In this document: positions 1-64,000 of the stretch, one piece after another
Layout of the letters: every line of letters begins with the position of its first letter
How positions within the stretch are numbered: position 1 is the first letter of the stretch
Assembly: GCA_023374045.1 (NCBI GenBank)
Contig: CM041782.1
Coordinates: 251,061,810 to 251,125,809 of the forward strand
Length of the DNA stretch: 64,000 nucleotides
Reading direction: 5' to 3'
Source: Limonium bicolor
Taxonomy: Eukaryota; Streptophyta; Magnoliopsida; Caryophyllales; Plumbaginaceae
Translations under genes and position numbers: made by a program
Notes under the pieces: generated by a model
The model's database searches: none
Seen by the model: the letters and a program-made list of their open reading frames with translations, nothing else
Told to the model about the DNA's origin: nothing

Positions 1-1274
1 TTCTTCTTAGGTTTTCTTTGTTCAATCTCGGTCACCAATGTGATTCTCCTTGCCAATGTTCTAACCAATATCCAATGACTCCAATGAGTACTAGATAACA
101 CATTAACCCTAAGGAACAAACCCTAGGTTTAAAAATGTTTTAAGGTATTAATGTGATTGTTTTACCTTGGTTTCTCAAGACAACTTGGATGTGAAGCAAG
201 AAGGACCTCCTCTCTCCTTTGAAGAGTAGAACCAAGCTAGAACAAGGCATAAACATGGAGTCCCATGAGTATATATTTTCGGTCATGTGAAGAAAATGGT
301 GGAAACCTAGATTTTCTTACACTTTCTTTACCTTAAGAGGATGGAGATGCCAATGGAGTCTCCAAACTTGAATTTCCTCCTCTAATGGTGGTTGACTTGG
401 CACCAAAATGAAGCTCTTGGAGTTTTGAAAAGATAGAAAGAGGAGCTTGAGCTAACTAAGAAGAATATGTATTTTGTTTTGGATTTGGAGCTAAAATGAG
501 CAAGATGTGTGCAAGAGAAGGTGGAGCTAGCATGGAGAGGAGCTTCACGTTAATGGAGAAGAGAAAGAGAGCAAGAAATCGTGTGAGACAAGGAAGAATG
601 AAGAAGTGAGGAGAGAGGTAAGCAAAATGTGATATTTATCTTAAAAGGTGAATAGTACTTTATGCTTTATAGCTTACTTATTTTGCTTTCTCTTTACTTA
701 GCTAGATAAGTGTGGTGAGTCACACTTAAAAAACCGCCCCCTTTAGTGAATGAGGGTAGTTTAGTCTTTATTGACCAAATGTTCACTTATATAGACTTAT
801 GTTATAAACTAGCTTAATTAATTCACTATTCATCAAAAACAAGGCACATTGTTGTGAAATTTTTGATTTCCCATTGATATAGACCTCCAAATGTGATACT
901 ATATAGTACACATATTAATTAAAGAGTAATGATGGACATTTAGCCATTCAAAACTCATTTACAAGACAATTTTTCAAAAACGTGCTTTAAGACTCCTTAA
1001 AGCACATTTTGTGTTTTAACTTGTTTTCAAGCTTGGTTTTCTTGGTAATTGATTTGAAATGACCATTAGGATATTACTAAGGTCTTAGAACAATATTTGG
1101 GTACTCTCCCAAGTCTCTCCAAGCTTAGAGCACGTTTTTGTCAAAACTGCTCTTTCGGTGTTTCCTTATATCTTCTTTGATTAGAAATGTTTCTTAATGT
1201 TTCTAAGGCATTATTTAGCCTCCTTATATTTTATTTTATCATTTAAACACCATATCTAAGTTTGGGGTATTTCA
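1..1274 (-). repeat. 3' LTR of element 1 (partial)
   Basis: Near-exact direct repeat of 10512-11790. In element orientation it begins TGAAATACCCC at 1274 and is cut by the window start. It covers the U3 part only. A TATA-like CTATATAAG lies on the minus strand near 792-800. No coding sequence is present. Confidence 0.93.
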
Positions 1275-1584
1275 ATCTACCCCCCTTAAAAGAACTTTGT
1301 CCTCAAAGTTCACACATGTGTTTAACCATTCACGGTACACAATTCTCTTAATCTTAATACCACATCTTATATTCACATTCATACATCTCAAGACTCAAAG
1401 GTCAATCTCAAATACAATACATGAGTATCATACATAACTCAAACTTACACCGAAGTGTAGCAACTTACACAAATTCACATCTTAAACAACCAAACAAACG
1501 ACAAACATGATCGTTTCCTAACTCAAAAGCGAGGAAGCTCTACCCCCCTTAAAAGGGGTACGCCCCGTACCCTATACAGACGAT
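1275..1584 (-). other. Polypurine tract and 3' untranslated interior of element 1
   Basis: Immediately inside the 3' LTR the minus strand reads TTTTAAGGGGGGTAGAT, a purine-rich plus-strand primer ending at the LTR boundary (about 1275-1291). The same tract flanks LTR D (16540) and LTR C (58896), which fixes the orientation of all three. The remaining roughly 290 bp up to the pol stop hold nothing recognisable. Confidence 0.85.
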
Positions 1585-4500
1585 CTAGTCAGTAAATAAA
1601 GAATGGTACTTCGCCCTCATCTTATCCTCTAATTCCCACGTGGCCTCTTCGACATCCTGGTTAGACCAGAGAACCTTCACCAGTCGTACTGACTTTGGCG
1701 AGTGTCCCTAGTCTTACTGTCCAAGATTCTCTGAGGAGTCTCCACGGATCTCATGTTTGGTTCTAAAGTCAACCTCTCAGGTTCTAACACATGGGAGGGG
1801 TGGTGCATGTATTTCTTCAGCTGTGAAACATGAAAGACATCATGCACTTTACCCAGCTCAGCAGGTAAATTCAACCTGTAAGCAACCGGGCCCACCCGCT
1901 CCGTAATCTCATAAGGACCAACAAACTTCGGGCTTAGTTTGCCCTTCTGCCCAAACCTGAATACACCCTTCATCGGTGATACTCGCAGAAATACCCGGTC
2001 GCCCACTCGAACTCCAGGTCCTGTCGTCGAACATCAGCATACGACTTGCCTATCTTGAGCAGCTTTCATGTTCTCCCTGATTTGCTGAACTTCAGCCTTA
2101 ACTTGTTCCAAGTACTCTGGTCCTATAATGACCGTCTCACTCGACTCATCCCAGCAGAGCGGTGTACGACATGGTCTACCGTACAACGCTTGAAAAGGTG
2201 CCATCTTGATCGAAGCGTGATAGCTGTTGTTGTATGAAAACTCAATCAGATGCAATCTGTCAATCCAACTGCCCTGGAAGTCTAAGGCACATGCTCTCAG
2301 CATGTCCTCGAGTGTCTGAATAGTACGCTCAGTCTGACCATCTGTCTGAGGATGGAACGCGGTACTCAGTTTGAGTTCTGTACCCAACGCTTCTCTGGTA
2401 GCTCTCCAGTACCTCGAAAGGAATCTGGTATCTCTATCTGACACTATGGTCTTTGGTATGCCGTGATGTCTCATGATTTCTTTCTCAAATAACTCAGCTA
2501 ATTTGGTCACCTTCCAAGTATCCTTCATCGGTATGAATCGGGCTACTTTGGTAAGGCGATCCACCACCACCCATATCATGTTGAGACCTCCCCTAGCAGG
2601 TGGAAGCCCAACTACGAAGTCCATGGAGATATCATGGAACTTCCACTCCGGAACTGGCATCGACTGTACCATTCCGCCCGGTCGTCTGTGCTCGAATTTC
2701 ACCTTCTGGCATGTGAGACACCTCAAGACGAACTCGGTAACATCTGTCTTCATCCCCGACCACCAGAAGTATCTCTTCATGTCTTTATACATTTTAGAGG
2801 CTCCCGGATGGATGGAAACTGAAGAACAGTGTGATTCTCTAAGTATACGGTCTTTCAGATCCGTGTTACCTCGTGGTATGCATAATCGGCCCTTAAGTCT
2901 GATCAGATCATCATCATGAAGTCTGAAGTCGTATTTCTGACTCTCAAAGGTACCATCTGTCAGCTTCTGTCTGACCTCTCTCATATACTCATCAGTCCTC
3001 TGAGCCTCTCGCACCTCATCAACCAAGCTGGAGAAAGAAACTAGCGAATGGAGTGAGTGTGCTCGACGGCTCAGGGCATCTGCTACAACATTGGCCTTCC
3101 CTTCTTTGTATTGGAGGTCAATGTCATAGTCTTTCAGAAATTCTAACCATCTCCTCTGTCGAAGATTTAACTCCTTCTGAGTGAATATGTATTTCAAACT
3201 CTTGTGATCGGTGTAGATCGTGACACTAACCCCTATAAGTAGTGGCGCCATATCTTCAAAGCGAAGACTACAGCTCCCAGCTCTAAATCATGTGTGGGGT
3301 AGTTCTCCTCATGTTTCTTCAACTGGCGTGAGGCATATGCCACCACCTTGCCATGTTGCATGAGCACGCAACCCAGCCCTCTGCCGGATGCATCACAATA
3401 AACCTCAAAGCCCTCTGTACCGTCTGGAATGGTCAGTACCGGTGCAGTGGTCAGTGAGTCCTTCAAGCGCTGAAATGATCTCTCACAGTCAACTGTCCAT
3501 AGAAATGGTGCATCTTTCTTCATCAGACTGGTCATCGGCTTCGCGACCTTGCTGAAATCTCTAACAAATCTCCTGTAGTAACCTGCCAGACCGAGAAAGC
3601 TCCGGATGTCGGTAACAGTCTTCGGCCTTGGCCAGGTACGTACGGCATCAATCTTTGCTGGATCCACTGCGATCCCAGCATCTGAGATGACATGACCTAG
3701 GAAAGAGACCTGGTCAAGCCAAAACTCACACTTGGAGAACTTAGCATATAGCTGGTTCTCCCTCAATATTTCCAACACCCTCCTCAAATGTTCCTCATGC
3801 TCAACCTTAGACTTTGAATATATCAGAATATCATCAATAAAAACCACAACCGACTTGTCCAGCTGCTCCCGGAACAAGCGGTTCATCAGATCCATAAACT
3901 TCGCCGGTGCGTTCGACAAACCGAACGGCATCACTGTAAACTCATAGTGGCCGTATCGTGTCCGGAATGCCGTCTTCTCAATCTCCCTCCTTAATGGCTA
4001 TCTGATGATACCCCGATCTGAGATCAATCTTGGAAAACACAGATGCTCCCTTCAACTGATCGAACAGATCGTCAATGCGGGGTAGTGGGTACTTATTCTT
4101 CACTGTCACTGCATTCAGCTCTCTGTAGTCGATGCAGAGGCGGAGACTACCATCCTTCTTCTTCACGAAGAGGACTGGCGCTCCCCATGGTGACACACTT
4201 GGTCTAATGAATCCTTTATCCAACAAATCTTTCAGTTGTTCTTTTAACTCAGTCATTTCTGCCGGAGCCATACGGTATGGTGCTTTGGCTATCGGTCCGG
4301 TACCAGGTAGCAGCTCAATGGTGAACTCTACCTCCCGAGTGGGTGGCATGCCGGGCAGTTCCCGTGGAAATAGTCGGGGAACTCCGACACTACCGGTAAG
4401 TCGGGGTCGAACTCAGGGTCTCTCTCTATGTCCTGTACATAGCAGAGGTATACTTCTTCCTTTCTCCTTAATTCTCTATACATTGCCATGGCGGTGATGA

Positions 4501-4955
4501 TCTTAGTCGAAGGCTCCCTGGGCCTCTGGCGGTATGATATTGTTACCCCAGACGGACTCCTGAGCAGCAATCTATGCTCGGCGCAGAGGATACGTCCCTT
4601 GTGCCGCTCCAACCAGTTCATCCCGAAGATAACATCAAATCCTAGCTTACTGAACTCAATGAAACTGACTGGGAAGTCTTCCCCCTTAATTCTGATGGTG
4701 GCTCCTCGGTAGTAACGAGTGCAACGAACCTTCTCCTTAGACGGGAGCGTAACCGTGAAGTCGGGTAGCTCCTCAGCGTCTAGCCCCAACCTGCTCGCAA
4801 ATGATGCAGAGACAAAGGTATGCGAGGCCCCTGAGTCGAAGAGAACTGATGCCTCAATCCCATTGATCGGAAAGGTGCCGGTGAGGATAGTACCGCTGCG
4901 TCGGCCTGTGCCTCTGTGAGTATGCTTAGTGCACCTTCCGTACCGAGTCCATAAC
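1585..4955 (-). CDS. Pro-pol of element 1: protease, RT, RNase H, integrase, chromodomain (frameshifted)
   Basis: Polyprotein exon that opens at a predicted acceptor (TAG|G, 4956/4955). In order: aspartic protease with [10 protein letters not shown] (about 4850-4800); RT with the conserved YRMAPAE, IDYRELN and FIDDILIYS motifs (4349-3700); RNase H with [10 protein letters not shown] and TDHKSL; integrase with an HH-CC zinc end (ending CLTCQK) and catalytic D (MDFVVGLP), D (VSDRDTRF) and E (QTLEDML); the [13 protein letters not shown] linker; and a chromodomain ending at the stop near 1585. The frame is broken by at least six single-base indels, near 4880, 4360, 3985, 3240, 2060-2010 and 1705. 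All domains remain recognisable. Because the LTRs are almost identical, some breaks may be sequencing or assembly errors. Confidence 0.9.
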
Positions 4956-6014
4956 CTAATTGTGTTCACAAGCTCCATGAGTATTGATGGTATAACAAGA
5001 GTCGTAACAATTTATATGAACAACACTGTTATTTTTCATGACCATCCTGTTTACAACATGTGCTTCAATCTTACATCTCATTTCTCATCTCATTCTAACA
5101 TTACATGGCTAATATTGTCTAAAGGTTAGGTTTAATCTTCCTGGTCTCATATGCGTCGCATTGATTACTGCTGACGGTGCTGTATTCAGCTTGATTCTCT
5201 TAATCCCATGGTATAACATCCTTGATTCTCCTCCCAAAATTAATACATCACCTGACTTAAGTACTATCTTATCTGCACGGTCCGCACGCTTCTGCTCGCC
5301 GTATAAAAACTCCGCATCATCTCCAATGGACCAAGACACTACGGGTATCCCTCTTTCGAGAGACTCCGTTGTCTCGTCCTTATCCTGGTGTAGTCCCAGT
5401 TTCCCATCTTTTTCGTAGAAGTTTACAATGCAAATGTCTGCTGGATGTCTGGAATCGGTTCAGCTCCAACTGCTGAGCGATTTCCACACTTGTGTAATAA
5501 CTGGATGGAACTCTTCGGGTATTCCCGGTGGTGAGACTCCATCTTGCTCCCTCATGGTTTGGTAATTCTTGGCATACGGATTCCAATCCTTGCCCAAGCT
5601 CATCATCTTTAATTTCATCCTTGCTCCCCCTGGGTACTCCGGTGTGTAAAAACCTCCCGGTCCCATTCCTAGTTGATTGCATCTCCTGATGATGGCTATT
5701 TGTGCGTCGGGTGTCAGGTATCCCCTTAATAAAATCATACCTGGGCGGATAACCTGACATTGTTCGGTTGGAAAGTGTATGGTTTCGATGTCGGTGTGCT
5801 CCGGGTTAGATGTAGATGGTATGGGTAGCAGATGTTGAATCTTCCTAAAGTGGTAGTAGGTTATGTTTACTTAGGTTCTAATCTCATCTTATTCTTACTT
5901 AACTCATTTACTCACCAAACATGCATGATAATGCGGTAAGCAGGTAGTTTTATTACTAAATGGTTATAGTGGTACCTGGCAGGTAGTTTTATTACTAAAT
6001 GGTTATAGTGGTAC
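4956..6014 (-). other. Predicted gag-pol intron of element 1 that contains the AlkB exon
   Basis: Minus-strand GT donor after CCAG (6015/6014) and AG acceptor before the protease exon (4956/4955), 1059 nt. The gag exon ends one base into a codon and the protease exon resumes in that phase. A second acceptor (TAG|G at 5845/5844), 170 nt from the donor, opens the AlkB exon in the same phase. Element 2 has the same three sites (52586/52587, 52741/52742, 53621/53622). The sites are inferred from consensus and frame; no transcript was seen. Confidence 0.72.
5109..5844 (-). CDS. AlkB-type 2-oxoglutarate/Fe(II) dioxygenase domain of element 1 (four small deletions)
   Basis: An AlkB-fold oxygenase domain. 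Family members use Fe(II), O2 and 2-oxoglutarate to remove alkyl groups from bases in RNA or DNA. Visible motifs are the iron-binding H-x-D in LGLHQDKDE (near 5395), the distal His in MLYHGI (near 5210) and the 2-oxoglutarate clamp R-x-N-x-T-x-R in RLNLTFR, just before the stop at 5109-5111. The N-terminal MILLRGYLTP block and KMMSLGKDW block resemble, from memory, plant ALKBH1-like proteins, so capture from a host gene is likely. Compared with element 2 the exon is exactly 4 nt shorter (736 against 740). This matches four separate 1-nt deletions near 5825, 5487, 5460 and 5433. All metal and cofactor residues are still encoded, but in different frames. It sits between gag and protease. Confidence 0.88.
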
Positions 6015-6018
6015 CTGG
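5941..6018 (-). repeat. 39-bp tandem duplication covering the gag 5' splice site
   Basis: Two identical adjacent 39-bp units (5941-5979 and 5980-6018). Each contains the minus-strand sequence CCAG|GTACC, so the predicted gag donor exists twice, 39 nt apart. 39 is divisible by 3, but the extra segment contains TAG on the minus strand. Use of the second donor would therefore change the product. Confidence 0.85.
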
Positions 6019-7418
6019 CCTCGATGAGGGCTCAGGCTCATCGTCCCGGTCCACCATGTGTAGAGTGGGCCCCGTCTTCTGGGTCGCCCGTGGGTTCTTG
6101 TCCGCCGGCTGCTGCACTTTCCTCTGACCGTCAGATCCAGCTCCCTGATCGGTCTTGCCCTTGCCCCTGGTGTCGGGCCTATAGGCTCTGCTAGCAGGGT
6201 TCCGGTAACACTCGTATGCCCGGTGTCCATACACTCCGCAGAAGTTGCACTCCACCTTGTTTCCCTTACAGTCGAGCCCGGGGTGGTCCTTGTGACACCA
6301 CCTACAGATGAAGCGTCGCTGGTAGCCACCACCGGCTCCCCTCTCAGTCTCAGATCCTGATGATTCATATTGTCAATTCTCATATCTCAAACGGTTACTA
6401 ATTTATTTCTTAACTCATTCAATATCAATTTTTCTCACCCTTTGGCGCCTTAGAGCGCAGTGGTGTAGCTGCAATAGCATAGGTCAGCTTCAATGGCTCT
6501 TCCGAAGCCTTCTCCTTTTCCTCCTTCCCTTTCGGGTTTTGATTCTTCTGGGCCTGAGGCTGGTACTTTTGTTTCTTGTACCCTCCTTGCCCTTGACTCT
6601 CTGAGCTCTTCCCAGCACTCTTCCGCTTTGCATTCTCCTCGTCCCTCAGCTGGACGGTAATCTCAACCTTAGCAGCGGCATGATAGCACTCCTGCTTTTC
6701 CATAGTATTAGTCACACTTATCTCTCATAATCTAAATCTTATTCACCACTTACTCAATTTCAATCATTCTTATTACCTGCAAGGTAGTGTAACTCGTCGG
6801 CCCCATGCCGTAGCGGAGTCGATGGCTAAGCCCGCCGTAGAAGCGGTCTACCAAGATCTGGTCAGAATACCCTAGACCTGGCAGAAGACGGAGCAAGGCA
6901 GTGAACTCTGAGTAATACTCGTCCACTGTCATCTTGTCCGACTGCTTAAGCGCATCTAACTGCAAGCGCTTCTTCGTCTGGACATGGGCGGGGTAGTACT
7001 TTGCCCGTAGCAAGGCGGTGTACTGCTCCCAGCCGAACTCTGGATTGGCCACATGCTCGGCCCTCACCAGCTTCCACCAATCGCCCGCCGCCCCCTTCAG
7101 GTAGAAAGCAGCTAAGCGCACCTTGATCCCAGCAGGGACATCAAGGGTCTCGAAGGCGGTCTCCAGCTCGGAGATGTACGCCTCAAGCTTGGCAGGATCG
7201 GTCTCCCCCTTAAAGTGCGCGGGTCGAAGATCAGCAAGACTCTTCACCCAGTTTGGTTCCCTAGGTTGTGGCGGTGGAGGTGGTGCACCCACACCAGGCT
7301 GATAGCCCATATGCCCTAAAGCGGCAGCTACGATCTCTGCGATCGTCTGCCCTCCAGGTATCCCTGGAATATCCCCACCCCGGCCGCGACCTCGGCCTCC
7401 TCTAGGGCGTCCTGCCAT
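6015..7418 (-). CDS. Gag of element 1, three predicted exons
   Basis: Structural capsid/nucleocapsid protein. Exon 1 (7418-6777, 214 codons, intact) holds a Gly/Arg-rich start, a proline run and the retrotransposon gag domain (AAGDWWK, VDEYYSEFTALLRLLPGLGY, YGGLSHRLRYG). A GT-AG intron at 6776-6692 (85 nt) sits exactly between the LQ and ECYHAA parts that are continuous in other gypsy gags. Exon 2 (6691-6439) is Lys/Gln-rich. An intron at 6438-6357 follows. Exon 3 (6356-6015) carries two zinc knuckles, CRWCHKDHPGLDC and CNFCGVYGHRAYEC. ATG 7418 is chosen because it matches the first codon of element 2 gag; an in-frame ATG lies 12 nt upstream. Exon phases agree with element 2. The introns are inferred. 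Confidence 0.85.
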
Positions 7419-7636
7419 CTGAACAAGCATAACTTACATTAGATTCGTACTCACCATTGTTTTGGTTAGTAAATTTATAACGTCCGTAGACGGTAAAGAC
7501 AATCCACACTTATTAGTGGTCATCTGACTCTACTCACTCTAACTTCTCACACCCTTAACCCAATACTTACTCCTTAACTTATATCCTAGCTCGGTGGTTA
7601 CTTATATCCGGTATTTCTTGATCAGAGCGTAACTAC
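7419..7636 (-). other. Untranslated leader of element 1
   Basis: About 220 nt between the primer site and gag. A minus-strand repeat of the primer-site end (GCTCTGATCA) lies next to it. I see no open frame and no other motif. Confidence 0.6.
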
Positions 7637-7648
7637 GCTCTGATACCA
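7637..7648 (-). other. Primer-binding site, initiator Met tRNA
   Basis: Minus strand TGGTATCAGAGC, 5 nt inside the 5' LTR end. This is the standard plant complement to the 3' end of initiator methionine tRNA, where minus-strand cDNA starts. Confidence 0.93.
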
Positions 7649-7993
7649 CTTTTTGTAACACCCCATCCAAAGCCTATCGTGGTTATCGCAATCTGAACAC
7701 TTAATCGAATACGTCGCAGCGGAAATAAACAACACTTGGACCTTGCCACGGTCTGATCGTTAGAATATACCGGCTTAAATACTTACAATACTTATCCAAA
7801 AATACTTATCCAACTTAAACATCAACATTCATAATACCACAACCAACCGACGTATATCTTAAACATAATCCCAAACTTACATCAGTTTAATATAAACAGT
7901 CGGGTGCACAGGCGCAACCCGAACTCAAAAAAAAGTCCCAACCTAAGTCTAACCGCTCCTACTCTCGTAGTGCGTCCTCATCGGCCTCTTACC

Positions 7994-8040
7994 TGCAAGT
8001 GTAAAAATAGCCCCCGAGGGGGTCAGCACGAATGCTGGTA
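7994..8040 (-). other. Two adjacent small hairpins followed by a CAG|G site in the LTR
   Basis: Minus strand: CAGCATTCGTGCTG (stem CAGCA/TGCTG, loop TTCG), then CCCCCTCGGGGG, then about 15 nt of AT-rich DNA and TTGCAG|GTAAG. The same order occurs in LTRs A, B, C and D with changed loops and stems. It could be an RNA structure next to a leader 3' splice site, or part of a poly(A) or packaging signal. Confidence 0.7.
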
Positions 8041-9150
8041 CACCCTCTCATGGCCCCCAAGCTAACGGGGCTACGACGACTAATTGTCGATAGCATGGAA
8101 ATTGATTACATACACAAGCATAATATGAAGTGCAATAACAATAACCACAGATGAACATATATAGTTCACAAACAATGAACGACTCAAGCGTTCCCTTACC
8201 AAGTGGGTTAGTAACCCCCTCCTTAGTCCTCATTTCCTTAATCTCAGTTCCTTACCTTACCTTAATCTTAATCTCAATCTTCTTAATCTCAGTTATACAA
8301 ACCCTTTCCTGGAAGGGATTGGTTGTAGCTTAATTCGAACCTGGGATTTAGGTGATCCCACCGCACCATCTTAATGCCACCTACTCTGGACGGGAGTCCA
8401 GCGTAGCTGAGCCGGCAACCGGCCCTAGGCTACAAGTCCGAAGACAAGTCCTTAAGCGGAGGGCGGATCTGATTCAGATACCGTCCCCCTTTTTCCTTAG
8501 CAAGCATGACCGGAGATCGGTCCCGGGTTTCCTCACTCAATTCCAGTTAGTAGACATCTTAAACACCTTGTGCTAGCTAAGCCTTAACGGGCATTAACCA
8601 ACAACCATCAAACTTAATTCTTATTCTTAACTCAGTAAGTACTAAACTTGGTTAGTAGCAATCTCAAGTCTCGCGGGTTAGTGTAAATATAACACAATCA
8701 CAACGAGAACAATATAACCGGTTGCATGTTTTATCTTGTTTTAGTCATAGCAAATAAACAGATAGCACAAGCCGAGGGACACCTCGTTAGCAAGCAGGTC
8801 ACAAGAAGGATTGTACCGTTCACCGTCGATCGTTGTTTGTTTAACCTTCTTCGGGGTCCCAATTCACAAACCTAAAACATTCATTCATTTTTAGGTTATT
8901 AGTTATTTGCACCTTACTTAACTCACTTAGTCCCTAAGGACTTCCATTCAATAACCTCTCAAGTCTTTATCACTTAGTCTTACAAGCTTAACTTTAAACA
9001 CTAAAACTTATACTTAATCTTAACTTAACTCCTTAAGTTCTTAGGGTCCCAATCATTACTACCCTACCAAGGGCATACCTCATTACCCATTACCATTCTT
9101 AGAATTTGAAATTTCTTTTTTTTTTTTTTTTTTAGGCTCGAACGGACTTA

Positions 9151-9475
9151 CCGACCGGACTTGCCAAGTCCGGTCCATTCCAGTACCCTTTTACCGTTGG
9201 AAAATTCACTCCGACCGGACTTACATGTCCGGTCCTATGTCCGGTCGATTCCAGAGACTTATAACCGTACAAAATTCATGCCGACCGGACTTGACAAGTC
9301 CGGTCCCATGTCCGGTCCATTCCAGAAACATTTTCCCTCACAGAACACAAGCCCGACCGGACTTGTAAGTCCGGTCCCCAAGTCCGGTCGATTCCAGAAA
9401 CATTTTCCGGTAGTGTAACAGAGCCCGACCGACCTTGCAAGTCCGGTCCTAAGGTCGGTCGGCTCCAAAAACTTG
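9151..9475. repeat. Array of five 60-72 bp inverted-repeat units in the LTR
   Basis: Units start near 9151, 9211, 9281, 9353 and 9425. Each has CCGGACTTG and CAAGTCCGG arms (last unit CCGACCTTG with a mixed partner), a third TCCGGTC arm and a spacer with ATTCCAG. Each can fold as a hairpin. Open frames across it are a by-product of the periodicity. Confidence 0.9.
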
Positions 9476-11790
9476 TTTCTAAATTCTTTTTCAACTCCAA
9501 ACTTCTCCTCATATATCTTAATATGTTATAATCTCATTTGGGCACCTCAAATACACCTTAAGCCCTCCTTAAAATACCTTAAATCATCCACCAAGATCCA
9601 CCTTAGTCATTATGCATTTTCCTTGTAATAATGCTAACACTTGTAATGTTTTCCTCTAGGTTTCTAGGTGGTGGTTCATACCTAATGTAACCACTATGCC
9701 AAATGTTTTCTTCACCACTATAACATCGTCTCCCAAGCATATCTCCCTATCTAAAACTCTTTTAAGCATTTACTTAAGTTCCTTAACAAGTTTACTTCCA
9801 TCATCATCACATTATTTCCTTCCTAGTTGTGCACCAACATTTGCCTAAGTCCTAAATACTCCAATACATTCTCTTGATTCCTAAATTTTCCATGGTGCTA
9901 CCTAAGTCATTATAAATCATTAAAACACCTTAACTTCACCTTTTCCATCAAGACAACCTATAGAACATTCCTAGTACTTCCTTGGTCATTAAATTCCCTT
10001 AGAATCTTAAACACTTAAACTCTCCTTTATATTTTGCCATGGGTTCTCTAGTATATAGTACTTCCTAACACATGGTTTTTCTCCATCAAACAACCAATAC
10101 CACACAAATTCTCATCACAACAACTTAACACCCAATTTGCACCAAAACCACACCACATCATCATATAGTGCTTAAACTTAAAATGCTTGGCACTTAGGCC
10201 CTTAAATGACAATAATCTTAACCACTGAATTTCCACATATATATGCCTTCAACCTGCGAATACACTCAACGGCTCCCATTGAAATAAAATGCTTCTTGTA
10301 CTTCACCTTTATATTCTTAAACTATCTCTTTTCTCATTTGCTCCTTAGTCACAAGTTCACAAGAATAGTCATTGTTTCTCCTAGGTTTTATAGCACCTTC
10401 CCAATATAAACTCTACACTAAACTCATCATATACCTATATCTCATTCCCTTAAACAACAAAACACCTTAAGGTAAGTAATATACCTTGTTTTCTCACAAG
10501 CTTAAAAGCTTTTCTTCTTAGGTTTTCTTTGTTCAATCTCGGTCACCAATGTGATTCTCCTTGCCAATGTTCTAACCAATATCCAATGACTCCAATGAGT
10601 ACTAGATAACACATTAACCCTAAGGAACAAACCCTAGGTTTAAAAATATGTTTTAAGGTATTAATGTGATTGTTTTACCTTGGTTTCTCAAGACAACTTG
10701 GATGTGAAGCAAGAAGGACCTCCTCTCTCCTTTGAAGAGTAGAACCAAGCTAGAACAAGGCATAAACATGGAGTCCCATGAGTATATATTTTCGGTCATG
10801 TGAAGAAAATGGTGGAAACCTAGATTTTCTTACACTTTCTTTACCTTAAGAGGATGGAGATGCCAATGGAGTCTCCAAACTTGAATTTCCTCCTCTAATG
10901 GTGGTTTGACTTGGCACCAAAATGAAGCTCTTGGAGTTTTGAAAAGATAGAAAGGAGGAGCTTGAGCTAACTAAGAAGAATATGTATTTTGTTTTGGATT
11001 TGGAGCTAAAATGAGCAAGATGTGTGCAAGAGAAGGTGGAGCTAGCATGGAGAGGAGCTTCACGTTAATGGAGAAGAGAAAGAGAGCAAGAAATCGTGTG
11101 AGACAAGGAAGAATGAAGAAGTGAGGAGAGAGGTAAGCAAAATGTGATATTTATCTTAAAAGGTGAATAGTACTTTATGCTTTATAGCTTACTTATTTTG
11201 CTTTCTCTTTACTTAGCTAGATAAGTGTGGTGAGTCACACTTAAAAAACCGGCCCCCTTTAGTGAATGAGGGTAGTTTAGTCTTTTGACCAAATGTCTCA
11301 CTTATATAGACTTATGTTATAAACTAGCTTAATTAATTCACTATTCATCAAAAACAAGGCACATTGTTGTGAAATTTTTGATTTCCCATTGATATAGACC
11401 TCCAAATGTGATACTATATAGTACACATATTAATTAAAGAGTAATGATGGACATTTAGCCATTCAAAACTCATTTACAAGACAATTTTTCAAAAACGTGC
11501 TTTAAGACTCCTTAAAGCACATTTTGTGTTTTAACTTGTTTTCAAGCTTGGTTTTCTTTGGTAATTGATTTGAAATGACCATTAGGATATTACTAAGGTC
11601 TTAGAACAATATTTGGGTACTCTCCCAAGTCTCTCCAAGCTTAGAGCACGTTTTTGTCAAAACTGCTCTTTCGGTGTTTCCTTATATCTTCTTTGATTAG
11701 AAGTGTTTCTTAATGTTTCTAAGGCATTATTTAGCCTCCTTATATTTTAGTTTATCATTTAAACACCATATCTAAGTTTGGGGTATTTCA

Positions 11791-13318
11791 CAGCCATGGA
11801 GATTTGAGAAATCTCACACAAAACCCACCTTCTCTCCTCTTGTTCAACTCTCAAACCTTGTCCAAAAATTTTAAAAATATACCATTGGAATCCCCTAGCG
11901 GAGGAGAACATCTCCCTCCTTTCAAAAATCCAAAAGCTCCAATTTCGTTTTCATGGGTGGAAGCCATTTGAAGATTTGAGTCCACCATTAGAAGCTCCTC
12001 CTCCACCTTGATGTTTTGAGGTAAAAAGAAATTCGAAAATCCACCATTTCTAGCCCTTGTTTCCATTATAAGAATTTTCAGATTTTGAACTCTTTGTTCC
12101 TTATGCTCCAGCCGATTTTGGCTTCTCCATTGGGCTAGGAATCTTACTCTCTTGCTAACCAAGGACCTCACTCATTGGTTGGAAGGTAATAGCTTTGCTT
12201 AAACCCTAAAAATATGCTTTAAGCTTTAGGTTAATTAAGGGTAGTATTGAAATGGTATTGTGTATTGGTATGGGTTGTAGCATTGGAGTGTGGACTCCAT
12301 TTGAAATCGAGAACAAGAAGGAAAGAAAGGAGAAGAAAGAAGAAGGAAAGAGAAAGGAAGAAAGAAAGAGAAATTAAGATCACAAGGTAAATGCTCTTAC
12401 CTTGAGTTGGTTTTGTAGTGTGTAGTGTAACAGATTTTGAGTATTAGAAATGAGTAAAGTAAATGGGAATGAGTAGTAAGTATGTTGTAATATAATGAGG
12501 AAGAGAATGTAACAGTTTTGAGGCTTCAAAAGATGTTTAAAAGCTTGGGTAAAACATTGGGAAGTAAAGTGTATGTGCAAGAATTTATTTGTGTTGTATA
12601 GTGTTGAATTGATATGGAAATTTGGGTATGAGTTGTGAGCTGAAATAATGTGTGGGCAAAGTGAAAAATATAGGGGAACCTCTGCCCAAATTTGTAAATT
12701 AGAGGACTTAGATGTATAAAGAGAGGGAATAACCTAGACAATAACTAGGTGTGTTTTGGTAGTAGTTGTGAGTGACTAATCATGTTGAAAAAAAATTTGG
12801 AGAAGAGTTAGGTAATGGGATGGAACTAGGATGGTAGTAATGCATTTAGAATGCTAGTAGCATTGGTTGAGGAAGTAAAGGATGGTAGGAATGGAAGTAA
12901 AAATCTGTAGCATTAGAGAAATGAAAATTGTTGTAAGTATTGAAATAAAGTGAGGAAAAATTGTGTATGTGGATTAGAAGTGAGTAAGGAATTTGGTGGA
13001 TGAACTAAGGAAATTTTGAGGGCCTAAGTAGTGTTAAAACATGTGGGAGTACATGTAGGAAGATTAGGGAAACAATGGGAAAAGGAAGAACTGAAAACAG
13101 ATTATAAAACTAAAGTACTGGGCCGGACTGACCTTGGGACCGAACTTACAAGGTCGGTCGAGCCTTAAACTACAAAGACGGGAAGTCTTCTGACTTCGAC
13201 CGACCTTGGGGACTGAACTTGCAAGGTCGGTCGAGTCGTAATTTGTGAAGGCCAGCAGTCTACTGGAATGGACCGACCTTGGGACCAAACTTGGGCAAGG
13301 TCGGTCGAGTCCAGAAAC
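11791..13318 (+). repeat. Truncated plus-strand LTR of the same superfamily
   Basis: Its start (11791-12000) aligns with 17340-17580 of LTR A, including CTTCTCTCCTCTTGTT and the block TTTTGAGGTAAAAA. It therefore belongs to a related plus-strand LTR whose 5' part lies beyond element 1 and whose 3' part is replaced by LTR D. It contains a three-unit inverted-repeat array at 13115-13312. No coding. Confidence 0.8.
13115..13312. repeat. Three-unit inverted-repeat array with GACCGACCTTG arms
   Basis: Units at about 13119, 13197 and 13269 (period 72-78). The stem is CCGACCTTG...CAAGGTCGG, a different pairing from the CCGGACTTG...CAAGTCCGG stem in element 1, with both arms changed together. Confidence 0.88.
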
Positions 13319-16300
13319 TGTAACACCCCAACTCATAAATCCATACTTATCTCATAAACCTCCGTTCACTTATTTTAACTCAGCAGTGGATTTCTTACAA
13401 TATTTGGTGTTACCGCCGTTAGTCACCCATGTGACCAACTAGGCATACTAAAATCTCCAAGATCTAGCTACGGTCTGATGGACCCGAATATACCGAACAT
13501 TAGTGCTTGCAAGCCTTAACCAATTTCACAACGATCTTACAACCTCCTCCCATCCTATACAACTTACTAACTCAAATTACCATACGAGAGTACATGCACA
13601 ACTCGTAGGTCACACTTAAACCCTTAATGCATCTACCCCATCTTACTCTCAGGACGGTCGCCTTCTGACGTTCATCTGCAAAATATAAACAGTAGCCCCC
13701 GAGGGGGTCAGCACCTTTGCTGGTACGATCCTCTCATGTCCCCAAGCTAACGTGGCTACGACGACTAATTGTCGATAGCATGGAGGTTGATTGGATGCAC
13801 AACATAATAGAAAGTGCAGTAAACAACAAGCCACATATGAACAATCAAAGTTCAAACACAATGAACGACTTAAAAGCGTTCCCTTAATTAGTGTGTTAAT
13901 CATTTAACTCCTTAAGTTATGATTTTCTTATTCTCAGTCCAAGTCTTATCTAATATCTTATCTCAAATTTTATCTCAAACAAGACAACCGTTCTTTAATC
14001 AGATTCGGTTATACTTAGTCCATTGTTTTTTTGTCGGGTCAAAAGTAGCCCTAGCCAGCGGCCGAGAACTGCACTGGTTCAATAAACAATAATTCTCAAA
14101 TTAGTGGGATTTAGGTAGATCCCACCACACCATCTTAATGCCTCCTACCTTGGACTGGAAATCCAATGTAGCTGAGCCGACATTCGACCCTAGGCAACAA
14201 GTCTGAAGACAAGTCCTTAAGTGGAAGTCGGATCTGCTTTAGATACCGACCCCCTTTCCTTAACATGTATGACCGGAGTCAGTCCCGGATTCCTCACTCC
14301 CCCCAAGTTCCAGTTAGTAGAAAGTCTTATGTCAATGTTGTTAGTTAACCTCTTTCGGTTACTAAGAAAACAATGTTTGGGTGTGTTCCTTATTCTCACA
14401 CAATTCTTTACTAAGCATTGTTAGTAAGTTCTCAAGGTAAGTTGTGTTAGTTTTCAAACATCACACAACAATACAATAAACATAATATTCCGGTTGCATG
14501 CTTTATCTTGTTTAGTTGGCACACATAAACAAATAGCACACAAGCCGAGGGACACCTCATTAGCAAGCAGGTCGCAAGAAAACCATACAGTACACCTGAA
14601 GATTGGCTAGCTCTTAAAACGATGCTCGCCTAACCGTCGAACACCTCCGACTATCTAGATCCTATAACACAGTAGCCGGGTTAATAACTTAATTATCTCC
14701 TAAACATTCTGTCACGATATGTAACTCTCTTAATTAAACTTCCAACTATATACACATATGTATATTTATATATAACTCCTCACAAGTCTATATATATTTT
14801 TCTTAAATTTTCACTAAACTACCCTAACTCAATTCGCCTCAATAGCAGTCGCTAATTACACCGAACAAAATTAACCAAATTTTCAAAATCAACAACAAAC
14901 TTAAACTTAATACCATGGTTTAACATTCACAGTTAATCTCCTCTAGTTCCTTTTCTGTTTCCACTAATCCAAACTTCTAGATTAACTTAAACTTTCAGAT
15001 TACATGGTTAACAGAAAATCTTAATTTCGTTGTCAAAATACCCAGATAAAGCACATATTTTCAGACTTCCACCACATACAGCAAGATCCCCGATTTTGGA
15101 TCTATGTACACCACCACAAGAACATAGATATTTTCAGTTCAGCAAAGAAAATTCAGCAGGATCCTATACTTTCGGTTTCTAGCTTACAAGATTCAAACCT
15201 TAACCTTAAATTTTCGCATACAAAAATCATCACCCACCACATTATTTACAGTCAGAGATGGTACAAATTTTTGGTAGTCCATCTACCGTTCACACACAGA
15301 TTAGCCAGAGTTTATATAGTTTTTTGCAGAGGAAAATTGGGCTCTAATGGCACCAAAAATCAGAGACTCAAAACGTTAAATTCCTAATCTAGATTTTGGT
15401 TTAAACAACAAACAAAAACAGATCAGACTTTTTGGCCCCCACTTTATAGACAAGGATGTACACCTTGAAGATTTCAGTAGCGGCTTTCATCACCGAACTC
15501 TTGGCTTCTTCGAATTGTTCCTTGCGGTTTCTTTTAGATTCAACCAAGGGGTTGGATTTTGGTCTCCATGCTCGAACGAGAGGAACAGGGAAAGAACAGC
15601 ACCCGACAGCAGAGACGTTGTGCAGGAGAGAATGGAGGAGTGGCGCGACACAACATGCTCTTGCTGAGGGTTGTAATCCACGTGAGTTGAGTAGGGAGAA
15701 GAGAAAATTTGATCGTCAGTTTAGGGTTGCGGTTTGGAGAAGAAGAAGAGATTAAGTGAGGGGGAAGAGCGGCGAGTATGTTCCTTGCCAGTAGTTAGGG
15801 TTGAAACTTTTTGGGTTTAAAGAATGAAGAGAATGTGAGCATGTATTTCTCTTGCCAGGTTGGATCACCATGAGTGAATGAGAATGTGAAGGAAGGGCTG
15901 GATAGCCCCTTACCGTGAGTGAATGGGAAAGACTGGGCCGGCCTAGTCATGTGGGCGGGTCGGCCCATTTGTTTATTTTCTTTTCACGTTATATGATAAT
16001 GTCATTTTCTAGCTCGTTTTATAACTGTTTTTCATGCCGTTCGCGACACAATGTCCCATTTAACGAGACGAATCTTTTAACAGATCCAAACTTATATTTT
16101 CAAACAATAATTATTATTGCTATTTATAAATTCAATTGTTTAGTATTTAATTATCAAACTGGTTTGCGTTTCACCATTTTAGGCGAAAACGCGACGTCTT
16201 TTATTCCGACTGCTTATCCAATTTTCAAATGCCTCTAAAATTACCCAAAGAATATTATAAGGTGTCCACGACCTCGTTTTCACATCTCAAATATTCGTGA

Positions 16301-16539
16301 CACTTTTTTTTGAGGTAAAACGATTAGTTTTATTTTTGTTTATATTTCTTGTTTTTTTTCAAAACCTCCTTAACGTCGTTTTAGGTTTAGTTTGTGTTTC
16401 CTAATGACTTTTAGGGTTTAATCAAATATTATATTATTCCCTTTTACTTATTTAAGGGAATTTAATTCCTTAATCTCTCATTAATTACTTTTATAATTAA
16501 TTCATGGTTAATTAAGTAATTAAGGTTTGGGATATTTCA
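13319..16539 (-). repeat. LTR D (3' LTR of another minus-strand chromovirus, 3221 bp)
   Basis: TGTAACACCCC at 13319 to GGGATATTTCA at 16539, with the family polypurine tract immediately to its right, so it is the 3' LTR of a minus-strand element. It carries the paired-hairpin module (13694-13722; minus strand CAGCAAAGGTGCTG then CCCCCTCGGGGG) but no inverted-repeat array that I can see. A possible target-site copy GAAAC lies at 13314-13318. A frame at 15456-15755 has no recognisable domain. Confidence 0.85.
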
Positions 16540-16761
16540 ATCTACCCCCTTAAAAGAACTTTGTCCCCAAAGTTCCCATGCATTTTATATCATTAGAGTA
16601 CACAGGTAACTTCATACCCTAGATTATATAGATCATGTTTATGTATATATAAACCTACAAACTCATATGGTCTGTCATATATGTATACTACAAATACCAC
16701 AAAACATGCTTAAGCATGTATAGCACTCAAAATTCCCTTTGTTCCTTTTGAAGATTAAAAA
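16540..16761 (-). other. Remnant interior of the LTR D element
   Basis: Starts with the polypurine tract (minus strand TTAAGGGGGTAGAT) and runs 222 bp to the start of LTR A. It includes AGCATGTATAGCA, also found at 59305 beside LTR C. The rest of that element is not in the window, or lies beyond element 2. Confidence 0.75.
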
Positions 16762-18569
16762 TGAAATACCCCGTAATTAAAAACAGTGATTAATTAGGCT
16801 AATAAATAATTTTAGAAGCTTAATTAAGTCTAAATAAATATTAGGGAACAAATCCCGAAGAAAACGGATCCTTAAAATGGATTAAAATCACTAACGAACC
16901 TTAAAGCGCGTTTTTCGAGGTAACCAGGAAAACGTGTCTTTAAGCGGGTCAAATAGACTCGTAACAATTTTGGTCAACTAAATAATCATTAATAAATATT
17001 AGTGAAGCTTTAGAACCAATAAAATCAATAAAACGGGAAATTAGTAAAAACTGTCAAAAACGGGAAGTTGTGGGGTAGAAACATAAATAACCAAAACTTA
17101 TGTGTCCACTTTTGAAAATAAAAATGTGAAACCTGTGTGTGTGCAGTGGGGGTCCGATTTTAAGGCCTCTCACACTCTCTCACACACTCACTCACTCATT
17201 TACAAAACAACAAAAAATAAAGTAAAACTCACCTACTTTATTCTACCTCACACTCTCACACTCTCTCTCCTACTCTCATTTCTTCCTCCACGTACAGACC
17301 CCTCCCTCAATCTCTCTGATTTCTTTCCTTCTCCAACCGACATCAATGGAGAATTAGCAAACCCCCACAAAATACTCCCTTCTCTCCTCTTGTTACTCCC
17401 TTGAACCTCTTCCAAAAATTATAAAAACTACACCATTGTGTTCCTCTCACCAAGTAGAGCATTCCTATCTTTTCAAAATTCGAAAAGGAGCACTTTCATC
17501 TCCATGGGTATGGAGCATTTGGAGCTTCAAGACTACCATTAGAACCACCTCCTTCTCCTTGTTCTTTTGAGGTAAAAATCTTCTTGAAAGCTTATCTTTT
17601 TCTAGCCCTTGTGGGCAAAACGAATTTGCAAACTAAACCCTTGTCTTGAACTATTCCAAGCATTACATATACCCTTGCAAGGTAATGGAACTTCTAAACC
17701 CTAAAACTTGCATTAAGACTTAGAAATAGTTAGGGTTAGTTTTTTTAGTATATTGAAATGTGTATATGAATGGGTTGTAGTGTTAGAGGACTTGAGTTAG
17801 AACCGGTGGAAAGAGAGAAGGAAGAAGCAAGAGGAAGAGAGGAAACTAGAAGAAGGAACAAGGTAATTATACTCATCTTTGTATAGCTTTGTAAATGTGT
17901 ATGTAACAGATTTTTAGAAGTTAAAATGGGTATTGTAAAATGGTAGTGTAATGTGTAGGAGAATACAAGTGTTTTAAACCTTTAAAAGACATGTAAAACT
18001 TGTTGAAATCTAAACGGGAATTAAATGTAATGTGCATGAATTTTTATGAGTGTTTTAGTGTTGTTATGGGTGTATGAGAGTTTGTGTATTGTTGTTGTGT
18101 ATAAACAGGTGAGATGATGTTAATGTGTGAGGAAACAATGTGGTGAGAATATAAAAATATAGGGGAGACTATGGCAAATTTTACATATGATTAGAACACT
18201 TAGTGAACTAGAAACTAGGTGAAAAACATATGTTGCAACAGATTTTGTTTTGAGTTGGTTAGTGGGTAAGTTGGGAGGAATGTATGATGCATTGGAAACT
18301 CTAGAAATGACATTAGATGGGGGAACTATAGATGGAGATAGTTAAGGTAGAAATCTGTAGCAAATTCAACAAGAAGAGATTGAGTGTAAGTGCTGAAATG
18401 AATTGAGAAATAAGTGTGTAAATTGGTATAGGAATGAGTGATGAATTAAAGGGTGAACTAAGGTGTATTAGGAGGCTTAATAAGTGTTAAAAATGTGGGT
18501 TTAAGTGTAGGAACAATGGGGAAACAATGGGTAAAAGATATAACTGAAAACAGAAGTAAAAATGCAAAT

Positions 18570-18830
18570 ACTGGGCCGGACCGGACTTGTGACCGGACTT
18601 GCAAGTTTGGTCAAGCCCAGATTTACAAAGACGGAAACCTTCTAGAATGGACCAGACTTGCGACCGGACCTGCAAGTTCGGTCGGACCAGAAAATTTTCC
18701 CGTCTGAAACCTTCTGGAATGGACCGAACTTGCGACCGGACTTGTAAGTTCGGTCGAGCCAGAAAAATTCCCGTCTGAAACCTCTGGAATGGACCGACTT
18801 GCGACCGACTTGCAAGTTCGGTCCAGTCAA
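18570..18830. repeat. Four-unit inverted-repeat array in LTR A
   Basis: Units near 18574, 18649, 18721 and 18790 with GGACCGGACTTG / CAAGTTTGGTC-type arms. Spacers contain CTTCTAGAATG or CTTCTGGAATG (18639, 18711, 18781). Followed by an A-rich run and a (TA)n microsatellite. Confidence 0.88.
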
Positions 18831-18849
18831 AAAAAAAATTAAATTAAAT

Positions 18850-18856
<7 letters not shown>

Positions 18857-18903
<47 letters not shown>

Positions 18904-18905
18904 GG
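18857..18905. repeat. (TA)n microsatellite
   Basis: About 20 alternating TA dinucleotides flanked by ACATACATA and GTATATAGG. Confidence 0.95.
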
Positions 18906-20472
18906 TATACCCACATACATAAACGTACATACACCAATGTACCAATGTTAAGTAAGGAAAGAGATTAAAGTAATGAAGAGTAAAATAAATAAGGGGAAAG
19001 TATAAGAAGTGTAAGGACATAGTAGTAGGAGTAAGTAAGTAATAGGAATACGAGTTAAGTTAATTATAGATAGTTAACCACTCGATTGTATGTATACCAT
19101 AGGACTTGATTTGTGAGCACCGGAGGAACATTGGGATACAATAAACGGTGAATGGTATGAATTCCTCATGTCCCGTATGCTATCTTGGTTACTCTGATTT
19201 GTGTGTTGTGTGCTAATTGATCACCAAATAAGAAATGCATGAATCGGAGTTATTATGCTACTTGTGAATATGTAGTGTTGTATGTCGTGAATACTTTCTT
19301 TAAATATTAGTTTGTATAATTCATGAAATGTATGGATGAATATGAATGTGCGTATGAATTGTGATGTACTGTGACCGAATGTGTTATGATTGGACTTCTA
19401 ACTGATTCCTAAACAGCTAACCAATCTAACTTAAATTGGTAATTAAATTGGAATGAGTAGAAGTCCGATATAGTTTCGGCCACGCGTGAGGATGAGGAGA
19501 CACAAGAGGTTGGATCCGATCCTAACTCTTAAACTGGTCCGCGGCTCAAGTCCCTTAAGTGGGTAGCATCCTGGATTGGCGAGTCAAGTAATCCCGGTGG
19601 TGGGGACGGTTGTAGTCCCCGGGCTGGAGGTCATACCGACTTAACTTGAGTATAGTAAGTAAGTAAGAATGAGTAAGTAAAGTAAGTGAAAGTAAGTAAG
19701 TGCAAGTAAGAGAAAGTAAGTGAAATGAGTAAAAGAGTAAATAGCATTCTGATTAACCCGGATGCGTAACTTGGCTAACATCGTGAAGGTAAGTATTGTA
19801 TGCACTATTGTATTGATGCCTTGAATTGTGTAATGAATTGTGTATGCATGTATGTTGTATGAAAGCATGTATGTTGAAATTAATGAACCGCATGCTTAGT
19901 GGTCGTCAAATAGTCGGTGCCCTAGCTAGCACGCGGTATATGCGGAGTTTATACGCAGCTTTTTGCTGAGCCCCTTGGGGCGATGTTTTTACTACACGTA
20001 GGTACTCGAGAAGGATGAAGAGGACGAAGAGATTTAGTTTGTTTCTTTTGGATTGTAAACAATGGATTGTGAATGGTGTACTGAGTAGTACACGCTGTAG
20101 ATTTTTTGACTAGCTGGTGTACCATGGGGTACACCCTTTTGGATAGTGAAAGCATTGGATTGGGTATATATGAGTAGTTTGGAACTCATTCTTTTGGCAA
20201 ACTTGAAAGGTTGTAATGAATATACTTGAAATACTCGGTAATCCTTAATGTAGGCGAATGGTACTTTGTATTCAGTAAGTAATGTCTAAGTAGCTCCGTT
20301 ACTATGATCATCAGACCGTGACTGTAAGTAAGGTAAGCCTAGCTAGCAGTATGGCGGTTAGCGGCGTTGTATCACCCGCCGTAGTAATAGGAGTATTTCC
20401 GCTGCGAACTGATAGGATTAACAGGACGATTAGACGGTAAGTATAGGATTAACGGTAGGGGTGTTACAAAAG

Positions 20473-20484
20473 TGGTATCAGAGT
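20473..20484 (+). other. Primer-binding site of element 2
   Basis: TGGTATCAGAGT, 4 nt after the end of LTR A. It matches initiator Met tRNA except for the last base. Confidence 0.85.
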
Positions 20485-20639
20485 GAAGTGTCGCTCTGAT
20501 GTCCATAGTTGTCGAGCATAGGGATTACCGAGTTAGGATTTCAACCGTCTTAGACGGTACTTAGAAACCTTAATATGTTAATAAATTGATGTAACTATGA
20601 TTCTCTAAGGCTATTAACTCCTTAAGATCATTGGTGCAG
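20485..20639 (+). other. Leader of element 2
   Basis: About 155 nt with an inverted repeat ACCGTCTTAGACGGT (20545-20559). No open frame. It ends where LTR B sequence begins; the exact boundary is unclear. Confidence 0.5.
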
Positions 20640-23600
20640 AAATAAAAACCAAAAAGAAAAAGGAAATGCGTAAAGTCATAAACCATGAAAACACGTATTT
20701 AATTTTTTAGGAGGTATATAACATTCAGTAGGTTATAAATATATTTTATACTTAATTAAACACTGAGAACATGTGGGAAAAATTCCCGAAGAAAACGGAT
20801 CTAAAGAACGCGTTAACGCTAACAGAGTCTTAAAGCACGTTTTCGAGAAAACCCGAAAACGTGACTTAAATAGTCAAACGACCCTGTAAAAATTATAGTT
20901 GATCATATAACTATAATAAACATTAATGGGAGTTAATAACCATTAAAATTAAATGAACAAGAAAATTCCGGAAAACGGGCCCGGTTAGTGATAGTGCTAA
21001 AACCGGGTAATTTTAACGAGCATTTTCAGTAAAGGACGAAAAATGCTCCAGTGTGTAATATTAGTGGGCTGGTTTTATTAATATAGATAGCCCCCACACA
21101 TGACTAGTTAACTAATTAAATAAGTCAAAGCAAAACAAAAGTGTAAAAGTGAACATATACCCCACCCACACTCTCTCTCCTCTCATTCTCTCATTTCCTC
21201 ACGTGAAGCCCTCTTCTTTTTCCCCTCTCTTTCCTCTTCCTCCTCCAGCGATTTCTCCCCTCCTCTCTGTGTGTTGGGCGATTTTGAAGCCCCTTCAATG
21301 GCTTCCCACCTTTCTCCTCTTGCCCAAGCTTCATCCATGCTCCAAATGAAAAACTAATCACATATTCTTCTTCCTCTCATCAAGCTCTACACTCCTCTCT
21401 TTTCAAAATCCGAAAATAATGAAGTTCATCTCCATGGGTTTTTCCCATTTGAAGAGAAAATGGCATATTCTTGAAGCTTGGAGTCTACTCTCTCTCCTAA
21501 GGTAAAAGTCTCCAAGAAAAACCTCATCTTTCTCCATCTTGTAGTGGTGGCCGATTTTGCCTCTCTCTCTTACCTTGTTTTTCTTCTTGGTTTTGAGCTC
21601 CATTTCAACCCTCCAATGGTGGAGTAATTCCCTTCTTGATTCAAGGGTGAGAACCCCTCTTAAAAATCTTCAAAGGTAAAACCCTAACTTGTGCTCTAAG
21701 CCCTTTTGTTGAATTGAGATTTCCTAAGGGTTTAGATAATTAATGGAATGTATTTTTGTGTTTCGTGAATGTTTGGATGGAGTTTGGAAACTCCATTCCA
21801 CCTTGACCGATTTTGAGGAGGTGAGGAGGAAGAGGAGAATTTTGGAGAGACTTGTGAATTTAAGGTAAGAAAACTACCTTAATAACTATCTTGGTTGTTT
21901 AAGAATTTGGGATGGGTTAAATTGAATAATGAACCCAAAATGTGGAAAGTAATGTGTTTAGTTGATTGAGGGATTTGTGAAATTAATTGTGAATCAAAGG
22001 GCCTTGGAGCCAAGTGTTTCGAGTTGTGACCATATTGTGGTTATTGAGAATTTTGGAGTTATGTTATTGTTGATGGACTTTGAGGATTTATTATGTGCTG
22101 GTAGGACCCTTTAAGGGTGTGGTTAGACTAGGATTGTAAATGGTGAAAATTGGTGAATGTGGACATGTAAGGCTTATGGGGAGGTTATGGCAAAATTTCG
22201 ATAGGAAATAAGCGTTTTAGGATGACTTAGCAAATTGAGGAATCTAGGTGTTTGTAGTGTTGTGTAGAGATTTTTAGTGACCTTGAAATGGTGGATGGAG
22301 GATGGATTTGAAAGAGGTAAAAAATCTGTAGCATAATTATGCTTGGTAACTAGGAATTCTAAGAAAAAGAGTTGGTGTTTGTAATTGGTGAAACAAGGAG
22401 TGAATGTGGGTTTTAGGAGTGCATTTATGTAGGAATGATTGGTAAAGGTCATTGATGGATTTGGTAAGTTTGGTAAGAGGTAAGAACAATCAAAAGGAAA
22501 TAGAAATGCACAAGTGTGCAAAATGCAAGAATGTGAAAAGTGAGTTTGTTGAATTTGAGCAAGAATTGGGTGGTGGATTAAACCAAGGATTTGGAGTGGT
22601 GTAAGGAGTGTTTTGAGGAGTTTAATTATGTAGGAAACTTGTGGAAAGTTTATGGAATGATTAAGGGTGGATTAAGGGTTAATTGGGGTTGAAAAATGAC
22701 CTTAATAGCAATTTTTAGCAGGGTCCGGGACTTAGGATATGTACCAAGTCCCGGACCGCATCAAAAAAAGGCCGAGAGTGAATGCAGGAATTGGTCCGGG
22801 ACTTAAGTCCAGGACCAAGTCCAGGACCAGGTGTAAAATTGTTCCGAAAGTTGATTTCTGTATTGGTCCGGGATCTAGGGTCCGGACCAGGTCCCGAACC
22901 ACCCCCAAAACTGCCCAGAAAGTGTTTTAAAGTGTCTAGAACATGGGGGATTGATTGGTATTGGTTTTAAATGATGTTTAGGAGTTGTGTGGTGACCTTT
23001 AAAGGTCCTAAGAAGTATAAACAAAGGTTGGAAGTGATTGAGAAAATTGTGAGTTTTGGAACACTAAAGTAAACCGAAAAAACGGGATAAGGGTAAGGGT
23101 AAGTAGGGAGTAGCAATTATGTACCTATCGTAATGCCTTAATATTAATTGAACCATTTGAAATGTAAATAGTGGTTCAAGAGTAAGACATGTGGAACACG
23201 TGTGAACCGAGGAACGTGGGAACAACCAGTAAAGTAATTTCCCGCGGTGACAGGTATGGTTTTCTTGCAACCTGTGTCCTACCGGGTTACACCGGCTTGT
23301 ATGCCAATGTGTTTTTCTTTTGTTTGCCACCTTGCAAGATAAAGCATGAAATGAGTTTATAGTAATTCATTATTGTGGTGTAATTAATTCCGATTCCGCT
23401 TAACCTTAATTATGTGTTAAATAATAGTTAACCGACTTTAGGTTCACATAAGAGATCGGTATTCGGAATAAACGTCCCAACCCACGGGAATGTTCTAACT
23501 ACGGCTATCCGTGTGTTAGTGTATGTTGTGATTAAGTGTGATGTATGTGACTTGTTTAGTATGTTGTTGTATTGGATACTGTTATCCGTGTTGTTGAAAT

Positions 23601-24769
23601 GGGATGCGATTTCCCTTATGTGATTAACAGGGTTAGTAAAACTATGTGATGTATGTATGTGATAAGTTCCATAAAGGAACCTTTAACTAATAAGTATATG
23701 TTATGTATGGTGAGGAATCCGGTCGTTCCGGTCGCGCGTGTTGTTTGGGAGTTGATGTATATATGTGAATTAACTCCCATCCTGTTATGTTAAGGGTTAC
23801 TTTCCTTCATTGGATTTCGACCTCCCACTAGCTTAGCCAAAGCTTACCTACCCAACTTCCAATCGGGTTAGGGGGAAATTATGTGTAATGTTGGTAGGGT
23901 GTTGATGCCTAAGTTCGCTTCGATCCCTCTTTATTATGTTACGGTTGTTTTTCCTCCTTGAATTACAACCACCCGCAAGCTTAACCAAGGCTTACCTACC
24001 TCATCACTATTGGAGCTAGGGGGAAATTGTGTAAGGTGTGATCGGTCCTATATGAGGCCGCCACACCTAAGTAAAGAAAATGTATGTATGTTGTGCTCGG
24101 GCTTCTATCCCCCCGGCACTCCCTAAGTAAAGTTTATGTTCTCTAAGAAGAATGGAACTAAGTTGTGTGTATGTTATCAAGTGAAGTGTATGGTTATGTT
24201 GTGTGTGCTAATCTTGTGTTTGTGTCCTACTAATGGATGTTTGCTTTTAAGCATGAAGTACATGTGTAGTTGAGTATGTTTAAATAAAATCAATCGCATG
24301 CTAAGACGACAATTAGTTGTGCGTGGCCCGGTAGCATGCGGGCTGCGGGATTACCATACCAGCAAAGGTGCTGAGCCCCTGGGGGGCCACCCTTTCTTCT
24401 CTTTCCTGTTTCAGGTACAAGGAAGTGAGGCCGTTCGAGAGTAGGATGGGGTAGTTGATTGTATGTGGGTAGTCATGAAAATTGTGGATGTGCTGTAGGT
24501 GTAGTAAGACCGAAATTGTATCGGCGTTAGTTGATAATTACTCGGTACAGTTGTAATGTAAGTGTATAATGACTGTTGGACATGGAACGGGATTTATGTG
24601 TAGTTGCTCGGGAGTTTAGTCCATCAGACCGGTACGATGTATGTATGTTAGCCTTGTTAGTCACGTGGGTGGCTAACGGCGTGTAACACCAAGGAGTTAA
24701 GTTATGTTGTGAGTTATGATTTCCGCTGCAAGTGTTGTTAAGTGTGTTGTTTGTAGTTGGGGTGTTACA
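20640..24769 (+). repeat. LTR B, related plus-strand LTR inside the element 2 leader
   Basis: Ends GGGGTGTTACA at 24769 with no primer site after it. It shares with LTR A the block TCCCGAAGAAAACGGATC (20791) and the same module order: CT-rich tract (21170-21280), inverted repeats (22722-22905), and paired hairpins at 24360-24388 (CAGCAAAGGTGCTG, then GCCCCTGGGGGGC) before TTTCAG|GTAC. The left end is fuzzy (20640-20665) and I could not find a target-site duplication. A solo LTR is the simplest reading, with a rearranged 5' LTR as the alternative. Confidence 0.7.
22722..22905. repeat. Inverted-repeat units with TCCGGGAC arms in LTR B
   Basis: Three units: GGTCCGGGACTTA ... AAGTCCCGGACC near 22724-22757, then two more from 22794 and 22866. 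The stem is GTCCGGGACTT with its matching arm, a third pairing variant at the same place in the LTR. Confidence 0.82.
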
Positions 24770-24839
24770 GATACCTTGTTTAAATTCAAGACCCCTAGGT
24801 CATATCTTGCGGAGCCTAATGTAACTGTTAAATATTCAG
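24770..24839 (+). other. Short leader piece before gag of element 2
   Basis: 70 nt between the end of LTR B and the gag ATG, presumably leader sequence displaced by LTR B. It ends AATATTCAG|ATG, parallel to GTTCAG|ATG in element 1, so a splice acceptor just before the start is possible. Confidence 0.5.
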
Positions 24840-26241
24840 ATGTCAGGAAGAGGTCCAGGTCGCCGAGGGACCAATGACGGACCGGGAACGCAGACGATAG
24901 CTGAAATCGTCGCTGCCACGGTAGCACAGATACTACCACAAGTAATCAACGCTATGCAGCAGAACCAACAGAACCAAACACAAGCGGGGCCAATCCCTCC
25001 CCCTCCACCCAGAGAAGCTAACTGGGTAAAAGCTGTAGCGGAACTCCGCCCTCCTTGCTTTAGGGGCGAGAGTGATTCGGCTAAGCTAGAGGCCTACATC
25101 TTCGAGATGGAGACAACCTTTGAAACCCTCGAAGCTCCTGCTGGAGTTCGAGTTAGAGTAGCAGCCTACTACTTAAAAGATGCAGCCATGGATTGGTGGA
25201 AGCTAATCAAGCATGAGCACGTCAACGACTCCACATTCGATTGGGAGTCCTTTGCATCACTCCTCCGATCCAAGTACTACCCGGAGCACGTGAAAACAAA
25301 GAAAAGGCTAGAGCTGGACGCCTTGAAAATGACTGACAAGATGTCTGTGGATGAGTACTACCGCACCTTCACCTCTATCCTCCGTCTTCTACCCGACCTT
25401 GGGTACACCGGCCAGGTGTTGGTCGATCGCTTCTATGGCGGTCTGAGCCATCGCCTTCGGTACGGTATGGGCTACACTAGATTTACCTCCCTACAGGTAA
25501 ATATCAGTTAACCCTTAGTATCATTTCAATTCCTTAAATTCCTTGAATCTTTCCTTATCTCTTAAATAAGAATCCCGGCTAATACCTGAAACTTCAGGAG
25601 TGTTATCACGCGGCTTCTCGCATTGAGATCACTTGCCAACTAAGGGATGAAGAAACCGCGCTGAAGCGCAAAGCCAACATCAAGAACACCAATGGCGAGG
25701 AGCAGAACCAGGGTAAAAGCTGGAAGATGAAGAAGGGGAATTTCTTTCAGCAATCCCAAAAGAAATTCCCAAGTGAGAGCAGTGCCCATGCTGAGCAGGG
25801 CAAACCAGTTGAGCTGCTTCAACTAGGTTCTTCTGCACTGGTGGCCGCAAAGCCACTGAGATCACACCCACCTAATGGTAAACTTCTAATCCAAATTCGT
25901 ATTCGTACAAGTATCATGACTAGTATATCCACACACACATGTGCTAACCCTCTAAACCTCAGGTTCTGGCTCCGGTTTCACCAAAACCTTCTCCGACGGC
26001 CACACCTATGTGTGCAGGAAATGCAACCAAGACCATCCCGGCAAGGACTGCTATGGGAGAGAAATCAAGTGCTACAACTGCCAGAAACCGAGTCATACAG
26101 CCAATAGATGCCCATAGAATGCCAAGCCGAAAGGGAACTTCCAAAGCTACAAGCAGAGGGAAGGCAAGGAGGTTGCATCTGGCGATGCACCGACCCAGCA
26201 GGCACCACAGGGACAGGGATCCCGGGGACCTTAGAGGGGTG
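24840..26241 (+). pseudogene. Gag of element 2 (three exons, two stops, interrupted at 26241)
   Basis: Capsid/nucleocapsid precursor. Exon 1 24840-25496 (219 codons) has the gag domain with DAAMDWWKLI, VDEYYRTFTSILRLLPDLGY and YGGLSHRLRYG. Intron GT-AG 25497-25597. Exon 2 25598-25877 is Lys/Gln-rich. Intron 25878-25962. Exon 3 starts at 25963 and has two zinc knuckles, CRKCNQDHPGKDC and CYNCQKPSHTANRC. In-frame TAG codons at 26115-26117 and 26232-26234 end the frame. Exon 3 is then split by the 26 kb insertion and resumes at 52521-52586, ending LHVIDRD... at the donor. Intron positions and phases (0, 1, 1) equal those of element 1. Confidence 0.85.
26237..26241. repeat. Target-site duplication GGGTG (left)
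   Basis: GGGTG at 26237-26241 matches 52516-52520. It brackets the 26 kb element exactly and shows that element 2 gag was the target. Confidence 0.92.
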
Positions 26242-27899
26242 TGTGGAGGGTGATTTTTCGGTATGAGGGGGGTCTATCTAAATATGGTCTGACTAGGAAG
26301 CCTAGATCCTAGAAAATGCCATTCTGTGGAGGGTGAAAACCCGTTACTCTGGCATCCCTCAAATACCTACTACATCGTCCGTCTTCCCAGAAAGCTTATG
26401 GGGAACGCTAGTGAGCACTACACCCGCTCTCAATGGGCTCCACGCGGACTTATGCCCTAAGGGCGGAAATTGACTAGAGTCACCACCTAGTTTGACCTAA
26501 ATAACTAGGAAGGAGGAGAAGGGTTCTAAGAACCGTTAATTGACTCTGAGATTGTTCCCTATGAATAGGACTTATGTGGTTGTGTTAGAGATTCTATTGT
26601 GGGTTCGTACTGGGTTACACCCCTTAGAAGTGGCAACAACCACGACTTCGGATTGGTGCCCGAGGAAACCTCGGTCTCCAATTGTCGGGATTGCCTTCTT
26701 TCAAAACCTTATTAAAGAGATTCATTTAAAAGCCAAGGATAAGATTAGGACAGGAGGAGAGAAAACGAGTGGATGAGGTGAGCTTTTCTGCCAAGCCAGC
26801 ACCGTGAAGGGGAGCTGACGAATTCGAATGAGTATGGAATGAAATATTAGGAGTCTGATTTTGAGAGTTGGAGAAGTCGAGGGTTTGTGGGAGTTAGAGG
26901 GGATTTGAAGATGTTTCAAATTTCTAGGGGTCTTCAAGAATTAGAAGCCCTATGCGACTTAGAGTTGGTTCAGAGGAGGGTTGAGAAGTGTTTATGGGTC
27001 CTGGAGCTCTAATGGAAATGTTGGATTGGTTTATTCAAAATTGTCTCTCTTAAAGTTTTTAAGACCGAAAAAATCATTTTTTGTTGTAAAAGGGCGGATA
27101 ATCCCGAGGGATTAGCCTATGTACCCCTTCGAACACGACACTTAATTAATGGTAAGTGCCGAGGCTTGAAAGATGGGGCAATGCATTTATGTCGAAAAAT
27201 AAGATTCAGAGAGAAACACCATGAATAAGATGTTCTCGGTCGAACCCTAATAACGTCTCTAACTCCCGGGTTTTAAAACATTAAAAACCGAAAACATTGA
27301 AATCAAGCGGAAGGGAGTTAGACGATTCTAAAATCCCAGCTGCAACTAGGAAGGTCATTACTTCCCTAGCATCCCGCCTTGTAAAAATCTAGGCTCCAAT
27401 TAGAGGAGGTTTGTCACCCTAATGCCCCGCCTAAAGAGATCCAGACTGCGACAAGGGAGGTTATGACCCCAGCGCCCCGCCTTGTATTTTTATTTTGGGA
27501 AGGGAGACAAGCGATGATCTAACCATGGATGAAATGTTTTGAAGGGGTTAGGCATTTCTTGCTCCCCGAAAATATTTTTTTTTTGAATTAAAAAACTGAA
27601 TTGGAAAACTTTTGAAATTGTTCGGAATTCTCGACGAAGAAACACTGATTTTAAGAAATGTTTTAGGAGAAAACTTTCTTCATATGTGACAAGAACTTTC
27701 TGCAATAGAGAAGAGTTTTCTGTGATGTGAGAAGAGTTTTTCCTTTTTAAGTTCCACAAAATGGTTTCTTTGAAAACTTGATGAGACTTGAATAAAATGA
27801 TGGTTTGAAATTCTTTTTTGTTTTTTGTTTTTTTTTGGGATTTTGAAAGGATTTTACAAGTTGAAAGTGAGTCGAAAGGAATCAGGTTTGGAAAATGAG

Positions 27900-28980
27900 T
27901 TGGGCTTGATTTGACTTTGGTTTGACTTGTTTTGGAAGATGAGATGGGTCAAAGTTCGGGTTGAAGTGGGGTTGGTCAATGATTGGGTCAACATTTTTGT
28001 CAAGGTCAACGTTTTTTGGTCAAAGCTAGATCGGGTCAAAGCTAGGTCGAGGTCAAAGTTTAGATTGGTCAAGGTTTGGTCAATGTTCGGGTCAAAGGTC
28101 AACCTTTGGGTCAAGGTTTGATTCTTGTGGGCTCGGTTTGATTTTTTGTGGACTTAGGCTTTGTGGATTTAGGCCTTGTTTGAGACATGGGTTTTGTATG
28201 GTCTTGGACTTTCTTGTGGGCTTGGTTTGATTTTTGTGGACTTAGGCTTGATTAGGCTTTGTGGATTTGGGCCCTGTTTGAGACATGGGTCTTTTATGGT
28301 CTTGGGCTTTTTATTTGAGTTGAAGTGAGTTTTTTGATTTTGGGGCCAGATTAGGCTTTTGATTCTTGGACCTGAGTTGGGCCTTGGGGAGTTGGGTTCA
28401 GGTCAAGTTTTGGGTTGGGCCGGGTTGAATGTGTCTTTGGGCTGAGTTTCGGAGTTTGGGCCGGATCGAATGTGTTGTTGGGCCACGTCATATGATATTG
28501 GGCCGTGGGTTTGGGCCTTGGGGAGTTGGGTTGTGGGCTTCGGGTTTCGGGTCATGGGCTTCAGGTTCCGGTTTTGGGCCATGGGCCACGGATTTTGGGT
28601 TTCTAGTTTGGGCCTTGGATTTCGGACTTGGGCTTGGGCCGAGAGTTTGGGCTCTGTTTGGGCCGTGGGTTTGGACTTGTTTTTGGGCCAAGGGTTTGGA
28701 CATGGGCTTGGTGGACTTAGGTAGAGTTATGTAGAATTGGGCTGGGTCAGATGATGTGGCATTGGGCCTTGAATTGGATGATGTGGTATTGGGCCTTGGG
28801 CTTCAGTTTCTAGGCCTTGTTGGGCCTCGGTTTTGGGTTGTAGTGGTGAGATTTTTGGACAAGACTTGTGAGTTGAGAGCTTGACTTTTGGACCGGACTA
28901 AGAGGTTTAGACTTGGTCAATGGACTTTTGAAAACATGGGCCAGATTGGCCCCTTGGGGTGGGCCAGCAACAATCTTTTT
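27900..28980. repeat. Degenerate GGTCAA and TTGGGCC tracts in the 3' LTR
   Basis: First a run of GGTCAA/GGTCAAAG words (27940-28110), then dense TTGGGCC, GGGCTT and GGTTTGGGCC words to about 28830. The other LTR has the same two tracts at 48230-48400 and 48400-48700, but shorter. Open frames here are repeat artefacts. Confidence 0.8.
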
Positions 28981-29756
28981 TTTTAGTTAAAACAGAAGGG
29001 GGTTTGGAATTTGAAGTGATGAGGAAAACCGAGAGACAACCCTGGTTTTGGCCTTTTCCTTTAATTGAGGTGATGATTAGAGAGGAGGCTTTTGGACCGA
29101 AATGGAATAATAAGGCTTATTAATCAATTGATCTTGATTACGGGTGTGTTGAGGGTAAAGGAGGATTCCACCCACATAAAACGAATGAGAGACCCGTTAG
29201 GCATGGGGTGGTATCACATCATAAACCCTCCTAATTTAGCCTTAAGGGCTTGTTTTTTGGAAGTTTTTGTTCTTATATATACATAAGGGTGGTTCGGGTG
29301 TTTTCTGAAGTTGTAGGAGATTATTGCCCCACGAAACGAATGAGAGACCCGTTAGGTGTGGGGCAATAATGCATCCTAAACTTTACTGTCAATGAAAGGC
29401 TCTAGAGGATAATAATTAAGGCTTAGATTAGAAGTAATACAAGGAAAGGAATTGAAAACAGCAATAAAGCCGAATACAAAGCATGTATATGTACAGTGCA
29501 GAAGTCAAAGGGCTCGGTTCTATTCTATTTTTCTGAAAAGCTCAGCCTAAACTAAGTTACCCAAATTTTTCCTCACCACTGTCTATTCCTTTTTCATTTC
29601 TTATTTCTTCTTGGTGATCAAACAAGGAGCTGGGATCAGAAGCCTAAAAACACTCGGACATTAATTTCAAACCAAACCCAGATTTGCTGATTTGAATTAT
29701 TTTCCACTCTACATTGCTACCTCATTTCGAAGCTTTAGAGGAATGGCACTAGTGCA

Positions 29757-30125
29757 GAAAATGTTTTTTACCACGGTTATTTTTCTCATATACCACGGTT
29801 TGAGACCGTGGTTTATACTCGCGTGGTATATTGGAAAATTCATATAAACCACGGTTCGAAACCGTCGTTTAAAATACGCATTATAAACCACGGTTCGTAA
29901 AACCGTCGTTTAAAGCCCGTTGTGGCGCGGGAAATCAGACGACTTATACCACGGTTATGACGGAAACCATGGTATTTAATGTCGTTCCATTGCGTTTTAT
30001 ACGACGGTTCGGGTAGTTAACCGTGGTATATGAGTACTTTATACGACGGTTCTTTAATAAACCGTGGTTTATACTCCCATTCCATTGAGTTTTAAACCAC
30101 GGTTTTAAGTGAACCGTGGTTTTTT
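29757..30125. repeat. CACTA left subterminal repeats
   Basis: About ten copies of ACCACGGTT / AACCGTCGTTTA in both orientations, often as back-to-back pairs. In the CACTA family such repeats bind the transposon's DNA-binding protein. Followed by a T-rich run (T4-9 AG)n at 30117-30161. Confidence 0.92.
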
Positions 30126-30430
30126 TTTTAGTTTTTTTTTTAGTTTTTTTTAGTTTTTTTAGCATCTACCACATATGTTTTCCAACACAACCCAATTTAC
30201 AATCGTATATACAACCTGTACAGGGCATCCAACTGGTATTGCCCTTTGATAACCAACCACACTATGACCATAAACCAAGTTGCCAGTTTGAATTGCAACA
30301 TTGAAAACGAATTGCAAACAAACCCATTCAACCTTTCAAAAATAAGAGAGAGTTGAACTTTACAAACTTTGAGAGTTGCTTCAGCAAAAACAAAAGTCTA
30401 AGTCTAACTACGTACACTAGGATATAAGAT

Positions 30431-32590
30431 CTAACGAACACTCAAGTAATTTTTACACCAAAACTGCGATAAATGATCTCTTACAAAGTCGAGATCCCCT
30501 CTGGAATACGTGCTCCCTGCTTGTGTGAAATAAGAAACGATCTGTCCATAAAAAGAAACTGATCATCATTAGTACACAATTTTATTTAAAATACAATAAC
30601 TTTAACTGAAACTTTGATTGGTATGGGTTACCTTGTCATCATCCGTAAGCGTGTCAATATTTTGTACCATCTTGAACATGTACCGCATCACATAATAGCC
30701 ACAACTTTTTGAATCAGGCTGTTGAGGACACTGTCATCACACCATCCATGGATTACCAACTTTAGACAGATCAAAAAATTAAACGTTTAACTTTAATACA
30801 GAAATGCATAAATTAAATGATTACTTACACGTATGTAGTGGAAGTCCAAGATGGAGAATGGTTTCTTTTCATCACTTAAACCAAGCTTATGGCCCCTACA
30901 TAAATACAACATTTTAAAATGAAGCCATTTTATTGTCAATAATCTAGGACAAGCTTAAAATAAATACAGAATGCATTAAAATTTTGAATACTCACTCCTT
31001 CAAATATTTCTCTACAGCGATCTCTCGAAGGTCATCAGGGCCGCCCAATGGGTCTAGTATCAATAAGCATGAGGTGTCGATACACAACACCAACAACATC
31101 CAATGATTGCTGCCACAGATAAAACAAAGAATGTTTTGTACAACAATTATTAAATATCACAATTAGGAAGCAAAAAATTCCAGTTATTGTGTACTTACAT
31201 CTGATCATATGGGATCAGCAAATATTTGCTTTTTCTTCGCACCGCAGTACAAAATCCCTGCCTCACATGTTGTACACATCCTTGCTCATCCAATGCGGCC
31301 TGATTTGCTGACATCAATTGCGGACACAAGAAAGAGAGGGCACATAATCTCTTGCTCGCTAGCAGTCTACTAGTCAAACACCTAAACAACATTTTTTCAT
31401 AAGATATGTTAAATAGCTTAAAAAATGAAAGATAATGTAATAATTTGAAAGATACTTACACACAATAGGCCTAAATCACAGAGATGTTAAGCAGGTCTCC
31501 CATCAAAAATTCTCGTAGATCGCTCACGGTAATCATCAGATCTCTGGGCTCAAAGGAGTGGAAAACATGCTTAGACACTTTCATGTTGAAGTTGGTGACA
31601 AACTGCGGCCTCGTCATGAAAAAGTCATACAACATTTTTTGTTTGGCTGTCAACTTCTTCAGATACTTGGGTGTCAGAATGGGGGATCTCCTAGGAGTCA
31701 TATCGAAAGGTTTCACCACTTCCTTTCTCACCCTCTGACTCTCCTCACTTGATTTCACAACTTCCTTCCCCTTATCCACTTTCCTCTTCTTAACCGGTCT
31801 TAATTCCTTATCAATCTAATAGTATACAAAATTTAAATAATAAACATATCAGTCAACAGTCAAGTTAAAAACTAAACAGTAAGCATGTAATTAAATAGTT
31901 TACCTTGTCACTACTGACATCAATGAGAGAATATGGCCATGGAACAACTGAAGATTTTGCTTGACCTATTTTACTCCACTCATTCCACTCTAACGGAAGG
32001 GGAGAGTCCTCATGACCTTGCACAATATCGTCTACCATCACACGAGCGTGGAGAGGTGGGATGACCTTGAAATGTACTACAGTGTTCGGTCCGGTCTGTA
32101 AAACCCGACCGAATGCAACATGCACAGTCCCACCATCCAACACTTGAAATAGATGACATGATTTAGCCATCTACATCAACTCACAACAGTAAGCAAGCTA
32201 ATAAAATTATATTGTTTTAAAAGTAATGTTAAAATAACTAAGGAGGAAAAAAGAACAAACCGAAAGGTTTTGATAAGGAAATGTGTCTCTGGTAGGAGAA
32301 GAAGGTGCAGGATGATCGACCATCGATGTATCCGCCGTCGTGGTAGGAGCAGACGTCGCTGTAGGATCATCGACAGTATCCGCCGTCGTGGTAGGAGCAG
32401 ACGTCGGTCTAGCAGTAGGTGCCGGTGTAGGAGACACGGCCACCATCGATGTATTCGCCGTCGCGGTAGGAGTAGACACCGGTGTAGGAGTAGTAGGTGT
32501 CGGTGTAGGAGCATGCACCTAGCCCAATACTAAAGCCTCAAGTCTTCGCAGGCGCTCCTCGTAGGCTTGACGCTCCTCAGCACATGATAG
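30431..32590 (-). CDS. CACTA-encoded Ulp1-like cysteine protease (C48), several exons
   Basis: The peptide recognised resembles plant Ulp1/SENP-like proteases carried by transposons. Family members cleave SUMO-type conjugates; the role in the transposon is unknown. Exon-like pieces on the minus strand: a coil EERQAYEERLRRLEAL (about 32580-32535); a Thr/Pro repeat tract (32520-32270); a domain with PPLHARVMVDDIV (32170-31905) often found upstream of Ulp1 in such proteins; a basic piece (31780-31500); then the protease, with catalytic His in SNHWMLL (near 31100), Asp in LILDPLGG (near 31048) and Gln/Cys in QPDSKSCGYY (Cys codon 30703-30701). The last exon ends YSRGDLDFVRDHL... with a stop at 30433-30431. 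Exon borders are approximate. The catalytic set looks complete. Confidence 0.78.
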
Positions 32591-34577
32591 TCGTGAGACT
32601 TCATCCCTACCAATTTAAGATCAGACATTGATACCAAACTTGATATGTTCGATGAGTAACCGGATGACACTTTAATATGACGAAGAGAACTACAAAAACT
32701 TATTTTCTCTTCTTTGGATAATGTATGACAAGCGGGAGGCAAGAATGTTCTTTTCCCTCTTTGTTGTGGCGCGAGTTCTTCTCGTATACCCAATTCAACC
32801 AGATCTTTTCTACCCTTTAAATGGTCTTTTGTCTTTCCTTTCACGTTTAGTAGTGTCGCAGATACACTTTCACCAATGTTTTTCTCCACGTGCATAGCAT
32901 CAATGCAATGTCTCACCTCTAAATGTTGCCAATATTCAAGTTCCCAAAATATTGATTTTTTCTTCCAGATGCTCTTTTCAGTGGCTTTAATTGGTGGACT
33001 GAAGTTGTTCACAACATTCTTCAACTGATTGTAAGTCTTAGCAGCAGATAGTGGTGGTCGAGCGACTGCATGATCCGTTTTTCCATCAAACTCTTTTGTC
33101 ATCTTACGGTATTTATGCCCTTTAGGAAGGAATTTCCGATGGCCCATGTACACATTTTTTCCACTGTGTTTTAACCGTATACTGCAAGTTCTATCTCCAC
33201 ATATAGGGCACGCTAGAGCTCCTTTAATTGTGTATCCCGAGAGGTTACCGTATGCAGGGAAATCATTGATCGTACAAAACAACATAGCCCGGAGCGTGAA
33301 GTTTTCCATACCATATGAATCATACACCGTCGCACCTTCATTCCACAACAATTTTAAATCGGCAATAAGTGGTTGCAAAACACATCAATTTTGTTTCCTG
33401 GTTGTTTTGGACCCGATATCAACAGAGAGAGGAGAATATGTCTGGGTTTCATACATAACCATGGTGGCAGATTGTATATTGTCAATAAAACAGGCCAAGT
33501 ACTGTGTATACTGCTCAAAGTGCCATAAGGGTTCATCCCATCAGTGCATAAACCAAGTCTTAAGTTCCTTGGGTCTGTACCGAATTGAGGGTATATTCTG
33601 CCAATGTTTCTCCATTGTGGTGAATCGGCTGGATGTCTCAATTTACCATCATCCTTTCTATGGGTAGCATGCCATCGGAGGTTCTCAGCATCTTTCTGAA
33701 CTGCAAACAAACGTTTGAATCGGGGAATTATCGGTAGATACCACAACACCTTCGCAGGAGAGCCCACTTTAGTGCTTATGTGGTTTCTGTCACCCTTTTT
33801 TACATAGCGTGATTCCCCACATTCGGAGCAATGGTCATCCAACTCATTCTCCTTCCAATACAACATACACCCATTTAGACAAGCATGTATTTTTTTATAT
33901 TCCATACCCATCGGACACATTAACTTCTTTGCCTCATAAGTTGTTGTGGGTATCACATTGTCCTTTGGTAGTACATTCTTCAGCAGTTGTAAAAGATCTG
34001 TAAAACTGACATCACTCCATCCATGTCTCGCCTTCAGATTGAATAGTTTTAGGACAACGCTCAATTTGTTTTGTGTTTGCGTTTCACATCCACTGTACAA
34101 CGGTTCCTTTGATGCTTGCATCAGATTTTCGAATGATTTGGGTTTGTTGGAAAAATGTTGTTCAACATCTTCCATCATTGCATTAAGGTCCTCCTGATCA
34201 TCTGAATCACTACCTAGTGAATCATCTTGAGTATCCCCAAAATCGTGTGAAGCATCCATTTCTGATTGTTCAGCAACGACGTTATCAGCACATTCAAACA
34301 CTTGTACTGAATGTTGACCATGCTGTATTGTTATGGCTTCATAATCATCTGTAAACCCTCTGCGAATCAGATGATCCTTAATCTTGTCCACACCTCGGTA
34401 TTTGAAGTCGTTCTTGAAATCGACACAAGGACATCGAATATATCCCTTATCCCTTGGTTTAAGATTGTCAACAAGGACTTTGCAAAATTTATTGACCCCT
34501 TCTAGGTACTTGATGTCCAATCTGTCACTGTACATCACTGAGCGCTCCATCTCCTTTTTCAACACACCAGATGTCAT
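32530..34577 (-). pseudogene. Tnp2-type CACTA transposase, frameshifted and 3' truncated
   Basis: DDE-type transposase of En/Spm elements, which cuts the terminal inverted repeats. The first frame (34577-33354) has the N-terminal transposase-associated zinc region (YLEGVNKF, IRCPCVDFKN, DHLIRRGF) and the start of the Tnp2 core (MCPMGMEYKKIHACLNGC, LGLCTDGMNPYG). The second frame (33378-32530) continues with LLWNEG, GYTIKGALACPICG and HCIDAMHVEKNI. The frames overlap at 33378-33354, so one frameshift separates them. After KSHDYHVL the usual C-terminal part is missing and the sequence runs straight into the coil of the Ulp1 gene, which suggests an internal deletion that fused the two genes. Confidence 0.85.
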
Positions 34578-34665
34578 GAACTCGTTCCATTGATCTCCTC
34601 TTTTTTTATTTACAGATTTAACAACCTAAACCTATCCAATCACCTTCGATCTCACCTAGGAACAA

Positions 34666-34840
34666 GTTAATAATATACAGTAGTTCAGTGATAATTTCGG
34701 CAGCATTACCCTACAGTTCTCCTAGTGTAGATATATATATATATATGAATTGTTTCAATTCACATATATATATATGTACACTAGAAGAACACTACGGTAA
34801 TGCTGCTGAAATTATCACTGAACTAATGTATATTATTAAC
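34666..34840. repeat. 175-bp fold-back (long near-perfect inverted repeat)
   Basis: Left arm GTTAATAATATACAGTAGTT... and right arm ...TATATTATTAAC pair over about 85 nt each with a small central loop, including CAGTGATAATTTC / GAAATTATCACTG. It lies between the transposase start and its promoter side. It could be a small MITE, or a hairpin RNA source. Confidence 0.85.
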
Positions 34841-35089
34841 TCATTCACAACCTAGATGGTGAGATCAAAGGTCATTGGACAGTCCCAACAGGGACTATCT
34901 AAGACATACCTCTATCAGGTACATCTCAGACAGGTAATTCTATGTTTGAATTGATTTTCCATTGTTTTAATAGAAAAACAAAAATAAATTGAAACGTTTT
35001 AAATACCAACTTGATGAGTACTGGATGGTCAGCGCGAACAGCACAAGATAGAGAAGAGACAAGTAGACAGATGTTCTTCCACGTAGTAT

Positions 35090-35850
35090 ATGACACCTAT
35101 TCAATGAAATTATAATAAGGTTTTAATTTTATAAAAACTTGAATAATTGAACATATTAAACAAACAATGGAATTAGAATCAGCTTAAATTCTGGAAAAAA
35201 TTTGGCATGACCTTTGCGTATTTTTAGACACTCCACATTTTTTTAAGGCAGAAACAAACACAGTAGCAGCAATAACATTTATTCTCCGCAAACCATACGA
35301 ATTATTATCAGACAGACAACTATATAATAATATATATGATCAATGAACAAAAACAACCACCCCATTTCAACTGAATCTCACATTTCACAACACTATGCAA
35401 ATATATATTCTAATGATTGCAGAATACAAGTAGAATGTAGTACAACGTTTATTCGTGACAATATATAAGTATTTGTTTCTAAAATCATAATCAGAAACGC
35501 AAGTGTTTTACCGTGGGTTCTGATCAGGCAAACCGGTGGCAGAGGTTGACAGCAGCAGATGGTGCGACACCTATTCAATGAAATTAGAATATAAGGTTTT
35601 AATTTGAAAAAATATGAATAATTGAACAAATAACCAAACGAATATATTTTGAATAAACCATGTTATTGAAACATTTTTAAAAAACTAACCTAATGAGTAA
35701 GGATGATCAACTCACAAATGTGATGAAAGAGGGATTGTTAAACCGTAGTAACACCTATTCAATAAAAGTAGAATAAGGTTAATTCTGGAAAAAATTTGGC
35801 ATGACCATTGCGTTTTTTTAGATACTCCACACTTTTTTCGGCAAAAACAA
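35090..35850. repeat. Dispersed direct repeats in the CACTA 5' region
   Basis: GACACCTATTCAATGAAAT-like blocks at about 35091, 35566 and 35750. A 70-bp block containing CTGGAAAAAATTTGGCATGA occurs at about 35190 and 35785. This region is otherwise AT-rich and non-coding. Confidence 0.75.
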
Positions 35851-36432
35851 ACACAATACAAGTACAATAAAATTAATAATATGCAACAATTATAACACAC
35901 GCAAGAATAATAACAACAAACAGCAACACTTACAACAATATTAATACACCGCCAACAATAATACGGATAGATAACTTCATCACAAAACAGCCATCGTAAC
36001 TCCAATGCTTACACAATGGTTATCCAAGCAAATAATGTAATATATTTCCACTTCAACCTGCGCAGTCGCCAAATAAACCTCAAACCAAATTTGTCTTCAT
36101 ATGAACCTCAAACTCATATATCATTGTATATGAGTAAGTCGACCTGATTTGGCATAACCAAAAACACAATTCAACCCGATATATGTTTTCAGATCTCGTA
36201 TGTTGACATGTAGCTTCTCAAAGCTTTTGTTATGTTTTTTGTTGCGAGTTGCATAATGTAATTCCAAAACACAATATTCACATAATGATATGTAAGTTAT
36301 AACTTATAAAGATAAAATAGCTAAAACCATATCATGAGTTAAACAAATTAATCAAAACTATAATATATAGTAAACTATAACATTAATTACATTAATCAAA
36401 ACTATAACATATATAGTAAACTATAACATTAG

Positions 36433-36800
36433 TTACCGGTGGGATTGATGGACGGCTCGGTATACAGAGGAGCGGACCACTGGAGGCGCGTGCGACAGAG
36501 GAGGGGGGAGGGCGGGCGAGGGGGGGGTGGGCGGGAGGGGGGGGGGGAGCTGTCGACACAGAGAGAGGAGGGCGGTGGAGCTGGAGGCTGTCGACACCAG
36601 AGAGGAGGGCGGTGGAGCAGCTACGGGGCGGTGGAGGAGCTCAAATGCGTTGTTGTTGTCGCCGCGACCGGAAGAAAGAGGCAAGTGGGGCGGTGGAGTC
36701 GAAGACGGTGGAGGGGGTGGTGGCTCGACGGCGGGAGTTCGGGTCGGGGAAATCGCTAGAGAAGAGAACGCGGGAGGAAGAAGAAAGAGGAAGAAGAAAA
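36433..36800 (-). promoter_or_regulatory. GC-rich island near the CACTA right end
   Basis: A sharp block of G-rich (plus-strand) sequence in AT-rich surroundings, next to the right subterminal repeats and upstream of the minus-strand transposase. Position fits the promoter or first exon of the transposase transcript. Open on both strands with low-complexity Gly/Arg or Ser/Pro peptides, so coding cannot be told. Confidence 0.5.
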
Positions 36801-36829
36801 GCTCGGGTATTTAATTGAATGACTTTAAA

Positions 36830-37155
36830 CGACGGTTATTATAAAAACCGTCGTTTAAAACCTTTGTCATAAAAGGAATAAACCACGGTTCTAAGGTAAC
36901 CGTCGTTTATAATACGACGCCGTACCCGATAAATGACGGTTGTATATTAAACCGTGGTATATGAATATTATATACGACGGTTAGAAAGGGAACCGTCGTT
37001 TATCTTATACGGAGATGAACTATAAACGACGGTTTCTGTAAAAACCGTCGTTTATATAGTGAGTCGTGCAACATATATGACGGTTCGTTTAGTAACCGTG
37101 GTTTATAAAATTTAAACGACGGTTTCACTGATAACCGTGGTATAAAGTCCGTCAT
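36830..37155. repeat. CACTA right subterminal repeats
   Basis: About ten AAACGACGGTT / AACCGTCGTTTA / ACCACGGTT motifs in both orientations, mirroring the left end. Confidence 0.92.
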
Positions 37156-39539
37156 TTAAAATCTTTTTTCTACTAGTGTGGATTTCTCAATTCAAGATTT
37201 ATTCAATATCATTACCGCCAATCCGCCATGCTCAAACAGAAGAAGATTATTCACTGCTTATACAGTTAATTAAGCTGAACCCCCTACTCCACATGATAAG
37301 ACGGAACCGTATGTTGCCTTGACCGAAACTAAAATTACATTTCAGTAGAATAAGTCATCTAAAAAAGACATGAAATGTTATATGCACAGCAGGATAGTCG
37401 CCCACGGAAAATCTTATGACAAGTTACGAACTCAATTAATTAACAAAATATATGAAGCAGTCGTAGCTCCCAGAATCAGAAGCAGTGAGATGTTTAGCCA
37501 TGGATATCAAGCAAATAGACGAATGTACTCATCAAACAAATAGACTAATGGAATTTGGGTACCGAATAAATACCAGGAGGTGGAAACTCAACATTTTCCT
37601 GTAGAGGGTTAAGACCATGAAAGGGGAAACAAATCAAACAAGATATCACACATTAGCTCCTGATTACAGATAGTCGCACCAAAATATAGATCAGAATGAA
37701 AATCGAAATCGAAAGATAAGCGCAGAAATCAGATACTACAACTCTATTTCGGTATGGATTTGCATTCGAATCTACAGTCAGAGGGATGGAGCAGGATGAA
37801 ACCACATCTTTAAACAGCAGGGAGCAATTTGCGATTCACATGACAGGAGCGTTCGGACACGTCTCGAACAAATAGGGTCTCTGTAGATGAACTCGAAAAC
37901 AGACAGAAAGTACATGGTTCCCATAATGCATTGAAATGTAATAATTATGGATAGAATTCCGCGAGACAGGTTTTAACCCAGATTGAGTGAACGGGATTAA
38001 CAGATAGAATATGAATGTTGGCCAAGAATCGAGACTCAGGGCCTCGATTTCAATCTCAGAACGAACATCTTCAAACTAGAAAAATAGTAGAAATCGATGA
38101 CAGTAATGTAGTAAGACAGTAGGAATGGCGAATGTCCTTAAAAAAACCGAAATCATAGAGGGGGAGTGCGGGACATGTTCTCACTCAATACAAACCGATT
38201 TCGAGCCCTAGAGCCTATGTTAGGTCTGGTACCCGTCGGTTTGATGCATCACAGAAAGAAAAGAAAAATAAACCAGACACGACAAGCAAGATAATGCAAG
38301 GGGAGGAGAACGATAATATGAAAGTCAATGAACAGAGACATACTTACTCATTAGATAAATCAACAAGCAATAATACCAACAACAAAAATGAAAAATGGAA
38401 GAGCTTCTGTGGGCAGATGTTCGATTCAGCAAAGAAAATATTTAGAGGAAATATGAGTGATCATGTAAATTGAGAGTAGCATCTGTGAAATCGATGGAGA
38501 AACAAGAAGAATTTTCTCCTCGTTTTCACTTCGAACCATATCCGTAGACTACAAAGTTTGTAACAGGTGGGATGATTGTAAGAAAAAAAGACCAGAGAAA
38601 TATTGATAGAGAATACTCGGGATTCTCAAAATGAAATCACACTTCCGTTTTTTTTTTGCTCTGTTCGTGAACTTCGGAGTTCATACCAGTCTAGGTATTC
38701 ACCAAGAGGCAGAAAAGGGATAGCATAAAACGAAGACAACAAAGTAATAGAGCCGGGAAGAGATGAAGGCTTATATTCGGGGCGATTACCGAAGCCATAT
38801 CTGCTTCCTCTTGGCCCAAACAGATGCAGAAAAAGAACAAAAACCGTGAACACCGAATGTAAGTGATATTCAGCATCGTCCTCAAGCCAGGGACATACAA
38901 AATGGAAGTTCGAAGCCCAGGTTTTGGAGTCTCAACAAATATACAACAGAAGGAAGAAGATACAGAGATGGAGGGTCGAATCTCCCTTCAAAACCAGTTT
39001 CCGATAGAGTTTAGCTTGCGCTGCCATCACTGGCTTACTTCTCTGGTAAGACTAAACCCGAAATTCGAACGTGGTGATCGAAAAGAGAAGAGAAAGGATC
39101 GAGCCAGTGGATGATGATTGAGCTTCAGGCGATGGAGAGGTGTAGATGGTGGGAATTTTTGGCGGAGGGGCAGAAGGTGGTGATGGAGCAGTGTTGCATG
39201 CGGAAAGTTGAAAGGTTGGGACGTGCGAATGTTTTTTTGGAATACAGACCGGGAGTTGGTGGCTGCTTGTCGTGGGATCTGTTTCTGGGTTTGGGATTTC
39301 AAATTGAGGAAGACAAGAGAATGGAATGTCTCAGACAATAGAGGAAGAAAGGAAAAAAACGTGGGATCTGTGTTGTCTGTTGGTCTTGGGATCTGCCCCT
39401 CCTTCGTTTTGTGAGAGATAATGATCAATATATAGAGAAAAGTAAGAGGAGTTAACGGTGGCTGGTTTGGATACAGGTTTAGGGTTTCACTTGGTTGCTG
39501 AGACCAAAAAGAAGAAGAGAAAAAAATGTGCCATAATTC

Positions 39540-39612
39540 CAATTACCGTGCTCGAACTCGGGACCTCCCCAGTCATTCAACATGTATTAACCAACTGCGC
39601 TACTAATTCAAC
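39540..39612 (-). other. tRNA-derived stretch with RNA polymerase III A and B boxes inside the LTR
   Basis: Minus strand TAGCGCAGTTGG (39602-39591) fits the A box and GAGTTCGAGCAC (39559-39548) fits the B box, with tRNA-like spacing. A T-run (CATTTTTTTC on the minus strand) follows at about 39527. The homologous part of the other LTR (51590-51730) has a degraded A-box-like GTGTAACTGGTTAGTG. Could be a SINE head or tRNA relic; not a foldable tRNA by eye. Confidence 0.5.
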
Positions 39613-40203
39613 TCAATCTGAGAGTGTGGAACAAGATAAATAAGTGCTACTCAAATTGACTGAATTCTGTTAAACCGCTAGCATTTTAAACGGAAACGTA
39701 GATTAAGACGAAATGATTTTATCAATGAAGATGAATTGTTTCTTTTGAATATTCATGAATAAACAAAACATAATAATAATAACAATAATAAAGTACTCAA
39801 TAATAATATGTACATAAAATAATGAAATAGTACTAGGGAAATGATGATGATAAAATAAAAGTAAATGCTAGAAGACAAATAAGTAGCGATAAATATGATA
39901 AAACAAATAAGTAAACAAAATGAAGCTAAAAGATGAATGAACAAATAGACAAGCAATAAAGGTAGAATAAATAATAAGATAAGTGAATAAAACAAAAGGG
40001 AGAGGTTATAAAATCGTATTGTCGTTGGAAATTCATTTTTGCAAAATTGTGTTTTTATGAAATGCTTTGAAAAAGACTATAAAATGATGGTCTCGCTTTG
40101 GCACGCACGTCATTACGTTTTGACAAAGAAAGGCGACGACCCCTCTTATTGTATTTATGATTTTGGAATTTGCTTTATGGGGTGAGAATTTTTGGTGTCT
40201 ACA

Positions 40204-40220
40204 GATGGCTCCCTTTGATT
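40204..40220 (-). other. Polypurine tract of the non-autonomous element
   Basis: Minus strand AATCAAAGGGAGCCATC immediately before the 3' LTR start TGTAGACACC. It sets the orientation. Confidence 0.8.
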
Positions 40221-40329
40221 CAATTCTGCAATAGAAGACTTGCAGAATTGGATCAAGGTTGACGGGACGCCAAAAATTCTCACTGTGGTTTAGTGGTGCA
40301 TTAGGATGCGACCGTGAGTGTATGAAGGT

Positions 40330-40955
40330 GATTGAAAGTACGAGGACTTATGACGAGCCTCAAATAGACCTCTTGACATCTAACCCTAGGACTTATGATG
40401 AGCCTAGGATACTAACAACAGGGTTGGTTTAGAGTGCATGAGGACTTAGGAGTGCCTCAACTGGACCTCTTGATATCCAGTCCTAGGGCTTACGACGGGC
40501 CTAGAATGTGATTGAGAGTACGAGGACTTAGGAGTGCCTCAACTAGACCTCTTGATATCTAGCTATAGGACTTATGACGAGCTTATAATACTAACAACCC
40601 GATTTGGTTTAAGGTGCACGAGGGCTTAGGAGTGCCTCAACTGGACCTCTTGATATCCAGTCCTAGGACTTATGACGTGCCTAGAATACGATTGAGAGTA
40701 CGAGGACTTAGGAGTGCCTCAACTAGACCTCTTGATATCTAGCTATAGGACTTATGACGGGCCTATAATGCTAACAACCCGATTTGGTTTAAGGTGCACG
40801 AGGGCTTAGGAGTGCCTCAACTGGACCTCTTGATATCCAGTCCTAGGGCTTATGACGGGCCTAGAATGCGATTGAGAGTACGAGGACTTAGGAGTGCCTC
40901 AACTAGACCTCTTGATATCTAGCTATAGGACTTATGATGAGCCTATAATACTTTG
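40330..40955. repeat. 180-bp tandem repeat with two related half-units
   Basis: Blocks beginning GTGCAYGAGGRCTTAGGAGTG recur at about 40435, 40614 and 40793. Each full unit has two half-units that share AGGAGTGCCTCAACT and differ in CTGGACC...CCAGTCCTAGG against CTAGACC...CTAGCTATAGG. Partial units flank the array. Confidence 0.9.
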
Positions 40956-41204
40956 ACGGAGTTGTACGAAACTCGCTGTGGTGAAAGCTTGGTCTGAAGT
41001 TGTTTGTGGTGGTAGATTGGTTTGAGGATGGCTTTGATTGTGGATTGATCCGGGATTGGATGCTTTTCGGTTGTTTTCATGAGGGATGTGATAGTCGAAT
41101 GTTTTTTGTTGTTGTGGCCCTTGACTTTGTCAGTGTGGGACTTGTGCTTTGGTTTTGCTTTGATAGTCTCGCCCGATGTGCACTATAGTTTCGGGATTTT
41201 ATAG

Positions 41205-42160
41205 AACTATTGGCTCCAGAGTTTGGAGATGGCTCCGGTATGGCTCCTGAGTTTTTTTTTGTTTTGGTTTTGGTGATTTGGTAATCAGTCTTTGAATGGA
41301 TGTTTTTTTTTAAAAAATGAGTGACTTTTTAGAACTCGACGGTTTCGATATGATTGGGTGACTTCGATGAGATTTGAGGGCTCCGGTATGATCGGATGGC
41401 TTTGGTGCGGTCAGATGGCTCCGGTTTGATTTATGATCCCCTTGTGAGCAACGGCTCTGGGATGGTTGGTGGGTTTCGATTTGGATTGAGATTTTGGGTC
41501 GAGTAGTGAGTCGATGTGATTTATGTCCTTTGATGTGGTTGACAATTTTTTTTGGTTGTGGATGAATGGTTTTGGTATGGACTTTGAATCGAGTGGTGGG
41601 TCGATGTGATTTACTGTGGCTGACAATTTTTTTGTGGATGAATGGCTTTAGTACGGTCAGTTTCAGCTTCAGATTCCTCGAGAGGGCTCCGGGATAGTTC
41701 GGGATGGCTTCGGGGAGGCTACAAGATTGCTCTATTTGATGATAGTGGAGAACAAAAGGGGAATCTTCTTTTGAGGTGGTCGCACCCTGGGCGGGCTGCC
41801 TACGTACTCAATTTCGTATTGAGATCAGACCATATGTAGTTCGAAACTCTGTAGGCAAGACCCTGGTGATGAAATAGATCTGACGTGGATTTGAGGTGGC
41901 TCCCGTATTGTTCTCGGACTATTAGGATACCCCCTGTGTAGTTCCAAGGATGGTTTTAATGTTAGATGATGGCTCCCGCATGGCTCCAATTTGGTTCTGG
42001 ATATGGTGTTGATGAAGCTCGAGCATGACATTGGATGGCTCCAGAATTGTCTTCGTACGGCCTCGGATGGCTTTAGTTTGGTTCGAAGTAGCTCGAGGAT
42101 AACCCAGGATGGCTCCGAGATGGTTCGATGTAGCTTGATGATGGTCTGGGATGGCTCCAG
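41205..42160. repeat. Dispersed GATGGCTCC motif cluster
   Basis: GGATGGCTCC or close variants (TGGCTCCGG, TGGCTCCAG, TGGCTTCGG) occur about fifteen times. On the minus strand this is GGAGCCATC, the last nine bases of the element's polypurine tract. Confidence 0.8.
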
Positions 42161-44740
42161 TTGACATCTTTTGATCTATAGATATGCTTCAACAACTGCA
42201 ACTGAAGTCGATTTTCAGCGAGACTAGGTAGAGTTCTCACCAGACGGTTGTTGATGATGAAATGATAAATGCAGACATTGAGTGCTAAATGAGATGCAAA
42301 ATGCATGTGCAGGTTTTTTTTGAAGAGAAGGTATGGTCCTATCTCTATTACTACGGGGTTTACGAGTATAAGACATCTTCGGTCCGATCTTGAGTGACTG
42401 TTGAACTGAAATGAGTGAATCGCTTTTCCTCTCATGGGGGGGCGCGGGTCAATCTCTCGTGAGCGTAGCTTGTGTGCTATCAGTGTAATGGTACTCTTAA
42501 TGCTCAGAGCAGTATTTTCTCTATAATTCCTTTTTGGGGTTTTGGACTTTTTTATCCTTACAAATTCCTCACCTGCGATGGGGTAGGCTGTTTATGATTT
42601 GGTGCTTCGATCTAAGAGTCACTCACACTCGAAAGACCTTGTGAAGTAAGATCGCTCTCATTCGCTCATGGTCCCTTTAGTATGATATGGGACATGTTGA
42701 TAACAAGCACAAAACTTATGATTCATGTTTCAGGTCCGGTACTTTCAGTTAACGCTCATTGACTTACGAGTCAGAGGTCTTTTATTAGGTTATAACGGGG
42801 CTAAGGGGTATGATGCATGTCACATGGGACTGGAGGATTTGTTTGGGAGTTGTGGAGCTTTTGTGCAATGGAGAATATGCTTCGCCTTTGCCATGGGTGG
42901 AATGATTAGATGGGTTTTGATAACCTTTTGCTGGTTTCTTCGGGACATCATTGGTCCTTTTGATTTGGATTTCTCCTTCTTGCCTCTTCTGATGTACGGT
43001 TTGAACCTTCTTCTCATTTTTCTTTTTTTGAAATTGCACTTGGCTCATCGGTTTCCTCAAACGTTCTTTGCTTTGTATTTCGGCTTTCAGCTTTGGAGTT
43101 GCATTGACTCATCGATCTTCTTGAACATTTCTGGTGTTCTTTTTTGGTGTTTGGCTTTGGAGTTGCATTGAGTCGCTGATTTCTTCAAACATTTTAAATG
43201 CTGTTTTTGGGAAAGATGGTGGGGAAGAGACCATGGCTCCGGCTCCTTCGAGATCCTCTATTGCAAGGGCAGGCAAGTATATGTGGAGTGGTATATTATG
43301 GAGTTTTTTTTTTTGAAAAAGAGTTTTTCATGAAAGGTTCAGCGGGGCTCACTAAGGGATTATGTACATGGCAGTCAAAGCTTTTTGGTTTTGTGGGAAT
43401 TTTTATTCCTAAGTGCCTCGTCATTCTCATTAGTCAATGATTATTTTCTTACTATTCTCGGATCTTTGCATGAATCACGGTTTGTATCCCGTTTATCGAC
43501 ATAGATCTCACTATGAATTGTGCCTCTCCATGTGCTGAAGGAAAGCACAAGTCGCTCGTGGTTTTACCTCGATTGGCTCTCTCTGCCTTCCCTCATCGCT
43601 CAGTGGATTGTCCAAAATGTTCACTTGAAATTCAAGGGAAAATACCGCTCTTCGCACACTACTCACTTGATTTGTGGTGCTGATTTTGATTAGACCCTTG
43701 TGTTCATTGATGGGCCAAGAGTTAAGCGGTTCACGCACTATGTTCAATCAATCTCCCACGATTTTCCCAAAGATGTCATTTCGATATGGGAGTATGCAAA
43801 TGCGATTATCTACCATGCGATGTATTGTAGTAATACGAAATTACTACATATAGGATGCATGAAATGCTGAAAATGGTGAATGGAAATGGTTGATTGAATG
43901 TTTTTTTTTTTGTGTTTGTTTTGTCTTTGGATGCAATGCATGAGTGGTAAGGTTATTACTAGTCTCGCTTGAGTCGAATTTAGCTCGCAGCACATGAAGC
44001 TCATCCTATCATCGTTGGCCCTGAAGGTGGTATAGCTATTGGGCGTGATCGTGAGAGAAATTGTTTTGGAACGATGTACAGCTGGTTATTGGCTCCGGAG
44101 TTTTGAACTTTTAGGGAGTGACAACTCCCGCATGGTGGTCCTACGATATGACACATTCTTTCCCTTTTAGTCACTGGCGCGCATGGTGATTTTGATTGGG
44201 TGTGTGGTGTGGTGACAACAAAACACATGGTTGCGAAATTTTCTGAGGTGGACAAGAGTTGTGCATGTTTGACGAATTTGAACTGACCGAGAATGCATGG
44301 GACTTTTTTGCAATGAATGCAATGCATGCGGTTTTGCTTTGTGCTCGATTGTATTTACTGGTGTGTTTGTTCAGGGGACACCTTCCGTAGATACCATGAA
44401 TTTTCACCCCATAAAGCGATTTATGAATATGCAACTGTGAGGGGTCGTTCCTTATCCGTTCTCTTCTTTACACGCGCATGCCAAAAGAAACCAAGTTTGG
44501 AAAACAATTTTGAAAGCGTGTGTTTTCAAAGTGGCGGATTTTCTCAATATGGATTTTGATGCTCGGTCATTCGCAAATAAAATAGGGAGTGGGGAACCCT
44601 ATACACATTGATCTGAATAAATTCAAAGGGAATGTATAAACCTATACATGGAGTCTATTCAGAAATTGACAAGAGAGAAGAGAATGTTAGGGGAAAACCT
44701 ATACATCATCAATCCTAAAAGTCATTAAAAGGGGGAATTT
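42161..44740. other. Interior of the non-autonomous element, no recognisable gene
   Basis: About 2.6 kb. Several frames of 60-148 codons exist on both strands (for example 42725-43171 plus), but none shows a retroelement or other known motif and both strands are open in the same places. I see nothing supportable as a gene. Confidence 0.55.
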
Positions 44741-44769
44741 TTAGCTGAAGTTCCTCTGAACTCTTCTGG

Positions 44770-44960
44770 TCCGTCTTCGGGCTTCTAGCTTACCGCTCAC
44801 GCTCGAGCTCCTGGTTGGCTACTCGCTCGTCTTCGGGCTTCTAGCTTACCGCTCACGCTCGAGCTCCTGGTTGGCTACTCGCTCGTCTTCGGGCTCCTGG
44901 TTGGTAGCTTGCTCGTCTTCAGGCTCCTGACCGGCTGCTCGCTCACTTTTGGGTCTTGAC
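44770..44960. repeat. 54-bp tandem repeat
   Basis: Block starting CGTCTTCGGGCTTCTAGCTT at about 44772 is repeated at about 44829, followed by shortened copies ending CTCCTGGTTGG and CTCCTGACCGG. About 2.5 full units. Confidence 0.88.
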
Positions 44961-46843
44961 CGACTGCTCGTCTTTTGGGCTCTTGCAGCGAAGCAGTGCT
45001 GTGATCAAACAAAACGGGTCTGGTGTTCCTCTGATTTTCAACAGTTTGAACTCGAACAGTCGTTACCAGCCTCCATGTCGCTTGACTCGGGCTGGTACAA
45101 CTCTGATTTATGCTCGAATCGCGTTGTCCTCCTTCATGTGCTACACTTGCTCCGACGTGGGGAATGAGGGATATTTTTGAGAAAGGAAAGGTGAATGATC
45201 GAGCACAAAATCTCATGTAAAAAAAAAATCCACCACTTTTGTGAAAACACAAAATGACTAGTACGCTCCACGGTAATGACCGCTGCTCTTGAAGGTGAGG
45301 AGAACTTCAGAAATAGCGGATCACAACATGGGGACTAAATCATTTATTTTGAAATACATTTGTGAAAATCAATTTTTGAAAACTATTTTCGAAAACTATT
45401 TTGAAATGATGTTGAAAATTGTTGTTTGTAGAAAGTAGGTTTTTCAAAATCTATTTTTGAAAATTGTTTTGGAAATAACATTTTAATGAAATAAAGGTTT
45501 TCAACGATGAAGTGGCGGGTCTTAAAACCCCAAGTGTTTATGAGTAGAATTTGGGTGAAATTCTAAATTAAACGAGCTCGTAAAACAGCTTTAGGAGATA
45601 TGCAAAAGAGAATTCCGAACGTTTTGAAACAAATTGGTTTGAAGAAGTGATTTGCACACATGTATAGCATAAAGTAAATCGTGGCCATTGTTCGATGTGG
45701 AGCTGTGAGTGTTAATGTTGGGATAATCACTTTCCAGGTCAATTATGATTCTGTCTCACCGGGGGAACCATCGTCCCTTCACTATCATCTCTCGGGGTTT
45801 TTCTCTGTTATGCCTTTATGGGGCACGTTATCAAGAAAGTCCGGAGTGCTTAAGTTTGAAAGGTCAGGACACCCGAGATGATGAGGAAACATACGCCACG
45901 GCCAGTGATGATCCGACAACATGCTCACTTTTCGGGAAACTCGGGGAAGTACTGCATGGGAACAGGTCTCTTGTCATCTGCACGGTCAGGTGTGTCTAAA
46001 GTCCAAATTATTCACTGACTACGTTGTGCCATGTATGGGTATCTGGTAAATACGAGATCCTCTATGGACGTGTAGCGTGACATCGGGCTTTAGAGACACC
46101 CGTGGTGCAGAGGACACTTGGAGAACTGAGCCCATGCAATCTTCAGGGTAAGGCAGAGGGTGGTCAGACAGTCGTCATACAAGGGGGTGACTACCCATAA
46201 AACCCGTCTTAGACACCGGACCAGGTAGCTGGACACTGAAGGCTCAAAGTTCATTATATGCTGACTTCGACTCGGATAATGGAGGATATTTTTGGATCAT
46301 GAGCTCAAAGCGTTGGTCGGAGACCGTACCGCCTTGTGGGTTTGTTCACTGAGAGAGTGACCCTAGCTCATGGGAAATCAACCGTGGACCGGTTGGGGAT
46401 CCCGTGACATCGTGGGTAAATCGGGTGACACAGAGGAATGCATGTCCTAAGCTACCCACCCCATGCACCCCACAATCGCAATATAAATATGAAAGTAGTA
46501 AATAAACAAAAAGAAGTTAGCACCAACCTATGTACTAAGTGTTTTATCTTGAGATTAGTGATTCCAAATTTGTTATTGATTAACCTAAAGGGAAGTTAGC
46601 TTCCTTCACACCTAAGTGTCTCTTTCTAATCGTGAGCTAATTATTAACCCAATTGTTGCAATGTTTGTTGAGGATCTAACAAATCCTATCTGTCCTCATC
46701 AGATACACACTCAAAGTGTGGAGTAGAATAATCCTAGGGGCTTTGAAATGAATTTCTTGAAGGTTTTGAAAGAAGTGGGGAGGTCCTGACAATTTTGAAT
46801 GGAGTTCAGTCTTCCTTGAGTTTGAGAAAAACTTACTCAAGTT
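44961..46843. other. Remaining interior of the non-autonomous element
   Basis: About 1.9 kb with no recognised gene. It includes an A/T run of TTTTGAAAA-type repeats (45340-45500). In element orientation this is the 5' untranslated part next to the primer site. Confidence 0.5.
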
Positions 46844-46862
46844 TTCCCCAGCAGAGTCGCCA
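46844..46862 (-). other. Primer-binding site of the non-autonomous element
   Basis: Minus strand TGGGCGACTCTGCTGGGGA, 3 nt inside the 5' LTR. It resembles the TGGCGACTC...GGGGA primer sites of plant LTR elements, with one extra G. Primer tRNA not named here. Confidence 0.7.
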
Positions 46863-46865
46863 TTT

Positions 46866-49800
46866 TGTGGAGGGTGATTTTTCGGTATGAGGGGGGTTTA
46901 TCTAAATATGGACTAGCTGAGAATCCTAGATCCTAGAAATGCCATTCTGTGGAGGGTGAAAACCCGTTGTTCTGGCATCCCTCAAATACCTACTACATCG
47001 TCCGTCTTTCCCAGAAAGCATTAGGGGAATGCTAGTGAGCATTATACCCGCTCTCAATGGGCTCCACACGGACTTATGCCTCTATAAGGCGGAATTGACT
47101 AGAGTCGCCACCTAGTTTGACCTAAGATACTAGGAAGGAAGGGAAGGAGGGTTCTAAGAACCATTGGTTGACTCTAAATTTGTTGCCTATGGATAGGAGT
47201 TATCTGGTCAGATCAGAGATTCTATTGTGGGTTCGCACTGGGTTACACCCCTCGGAAGCGGCAATGACCACAACCTTGGATTGGTGCCCGAGGAAATCTC
47301 AGTCTCCAATTGTCGAGATTACCTTCTTTCAAAACCTTTTTTAGAGAGATTCATTTAAAGCCAAGGATAGGATTAGGACAAAAAGAGAGAAAGAGTGTAT
47401 GTGGCGAGCTTTTCTGTCAAGCTAGCGCTCAGAAGAGGAACTAGTGAATTCGGCTGAGTATGGAATGAAAGATTTGAAGTCTGATTTTGAGGGTTGAAGA
47501 AGTCGAGTGTTTGTGGGAGTAAGAGGGGATTTGAATGTTTGATAGACATGAATATCGCCTAGAGTTTGGAAAAGGTTTTTTGGATTGGAATGGGTCGCAC
47601 CCTAGATGGGCTGCCTACGTACTCAACTCCATGTTGAGATCAGACCTTACGTAGTTCACGGTATTTGGGTTTTGGAAGTTAGATGTTTGTGGAGTTTGAA
47701 GATATCTGAGGTGTTTGAGATTTAGAAGGGTTCGAAGTTTCGAGAAGTTTTGGGTTTGGGATGATAGTCTGTGAGACGCTGGGTCTGTGAGACATTTGAG
47801 ACCTTGAGATGTCGAAGTCTATGAGACGGTCGGATCTGTGAGACGCTCGGGTCTGTGAGATGCTCAGGTCTGTGAGACATTCGAATCATTGGAATAACAA
47901 AGTCTGTGAGACACTCGGGTCTGTGAGACATTCGAATGTGCGGGGGTAATAGGATTTTGAGGGATGATTTGAGTCCAAGAAGTTAGGAATTATTTAGGAT
48001 TGAAATGAATTTATTAGATCGGAATTTAAAATGGGTTTTTGAAGTGAATGAATTTTTGAATTGAGTTGAAATTGGATGAATTTTGAATGAATTGGAATTG
48101 AATGAATTTGAATTGAGATGAATTTGGAATTGAATTGGATTTGAATTGAATGGAATTGAACTGAGCTGAAATGGGTTTGAATTCAGTTGAGTTTGAATTG
48201 GATTTGAGTCGGGATTGAAAAAAATGGGCCGGGTCAAAGTTCGAATTGATTGAGGTAGGGTCGGTCATGGTTGGACCGGGTCAAAGTCAAAGTTAAGATT
48301 GGTCAAAATTGGACTAGGTCAAAGCTAGGTCAAGGGCAAAATTTGGTTGGTCAAAGTCGGACCAGGTCAAAATAGGTCAAGGTCAAAGTTGGACCTGATT
48401 GGGCCTTGGTCAAGGTTTGGGCTTTGGTTAGGTCTTTAGGTTGAATTGGGCCAGATCGGGCTTTTGGGCCGAATTGGGTTGGAGTGGCCTCTTTTGTTTT
48501 ATGGGTTGAATTGAGTTTTTGAATGGGGCCTTGATTGGGATTTGCATCGAGTTCTAATTTTTGACCGGGTCAACATTGAGCTCATAGGCCAAATTGGATG
48601 ATGGGCCAAGTTAAAATTGGGCTAGATTTGAAACTGGGCTAGTCTCCACCTGATCTTGGGCCAGAATTAGGCCTTGGGCTTGATTTGGATGTTGGGCTTG
48701 ACATTTTTTTTGGGGCCGGATCTAAGCATTGAGCTTTTTTATTTGAAATAATTTGGGATTTTAAGAAATGGGCCAAAGATGGGGCTTATTGATTTCGGGC
48801 TTGATTTGTGAGATATTAACAAGTGAGATTGGTCAATTTATTGATTTATTAACTCTTGATTACGGGTGTGTTGAAGGCAAAGGAGGATTCCACCCACATA
48901 AAACGAATGAGAGACCCGCTAGGCATGGGGTGGTTTCGCATCCTAAGCCCTCCTAAAATAGCCTTAAAGGCTTGTTTTTTGAAGTTTTTGTTTTTATAAA
49001 TATAACGGTGATTTAAGTGTTTTCTGAAGTTATAGGAGATTATTACCCCACGAAACGAATGAGAGACCCGTTAGGTGTGGAGCGATAATACATCCAAAAC
49101 TTTTCTGTCAGTTTAAAAGGTCCTAAGGGCAATAGCTAGGGCTTAATAGTACTCAAAATACAAGGAAATGAATTGAAATTACAATAAAATTGAATGTAAA
49201 TCGTGAATATGTACAAGAAAAATCAAGAGCAATTAACATAACGAATGTCAGACCCAAACTGAAAACAAAAAAGGCAAACTGAACTTAAAGGATTCTCGTT
49301 GTTCTTGAAGAACTAGTTAGAGCCTAAAGTTACTAAACTCGAACAAAATTAGAGCTAAAATACAACTTAAAGACCAGAAGGAAACTTCTTACTGCACAAA
49401 AGAGTGTCAAGTACACCATTGCTAACCTTAAACAAAATTAAGCCTAAACTGAGTAGATAATTCATCCAAATCGGCTTCTGATTATTTAATTCCCCTCTTT
49501 CTATTGTTTTTTTTACCTCTTTTATCGACTAGGGACTTGAAATGAGGTTATAACTAATCCTTATCAATAAGACAAAATAAGCATCAAAACTGATTATTAC
49601 ACATTAGGCCCTATCCTCTCTTTTCGCTATTTATTCCAGGCTCAAAAAAAATTCAACACGCGAAAGTAAACTTATCACAATCGATGTCATTAAGGAACGA
49701 AGAACTTAAAAAAAAAAAACTCACCCGACTCTTAGCTAGGTAATTAGAGATTTAAAACGAGAGCACAAGAACACGGTATGCACTTCAAACAAATCATGGC

Positions 49801-52515
49801 GACATGTTAGCAGACTGGGAGAATTAGAGATCAGGCTAGATCAGAAGTAAATACCCGAAAGAAAACCACGGGGATTCCCTGAATGTTTGTTGGTTGTCCG
49901 CGTGAGCTCTGAATCTCCTAAATCGAGTTGACTGTGGAGGCATGTGAGAGGAGATTTGAGTACGATTTGGACCAGACCAGAGAAACCGACATGATCCTTT
50001 GTTCGTCCACCATGGGAGAAGAACAGAGATCGCGTAGATACATCTCTTGTTCGCCAGTTCTGGGGTTGTAAAATCACCGGTGGATGAGAATGAAGTAGAC
50101 GAAGCAGGTATATCCCTTGTTGTCGGTCGGTTGCAAAATTGTCTTGATGAAGAGAAACGATAGAGGCTGGGCGTGTGTATCCCTTATTCGCCAGTTGGGC
50201 TCCAAATTACCGTCTATAAACATCTGAGGCAGGCGCAGAGCGTTTGTCTTTGTTTTCCAGGTAGGTTGCAAGTTACCGTGAACAAGATAAGGATGTGCAG
50301 TGAGGGTATCGTCCGTAGATGAAGAGGAATGAAGAGATCTGTCCGCTTTCTCCAGTTCGTTTGCCAGCATTACCATGTGAAGAAAATGAACATGGCAGTG
50401 GGGAATGTATGTTCCTTGCTCGACAGGTTGGTGTGAATGAGATGAGAGGATAAGTTGGCACAGAGCTTGCAGTTCCTTGTCTCCAGTTTTGGGTTGTAAA
50501 ACCGCGAGTGAAGACAAGAAAAGATGCAGAGCTTGAGTTCCATGTTCAACAATGGCCAGCGGGTTGCAAAATCGCCAAGAAGAGAATGAAGGGTATGGGA
50601 GCAGTATACTCTATGCTCTTCAGTTGGGTTGTAATATTACCGATGTTGAAGAGACTTAAGGCGACAGAGATGTATATATTTTATTTGTCGGCTGGAATGA
50701 AAAGAAAGAGGAAGCAGAGCATGAATGCTCCTGGTTCAACAACCGGAGTGAAGAGAATGACGTAACGAAGCATGTATACTTCCTGTTTGGCATCTGGAAT
50801 GAAGAGAATGACAAGAAGGTGCAGAGCTACATGTATTTTGTTTGCCCGGGGCGATGGTGAAGATAATGAGGATATGGAGAGCTGTATGTATCTTGTTTTG
50901 CCAGTTTGAAATGGAAAAGAAATGAAGGTGTAGAGGTGGTCTGTTCCTTGTTTGTGTGAAAAGAGAATGAAGCAGGGCATGTATTTGCGGTTTGGTTATA
51001 TTTTATCGTGAAGAAGAGAATGAAGAAGGAGGTAGAGGAGGTACGTCCCTTCACTGCCAGTTTGGATGCAAATCTGTAAGAGAATGAAGAGGGAGCTGTA
51101 TGCTTCTTGTTCACCCGTCAGTGGTGTTGAAAAATTACCAACGTGAAGAGAATGAAGAGCGCAGAACTCGTTTGTCTCTTGTAGCCACTTTAGGTTGAGA
51201 ATTATCGTCGTACAGGAAATGAAGATGGCGGTGCAGTATTGATGTTCCTTGCTTCGCCGATGAAGAGATGAAGATGGCTCAGAGCCTGGGTGTTTGTTTT
51301 GTTCGATGGTGAAAATGTTTTTTTGAAGAAGAAGGGTCAAGGCTTGGAAAACAATGAGTGATGGGAGTTGAGGCGGCGGTTATTTTGTTATTCTTGTCTG
51401 AAATTTTTATATAATGATCGATCAATCAAAAGGCATCGGGGAAGAAAGAAAAACTGGGAGGAGACGGCTACTGTTGTTGTTTTTATAAGCAAATGTTGGG
51501 GATTAGGGTTTGATTGTGAGCAGATCAACGGCCAAAAATGAGCCATCACAATGTGGGCTGAGGAAAAAAATAAAACACGTTCCGAAAGCTTGGTTAGAAT
51601 TCCAGACCGCTGGGTCTGTCCGTTTTCATATTAGCCGGCTAACTTGGACTAAAAGAACAAATAAAAAAAACTTCCTGCTCTCAACACAAGATCAATTGGT
51701 TCCAACAGACACACACTAACCAGTTACACTAATGACAAAATTCAGTATACAAACGTAAGAAATGATACAAAACTTCTAAATTGAACTGAATAATTCTATA
51801 TAAAAAATGCTAGCATTCTAAATGGAATATACAGGAAGACAAAAAGAGTTTAGTGAAGTAAAATGAATTGTTTTCTTTTTTGAAAAGTCATGAAATAAAA
51901 CGAAAACATCATTAAGTATTAAACAAATGAATTAAAGTAACAATAAGTACATGAAATAATGAAATAGTACTACTATCTTAATATACAAGTGAATGTCGTA
52001 AAAAGGAAATCAAATTAAATATGTACGAGTGATGGTAAATAGGATTTAATAAACAAGTAACAAAACAATATAAAATGAAATACAAGCAACTTTATCGAAT
52101 TAGCAACGAAACAAAATAATAACAGTGAAAAACGCATAAATGATAGAAATAACAATGATAATGATGACGGTAAAAGTAAAGAAACACTAATAGATAAGAG
52201 ACATGTAAATATAACGATAAATGAGATGAATTAAACAAGCAATGAATAAGATATAATAATAGAAAAATGACTGGCTGAATAAGTAATTAAACCAAAATAG
52301 ACCACAACGAAAAATGATAGTAAAATAAGCACTAAACAAAGACGGACGGGTTTGGGACCGGATGCTTTGAAAGATGATTTTAAAAAATTGTCTCAAAATG
52401 GCAGTTTTAGCTTAGTGCACACATGAGTAAGTGTTGAAAAGAAAGGCGACGACCCTCTTATTTTATTTATTTATCTGAATTTTGCTTTATGGGGTGAGAA
52501 TTTTTGGTGTCTACA
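46866..52515 (-). repeat. 5' LTR of the non-autonomous element (5650 bp)
   Basis: In minus orientation TGTAGACACC (52515) to CCTCCACA (46866). Its first and last several hundred bases match the other LTR closely (for example 46866-47350 with 26242-26760). The middle diverges, and 49990-51330 holds a minisatellite absent from the other copy. The GGTCAA and TTGGGCC tracts recur at 48230-48700. Confidence 0.9.
49990..51330. repeat. Minisatellite of about 110-130 bp degenerate units in the 5' LTR
   Basis: Recurring order: GAAGAGAATGAAG..., GTAT-TCCTTGTTCGCCAG, GGTTGCAAAATTACCG. About ten divergent units. Frames through it are periodic artefacts. Confidence 0.75.
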
Positions 52516-52586
52516 GGGTGCACCTCAGAGGCAGCCTGTCCTTCATGTCATAGACCGTGACGGGTCCGGTTCTAACTCCGGCCCAG
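52516..52586 (+). pseudogene. End of gag exon 3 of element 2, after the insertion
   Basis: Begins with the right GGGTG copy and continues the gag frame to LHVIDRD and a predicted donor CCCAG|GTAATT at 52586/52587. The matching LHMVDRD in element 1 sits at the same distance from its donor. This short tail proves that the sequences on either side of the 26 kb insertion belong together. Confidence 0.82.
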
Positions 52587-53621
52587 GTAATTATCCGAAC
52601 CTTTAATCCTTGGAGTAGCATGACTAAGTAGTAGAGTAACTGTTTGAATGAATGCATGAGTAAATAAAGTGAAGTGTGTATTAAGCATGAAAAGAATTAG
52701 TTGAAACTAGTACTCACCGTAGATGAAATTTATAACCATAGGAAGCTTTAGTATCTGTTATCCGATACCGGTAAACCTGAATCAAGAAGAGTTCGACATC
52801 ACCAACCACTACTACACCAACGAACAGTGTCAGGTCATCCGACCAGGTATGATCTTATTAAGGGGATACCTGACACCCGAAGCGCAAATCTCAATCATCC
52901 GACGATGCAACGAGCTAGGAACGGGTCAAGGAGGATTTTACTCACCCGAATTCCCCGGTGGAGCGAAGATGAAGCTGAAGATGATGTGCTTGGGAAAGGA
53001 TTGGAATCCTTATACCAAGACATACCAAGAGACACGAACGCAAGATGGAGCAATGCCACCGACAATACCCCCAGAGTTTCAGACACTTGTCACACAAGCA
53101 GTAGAACTTGCACAACAATGCGAACATGATCCGATCCCCGCACTTGAGGAGGACCTTTGTATCGTCAACTTCTATAAGAAAGAAGGACGACTTGGGTTGC
53201 ACCAAGACAAGGATGAGACAGCGGAATCTCTTGAACAAGGAGTGCCCGTAGTGTCTTGGTCCATTGGTGATGACGCCGTATTTTTGTATAGCGAGCAGAA
53301 GCGTGTGGACCTCGCACAGAAACTGGTATTGAGATCAGGAGATGTCCTAATCATGGGTGGAAACTCTAGGATGCTGTATCACGGGATCAACAAGATCAAG
53401 TTGAATACGGCACCACCGGCAATAATCAATGCCACACACATGAAACCAGGATGCCTGAACCTTACCTTTAGGAAGTATTAAATTCATAACATCATGTAAT
53501 GTGTTAGTAACGTGTATTAGAGACACGGTATGTATGATGGATGGTTTATCAATAAAGAGCAGTGTTAATTTAATTCCACTTGTGTCCACCATCAATACTT
53601 ATCCAATTGTGGCTTCAATAG
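52587..53621 (+). other. Predicted gag-pol intron of element 2 containing AlkB
   Basis: GT at 52587 to AG at 53621, 1035 nt. An inner acceptor TAG|GA at 52741/52742 (155 nt from the donor) opens AlkB. Gag exon 3 ends with one base of a codon, and both acceptors supply two, so both joins keep frame without a stop at the junction. Element 1 has the same plan. Evidence is consensus plus frame conservation in two diverged copies. Confidence 0.75.
52723..53481 (+). CDS. AlkB-type 2-oxoglutarate/Fe(II) dioxygenase of element 2, intact frame
   Basis: A 252-codon frame from ATG 52723; if spliced from gag, the exon starts at 52742 (residue 7). Family role: oxidative removal of alkyl groups from nucleic-acid bases. 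Motifs (residues from ATG): LLRGYLTP 45-52; KMMCLGKDWNP 86-96; the NFY-x-(7)-LH strand with iron ligands H160 and D162 in LHQDKDE; SWSIGD 178-183; GDVLIMGG 206-213; distal iron ligand H220 in MLYHGI; clamp N246, T248, R250. The first clamp position, Arg in element 1 and in AlkB generally, is Cys244 (TGC, one CpG-type change from CGC). This would weaken 2-oxoglutarate binding. Length is right for a complete catalytic domain. From memory it resembles plant ALKBH1-like proteins. The frame is intact while neighbouring gag has stops. Confidence 0.92.
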   Translation: MKFITIGSFSICYPIPVNLNQEEFDITNHYYTNEQCQVIRPGMILLRGYLTPEAQISIIRRCNELGTGQGGFYSPEFPGGAKMKLKMMCLGKDWNPYTKTYQETRTQDGAMPPTIPPEFQTLVTQAVELAQQCEHDPIPALEEDLCIVNFYKKEGRLGLHQDKDETAESLEQGVPVVSWSIGDDAVFLYSEQKRVDLAQKLVLRSGDVLIMGGNSRMLYHGINKIKLNTAPPAIINATHMKPGCLNLTFRKY

Positions 53622-54269
53622 GTTGTGGACTCGGTACCGAAGGTAACCTGAGTATCCTCACCGAAGCACAAGCCGGCAAAAGCGGCACCATCTTAACGGG
53701 AACCTTCCCAGTGAACGGCATTGATGCCAATGTGCTATTCGACTCCGGCGCCTCTCACACATTCGTATCACCATCTTTCGTGAAGAGGTTGAAGCTAGAT
53801 GCGGATGAGCTACCGAATTTTGTGGTTACTCTCCCATCGAAGGAGCAAGTAAAGTGCACCAAATATTATCAATCAGCCACCATCGAAATCAAAAACGAAA
53901 CGTTTCCCATTTCCTTCATCGAATTCAATGGATTGGGATTCGACTTAATCATAGGAATGAATTGGTTGGAGCGGCACAAGGGTAGAATCCTCTACGCCGA
54001 GCATCGACTGCTGCTCAAGAGTCCTTCTGGGGTTACTGTATCTTACCGCCAGAGACCGAGAGAGCCTTCGAACACACTCATATCTGCTTTGGCTATGTAC
54101 CGGGAGCTCAGAAAGGGCCACGAAGTATATCTGTGTTATGTACAAGACCTGGAGAGAGATCCAGAGTTCAGTGATGATGTACCGATTGTATCTGAATTTC
54201 CTGATGTATTCCCTAAGGAGCTACCCGGCATGCCACCTCAGAGAGCAGTAGAATTTGAGATTGATCTTT
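53622..54269 (+). pseudogene. Protease and start of pol of element 2, cut by LTR C
   Basis: After the predicted acceptor (53621/53622) the frame has LSILTEAQ, then the aspartic protease with active-site [10 protein letters not shown] (about 53735-53765), [11 protein letters not shown] and the linker to RT (VSEFPDVFPKELPGMPP). It stops at EIDLL where LTR C begins (54270). No frameshift is seen in this 216-codon piece. Function of the protease is to cleave the Gag-Pol precursor; RT and integrase are missing here. Confidence 0.88.
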
Positions 54270-57200
54270 TGTAACACCCCATCCAACAACTAACACATAA
54301 CAACAATCTGCAGCGGAAAATATACTTCATCACATTACTTAACTCGTTGGTGTTACACGCCATTAACCACCAACGTGGCTAACAAGGCTATTACATATAC
54401 ATTGTACCAGTCTGATGGACTAGATTCCTGAGCGACTACACATTACTGACCCTTCCATCAACAATAGAAACCACATACACCTTTCAACTGTACCGAGTAT
54501 TCGTAAACTAATGCCGATAACAATTTCGGTCTTACTACACCTACTGTATACATACAACTTAAATGATTACCCATGTACAACGACTACCCCGTCCTACTCT
54601 CGAACAGCTTCCAGCTGCTTGTACCTGAAATAGGAAAAGAAGAGAAAGGGTGGCCCCCAAGGGGCTCAGCACCTTTGCTGGTATGGTAATCCCGCAGCCC
54701 ACATGCTACCGGGCCACGCACAACTAATTGTCGTCTTAGCATGCGGTTGATTATATTTAAATCATGCATGCAACTGTAAACACACAACACACAACAATTC
54801 GCCTCAATGGGCTCAATAAACGGATAATACATCCTTATTTGATAAGTCACTCATGGTATTCATTATCCCTAGAGTGTTTCTCCTCTAATGGAGCTACTTC
54901 CTTAATAGACGACACTTACCCATAAATCGGGTTATCCTTAAACGCCTCTTATCACAAACTGGGATTCATATCCATGATCCACATACTCCACATTTTACCA
55001 CATATAACATACATCACATATCCACACATAACAACAATTTTCACGTATCAACGTGCACATAATAACATCGCAATAGGAATTGCATTACATCAACAACACA
55101 TAACATAACGGGAACGGTTCTCTTAGGAACCGACCCAAACATAGTTAATTCACTGGTGAGCCCAGAGGATGATGTCCCCCCCATGATAAGCTCATTATAC
55201 AACACTCATTACCGTCCTAATAGTCGGACGAGTAACTTAAGTTAAGATGGTTCGGGTTTTGTGGCCCGAACACACCACACAAACACATGTTCCCCCTAAA
55301 CCGATCATAAGTAAGAATAGCTAAGCTTTGGAATAAGCTAATGGGAGATCATAACCCGTGAGGGAAACAACCATAACAGAGAAAAGGGTAAGGCTAAGAA
55401 GGATACCCACTCCCAAACAACGCGCGACCGGCCAAACCGGATTCCTCACCACTGTTAGTACATACTTTTAGATATTAGTTAGAACCCCACTATGGAGTCT
55501 ATCACATCTACACACCTTACAGTATTACAACTGGGTTAAACATACAAGGGAGATCCCTACATTCACATACACATATCACACAATTAACACACGCATAGCC
55601 GTGGTTAGAACGTCCCAAGGTTCGGGTCGTTTAATCCAAATACCAAACTCTCATGTGATCCTAGACTCAGTTAACTAAGGTTAACACTTCCGAGGTTAGA
55701 TGGTATCGGAGTTGAACACGCCACATAAATGAATTACTGTAAACTCATTACATGTTTAATCTTACAACGTGGCAAACATACAGAAAAACACATTGGCATA
55801 CAAGCCGGTGTAATCCGGTAGGACACAGGTTGCAAGAAAACCATACCTGTCACCGGAGTCCACTTTATCGTGTCCACTTATGTTCCTCGAGAAATCCTCG
55901 AACAACTGATAACATTACATGTATTTTTATTAACATCGGGGTATCATGATTGTTTAAAGTCTAATGCTTATAACTTTTCCCCGTTAACTTAGTTACATAA
56001 CTTCACTTTTTAACTTGTTTTACTTTTACATTTTAATACATCTTTTCCCCCTAAATTGTCATTATAACTCACCTAACATGTCTTAAACAACCTTATAACA
56101 TCATTACTAATCAATCCCCATCATTACATATCATTTTATAACCTTAAACAATGTTTTTGGTCCGACCGACCTTACTGACCGACCCTGCACAAGGTCGGTC
56201 CATTCCAGAACACTTTACCGTCAAAATTTCTACTCCGACCGACCTTGTAAGTTTGGTCGCATGTTCGGTCCATTCCCGAGAGTTTCTTCCCTTTGAAAAT
56301 TCAGGCCCGACCGAACTTGCCAAGTCCGGTCCCATGTTCGGTCGATTCCAGAAACTTAATTCGTACACAAATTACAAGCCTGACCGACCTTGCAAGTCCG
56401 GTCCCCAAGGTCGGTCCGTTCCAGAAAATAATTCTCGTAGGGTAATCTGGGCTCGACCGACCTTGGCAAGTCCGGTTGCAAGGTCGGTCTGCTCCAGACC
56501 CTTATTTTCCATTGCCCATTTAACTCCAAACTTCACCTCATGTATCCTAATATGTCCTAACCTCATTTGGGCACTTCAAACACATCTTTAGCCATGTACT
56601 AAACTCCTTAAATCACACACCAAAACCATCTTATCATTCACAAATTTCTTACAAAATTCTTAGCACTTGGAATGTTTTCTCCTTAAGATATCTAAGTGGT
56701 ATTTCACCAATAATGACCACTATACCAAGGTGTTTCCTCTACACCTTAACATCATCTCTCAAACTTCTTTTCTTACTAACTAAATCTCCTTTTTCACATC
56801 TTACCTAAACATCATTTCTTCCTTGTACATCAACATTCCTAAACCTTAAACAAACTTCTCCAAGACTTTATTACATCCCAAAAACACTCATTGGATTCCT
56901 AGAACTTCCAAGATAATACGAAAGTCCTTGTATCACTCTAAATCACCTTAATACATGCTTTCTTCCCTAGTAAAATACTTGTTCACCTTTAACACTTCCT
57001 AGTTCACCAAAACTTGTTTAAATCACTTAGAACTTCTTATACATTTCCCAAATTTTGCCATAGCTTCTCTTGTATATCCTCACATCCAAACACTTAGGTT
57101 TTTACCTTATTTCATTCAAGAACACCTAAAAATCCATCAAGAGTATTCTCACCCACAAAACTTCACCAAATTTACACTACATCACAATATAGTGCATAAA

Positions 57201-58895
57201 CTTAATTGCTTGGCACTTAGGCCCTTAAATAACATGGCTCTTAGGCCCTTAAATAACATAAACCTTAAACACTGAATTTCCCACATAAATAATGCCTTTG
57301 ACCTGCAAATACACCCAACAATACATATGCCCTTAATAAACTCCTTGAGAGCATTTTACTAGCTCATTTGCCATTGGCTCCTTAGGTATTTTATTAAGCA
57401 AATCAAGCTCATTTTCCTAAGGCATTTCAACTACATTGAGATAGCTTGTTTACCTCTTTTTCCTCACAAACTTCTTTCTTGTTTCCTTGTAAAACCGGTA
57501 AGGATGTTTGGTTGTTTGCCAACTTCTAAACAATGTACAAATAATAGAATGAGTATTCTAGCATTATGCTTCATCTCATTGTAAACCCTAGGCACATATA
57601 TTGTCTTAACACATTAAGGTAATTGTTTTACCTTGGAATTGGAAGAGAGCTTGAATAAGTATCAAGAGAGGACTCCTCCTAGCCCTTGAATGATTAGAAC
57701 GTAGCTAGAACAAAGCAAGGTAAATACACCTTTAGTGATGATTTTTGGTCAACATGAAAACATGGAGGAAACATGGAATTTCTTTGAGTTCCCTTACCTT
57801 GAAGCAAAGGAGAACAATAATATATGAAAAGGTGAGCTCAAGCTCCATCAATGGTGAATCTCCTTGGCACCGAAATGAGGCTTTTGAAGATTTGAAAAGA
57901 TAGAAGTGTTGAGCTTGCTCCAACTAGAAGAATGGTGGTCTTGAAATTGAATTTGGACCATGGAGCTAGGAGTTACAAGAGATCAAAGATGGAGTTTGGT
58001 GTGGTACTATTGCAAACCGTAGAAGAGAGCATGAAGGGAGGAAGAACCGTGTGAAATGAGGAGGAAGAAGAGAATGAGAAGGTAAGTTTGCTTTTGGAAG
58101 ATATTTATGTTATAAAGTAACTTTGTTCCTTTACTTACTTTTCCTTCCTTTCCTTAATTGATTTCTTTTACATGTTGGTGACTCACCATAACAAAACAAC
58201 CGGCCCCCAATAGTTACCTAGGGGTGTTTGGTCTTTGTTGACCAATTAACTTACTTATAATAACATATGTTACAAACTAGCTTATAAAAGTTACTATTCA
58301 TAAAAACAAGGCACATAGGAGTGAAATTTTTGATTTCCCATTGATATAGACTTCCAAATGTGATACTATATAGTACACATGTTAATTAAAGAGTAATGAT
58401 GGAAATTTAGCCATTCAAAACTCATTACAAGACAATTTTCAAAAACGTGCTTTAAGACTCCTTAAAGAACTTTTGTGTTTGAACTTGTTTTCAAGCTTGG
58501 TTTTCTTTGGTAATTGATTTAATATGTTCATTAACATATTTATAAGGTATAAGTATGGCCATTAGGTCTTATACAAATTTATCCCAAGCTTAGAGCACAT
58601 TTTGCCTTAGACTTTAAGGTATATTCTTGTGTTTTGTTTGGTTTAACTCTACCAAAATTTCCTAAGGACTTAATTAGCCTTATAAATCATAATTGAATAT
58701 TATTAAGTCTTGGTAGGCTCTTTGGGTCCTAACCAAGTTCACTCCAAGCTTAGAGCATGTTTTGCTCAAACTGGATATTAGTGCTTTATTGCATTTTACT
58801 ATGGTTTAAATTGCACTGATGTTTCTAAGGCACTTTTTAGCCTTTACTTACCTTAGTTAGTATTTAAACAATATATCAGGGTTTGGGGTATTTCA
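54270..58895 (-). repeat. LTR C, 3' LTR of a minus-strand chromovirus (4626 bp)
   Basis: TGTAACACCCC at 54270 to GGGGTATTTCA at 58895, with the family polypurine tract on its right. It interrupts element 2. Contents: paired hairpins at 54652-54680 (minus strand CAGCAAAGGTGCTG, then GCCCCTTGGGGGC) beside TTTCAG|GTAC, and a five-unit inverted-repeat array at 56160-56500. 58300-58420 is close to 11345-11460 of the element 1 LTR. Confidence 0.88.
56160..56500. repeat. Five-unit inverted-repeat array in LTR C
   Basis: Units near 56162, 56235, 56306, 56380 and 56452 (71-74 bp period) with CCGACCTTG / CAAGGTCGG or CCGAACTTG / CAAGTCCGG arms. Spacers carry ATTCCAGAA. Confidence 0.9.
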
Positions 58896-60112
58896 ATCTA
58901 CCCCCCTTAAAAGAACTTCGTCCTCGAAGTTACACTTCCCACACATCTTGGGTTAGAATACGGGGATTACTTATAGAATAAAACCTCCATAACCAAACAC
59001 ACTTTATCACAACCTCGGACTTAATGGTTCGGGTAACAATTCACATCCATACAAACAAACATATTCACATGATAACCTCGGACTCAATGGTCCGGGTATC
59101 TTAACGACACTTAACATAACAACCCTTAGACTCTGGGTCTTGGGTAACATAACAACATTTAGACGCATAGGTCTTGATAACATAACAGCCTTTAGACACA
59201 TAGGTCTATGTAACACAACACATTTAGACTCATAGGTCTTAATAGCATACACTTTAGGAGATCAAAGTCAAAATAACATTTATTACACATACCACACAAC
59301 ATGTCATAGCATGTATAGCAATCAAAAATATCTTTGATATACACTGTGATCCCGCAGAACCCGGTCGCGATGGACACCTTCCGTCCTCGTGCCTTTGGGA
59401 GATCAAAACAATCACTTAAATTTAAAATTTCCTTGTGAGCTTAAGTAAGAGAACTTTAATTAAGTAAAGTATTTATCGACGCTTTATAAATACCAATCCA
59501 AAATCCTTTTTGAAAACACATACTACTCCAAGTCCAACTTACGCTCTTTGCTTCTTTTCTTAGCGTGGTTATTTGTTACCACTTATAGAGAGCTTCAAGA
59601 ATCATCCAACCCTAATGTGATCAGCATCAGTGTCGAACTATCCTTCCACCCCAATTTGTGTTCGGCTTCCCTTGATCGCATGCAAATCAAGTTCTACCTC
59701 CCACTTCATTTTCAAGCATCAAATAAATCACTCATTTCCAATTTTCTATCTTTTCAATCATTCTAATCATGATCATACATCTCCAAGGGATAGAACTCCG
59801 TATATCAGTTATCTCCATTCACTTTAATCCCGTTGCCTATGGAATCTTATTCTCATTAGGTTTTATGTCGGTTCCATAACCTTTCATAAATCACTGTATA
59901 GTATATATATACACATATTTTTTATCAAAATACAACATACAGTTTCACATTTAGCGTCATATAAACATATGATGTCGGGGTTTTAGTTCCCCGGGAGTTT
60001 CTCTGCTCCCCACACTTGTACCATCACACACGACTGTTAACAAATCAACACACTTATCACAATGGTATTCACATCTTCTGTGCGCAATTACCACAATTAA
60101 ACTATGAATGAA
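58896..60112 (-). other. 3' interior remnant of the LTR C element
   Basis: Opens with the polypurine tract (minus strand TTTTAAGGGGGGTAGAT). 59012-59255 is a degenerate array of about 40-bp units (TTAGACTCATAGGTCTT and CTCGGACTTAATGGTTCGGG types). No pol coding is recognisable. It ends at the Athila-like LTR. Confidence 0.7.
59012..59255. repeat. Short degenerate repeat array with AGAC/GTCT or CGGAC/GTCCG arms
   Basis: Six or so units of 35-55 bp, each a small inverted repeat (GGACT..GGTCC or AGAC..GTCT) followed by TAACATAACA. Confidence 0.75.
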
Positions 60113-61700
60113 TGTTGATAAGTGTCCAAATGAGCATGTTTTATAGGTGTATTTCATATATAAAATTAGCACTTTTCTTGCTCATTTCTCCACTTCGGTT
60201 AGTTTTCCTCTAGTTTATGTTTTATTGTTTATCTCACAAATTTATTGGTTTAACATGAGGAAAACCAAGCTGGGAGTATAGTAGACGAGGAGACGAACGC
60301 ATAGACGCAAACGGCTCAGAAAACGGGATCCAAACGAAGAATCTAGAGCCGGTCAAAGTTTGAAGGAAAATAGGTCACGGTCATCTTGCAACCACCTACG
60401 GAACCGCCCAATTTGGGGCGGACACACACTTGCAACCGCCTATAGCCAGGCGGACTCCAGGCGGACACACACAAACCGCCTAGCCAACCGCCTAATAAGG
60501 GGAGGACAAGACAAAAGGAAACGCCTGTTTGGATGCGGTTGTTCAGGCGGACACCAAGGTAACCGCCTAGTTTGAGGCGGTTGTCTAGGCGGTCGTGACT
60601 AAAATCAGTCGCGAAACAGTTTTCTTCTTCGCGCCAACTCTGCAACTCGCATCTGCTCCGCCTACCTTAAATCGCTCACGGGTTTCGGCTCTGTCCCCTG
60701 CAATAAATGAAGCAATCAGTGAAGCAATCAATGAAGCAATCAACTGCAAATCCTCTACGGAAGACTACCTCTTCCTTTCCTCTATAAATACCCATTTACT
60801 GCAACCTTGTACGAGTGCACGGAGAAAACCAGAAAATCAACTCACGCTCACCTCATTTCATTCTCTTTCAGTAAATCACTCCCGTACATGTTCCACTCTT
60901 CTTCCTCTTCATTTTCTCCATTCACCATTCACGCCTCCGTGTTATTATTACGTCCAACCTCTGTCTGACTTATTACCAGTTAATATGTCAGGCTAAGGAG
61001 GATTTGCTTCGGGCGAGGGTTTAATTATGGTTTGTTAGCTGTGTAATATATTTCTACCGGTTAAAATAAATTCAGTTTGTTACGATTAAAGTTTTGTTTC
61101 TCTCCCTTTTTAATAAATTTCATCGATTTATTAAAAAGCCTTACTAAGTCTGTTTTTAATTTCATCGGTTAGAAACAGATGGTTAATTAAGCCATAAAAC
61201 TGTAAGAACTTATTTTCATCGTTTAAGTTAATACATGTTGCAAGAATAAAATTCCTCACACTCCTCTGCCGTTTACACGCTTTTTGCTTGAGTTTTCATC
61301 GGACCTTGCATTACAGGTAAACGAGTTCTTATGAGTTTTCATCGGACCTTAAGAAAATTACAAGAATCTTGCCAAACTATTTTATTAAACCGGTAGAGAT
61401 AGCACAATTAATTAAATCATATTAACCTGAACCCGAAGTTCCGTTTAATTCATCTTCACTTTACTAAATTAATCTGTTATTTACTTTTCAGAAACAAGTC
61501 AATTTAACCCCCCCTCTTGTGACACGCTTAGGTACTACTTATCTCACTATAAGTCCCACGGTTCGATAATCCGGTCGCTTACACTTTTCTATACTATCAC
61601 GACCGGGATTTGTTTGCAGCCCGACGTTTAATTTGAGTTTTTAATTTCTTTTCTTTTAATTTTACACCAGTTTAACCACTCACGATATAAACGTTCTGCA
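60113..61700 (+). repeat. 5' LTR of the Athila-like element (1588 bp)
   Basis: TGTTGATAAGTGTCC at 60113 to ACGTTCTGCA at 61700. 60400-60595 is full of AACCGCC / GGCGG words in both orientations. A TATA box lies at 60783-60790. Confidence 0.85.
60783..60790 (+). promoter_or_regulatory. TATA box of the Athila-like LTR
   Basis: TATAAATA in a CT-rich context; transcription would start near 60815. Confidence 0.7.
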
Positions 61701-61703
61701 AAA

Positions 61704-61721
61704 TGGCGCCGTTGCCGGGGA
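61704..61721 (+). other. Primer-binding site, Asp tRNA type
   Basis: TGGCGCCGTTGCCGGGGA, 3 nt after the LTR. Typical of Athila and Tat elements. Confidence 0.93.
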
Positions 61722-62143
61722 CTTGATTTAATCTAGTTCCTAAGCCCCGGTTAATTCACCTGTTATATTATAATAATCTGTCAATATTATCTTGTTAATA
61801 ATCTGACTTGGACATCGGACTTCTGATCTGACTTGGACATCTAACTTTGGACTACGGACTTCTGACATTTTAATATTATTGTCATTTATTTCTGTCATTT
61901 CTTTCCATTGTCCTTCAAATTTCTGTATACTAACTACTAACTTCAAATTTCCAGTATACTAACTACTAACTTCAAATTTCCCGTCATTTCGTTCCATTGT
62001 CATTTCTTTCCATTGTCATTTCAATTTTATGTCATTTATTTCCATTGTCTCTAACTACTAACTTAAAATTTCTGTCAACTAATTCCTAACATTTTTATTT
62101 ATTCTAACACATAACCAGTTCTTTTCTCTGTTTTGAGTGGTGA
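61722..62143 (+). other. Leader of the Athila-like element
   Basis: About 420 nt, T-rich, with repeated CATTTCTTTCCATTGTC and CTAACTACTAACTT words (61870-62080). No open frame. Confidence 0.7.
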
Positions 62144-63514
62144 ATGCCTTTTACCAGGTCAAACAGCCTCCCCGAGAATATTAATAATCACACGGTTGGT
62201 TATAATCCAGAGATCGAGAGAACCTTTCTGCGCACCCTAAGGCAGAGACGAACTCAACAGAACATTACCACCACAGTGATAGATTCTGACCCGGAAGCTA
62301 ACATGGCATCTACACCAGCAACGGTTCGAAATATCAACTGGCCGTCTAACCAAGGACAACAGCCTGCTATCATCCTTCCTCACCTCAGCCCATCCGAATA
62401 CGATGAGTGGCAGAAGCTAAAGCCATATCATCAGATCAGATGTGTGAAGGAGTTGGGCATGTTTGATGGCACCAGTCCAGACGAAGCCCTGTTACATGTT
62501 ACAAAATTCTTGCAACATGCCAACAGTCTTACTGCAACCGACGCAGTACTCCAGTATGCAAGATTGTCATTATTCCCACACAGCCTGACGGGAAACGCAA
62601 GTAAGTGGTATCATAGCCTAACAGCGAGTACCATTGGTACATGGGACGACATGGCCACCAAGTTCTACGACAAATTCCTACCCCTGAGCCGAACATTAGA
62701 GATGATTGCTGAAATTTATAATTTCAAGCAACCAGGGTCGGAGAATATTTGTGAAACTTGGGACCGATTCAAAGGTCTACTACTTACTTGTCCTCACCAT
62801 GGTCTGACGAAAGAACAAGTATCACAATTGTTCTACAAAGGCTTGATCGGTCCATGCAGAACAATGGTGTTATCTTCGTTAGGGGCTGACATTCTGAAAA
62901 AGCCAGGAGCACAATTTCTAAACAGCATGGAGTCTCTCTGTGAGGAAATCAGAGACTGGGCCTCCGGTGGATCAAGGAGCGGTACTCCAGGATTATACCA
63001 TGTTAGGGAAAGTGATAACAAGTTCGACCAACTGATGAAAAGCCATGAACAACTCATGGAAAGAAATGCGCAGCAGGCAACAAAAGTCAGTACTCTGCAA
63101 AAAGTGGTTGAGCAAATGGCTATGAATTCCTACCCCCAGCAGGCTAAGTCAATGATTTCCCAATCATCTGCAACTATTTCTTGTACGCAATGTGGCGGGC
63201 CTCATGATTATGAACAATGCCCCCAATTACAGAAATTAAAAGCAGCGGAGGAAGCAAACTATCTCACCAACAGTTCAGGATACAGACAACCTTGGCAACG
63301 TAACATGCAATCCGACTTTCGCTACTCAAACACAGAAAATATCCAGAACCCACATACCCTACAAACATCCCAAAACTACAGACCTCAGTCCAATTTCCAA
63401 GGAGGCCAAAGGCAATATCAACAACAGCCTAATGGCAATGAAGCTTCATCGAGTCGACCAACTAACCTCCTTCGAATCCTGAGTCTGATATGTCTCAAAT
63501 CAGGAGATGTTTAA
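62144..63514 (+). CDS. Gag of the Athila-like element, first frame
   Basis: 456 codons from ATG 62144 (start chosen as the first ATG after the leader, followed directly by a long frame). Residues about 115-235 are the retrotransposon gag domain (SLTGNASKWYHSL, TWDDMATKFYDKFLP, EQVSQLFYKGL). A coiled stretch at about 295-325 is followed by one zinc knuckle, CTQCGGPHDYEQC (about residues 346-358), and a Gln/Asn-rich tail. The frame leaves the family pattern near 63460-63490, where small indels shift it, and ends at 63514. Gag forms the particle and binds RNA. Confidence 0.88.
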   Translation: MPFTRSNSLPENINNHTVGYNPEIERTFLRTLRQRRTQQNITTTVIDSDPEANMASTPATVRNINWPSNQGQQPAIILPHLSPSEYDEWQKLKPYHQIRCVKELGMFDGTSPDEALLHVTKFLQHANSLTATDAVLQYARLSLFPHSLTGNASKWYHSLTASTIGTWDDMATKFYDKFLPLSRTLEMIAEIYNFKQPGSENICETWDRFKGLLLTCPHHGLTKEQVSQLFYKGLIGPCRTMVLSSLGADILKKPGAQFLNSMESLCEEIRDWASGGSRSGTPGLYHVRESDNKFDQLMKSHEQLMERNAQQATKVSTLQKVVEQMAMNSYPQQAKSMISQSSATISCTQCGGPHDYEQCPQLQKLKAAEEANYLTNSSGYRQPWQRNMQSDFRYSNTENIQNPHTLQTSQNYRPQSNFQGGQRQYQQQPNGNEASSSRPTNLLRILSLICLKSGDV

Positions 63515-64000
63515 GGCGATGATGGGTAAATCCCGAGATACGCAAGAAGAGGTCGCAGCCCTGCGCAAAGACCAAACAGCCTTGCAGTCTCAGATTCAAC
63601 AACTCCTAACTCAACAAAGACCTCCTGGCCAACTCCCCTCACAAACCAATCCAAATCCAAAAGAGTATGCAAAAGCAATCTACGTAGTGGACCAGCCCAT
63701 CACATTAGCTCAAAGGGAGCAACAACCCGAGAGTGAAATGGTCCCTGAAGTGGAGTAGCAGGCCGAGGAAGAGTACCTCGACACGAACCAACTGAAGCTC
63801 TATGCCAAATTAGTTGCGATAAACGAAATGATGGAAGGTCCACTAGACCTTACATCACAACAACCGGAGAGCAAACTGGTTCATATAGTGGACGACTTAC
63901 CTGAGGATTTGAGATATTCTATATCACCACCCCCGTTCGAACCTGAGCAAACGGTATCAAACCTTCTGTTTGAGCTTGAAGACAAGCCATCAGAGGACAA
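63507..64000 (+). pseudogene. Continuation of the Athila-like gag/pol in a shifted frame
   Basis: Starts in the frame shifted from the previous one (MFKAMMGKSRDTQEEVAALRKD at 63507), runs to an in-frame TAG at 63756-63758, and stays open after that stop to the window end (EEEYLDTNQLKLYAKL...). With the frameshift and stop this copy is probably inactive. Protease lies beyond the window. Confidence 0.75.

What the first reader, a model, noticed from the sequence alone, without database searches (positions are those of the whole stretch)
52723..53481. A plant LTR retrotransposon carries a full AlkB dioxygenase domain between gag and protease
Seen: an intact 252-codon frame with the AlkB iron triad (H160, D162, H220) and most of the 2-oxoglutarate clamp, flanked by gag zinc knuckles and protease of the same element. 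Known: AlkB proteins remove methyl groups from RNA or DNA; some plant RNA viruses carry an AlkB domain; an Arabidopsis ALKBH9-type demethylase has been reported to help a heat-activated retrotransposon. Inference: the element captured a host ALKBH1-like gene and may use it to erase methylation or damage from its RNA or cDNA. I do not recall this domain being described in plant Ty3/gypsy elements.
Basis: partly seen in the sequence, partly recalled or inferred. Interest (0 to 1): 0.95.

Follow-up and report, generated by a model that had tools for sequence, protein, structure and literature searches.

The report
Retrotransposon splices AlkB enzyme onto Gag
A very common jumping gene in this plant genome carries a conserved nucleic-acid demethylase (AlkB) as an optional exon, which splicing appears either to join to its coat protein or to skip in favour of its replication enzymes; a demethylase in plant jumping genes was already known from one orchid group, in another form.

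Summary
The frame is a real, complete ALKBH1-type AlkB domain inside a Ty3/gypsy element (weak chromodomain match). The window holds two diverged copies, A (+) and B (-). The genome holds at least 4,743 places with the A-type AlkB core; all 20 copies I hand-picked from a gag list carry AlkB. Amino-acid constraint resembles that on protease (dN/dS 0.20 and 0.18).

Gag has three exons. One 5' splice site after gag exon 3 faces two in-phase 3' splice sites: AlkB (Gag-AlkB, then stop) and protease (Gag-Pol). Both predicted junctions occur in the genome: gag|protease at 9+12 places, gag|AlkB at 1+6 (families A+B), controls 0.

Copy A is dead: two nested insertions, gag stops, a lost clamp arginine.

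AlkB in plant gypsy elements is already published (Phalaenopsis, ALKBH5-like, Ogre/Tat, separate ORF2). This is a different AlkB branch and expression strategy, so probably a second capture. Delivery of AlkB into particles through Gag, and its substrate, are inferred, not shown.

The parts
24840..25496 (+). copy A gag exon 1 (capsid), ends at phase-0 5' splice site CAG|GTAAAT
   Evidence: Pfam Retrotrans_gag E 3.4e-16; boundaries
25598..25877 (+). copy A gag exon 2
   Evidence: flanking introns 25497-25597 and 25878-25962 are absent in several spliced copies of the family
25963..26241 (+). copy A gag exon 3, first part, with zinc knuckles (contains stop codons in this copy)
   Evidence: zf-CCHC 20.8 bits, at the cut-off
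26242..52516 (+). nested LTR element inserted in gag exon 3, TSD GGGTG (26237-26241 / 52517-52521)
52517..52586 (+). copy A gag exon 3, rest (first 5 bases are the TSD), ending at the shared 5' splice site CCCAG|GTAATT
   Evidence: removed at the predicted boundaries in L088
52742..53481 (+). AlkB exon (phase 1), ALKBH1-type 2OG-Fe(II) dioxygenase, own stop TAA; this copy has Cys at clamp position 244
53482..53621 (+). non-coding gap between AlkB stop and protease 3' splice site, with block ATCAATACTYAT shared with B
53622..54271 (+). protease exon (start of pol), phase 1, in frame with gag exon 3 when AlkB is skipped
   Evidence: RVP_2 E 5.6e-27; boundary; junction copies L059-L067
54272..58895 (-). 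LTR of a related minus-strand element inserted at the protease/RT border of copy A
   Evidence: TGTAACACC...GGTATTTCA ends; similarity to the LTRs of A and B
7654..11790 (-). copy B 5' LTR (TGAAATACCCC...TGTTACA), PBS-like TGGTATCAGAGC at 7648-7637 (tRNA match recalled)
   Evidence: inner end read by eye
6777..7418 (-). copy B gag exon 1
   Evidence: Retrotrans_gag E 5.3e-18
6439..6691 (-). copy B gag exon 2, phase-1 end AAGG|GTGAGA (one search drew it one base short)
6015..6356 (-). copy B gag exon 3 with zinc knuckles, ends CCAG|GTACCA
   Evidence: (zf-CCHC_3 below cut-off)
5109..5844 (-). copy B AlkB exon, frame-broken in this copy
4356..4955 (-). copy B protease exon (start of pol; end set for the search)
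1585..4400 (-). copy B RT, RNase H, integrase and C-terminal chromodomain, frame-broken
   Evidence: RVT_1, RT_RNaseH_2, Integrase_H2C2, SH3_Tf2-1; rve and Chromo below their cut-offs
1..1274 (-). copy B 3' LTR, cut by the window edge; 1270 of 1281 aligned positions identical to the 5' LTR (2 mismatches, 7 gap openings)

Best explanation
This is a high-copy Ty3/gypsy retrotransposon, probably a chromovirus, whose gag-pol gene is interrupted by introns. One 5' splice site at the end of gag exon 3 is used with two alternative 3' splice sites. The near one joins Gag in frame to an ALKBH1-type AlkB domain that ends with its own stop, giving Gag-AlkB. The far one skips AlkB and joins Gag in frame to protease-RT-integrase, giving Gag-Pol. 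Retained introns 1 or 3 end the frame within a few codons and would give capsid or Gag alone. SHOWN: anatomy, splice-site conservation, purifying selection, and genomic copies bearing both spliced junctions. INFERRED: the AlkB is an active demethylase, as its residues and fold suggest; fusion to Gag carries it into the virus-like particle, where it removes methyl groups from the element's packaged RNA or its single-stranded cDNA, protecting templates or escaping m6A-dependent restriction.
For: AlkB identity. Fixed in the family: of 20 copies hand-picked from the 150-row gag exon 1 list, 20 have AlkB in place, 19 full-length, 8 of those 19 with intact frame. Of 48 copies picked by AlkB, gag exon 1 is upstream in 45, protease downstream in 46, all five pieces found in 37, best matches all on one strand. 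4,743 places match the AlkB core with <=2 mismatches, control 0. Selection: dN/dS A vs B 0.144 over 235 codons; 0.197 AlkB and 0.181 protease among the 19. Splicing: gag|protease junction at 9 places in family A (4 exact) and 12 in family B (8 exact); gag|AlkB at 1 (A, 2 mismatches) and 6 (B, 1 exact); reversed-pattern controls 0 in all four searches. Introns 1 and 2 are also gone in L061, L063, L064, L067 and L090; the gag|AlkB copies L088 and L092 have intron 2 spliced and intron 1 kept. Splice dinucleotides in the 20-row set (19 plus copy A): GT kept in 18 of 18 rows with letters, AlkB AG in 19 of 20, protease AG in 19 of 19. Frames run into introns 1 and 3 stop after 4-8 codons in A and B.
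Against: No RNA or protein was measured: junctions come from DNA copies, so isoform ratios and translation are unknown. Spliced copies are few (10 places in family A against 4,743 AlkB places). All 10 A places were read, but only 3 of the 18 B places. L063/L064 are 99.3% identical, one lineage. L059 and L060 lack the AlkB block yet keep introns 1 and 2, and L062 keeps intron 2, by spacing, so they could be an AlkB-less subfamily. The 20 gag-list copies lean to the less decayed (19 of 20 have no stop in gag exon 1); of the 8 loci that came, L057 shows no AlkB within its stretch and L051 (copy A) does not reach it; L063, which lacks AlkB, is also on that list. A-B silent sites are near saturation (pS 0.63), so 0.144 is rough. 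Enzyme activity, substrate and packaging are untested. 11 of 19 gag-list copies have a broken AlkB frame. No gag relative was found in the protein database among proteins of 0.55-1.75 times its length.
Confidence: 0.72

Rival explanations
1. AlkB is an independent ORF translated from its own ATG (52723), as ORF2 is in the orchid elements, and the introns matter little to it.
For: ATG opens the frame in copy A and is present in 39 of 48 copies. Orchid precedent.
Against: ATG missing in 9 of 48 copies and not seen in B; conserved 3' splice site 19 bases downstream; gag|AlkB spliced copies in two families.
Confidence: 0.1
2. AlkB inclusion is mainly a splicing brake that limits Gag-Pol; the enzyme is a passenger or a simple C-terminal cap of Gag.
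For: The AlkB exon ends in a stop and protease lies in another frame behind it, so inclusion lowers Gag-Pol.
Against: Amino-acid constraint and kept iron and clamp residues: a brake needs only splice sites and a stop.
Confidence: 0.13
3. Copies lacking AlkB are ancestral AlkB-less elements, not spliced RNA copies; AlkB came as an inserted unit.
For: L059 and L060 keep introns 1 and 2, L062 keeps intron 2 (by spacing), and all lack the AlkB block.
Against: Joint loss of introns 1 and 2 with the AlkB block in L061, L063, L064, L067, L090; gag|AlkB copies with intron 2 gone (L088, L092); the more distant family B carries AlkB.
Confidence: 0.05
4. Old host-gene fragments hitch-hiking in repeats, without element function.
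For: Copy A is dead; 11 of 19 gag-list copies have a broken AlkB frame.
Against: 20 of 20 picked copies have it in the same place, 4,743 places in all, same splice architecture and dN/dS 0.14 between families A and B.
Confidence: 0.02

Closest known systems
Phalaenopsis gypsy elements with paALKBH5-like ORF2 (PMC9289625; parts 1-5 of 7 read)
   Same: Plant Ty3/gypsy element, high copy, carries an AlkB (PF13532) domain with cofactor residues; shown there to demethylate m6A RNA in vitro
   Different: There: ALKBH5 branch, 565-aa separate ORF2, Ogre/Tat lineage, 25.5-kb element with 6.4-kb LTRs, gag-pol as a single ORF, found only in Phalaenopsis among 121 genomes. Here: ALKBH1 branch, spliced onto Gag, weak chromodomain match, 4.1-kb LTR in B, gag introns
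[quoted passage not shown]
   Same: Plant gypsy element whose transcripts are partly spliced to allow the polyprotein
   Different: One intron inside pol; here three introns in and after gag and a two-way 3' choice that yields an enzyme fusion
EVADE/BARE short-GAG splicing (PMC12786077, passages read)
   Same: Splicing sets the Gag to Pol ratio
   Different: EVADE is Ty1/copia, BARE too (recalled); splicing there makes short Gag, here it makes Gag-AlkB or Gag-Pol
Rice ALKBH1 (5xeg/5xoi)
   Same: About 50% identity, same fold and active site
   Different: A host gene. This genome's own ALKBH1 has two introns in the domain, while the element exon has none
AlkB domains of plant RNA viruses (named in PMC9289625 part 5)
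   Same: A genetic parasite carrying an AlkB domain
   Different: RNA viruses; not compared by sequence here

Membership tests
AlkB / ALKBH1-type 2OG-Fe(II) dioxygenase | PF13532 domain and AlkB fold | tested here: met
   E 5.5e-43 over profile 1-194; TM 0.90-0.92 to OsALKBH1
AlkB / ALKBH1-type 2OG-Fe(II) dioxygenase | HxD...H iron ligands and RxxxxxR clamp | tested here: met
   Triad in all 25 aligned rows. The 19 gag-list copies, read in register with copy A, all show H, D, H and both Arg, though 11 of these frames are broken. Copy A has C in place of the first R
AlkB / ALKBH1-type 2OG-Fe(II) dioxygenase | demethylase activity | not testable with these tools
   needs an enzyme assay
Nested within host plant ALKBH1 (recent host capture) | falls inside the host ALKBH1 clade | tested here: not met
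   apart from hosts with 100/100 (rows hand-picked). With E. coli AlkB as root the 25 host rows still group 100/100, but the element-type rows no longer form one clade; that root branch is very long
Ty3/gypsy LTR retrotransposon | gag, PR, RT, RNase H, INT in that order between LTRs | tested here: met
   copy B; the integrase core match (rve) is below its cut-off
Chromovirus | C-terminal chromodomain after integrase | tested here: inconclusive
   Chromo E 0.0024 at the right place, 18.2 bits, below the curated cut-off 25.1
Tekay/Del clade | RT phylogeny within Tekay | not tested
   no reference set used; resemblance of long LTR and PBS recalled only
Orchid AlkB gypsy (Ogre/Tat, ALKBH5-like) | ALKBH5-branch AlkB in a separate ORF2 | tested here: not met
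   best match ALKBH1; gag|AlkB junction copies; the orchid sequence itself was not compared
Splicing-regulated retrotransposon | element RNA has been spliced at the predicted sites | tested here: met
   indirect, from spliced DNA copies; no RNA data

The most novel reading that the evidence does not exclude
A retrotransposon that puts a nucleic-acid demethylase into its own particles by alternative splicing onto Gag: a particle-borne eraser acting on packaged RNA or nascent single-stranded cDNA, in an ALKBH1-type lineage kept by mobile elements separately from host genes.
Probability: 0.45. Interest if true: 0.92.

Novelty: new variant of a known kind. Interest (0 to 1): 0.82.

Why it matters
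AlkB now appears in two kinds of plant gypsy element with different AlkB branches and different expression strategies, which argues that methylation of element RNA or cDNA is a recurring pressure on plant retrotransposons. The splice-choice architecture gives a clear, testable way to see whether a retroelement arms its particle with an eraser, and how an element can set Gag, Gag-enzyme and Gag-Pol levels by splicing.

Tried and rejected
Rejected: AlkB starting at ATG 52723; host pseudogene reading; membership in the orchid family. Led nowhere: gag exon 1 against the protein database, no hit at E <= 0.001 among 564 candidates; AlkB relatives in IMG/VR (two loci with one 29-residue match each; none) and in GTDB genomes (none). 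The profile search added no element-type AlkB among its 120 listed rows by my reading; P0122, ranked next after the four known ones, is an Artemisia protein with a repeated domain and groups with host rows. P0002, P0003, P0004 and P0007 group with A and B, but their sources are unnamed and their context could not be read, so they are not claimed as element-borne. Host guess: the 2.92-Gb size fits Limonium bicolor (one table passage of PMC12310839; chromosome number recalled); not tested. Limits: copies L003-L050 were chosen by AlkB similarity (8 by the tool, 40 of the other 142 rows by me), so their AlkB dN/dS of 0.14 is biased; the gag-list set (L068-L087) was fetched to reduce that, and leans to intact gag. 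The reading of B intron 2 was one base off and is not used.

Full report
OBSERVATION. The frame at 52723-53481 is open for 252 codons and is a full AlkB domain: PF13532, E 5.5e-43, whole profile. By sequence the nearest solved structure is rice ALKBH1, E 1.1e-70, then E. coli AlkB. A model built on a 25-row alignment has mean pLDDT 89 and its best PDB fold is OsALKBH1 with TM 0.90-0.92. The iron triad is complete. One of the two clamp arginines is Cys in this copy and Arg in the 19 gag-list copies compared.

TWO COPIES. Copy B lies on the minus strand between LTRs. The 5' LTR is 11790-7654, the 3' LTR 1274-1 is cut by the window edge, and 1270 of 1281 aligned positions agree with 2 mismatches and 7 gap openings. 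B has gag, AlkB, protease, RT, RNase H, integrase and a weak chromodomain match (18.2 bits, cut-off 25.1) in order. Copy A is on the plus strand: gag from 24840, then a nested 26.3-kb element (26242-52516, target duplication GGGTG), then the rest of gag exon 3, AlkB and protease up to 54271, where an LTR of another element begins. A's gag exon 3 has stop codons. Copy A is dead; its AlkB frame simply remains open.

INTRONS. Reading the two copies side by side shows GT-AG introns at the same places: intron 1 phase 0, intron 2 phase 1, intron 3 phase 1. The AlkB exon begins at 52742 in A and 5844 in B, in phase with gag exon 3. Protease begins behind another AG (53622 in A, 4955 in B), in the same phase. 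One 5' site therefore faces two usable 3' sites. AlkB ends with its own stop, and I saw no 5' splice site just before that stop shared by A and B (by eye). If introns stay in, the frame ends after 4 (A) and 8 (B) codons in intron 1 and after 6 codons in intron 3 of both.

SPLICED COPIES IN THE GENOME. The model predicts exact junction sequences, which I searched in the whole 2.92-Gb assembly with up to 3 mismatches. gag|protease: 9 places in family A, 4 exact; 12 places in family B, 8 exact. gag|AlkB: 1 place in A with 2 mismatches; 6 places in B, 1 exact. The tool's reversed-pattern control gave 0 in each of the four. I read all 10 A places and 3 of the 18 B places. In L061, L063, L064 and L067 introns 1 and 2 are also gone; so they are in L090 of family B. 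L065 keeps intron 1. L066 keeps intron 1 and part of intron 2. L088 (A) and L092 (B) have intron 2 spliced, intron 1 kept, and gag joined to AlkB. L091 (B) shows the gag|AlkB join, but its upstream part did not match. L059 and L060 keep introns 1 and 2 and L062 keeps intron 2, by spacing; these may be a subfamily that lost AlkB. L063 and L064 are 99.3% identical and count as one lineage. Two pairs of B places lie within 60 kb of each other and may not be independent. Such copies are what reverse transcription of spliced RNA leaves behind, so I take both outcomes of the splice choice to have happened in vivo. Their proportions in RNA are not known.

SELECTION AND SPREAD. A protein search scored 150 copies from 52,649 candidates, 93-100% identical to A; these counts are floors. 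A 26-base AlkB core with <=2 mismatches occurs at 4,743 places, control 0. To avoid choosing copies by AlkB, I hand-picked 20 of the 150 rows of a gag exon 1 search; 19 of the 20 have no stop in gag exon 1, so they lean to less decayed copies. All 20 carry AlkB in place, 19 full length (L079 has its first 128 bases), and 8 of the 19 have an intact frame. Of the 8 loci that came, 6 show AlkB; L057 does not within its stretch, and L051 is copy A and does not reach it. L063, which lacks AlkB, is on the same list. In the 19, dN/dS is 0.197 for AlkB and 0.181 for protease. A against B gives 0.144 over 235 codons, with silent sites near saturation. The 48 AlkB-chosen copies give 0.140, biased downward. 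The 3' AG of AlkB is kept in 19 of 20 rows, that of protease in 19 of 19 with letters.

ORIGIN. This genome's own ALKBH1 gene (L089) has two introns inside the domain; the element exon has none, which fits capture through spliced RNA. In unrooted trees of rows that I picked, the element-type proteins (A, B, P0002, P0003, P0007; P0004) are split 100/100 from 35 host rows and from 38 host rows including this genome's own. With E. coli AlkB as root the 25 host rows group 100/100, and the element-type rows lie outside them but do not form one clade; the root branch is very long, so this is unsure. The five element-type rows of the alignment share three residues unlike hosts (D177, R187, Y212 in exon numbering). 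The donor is unresolved.

MECHANISM. Shown: AlkB is an exon of this element family under amino-acid constraint, and genomic copies carry both spliced junctions. Inferred: Gag-AlkB enters particles and the enzyme acts on packaged RNA or single-stranded cDNA. ALKBH1 proteins are reported to demethylate 6mA in single-stranded or unpaired DNA, and the human one also RNA (PMC10469495, abstract and passages). m6A on plant LTR element RNA is reported to hold it in stress granules, and demethylation to release ONSEN RNA (PMC12786077, passages).

PRIOR ART. PMC9289625 (parts 1-5 of 7 read) describes AlkB in Phalaenopsis gypsy elements, ALKBH5-like, in ORF2, Ogre/Tat, with activity in vitro; its screen found the domain in two Phalaenopsis species and in no other of its 121 genomes. 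My searches of the open library listed no paper on an ALKBH1-type AlkB in a retroelement or on alternative splicing of AlkB in one; subscription papers and preprints are not covered. PMC12786077 (passages) says plant LTR elements generally lack introns, with Ogre and EVADE as notable exceptions. Novelty is therefore a new variant: probably a second capture, with a new expression strategy.

Noticed in passing
window 10512-11790 vs 1-1274: LTR pair of copy B differs by 2 mismatches but 7 gap openings: a very young insertion, and an excess of indels that may be assembly error; B's frame breaks may partly be artefacts.
   Followed up: partly
window 53482-53621 and 5108-4956: The non-coding gap after the AlkB stop is more similar between A and B than 300 shuffles (z 6.0) and diverges little among copies (0.047); it holds a shared ATCAATACTYAT about 20-25 bases before the protease splice site, perhaps a branch point.
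   Followed up: partly
window 32533-34625 (-): CACTA-type transposase (Transposase_21, Transpos_assoc; type recalled) inside the nested element 26242-52516.
   Followed up: no
window 62144-63511 (+): A 456-aa open gag frame of another Ty3-type element.
   Followed up: no
window 40324-40952: Tandem repeats with a spacing of about 180 bases (self-match).
   Followed up: no
G000, places: A host ALKBH1 query finds AlkB frames of many lengths (such as 252, 259, 268 codons) besides exon-like host hits; more element-type subfamilies than A and B may exist, not resolved.
   Followed up: no
L059, L060, L062: A diverged subfamily that lacks the AlkB block yet keeps upstream introns; it may be a lineage that lost AlkB through a partly spliced RNA.
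   Followed up: partly
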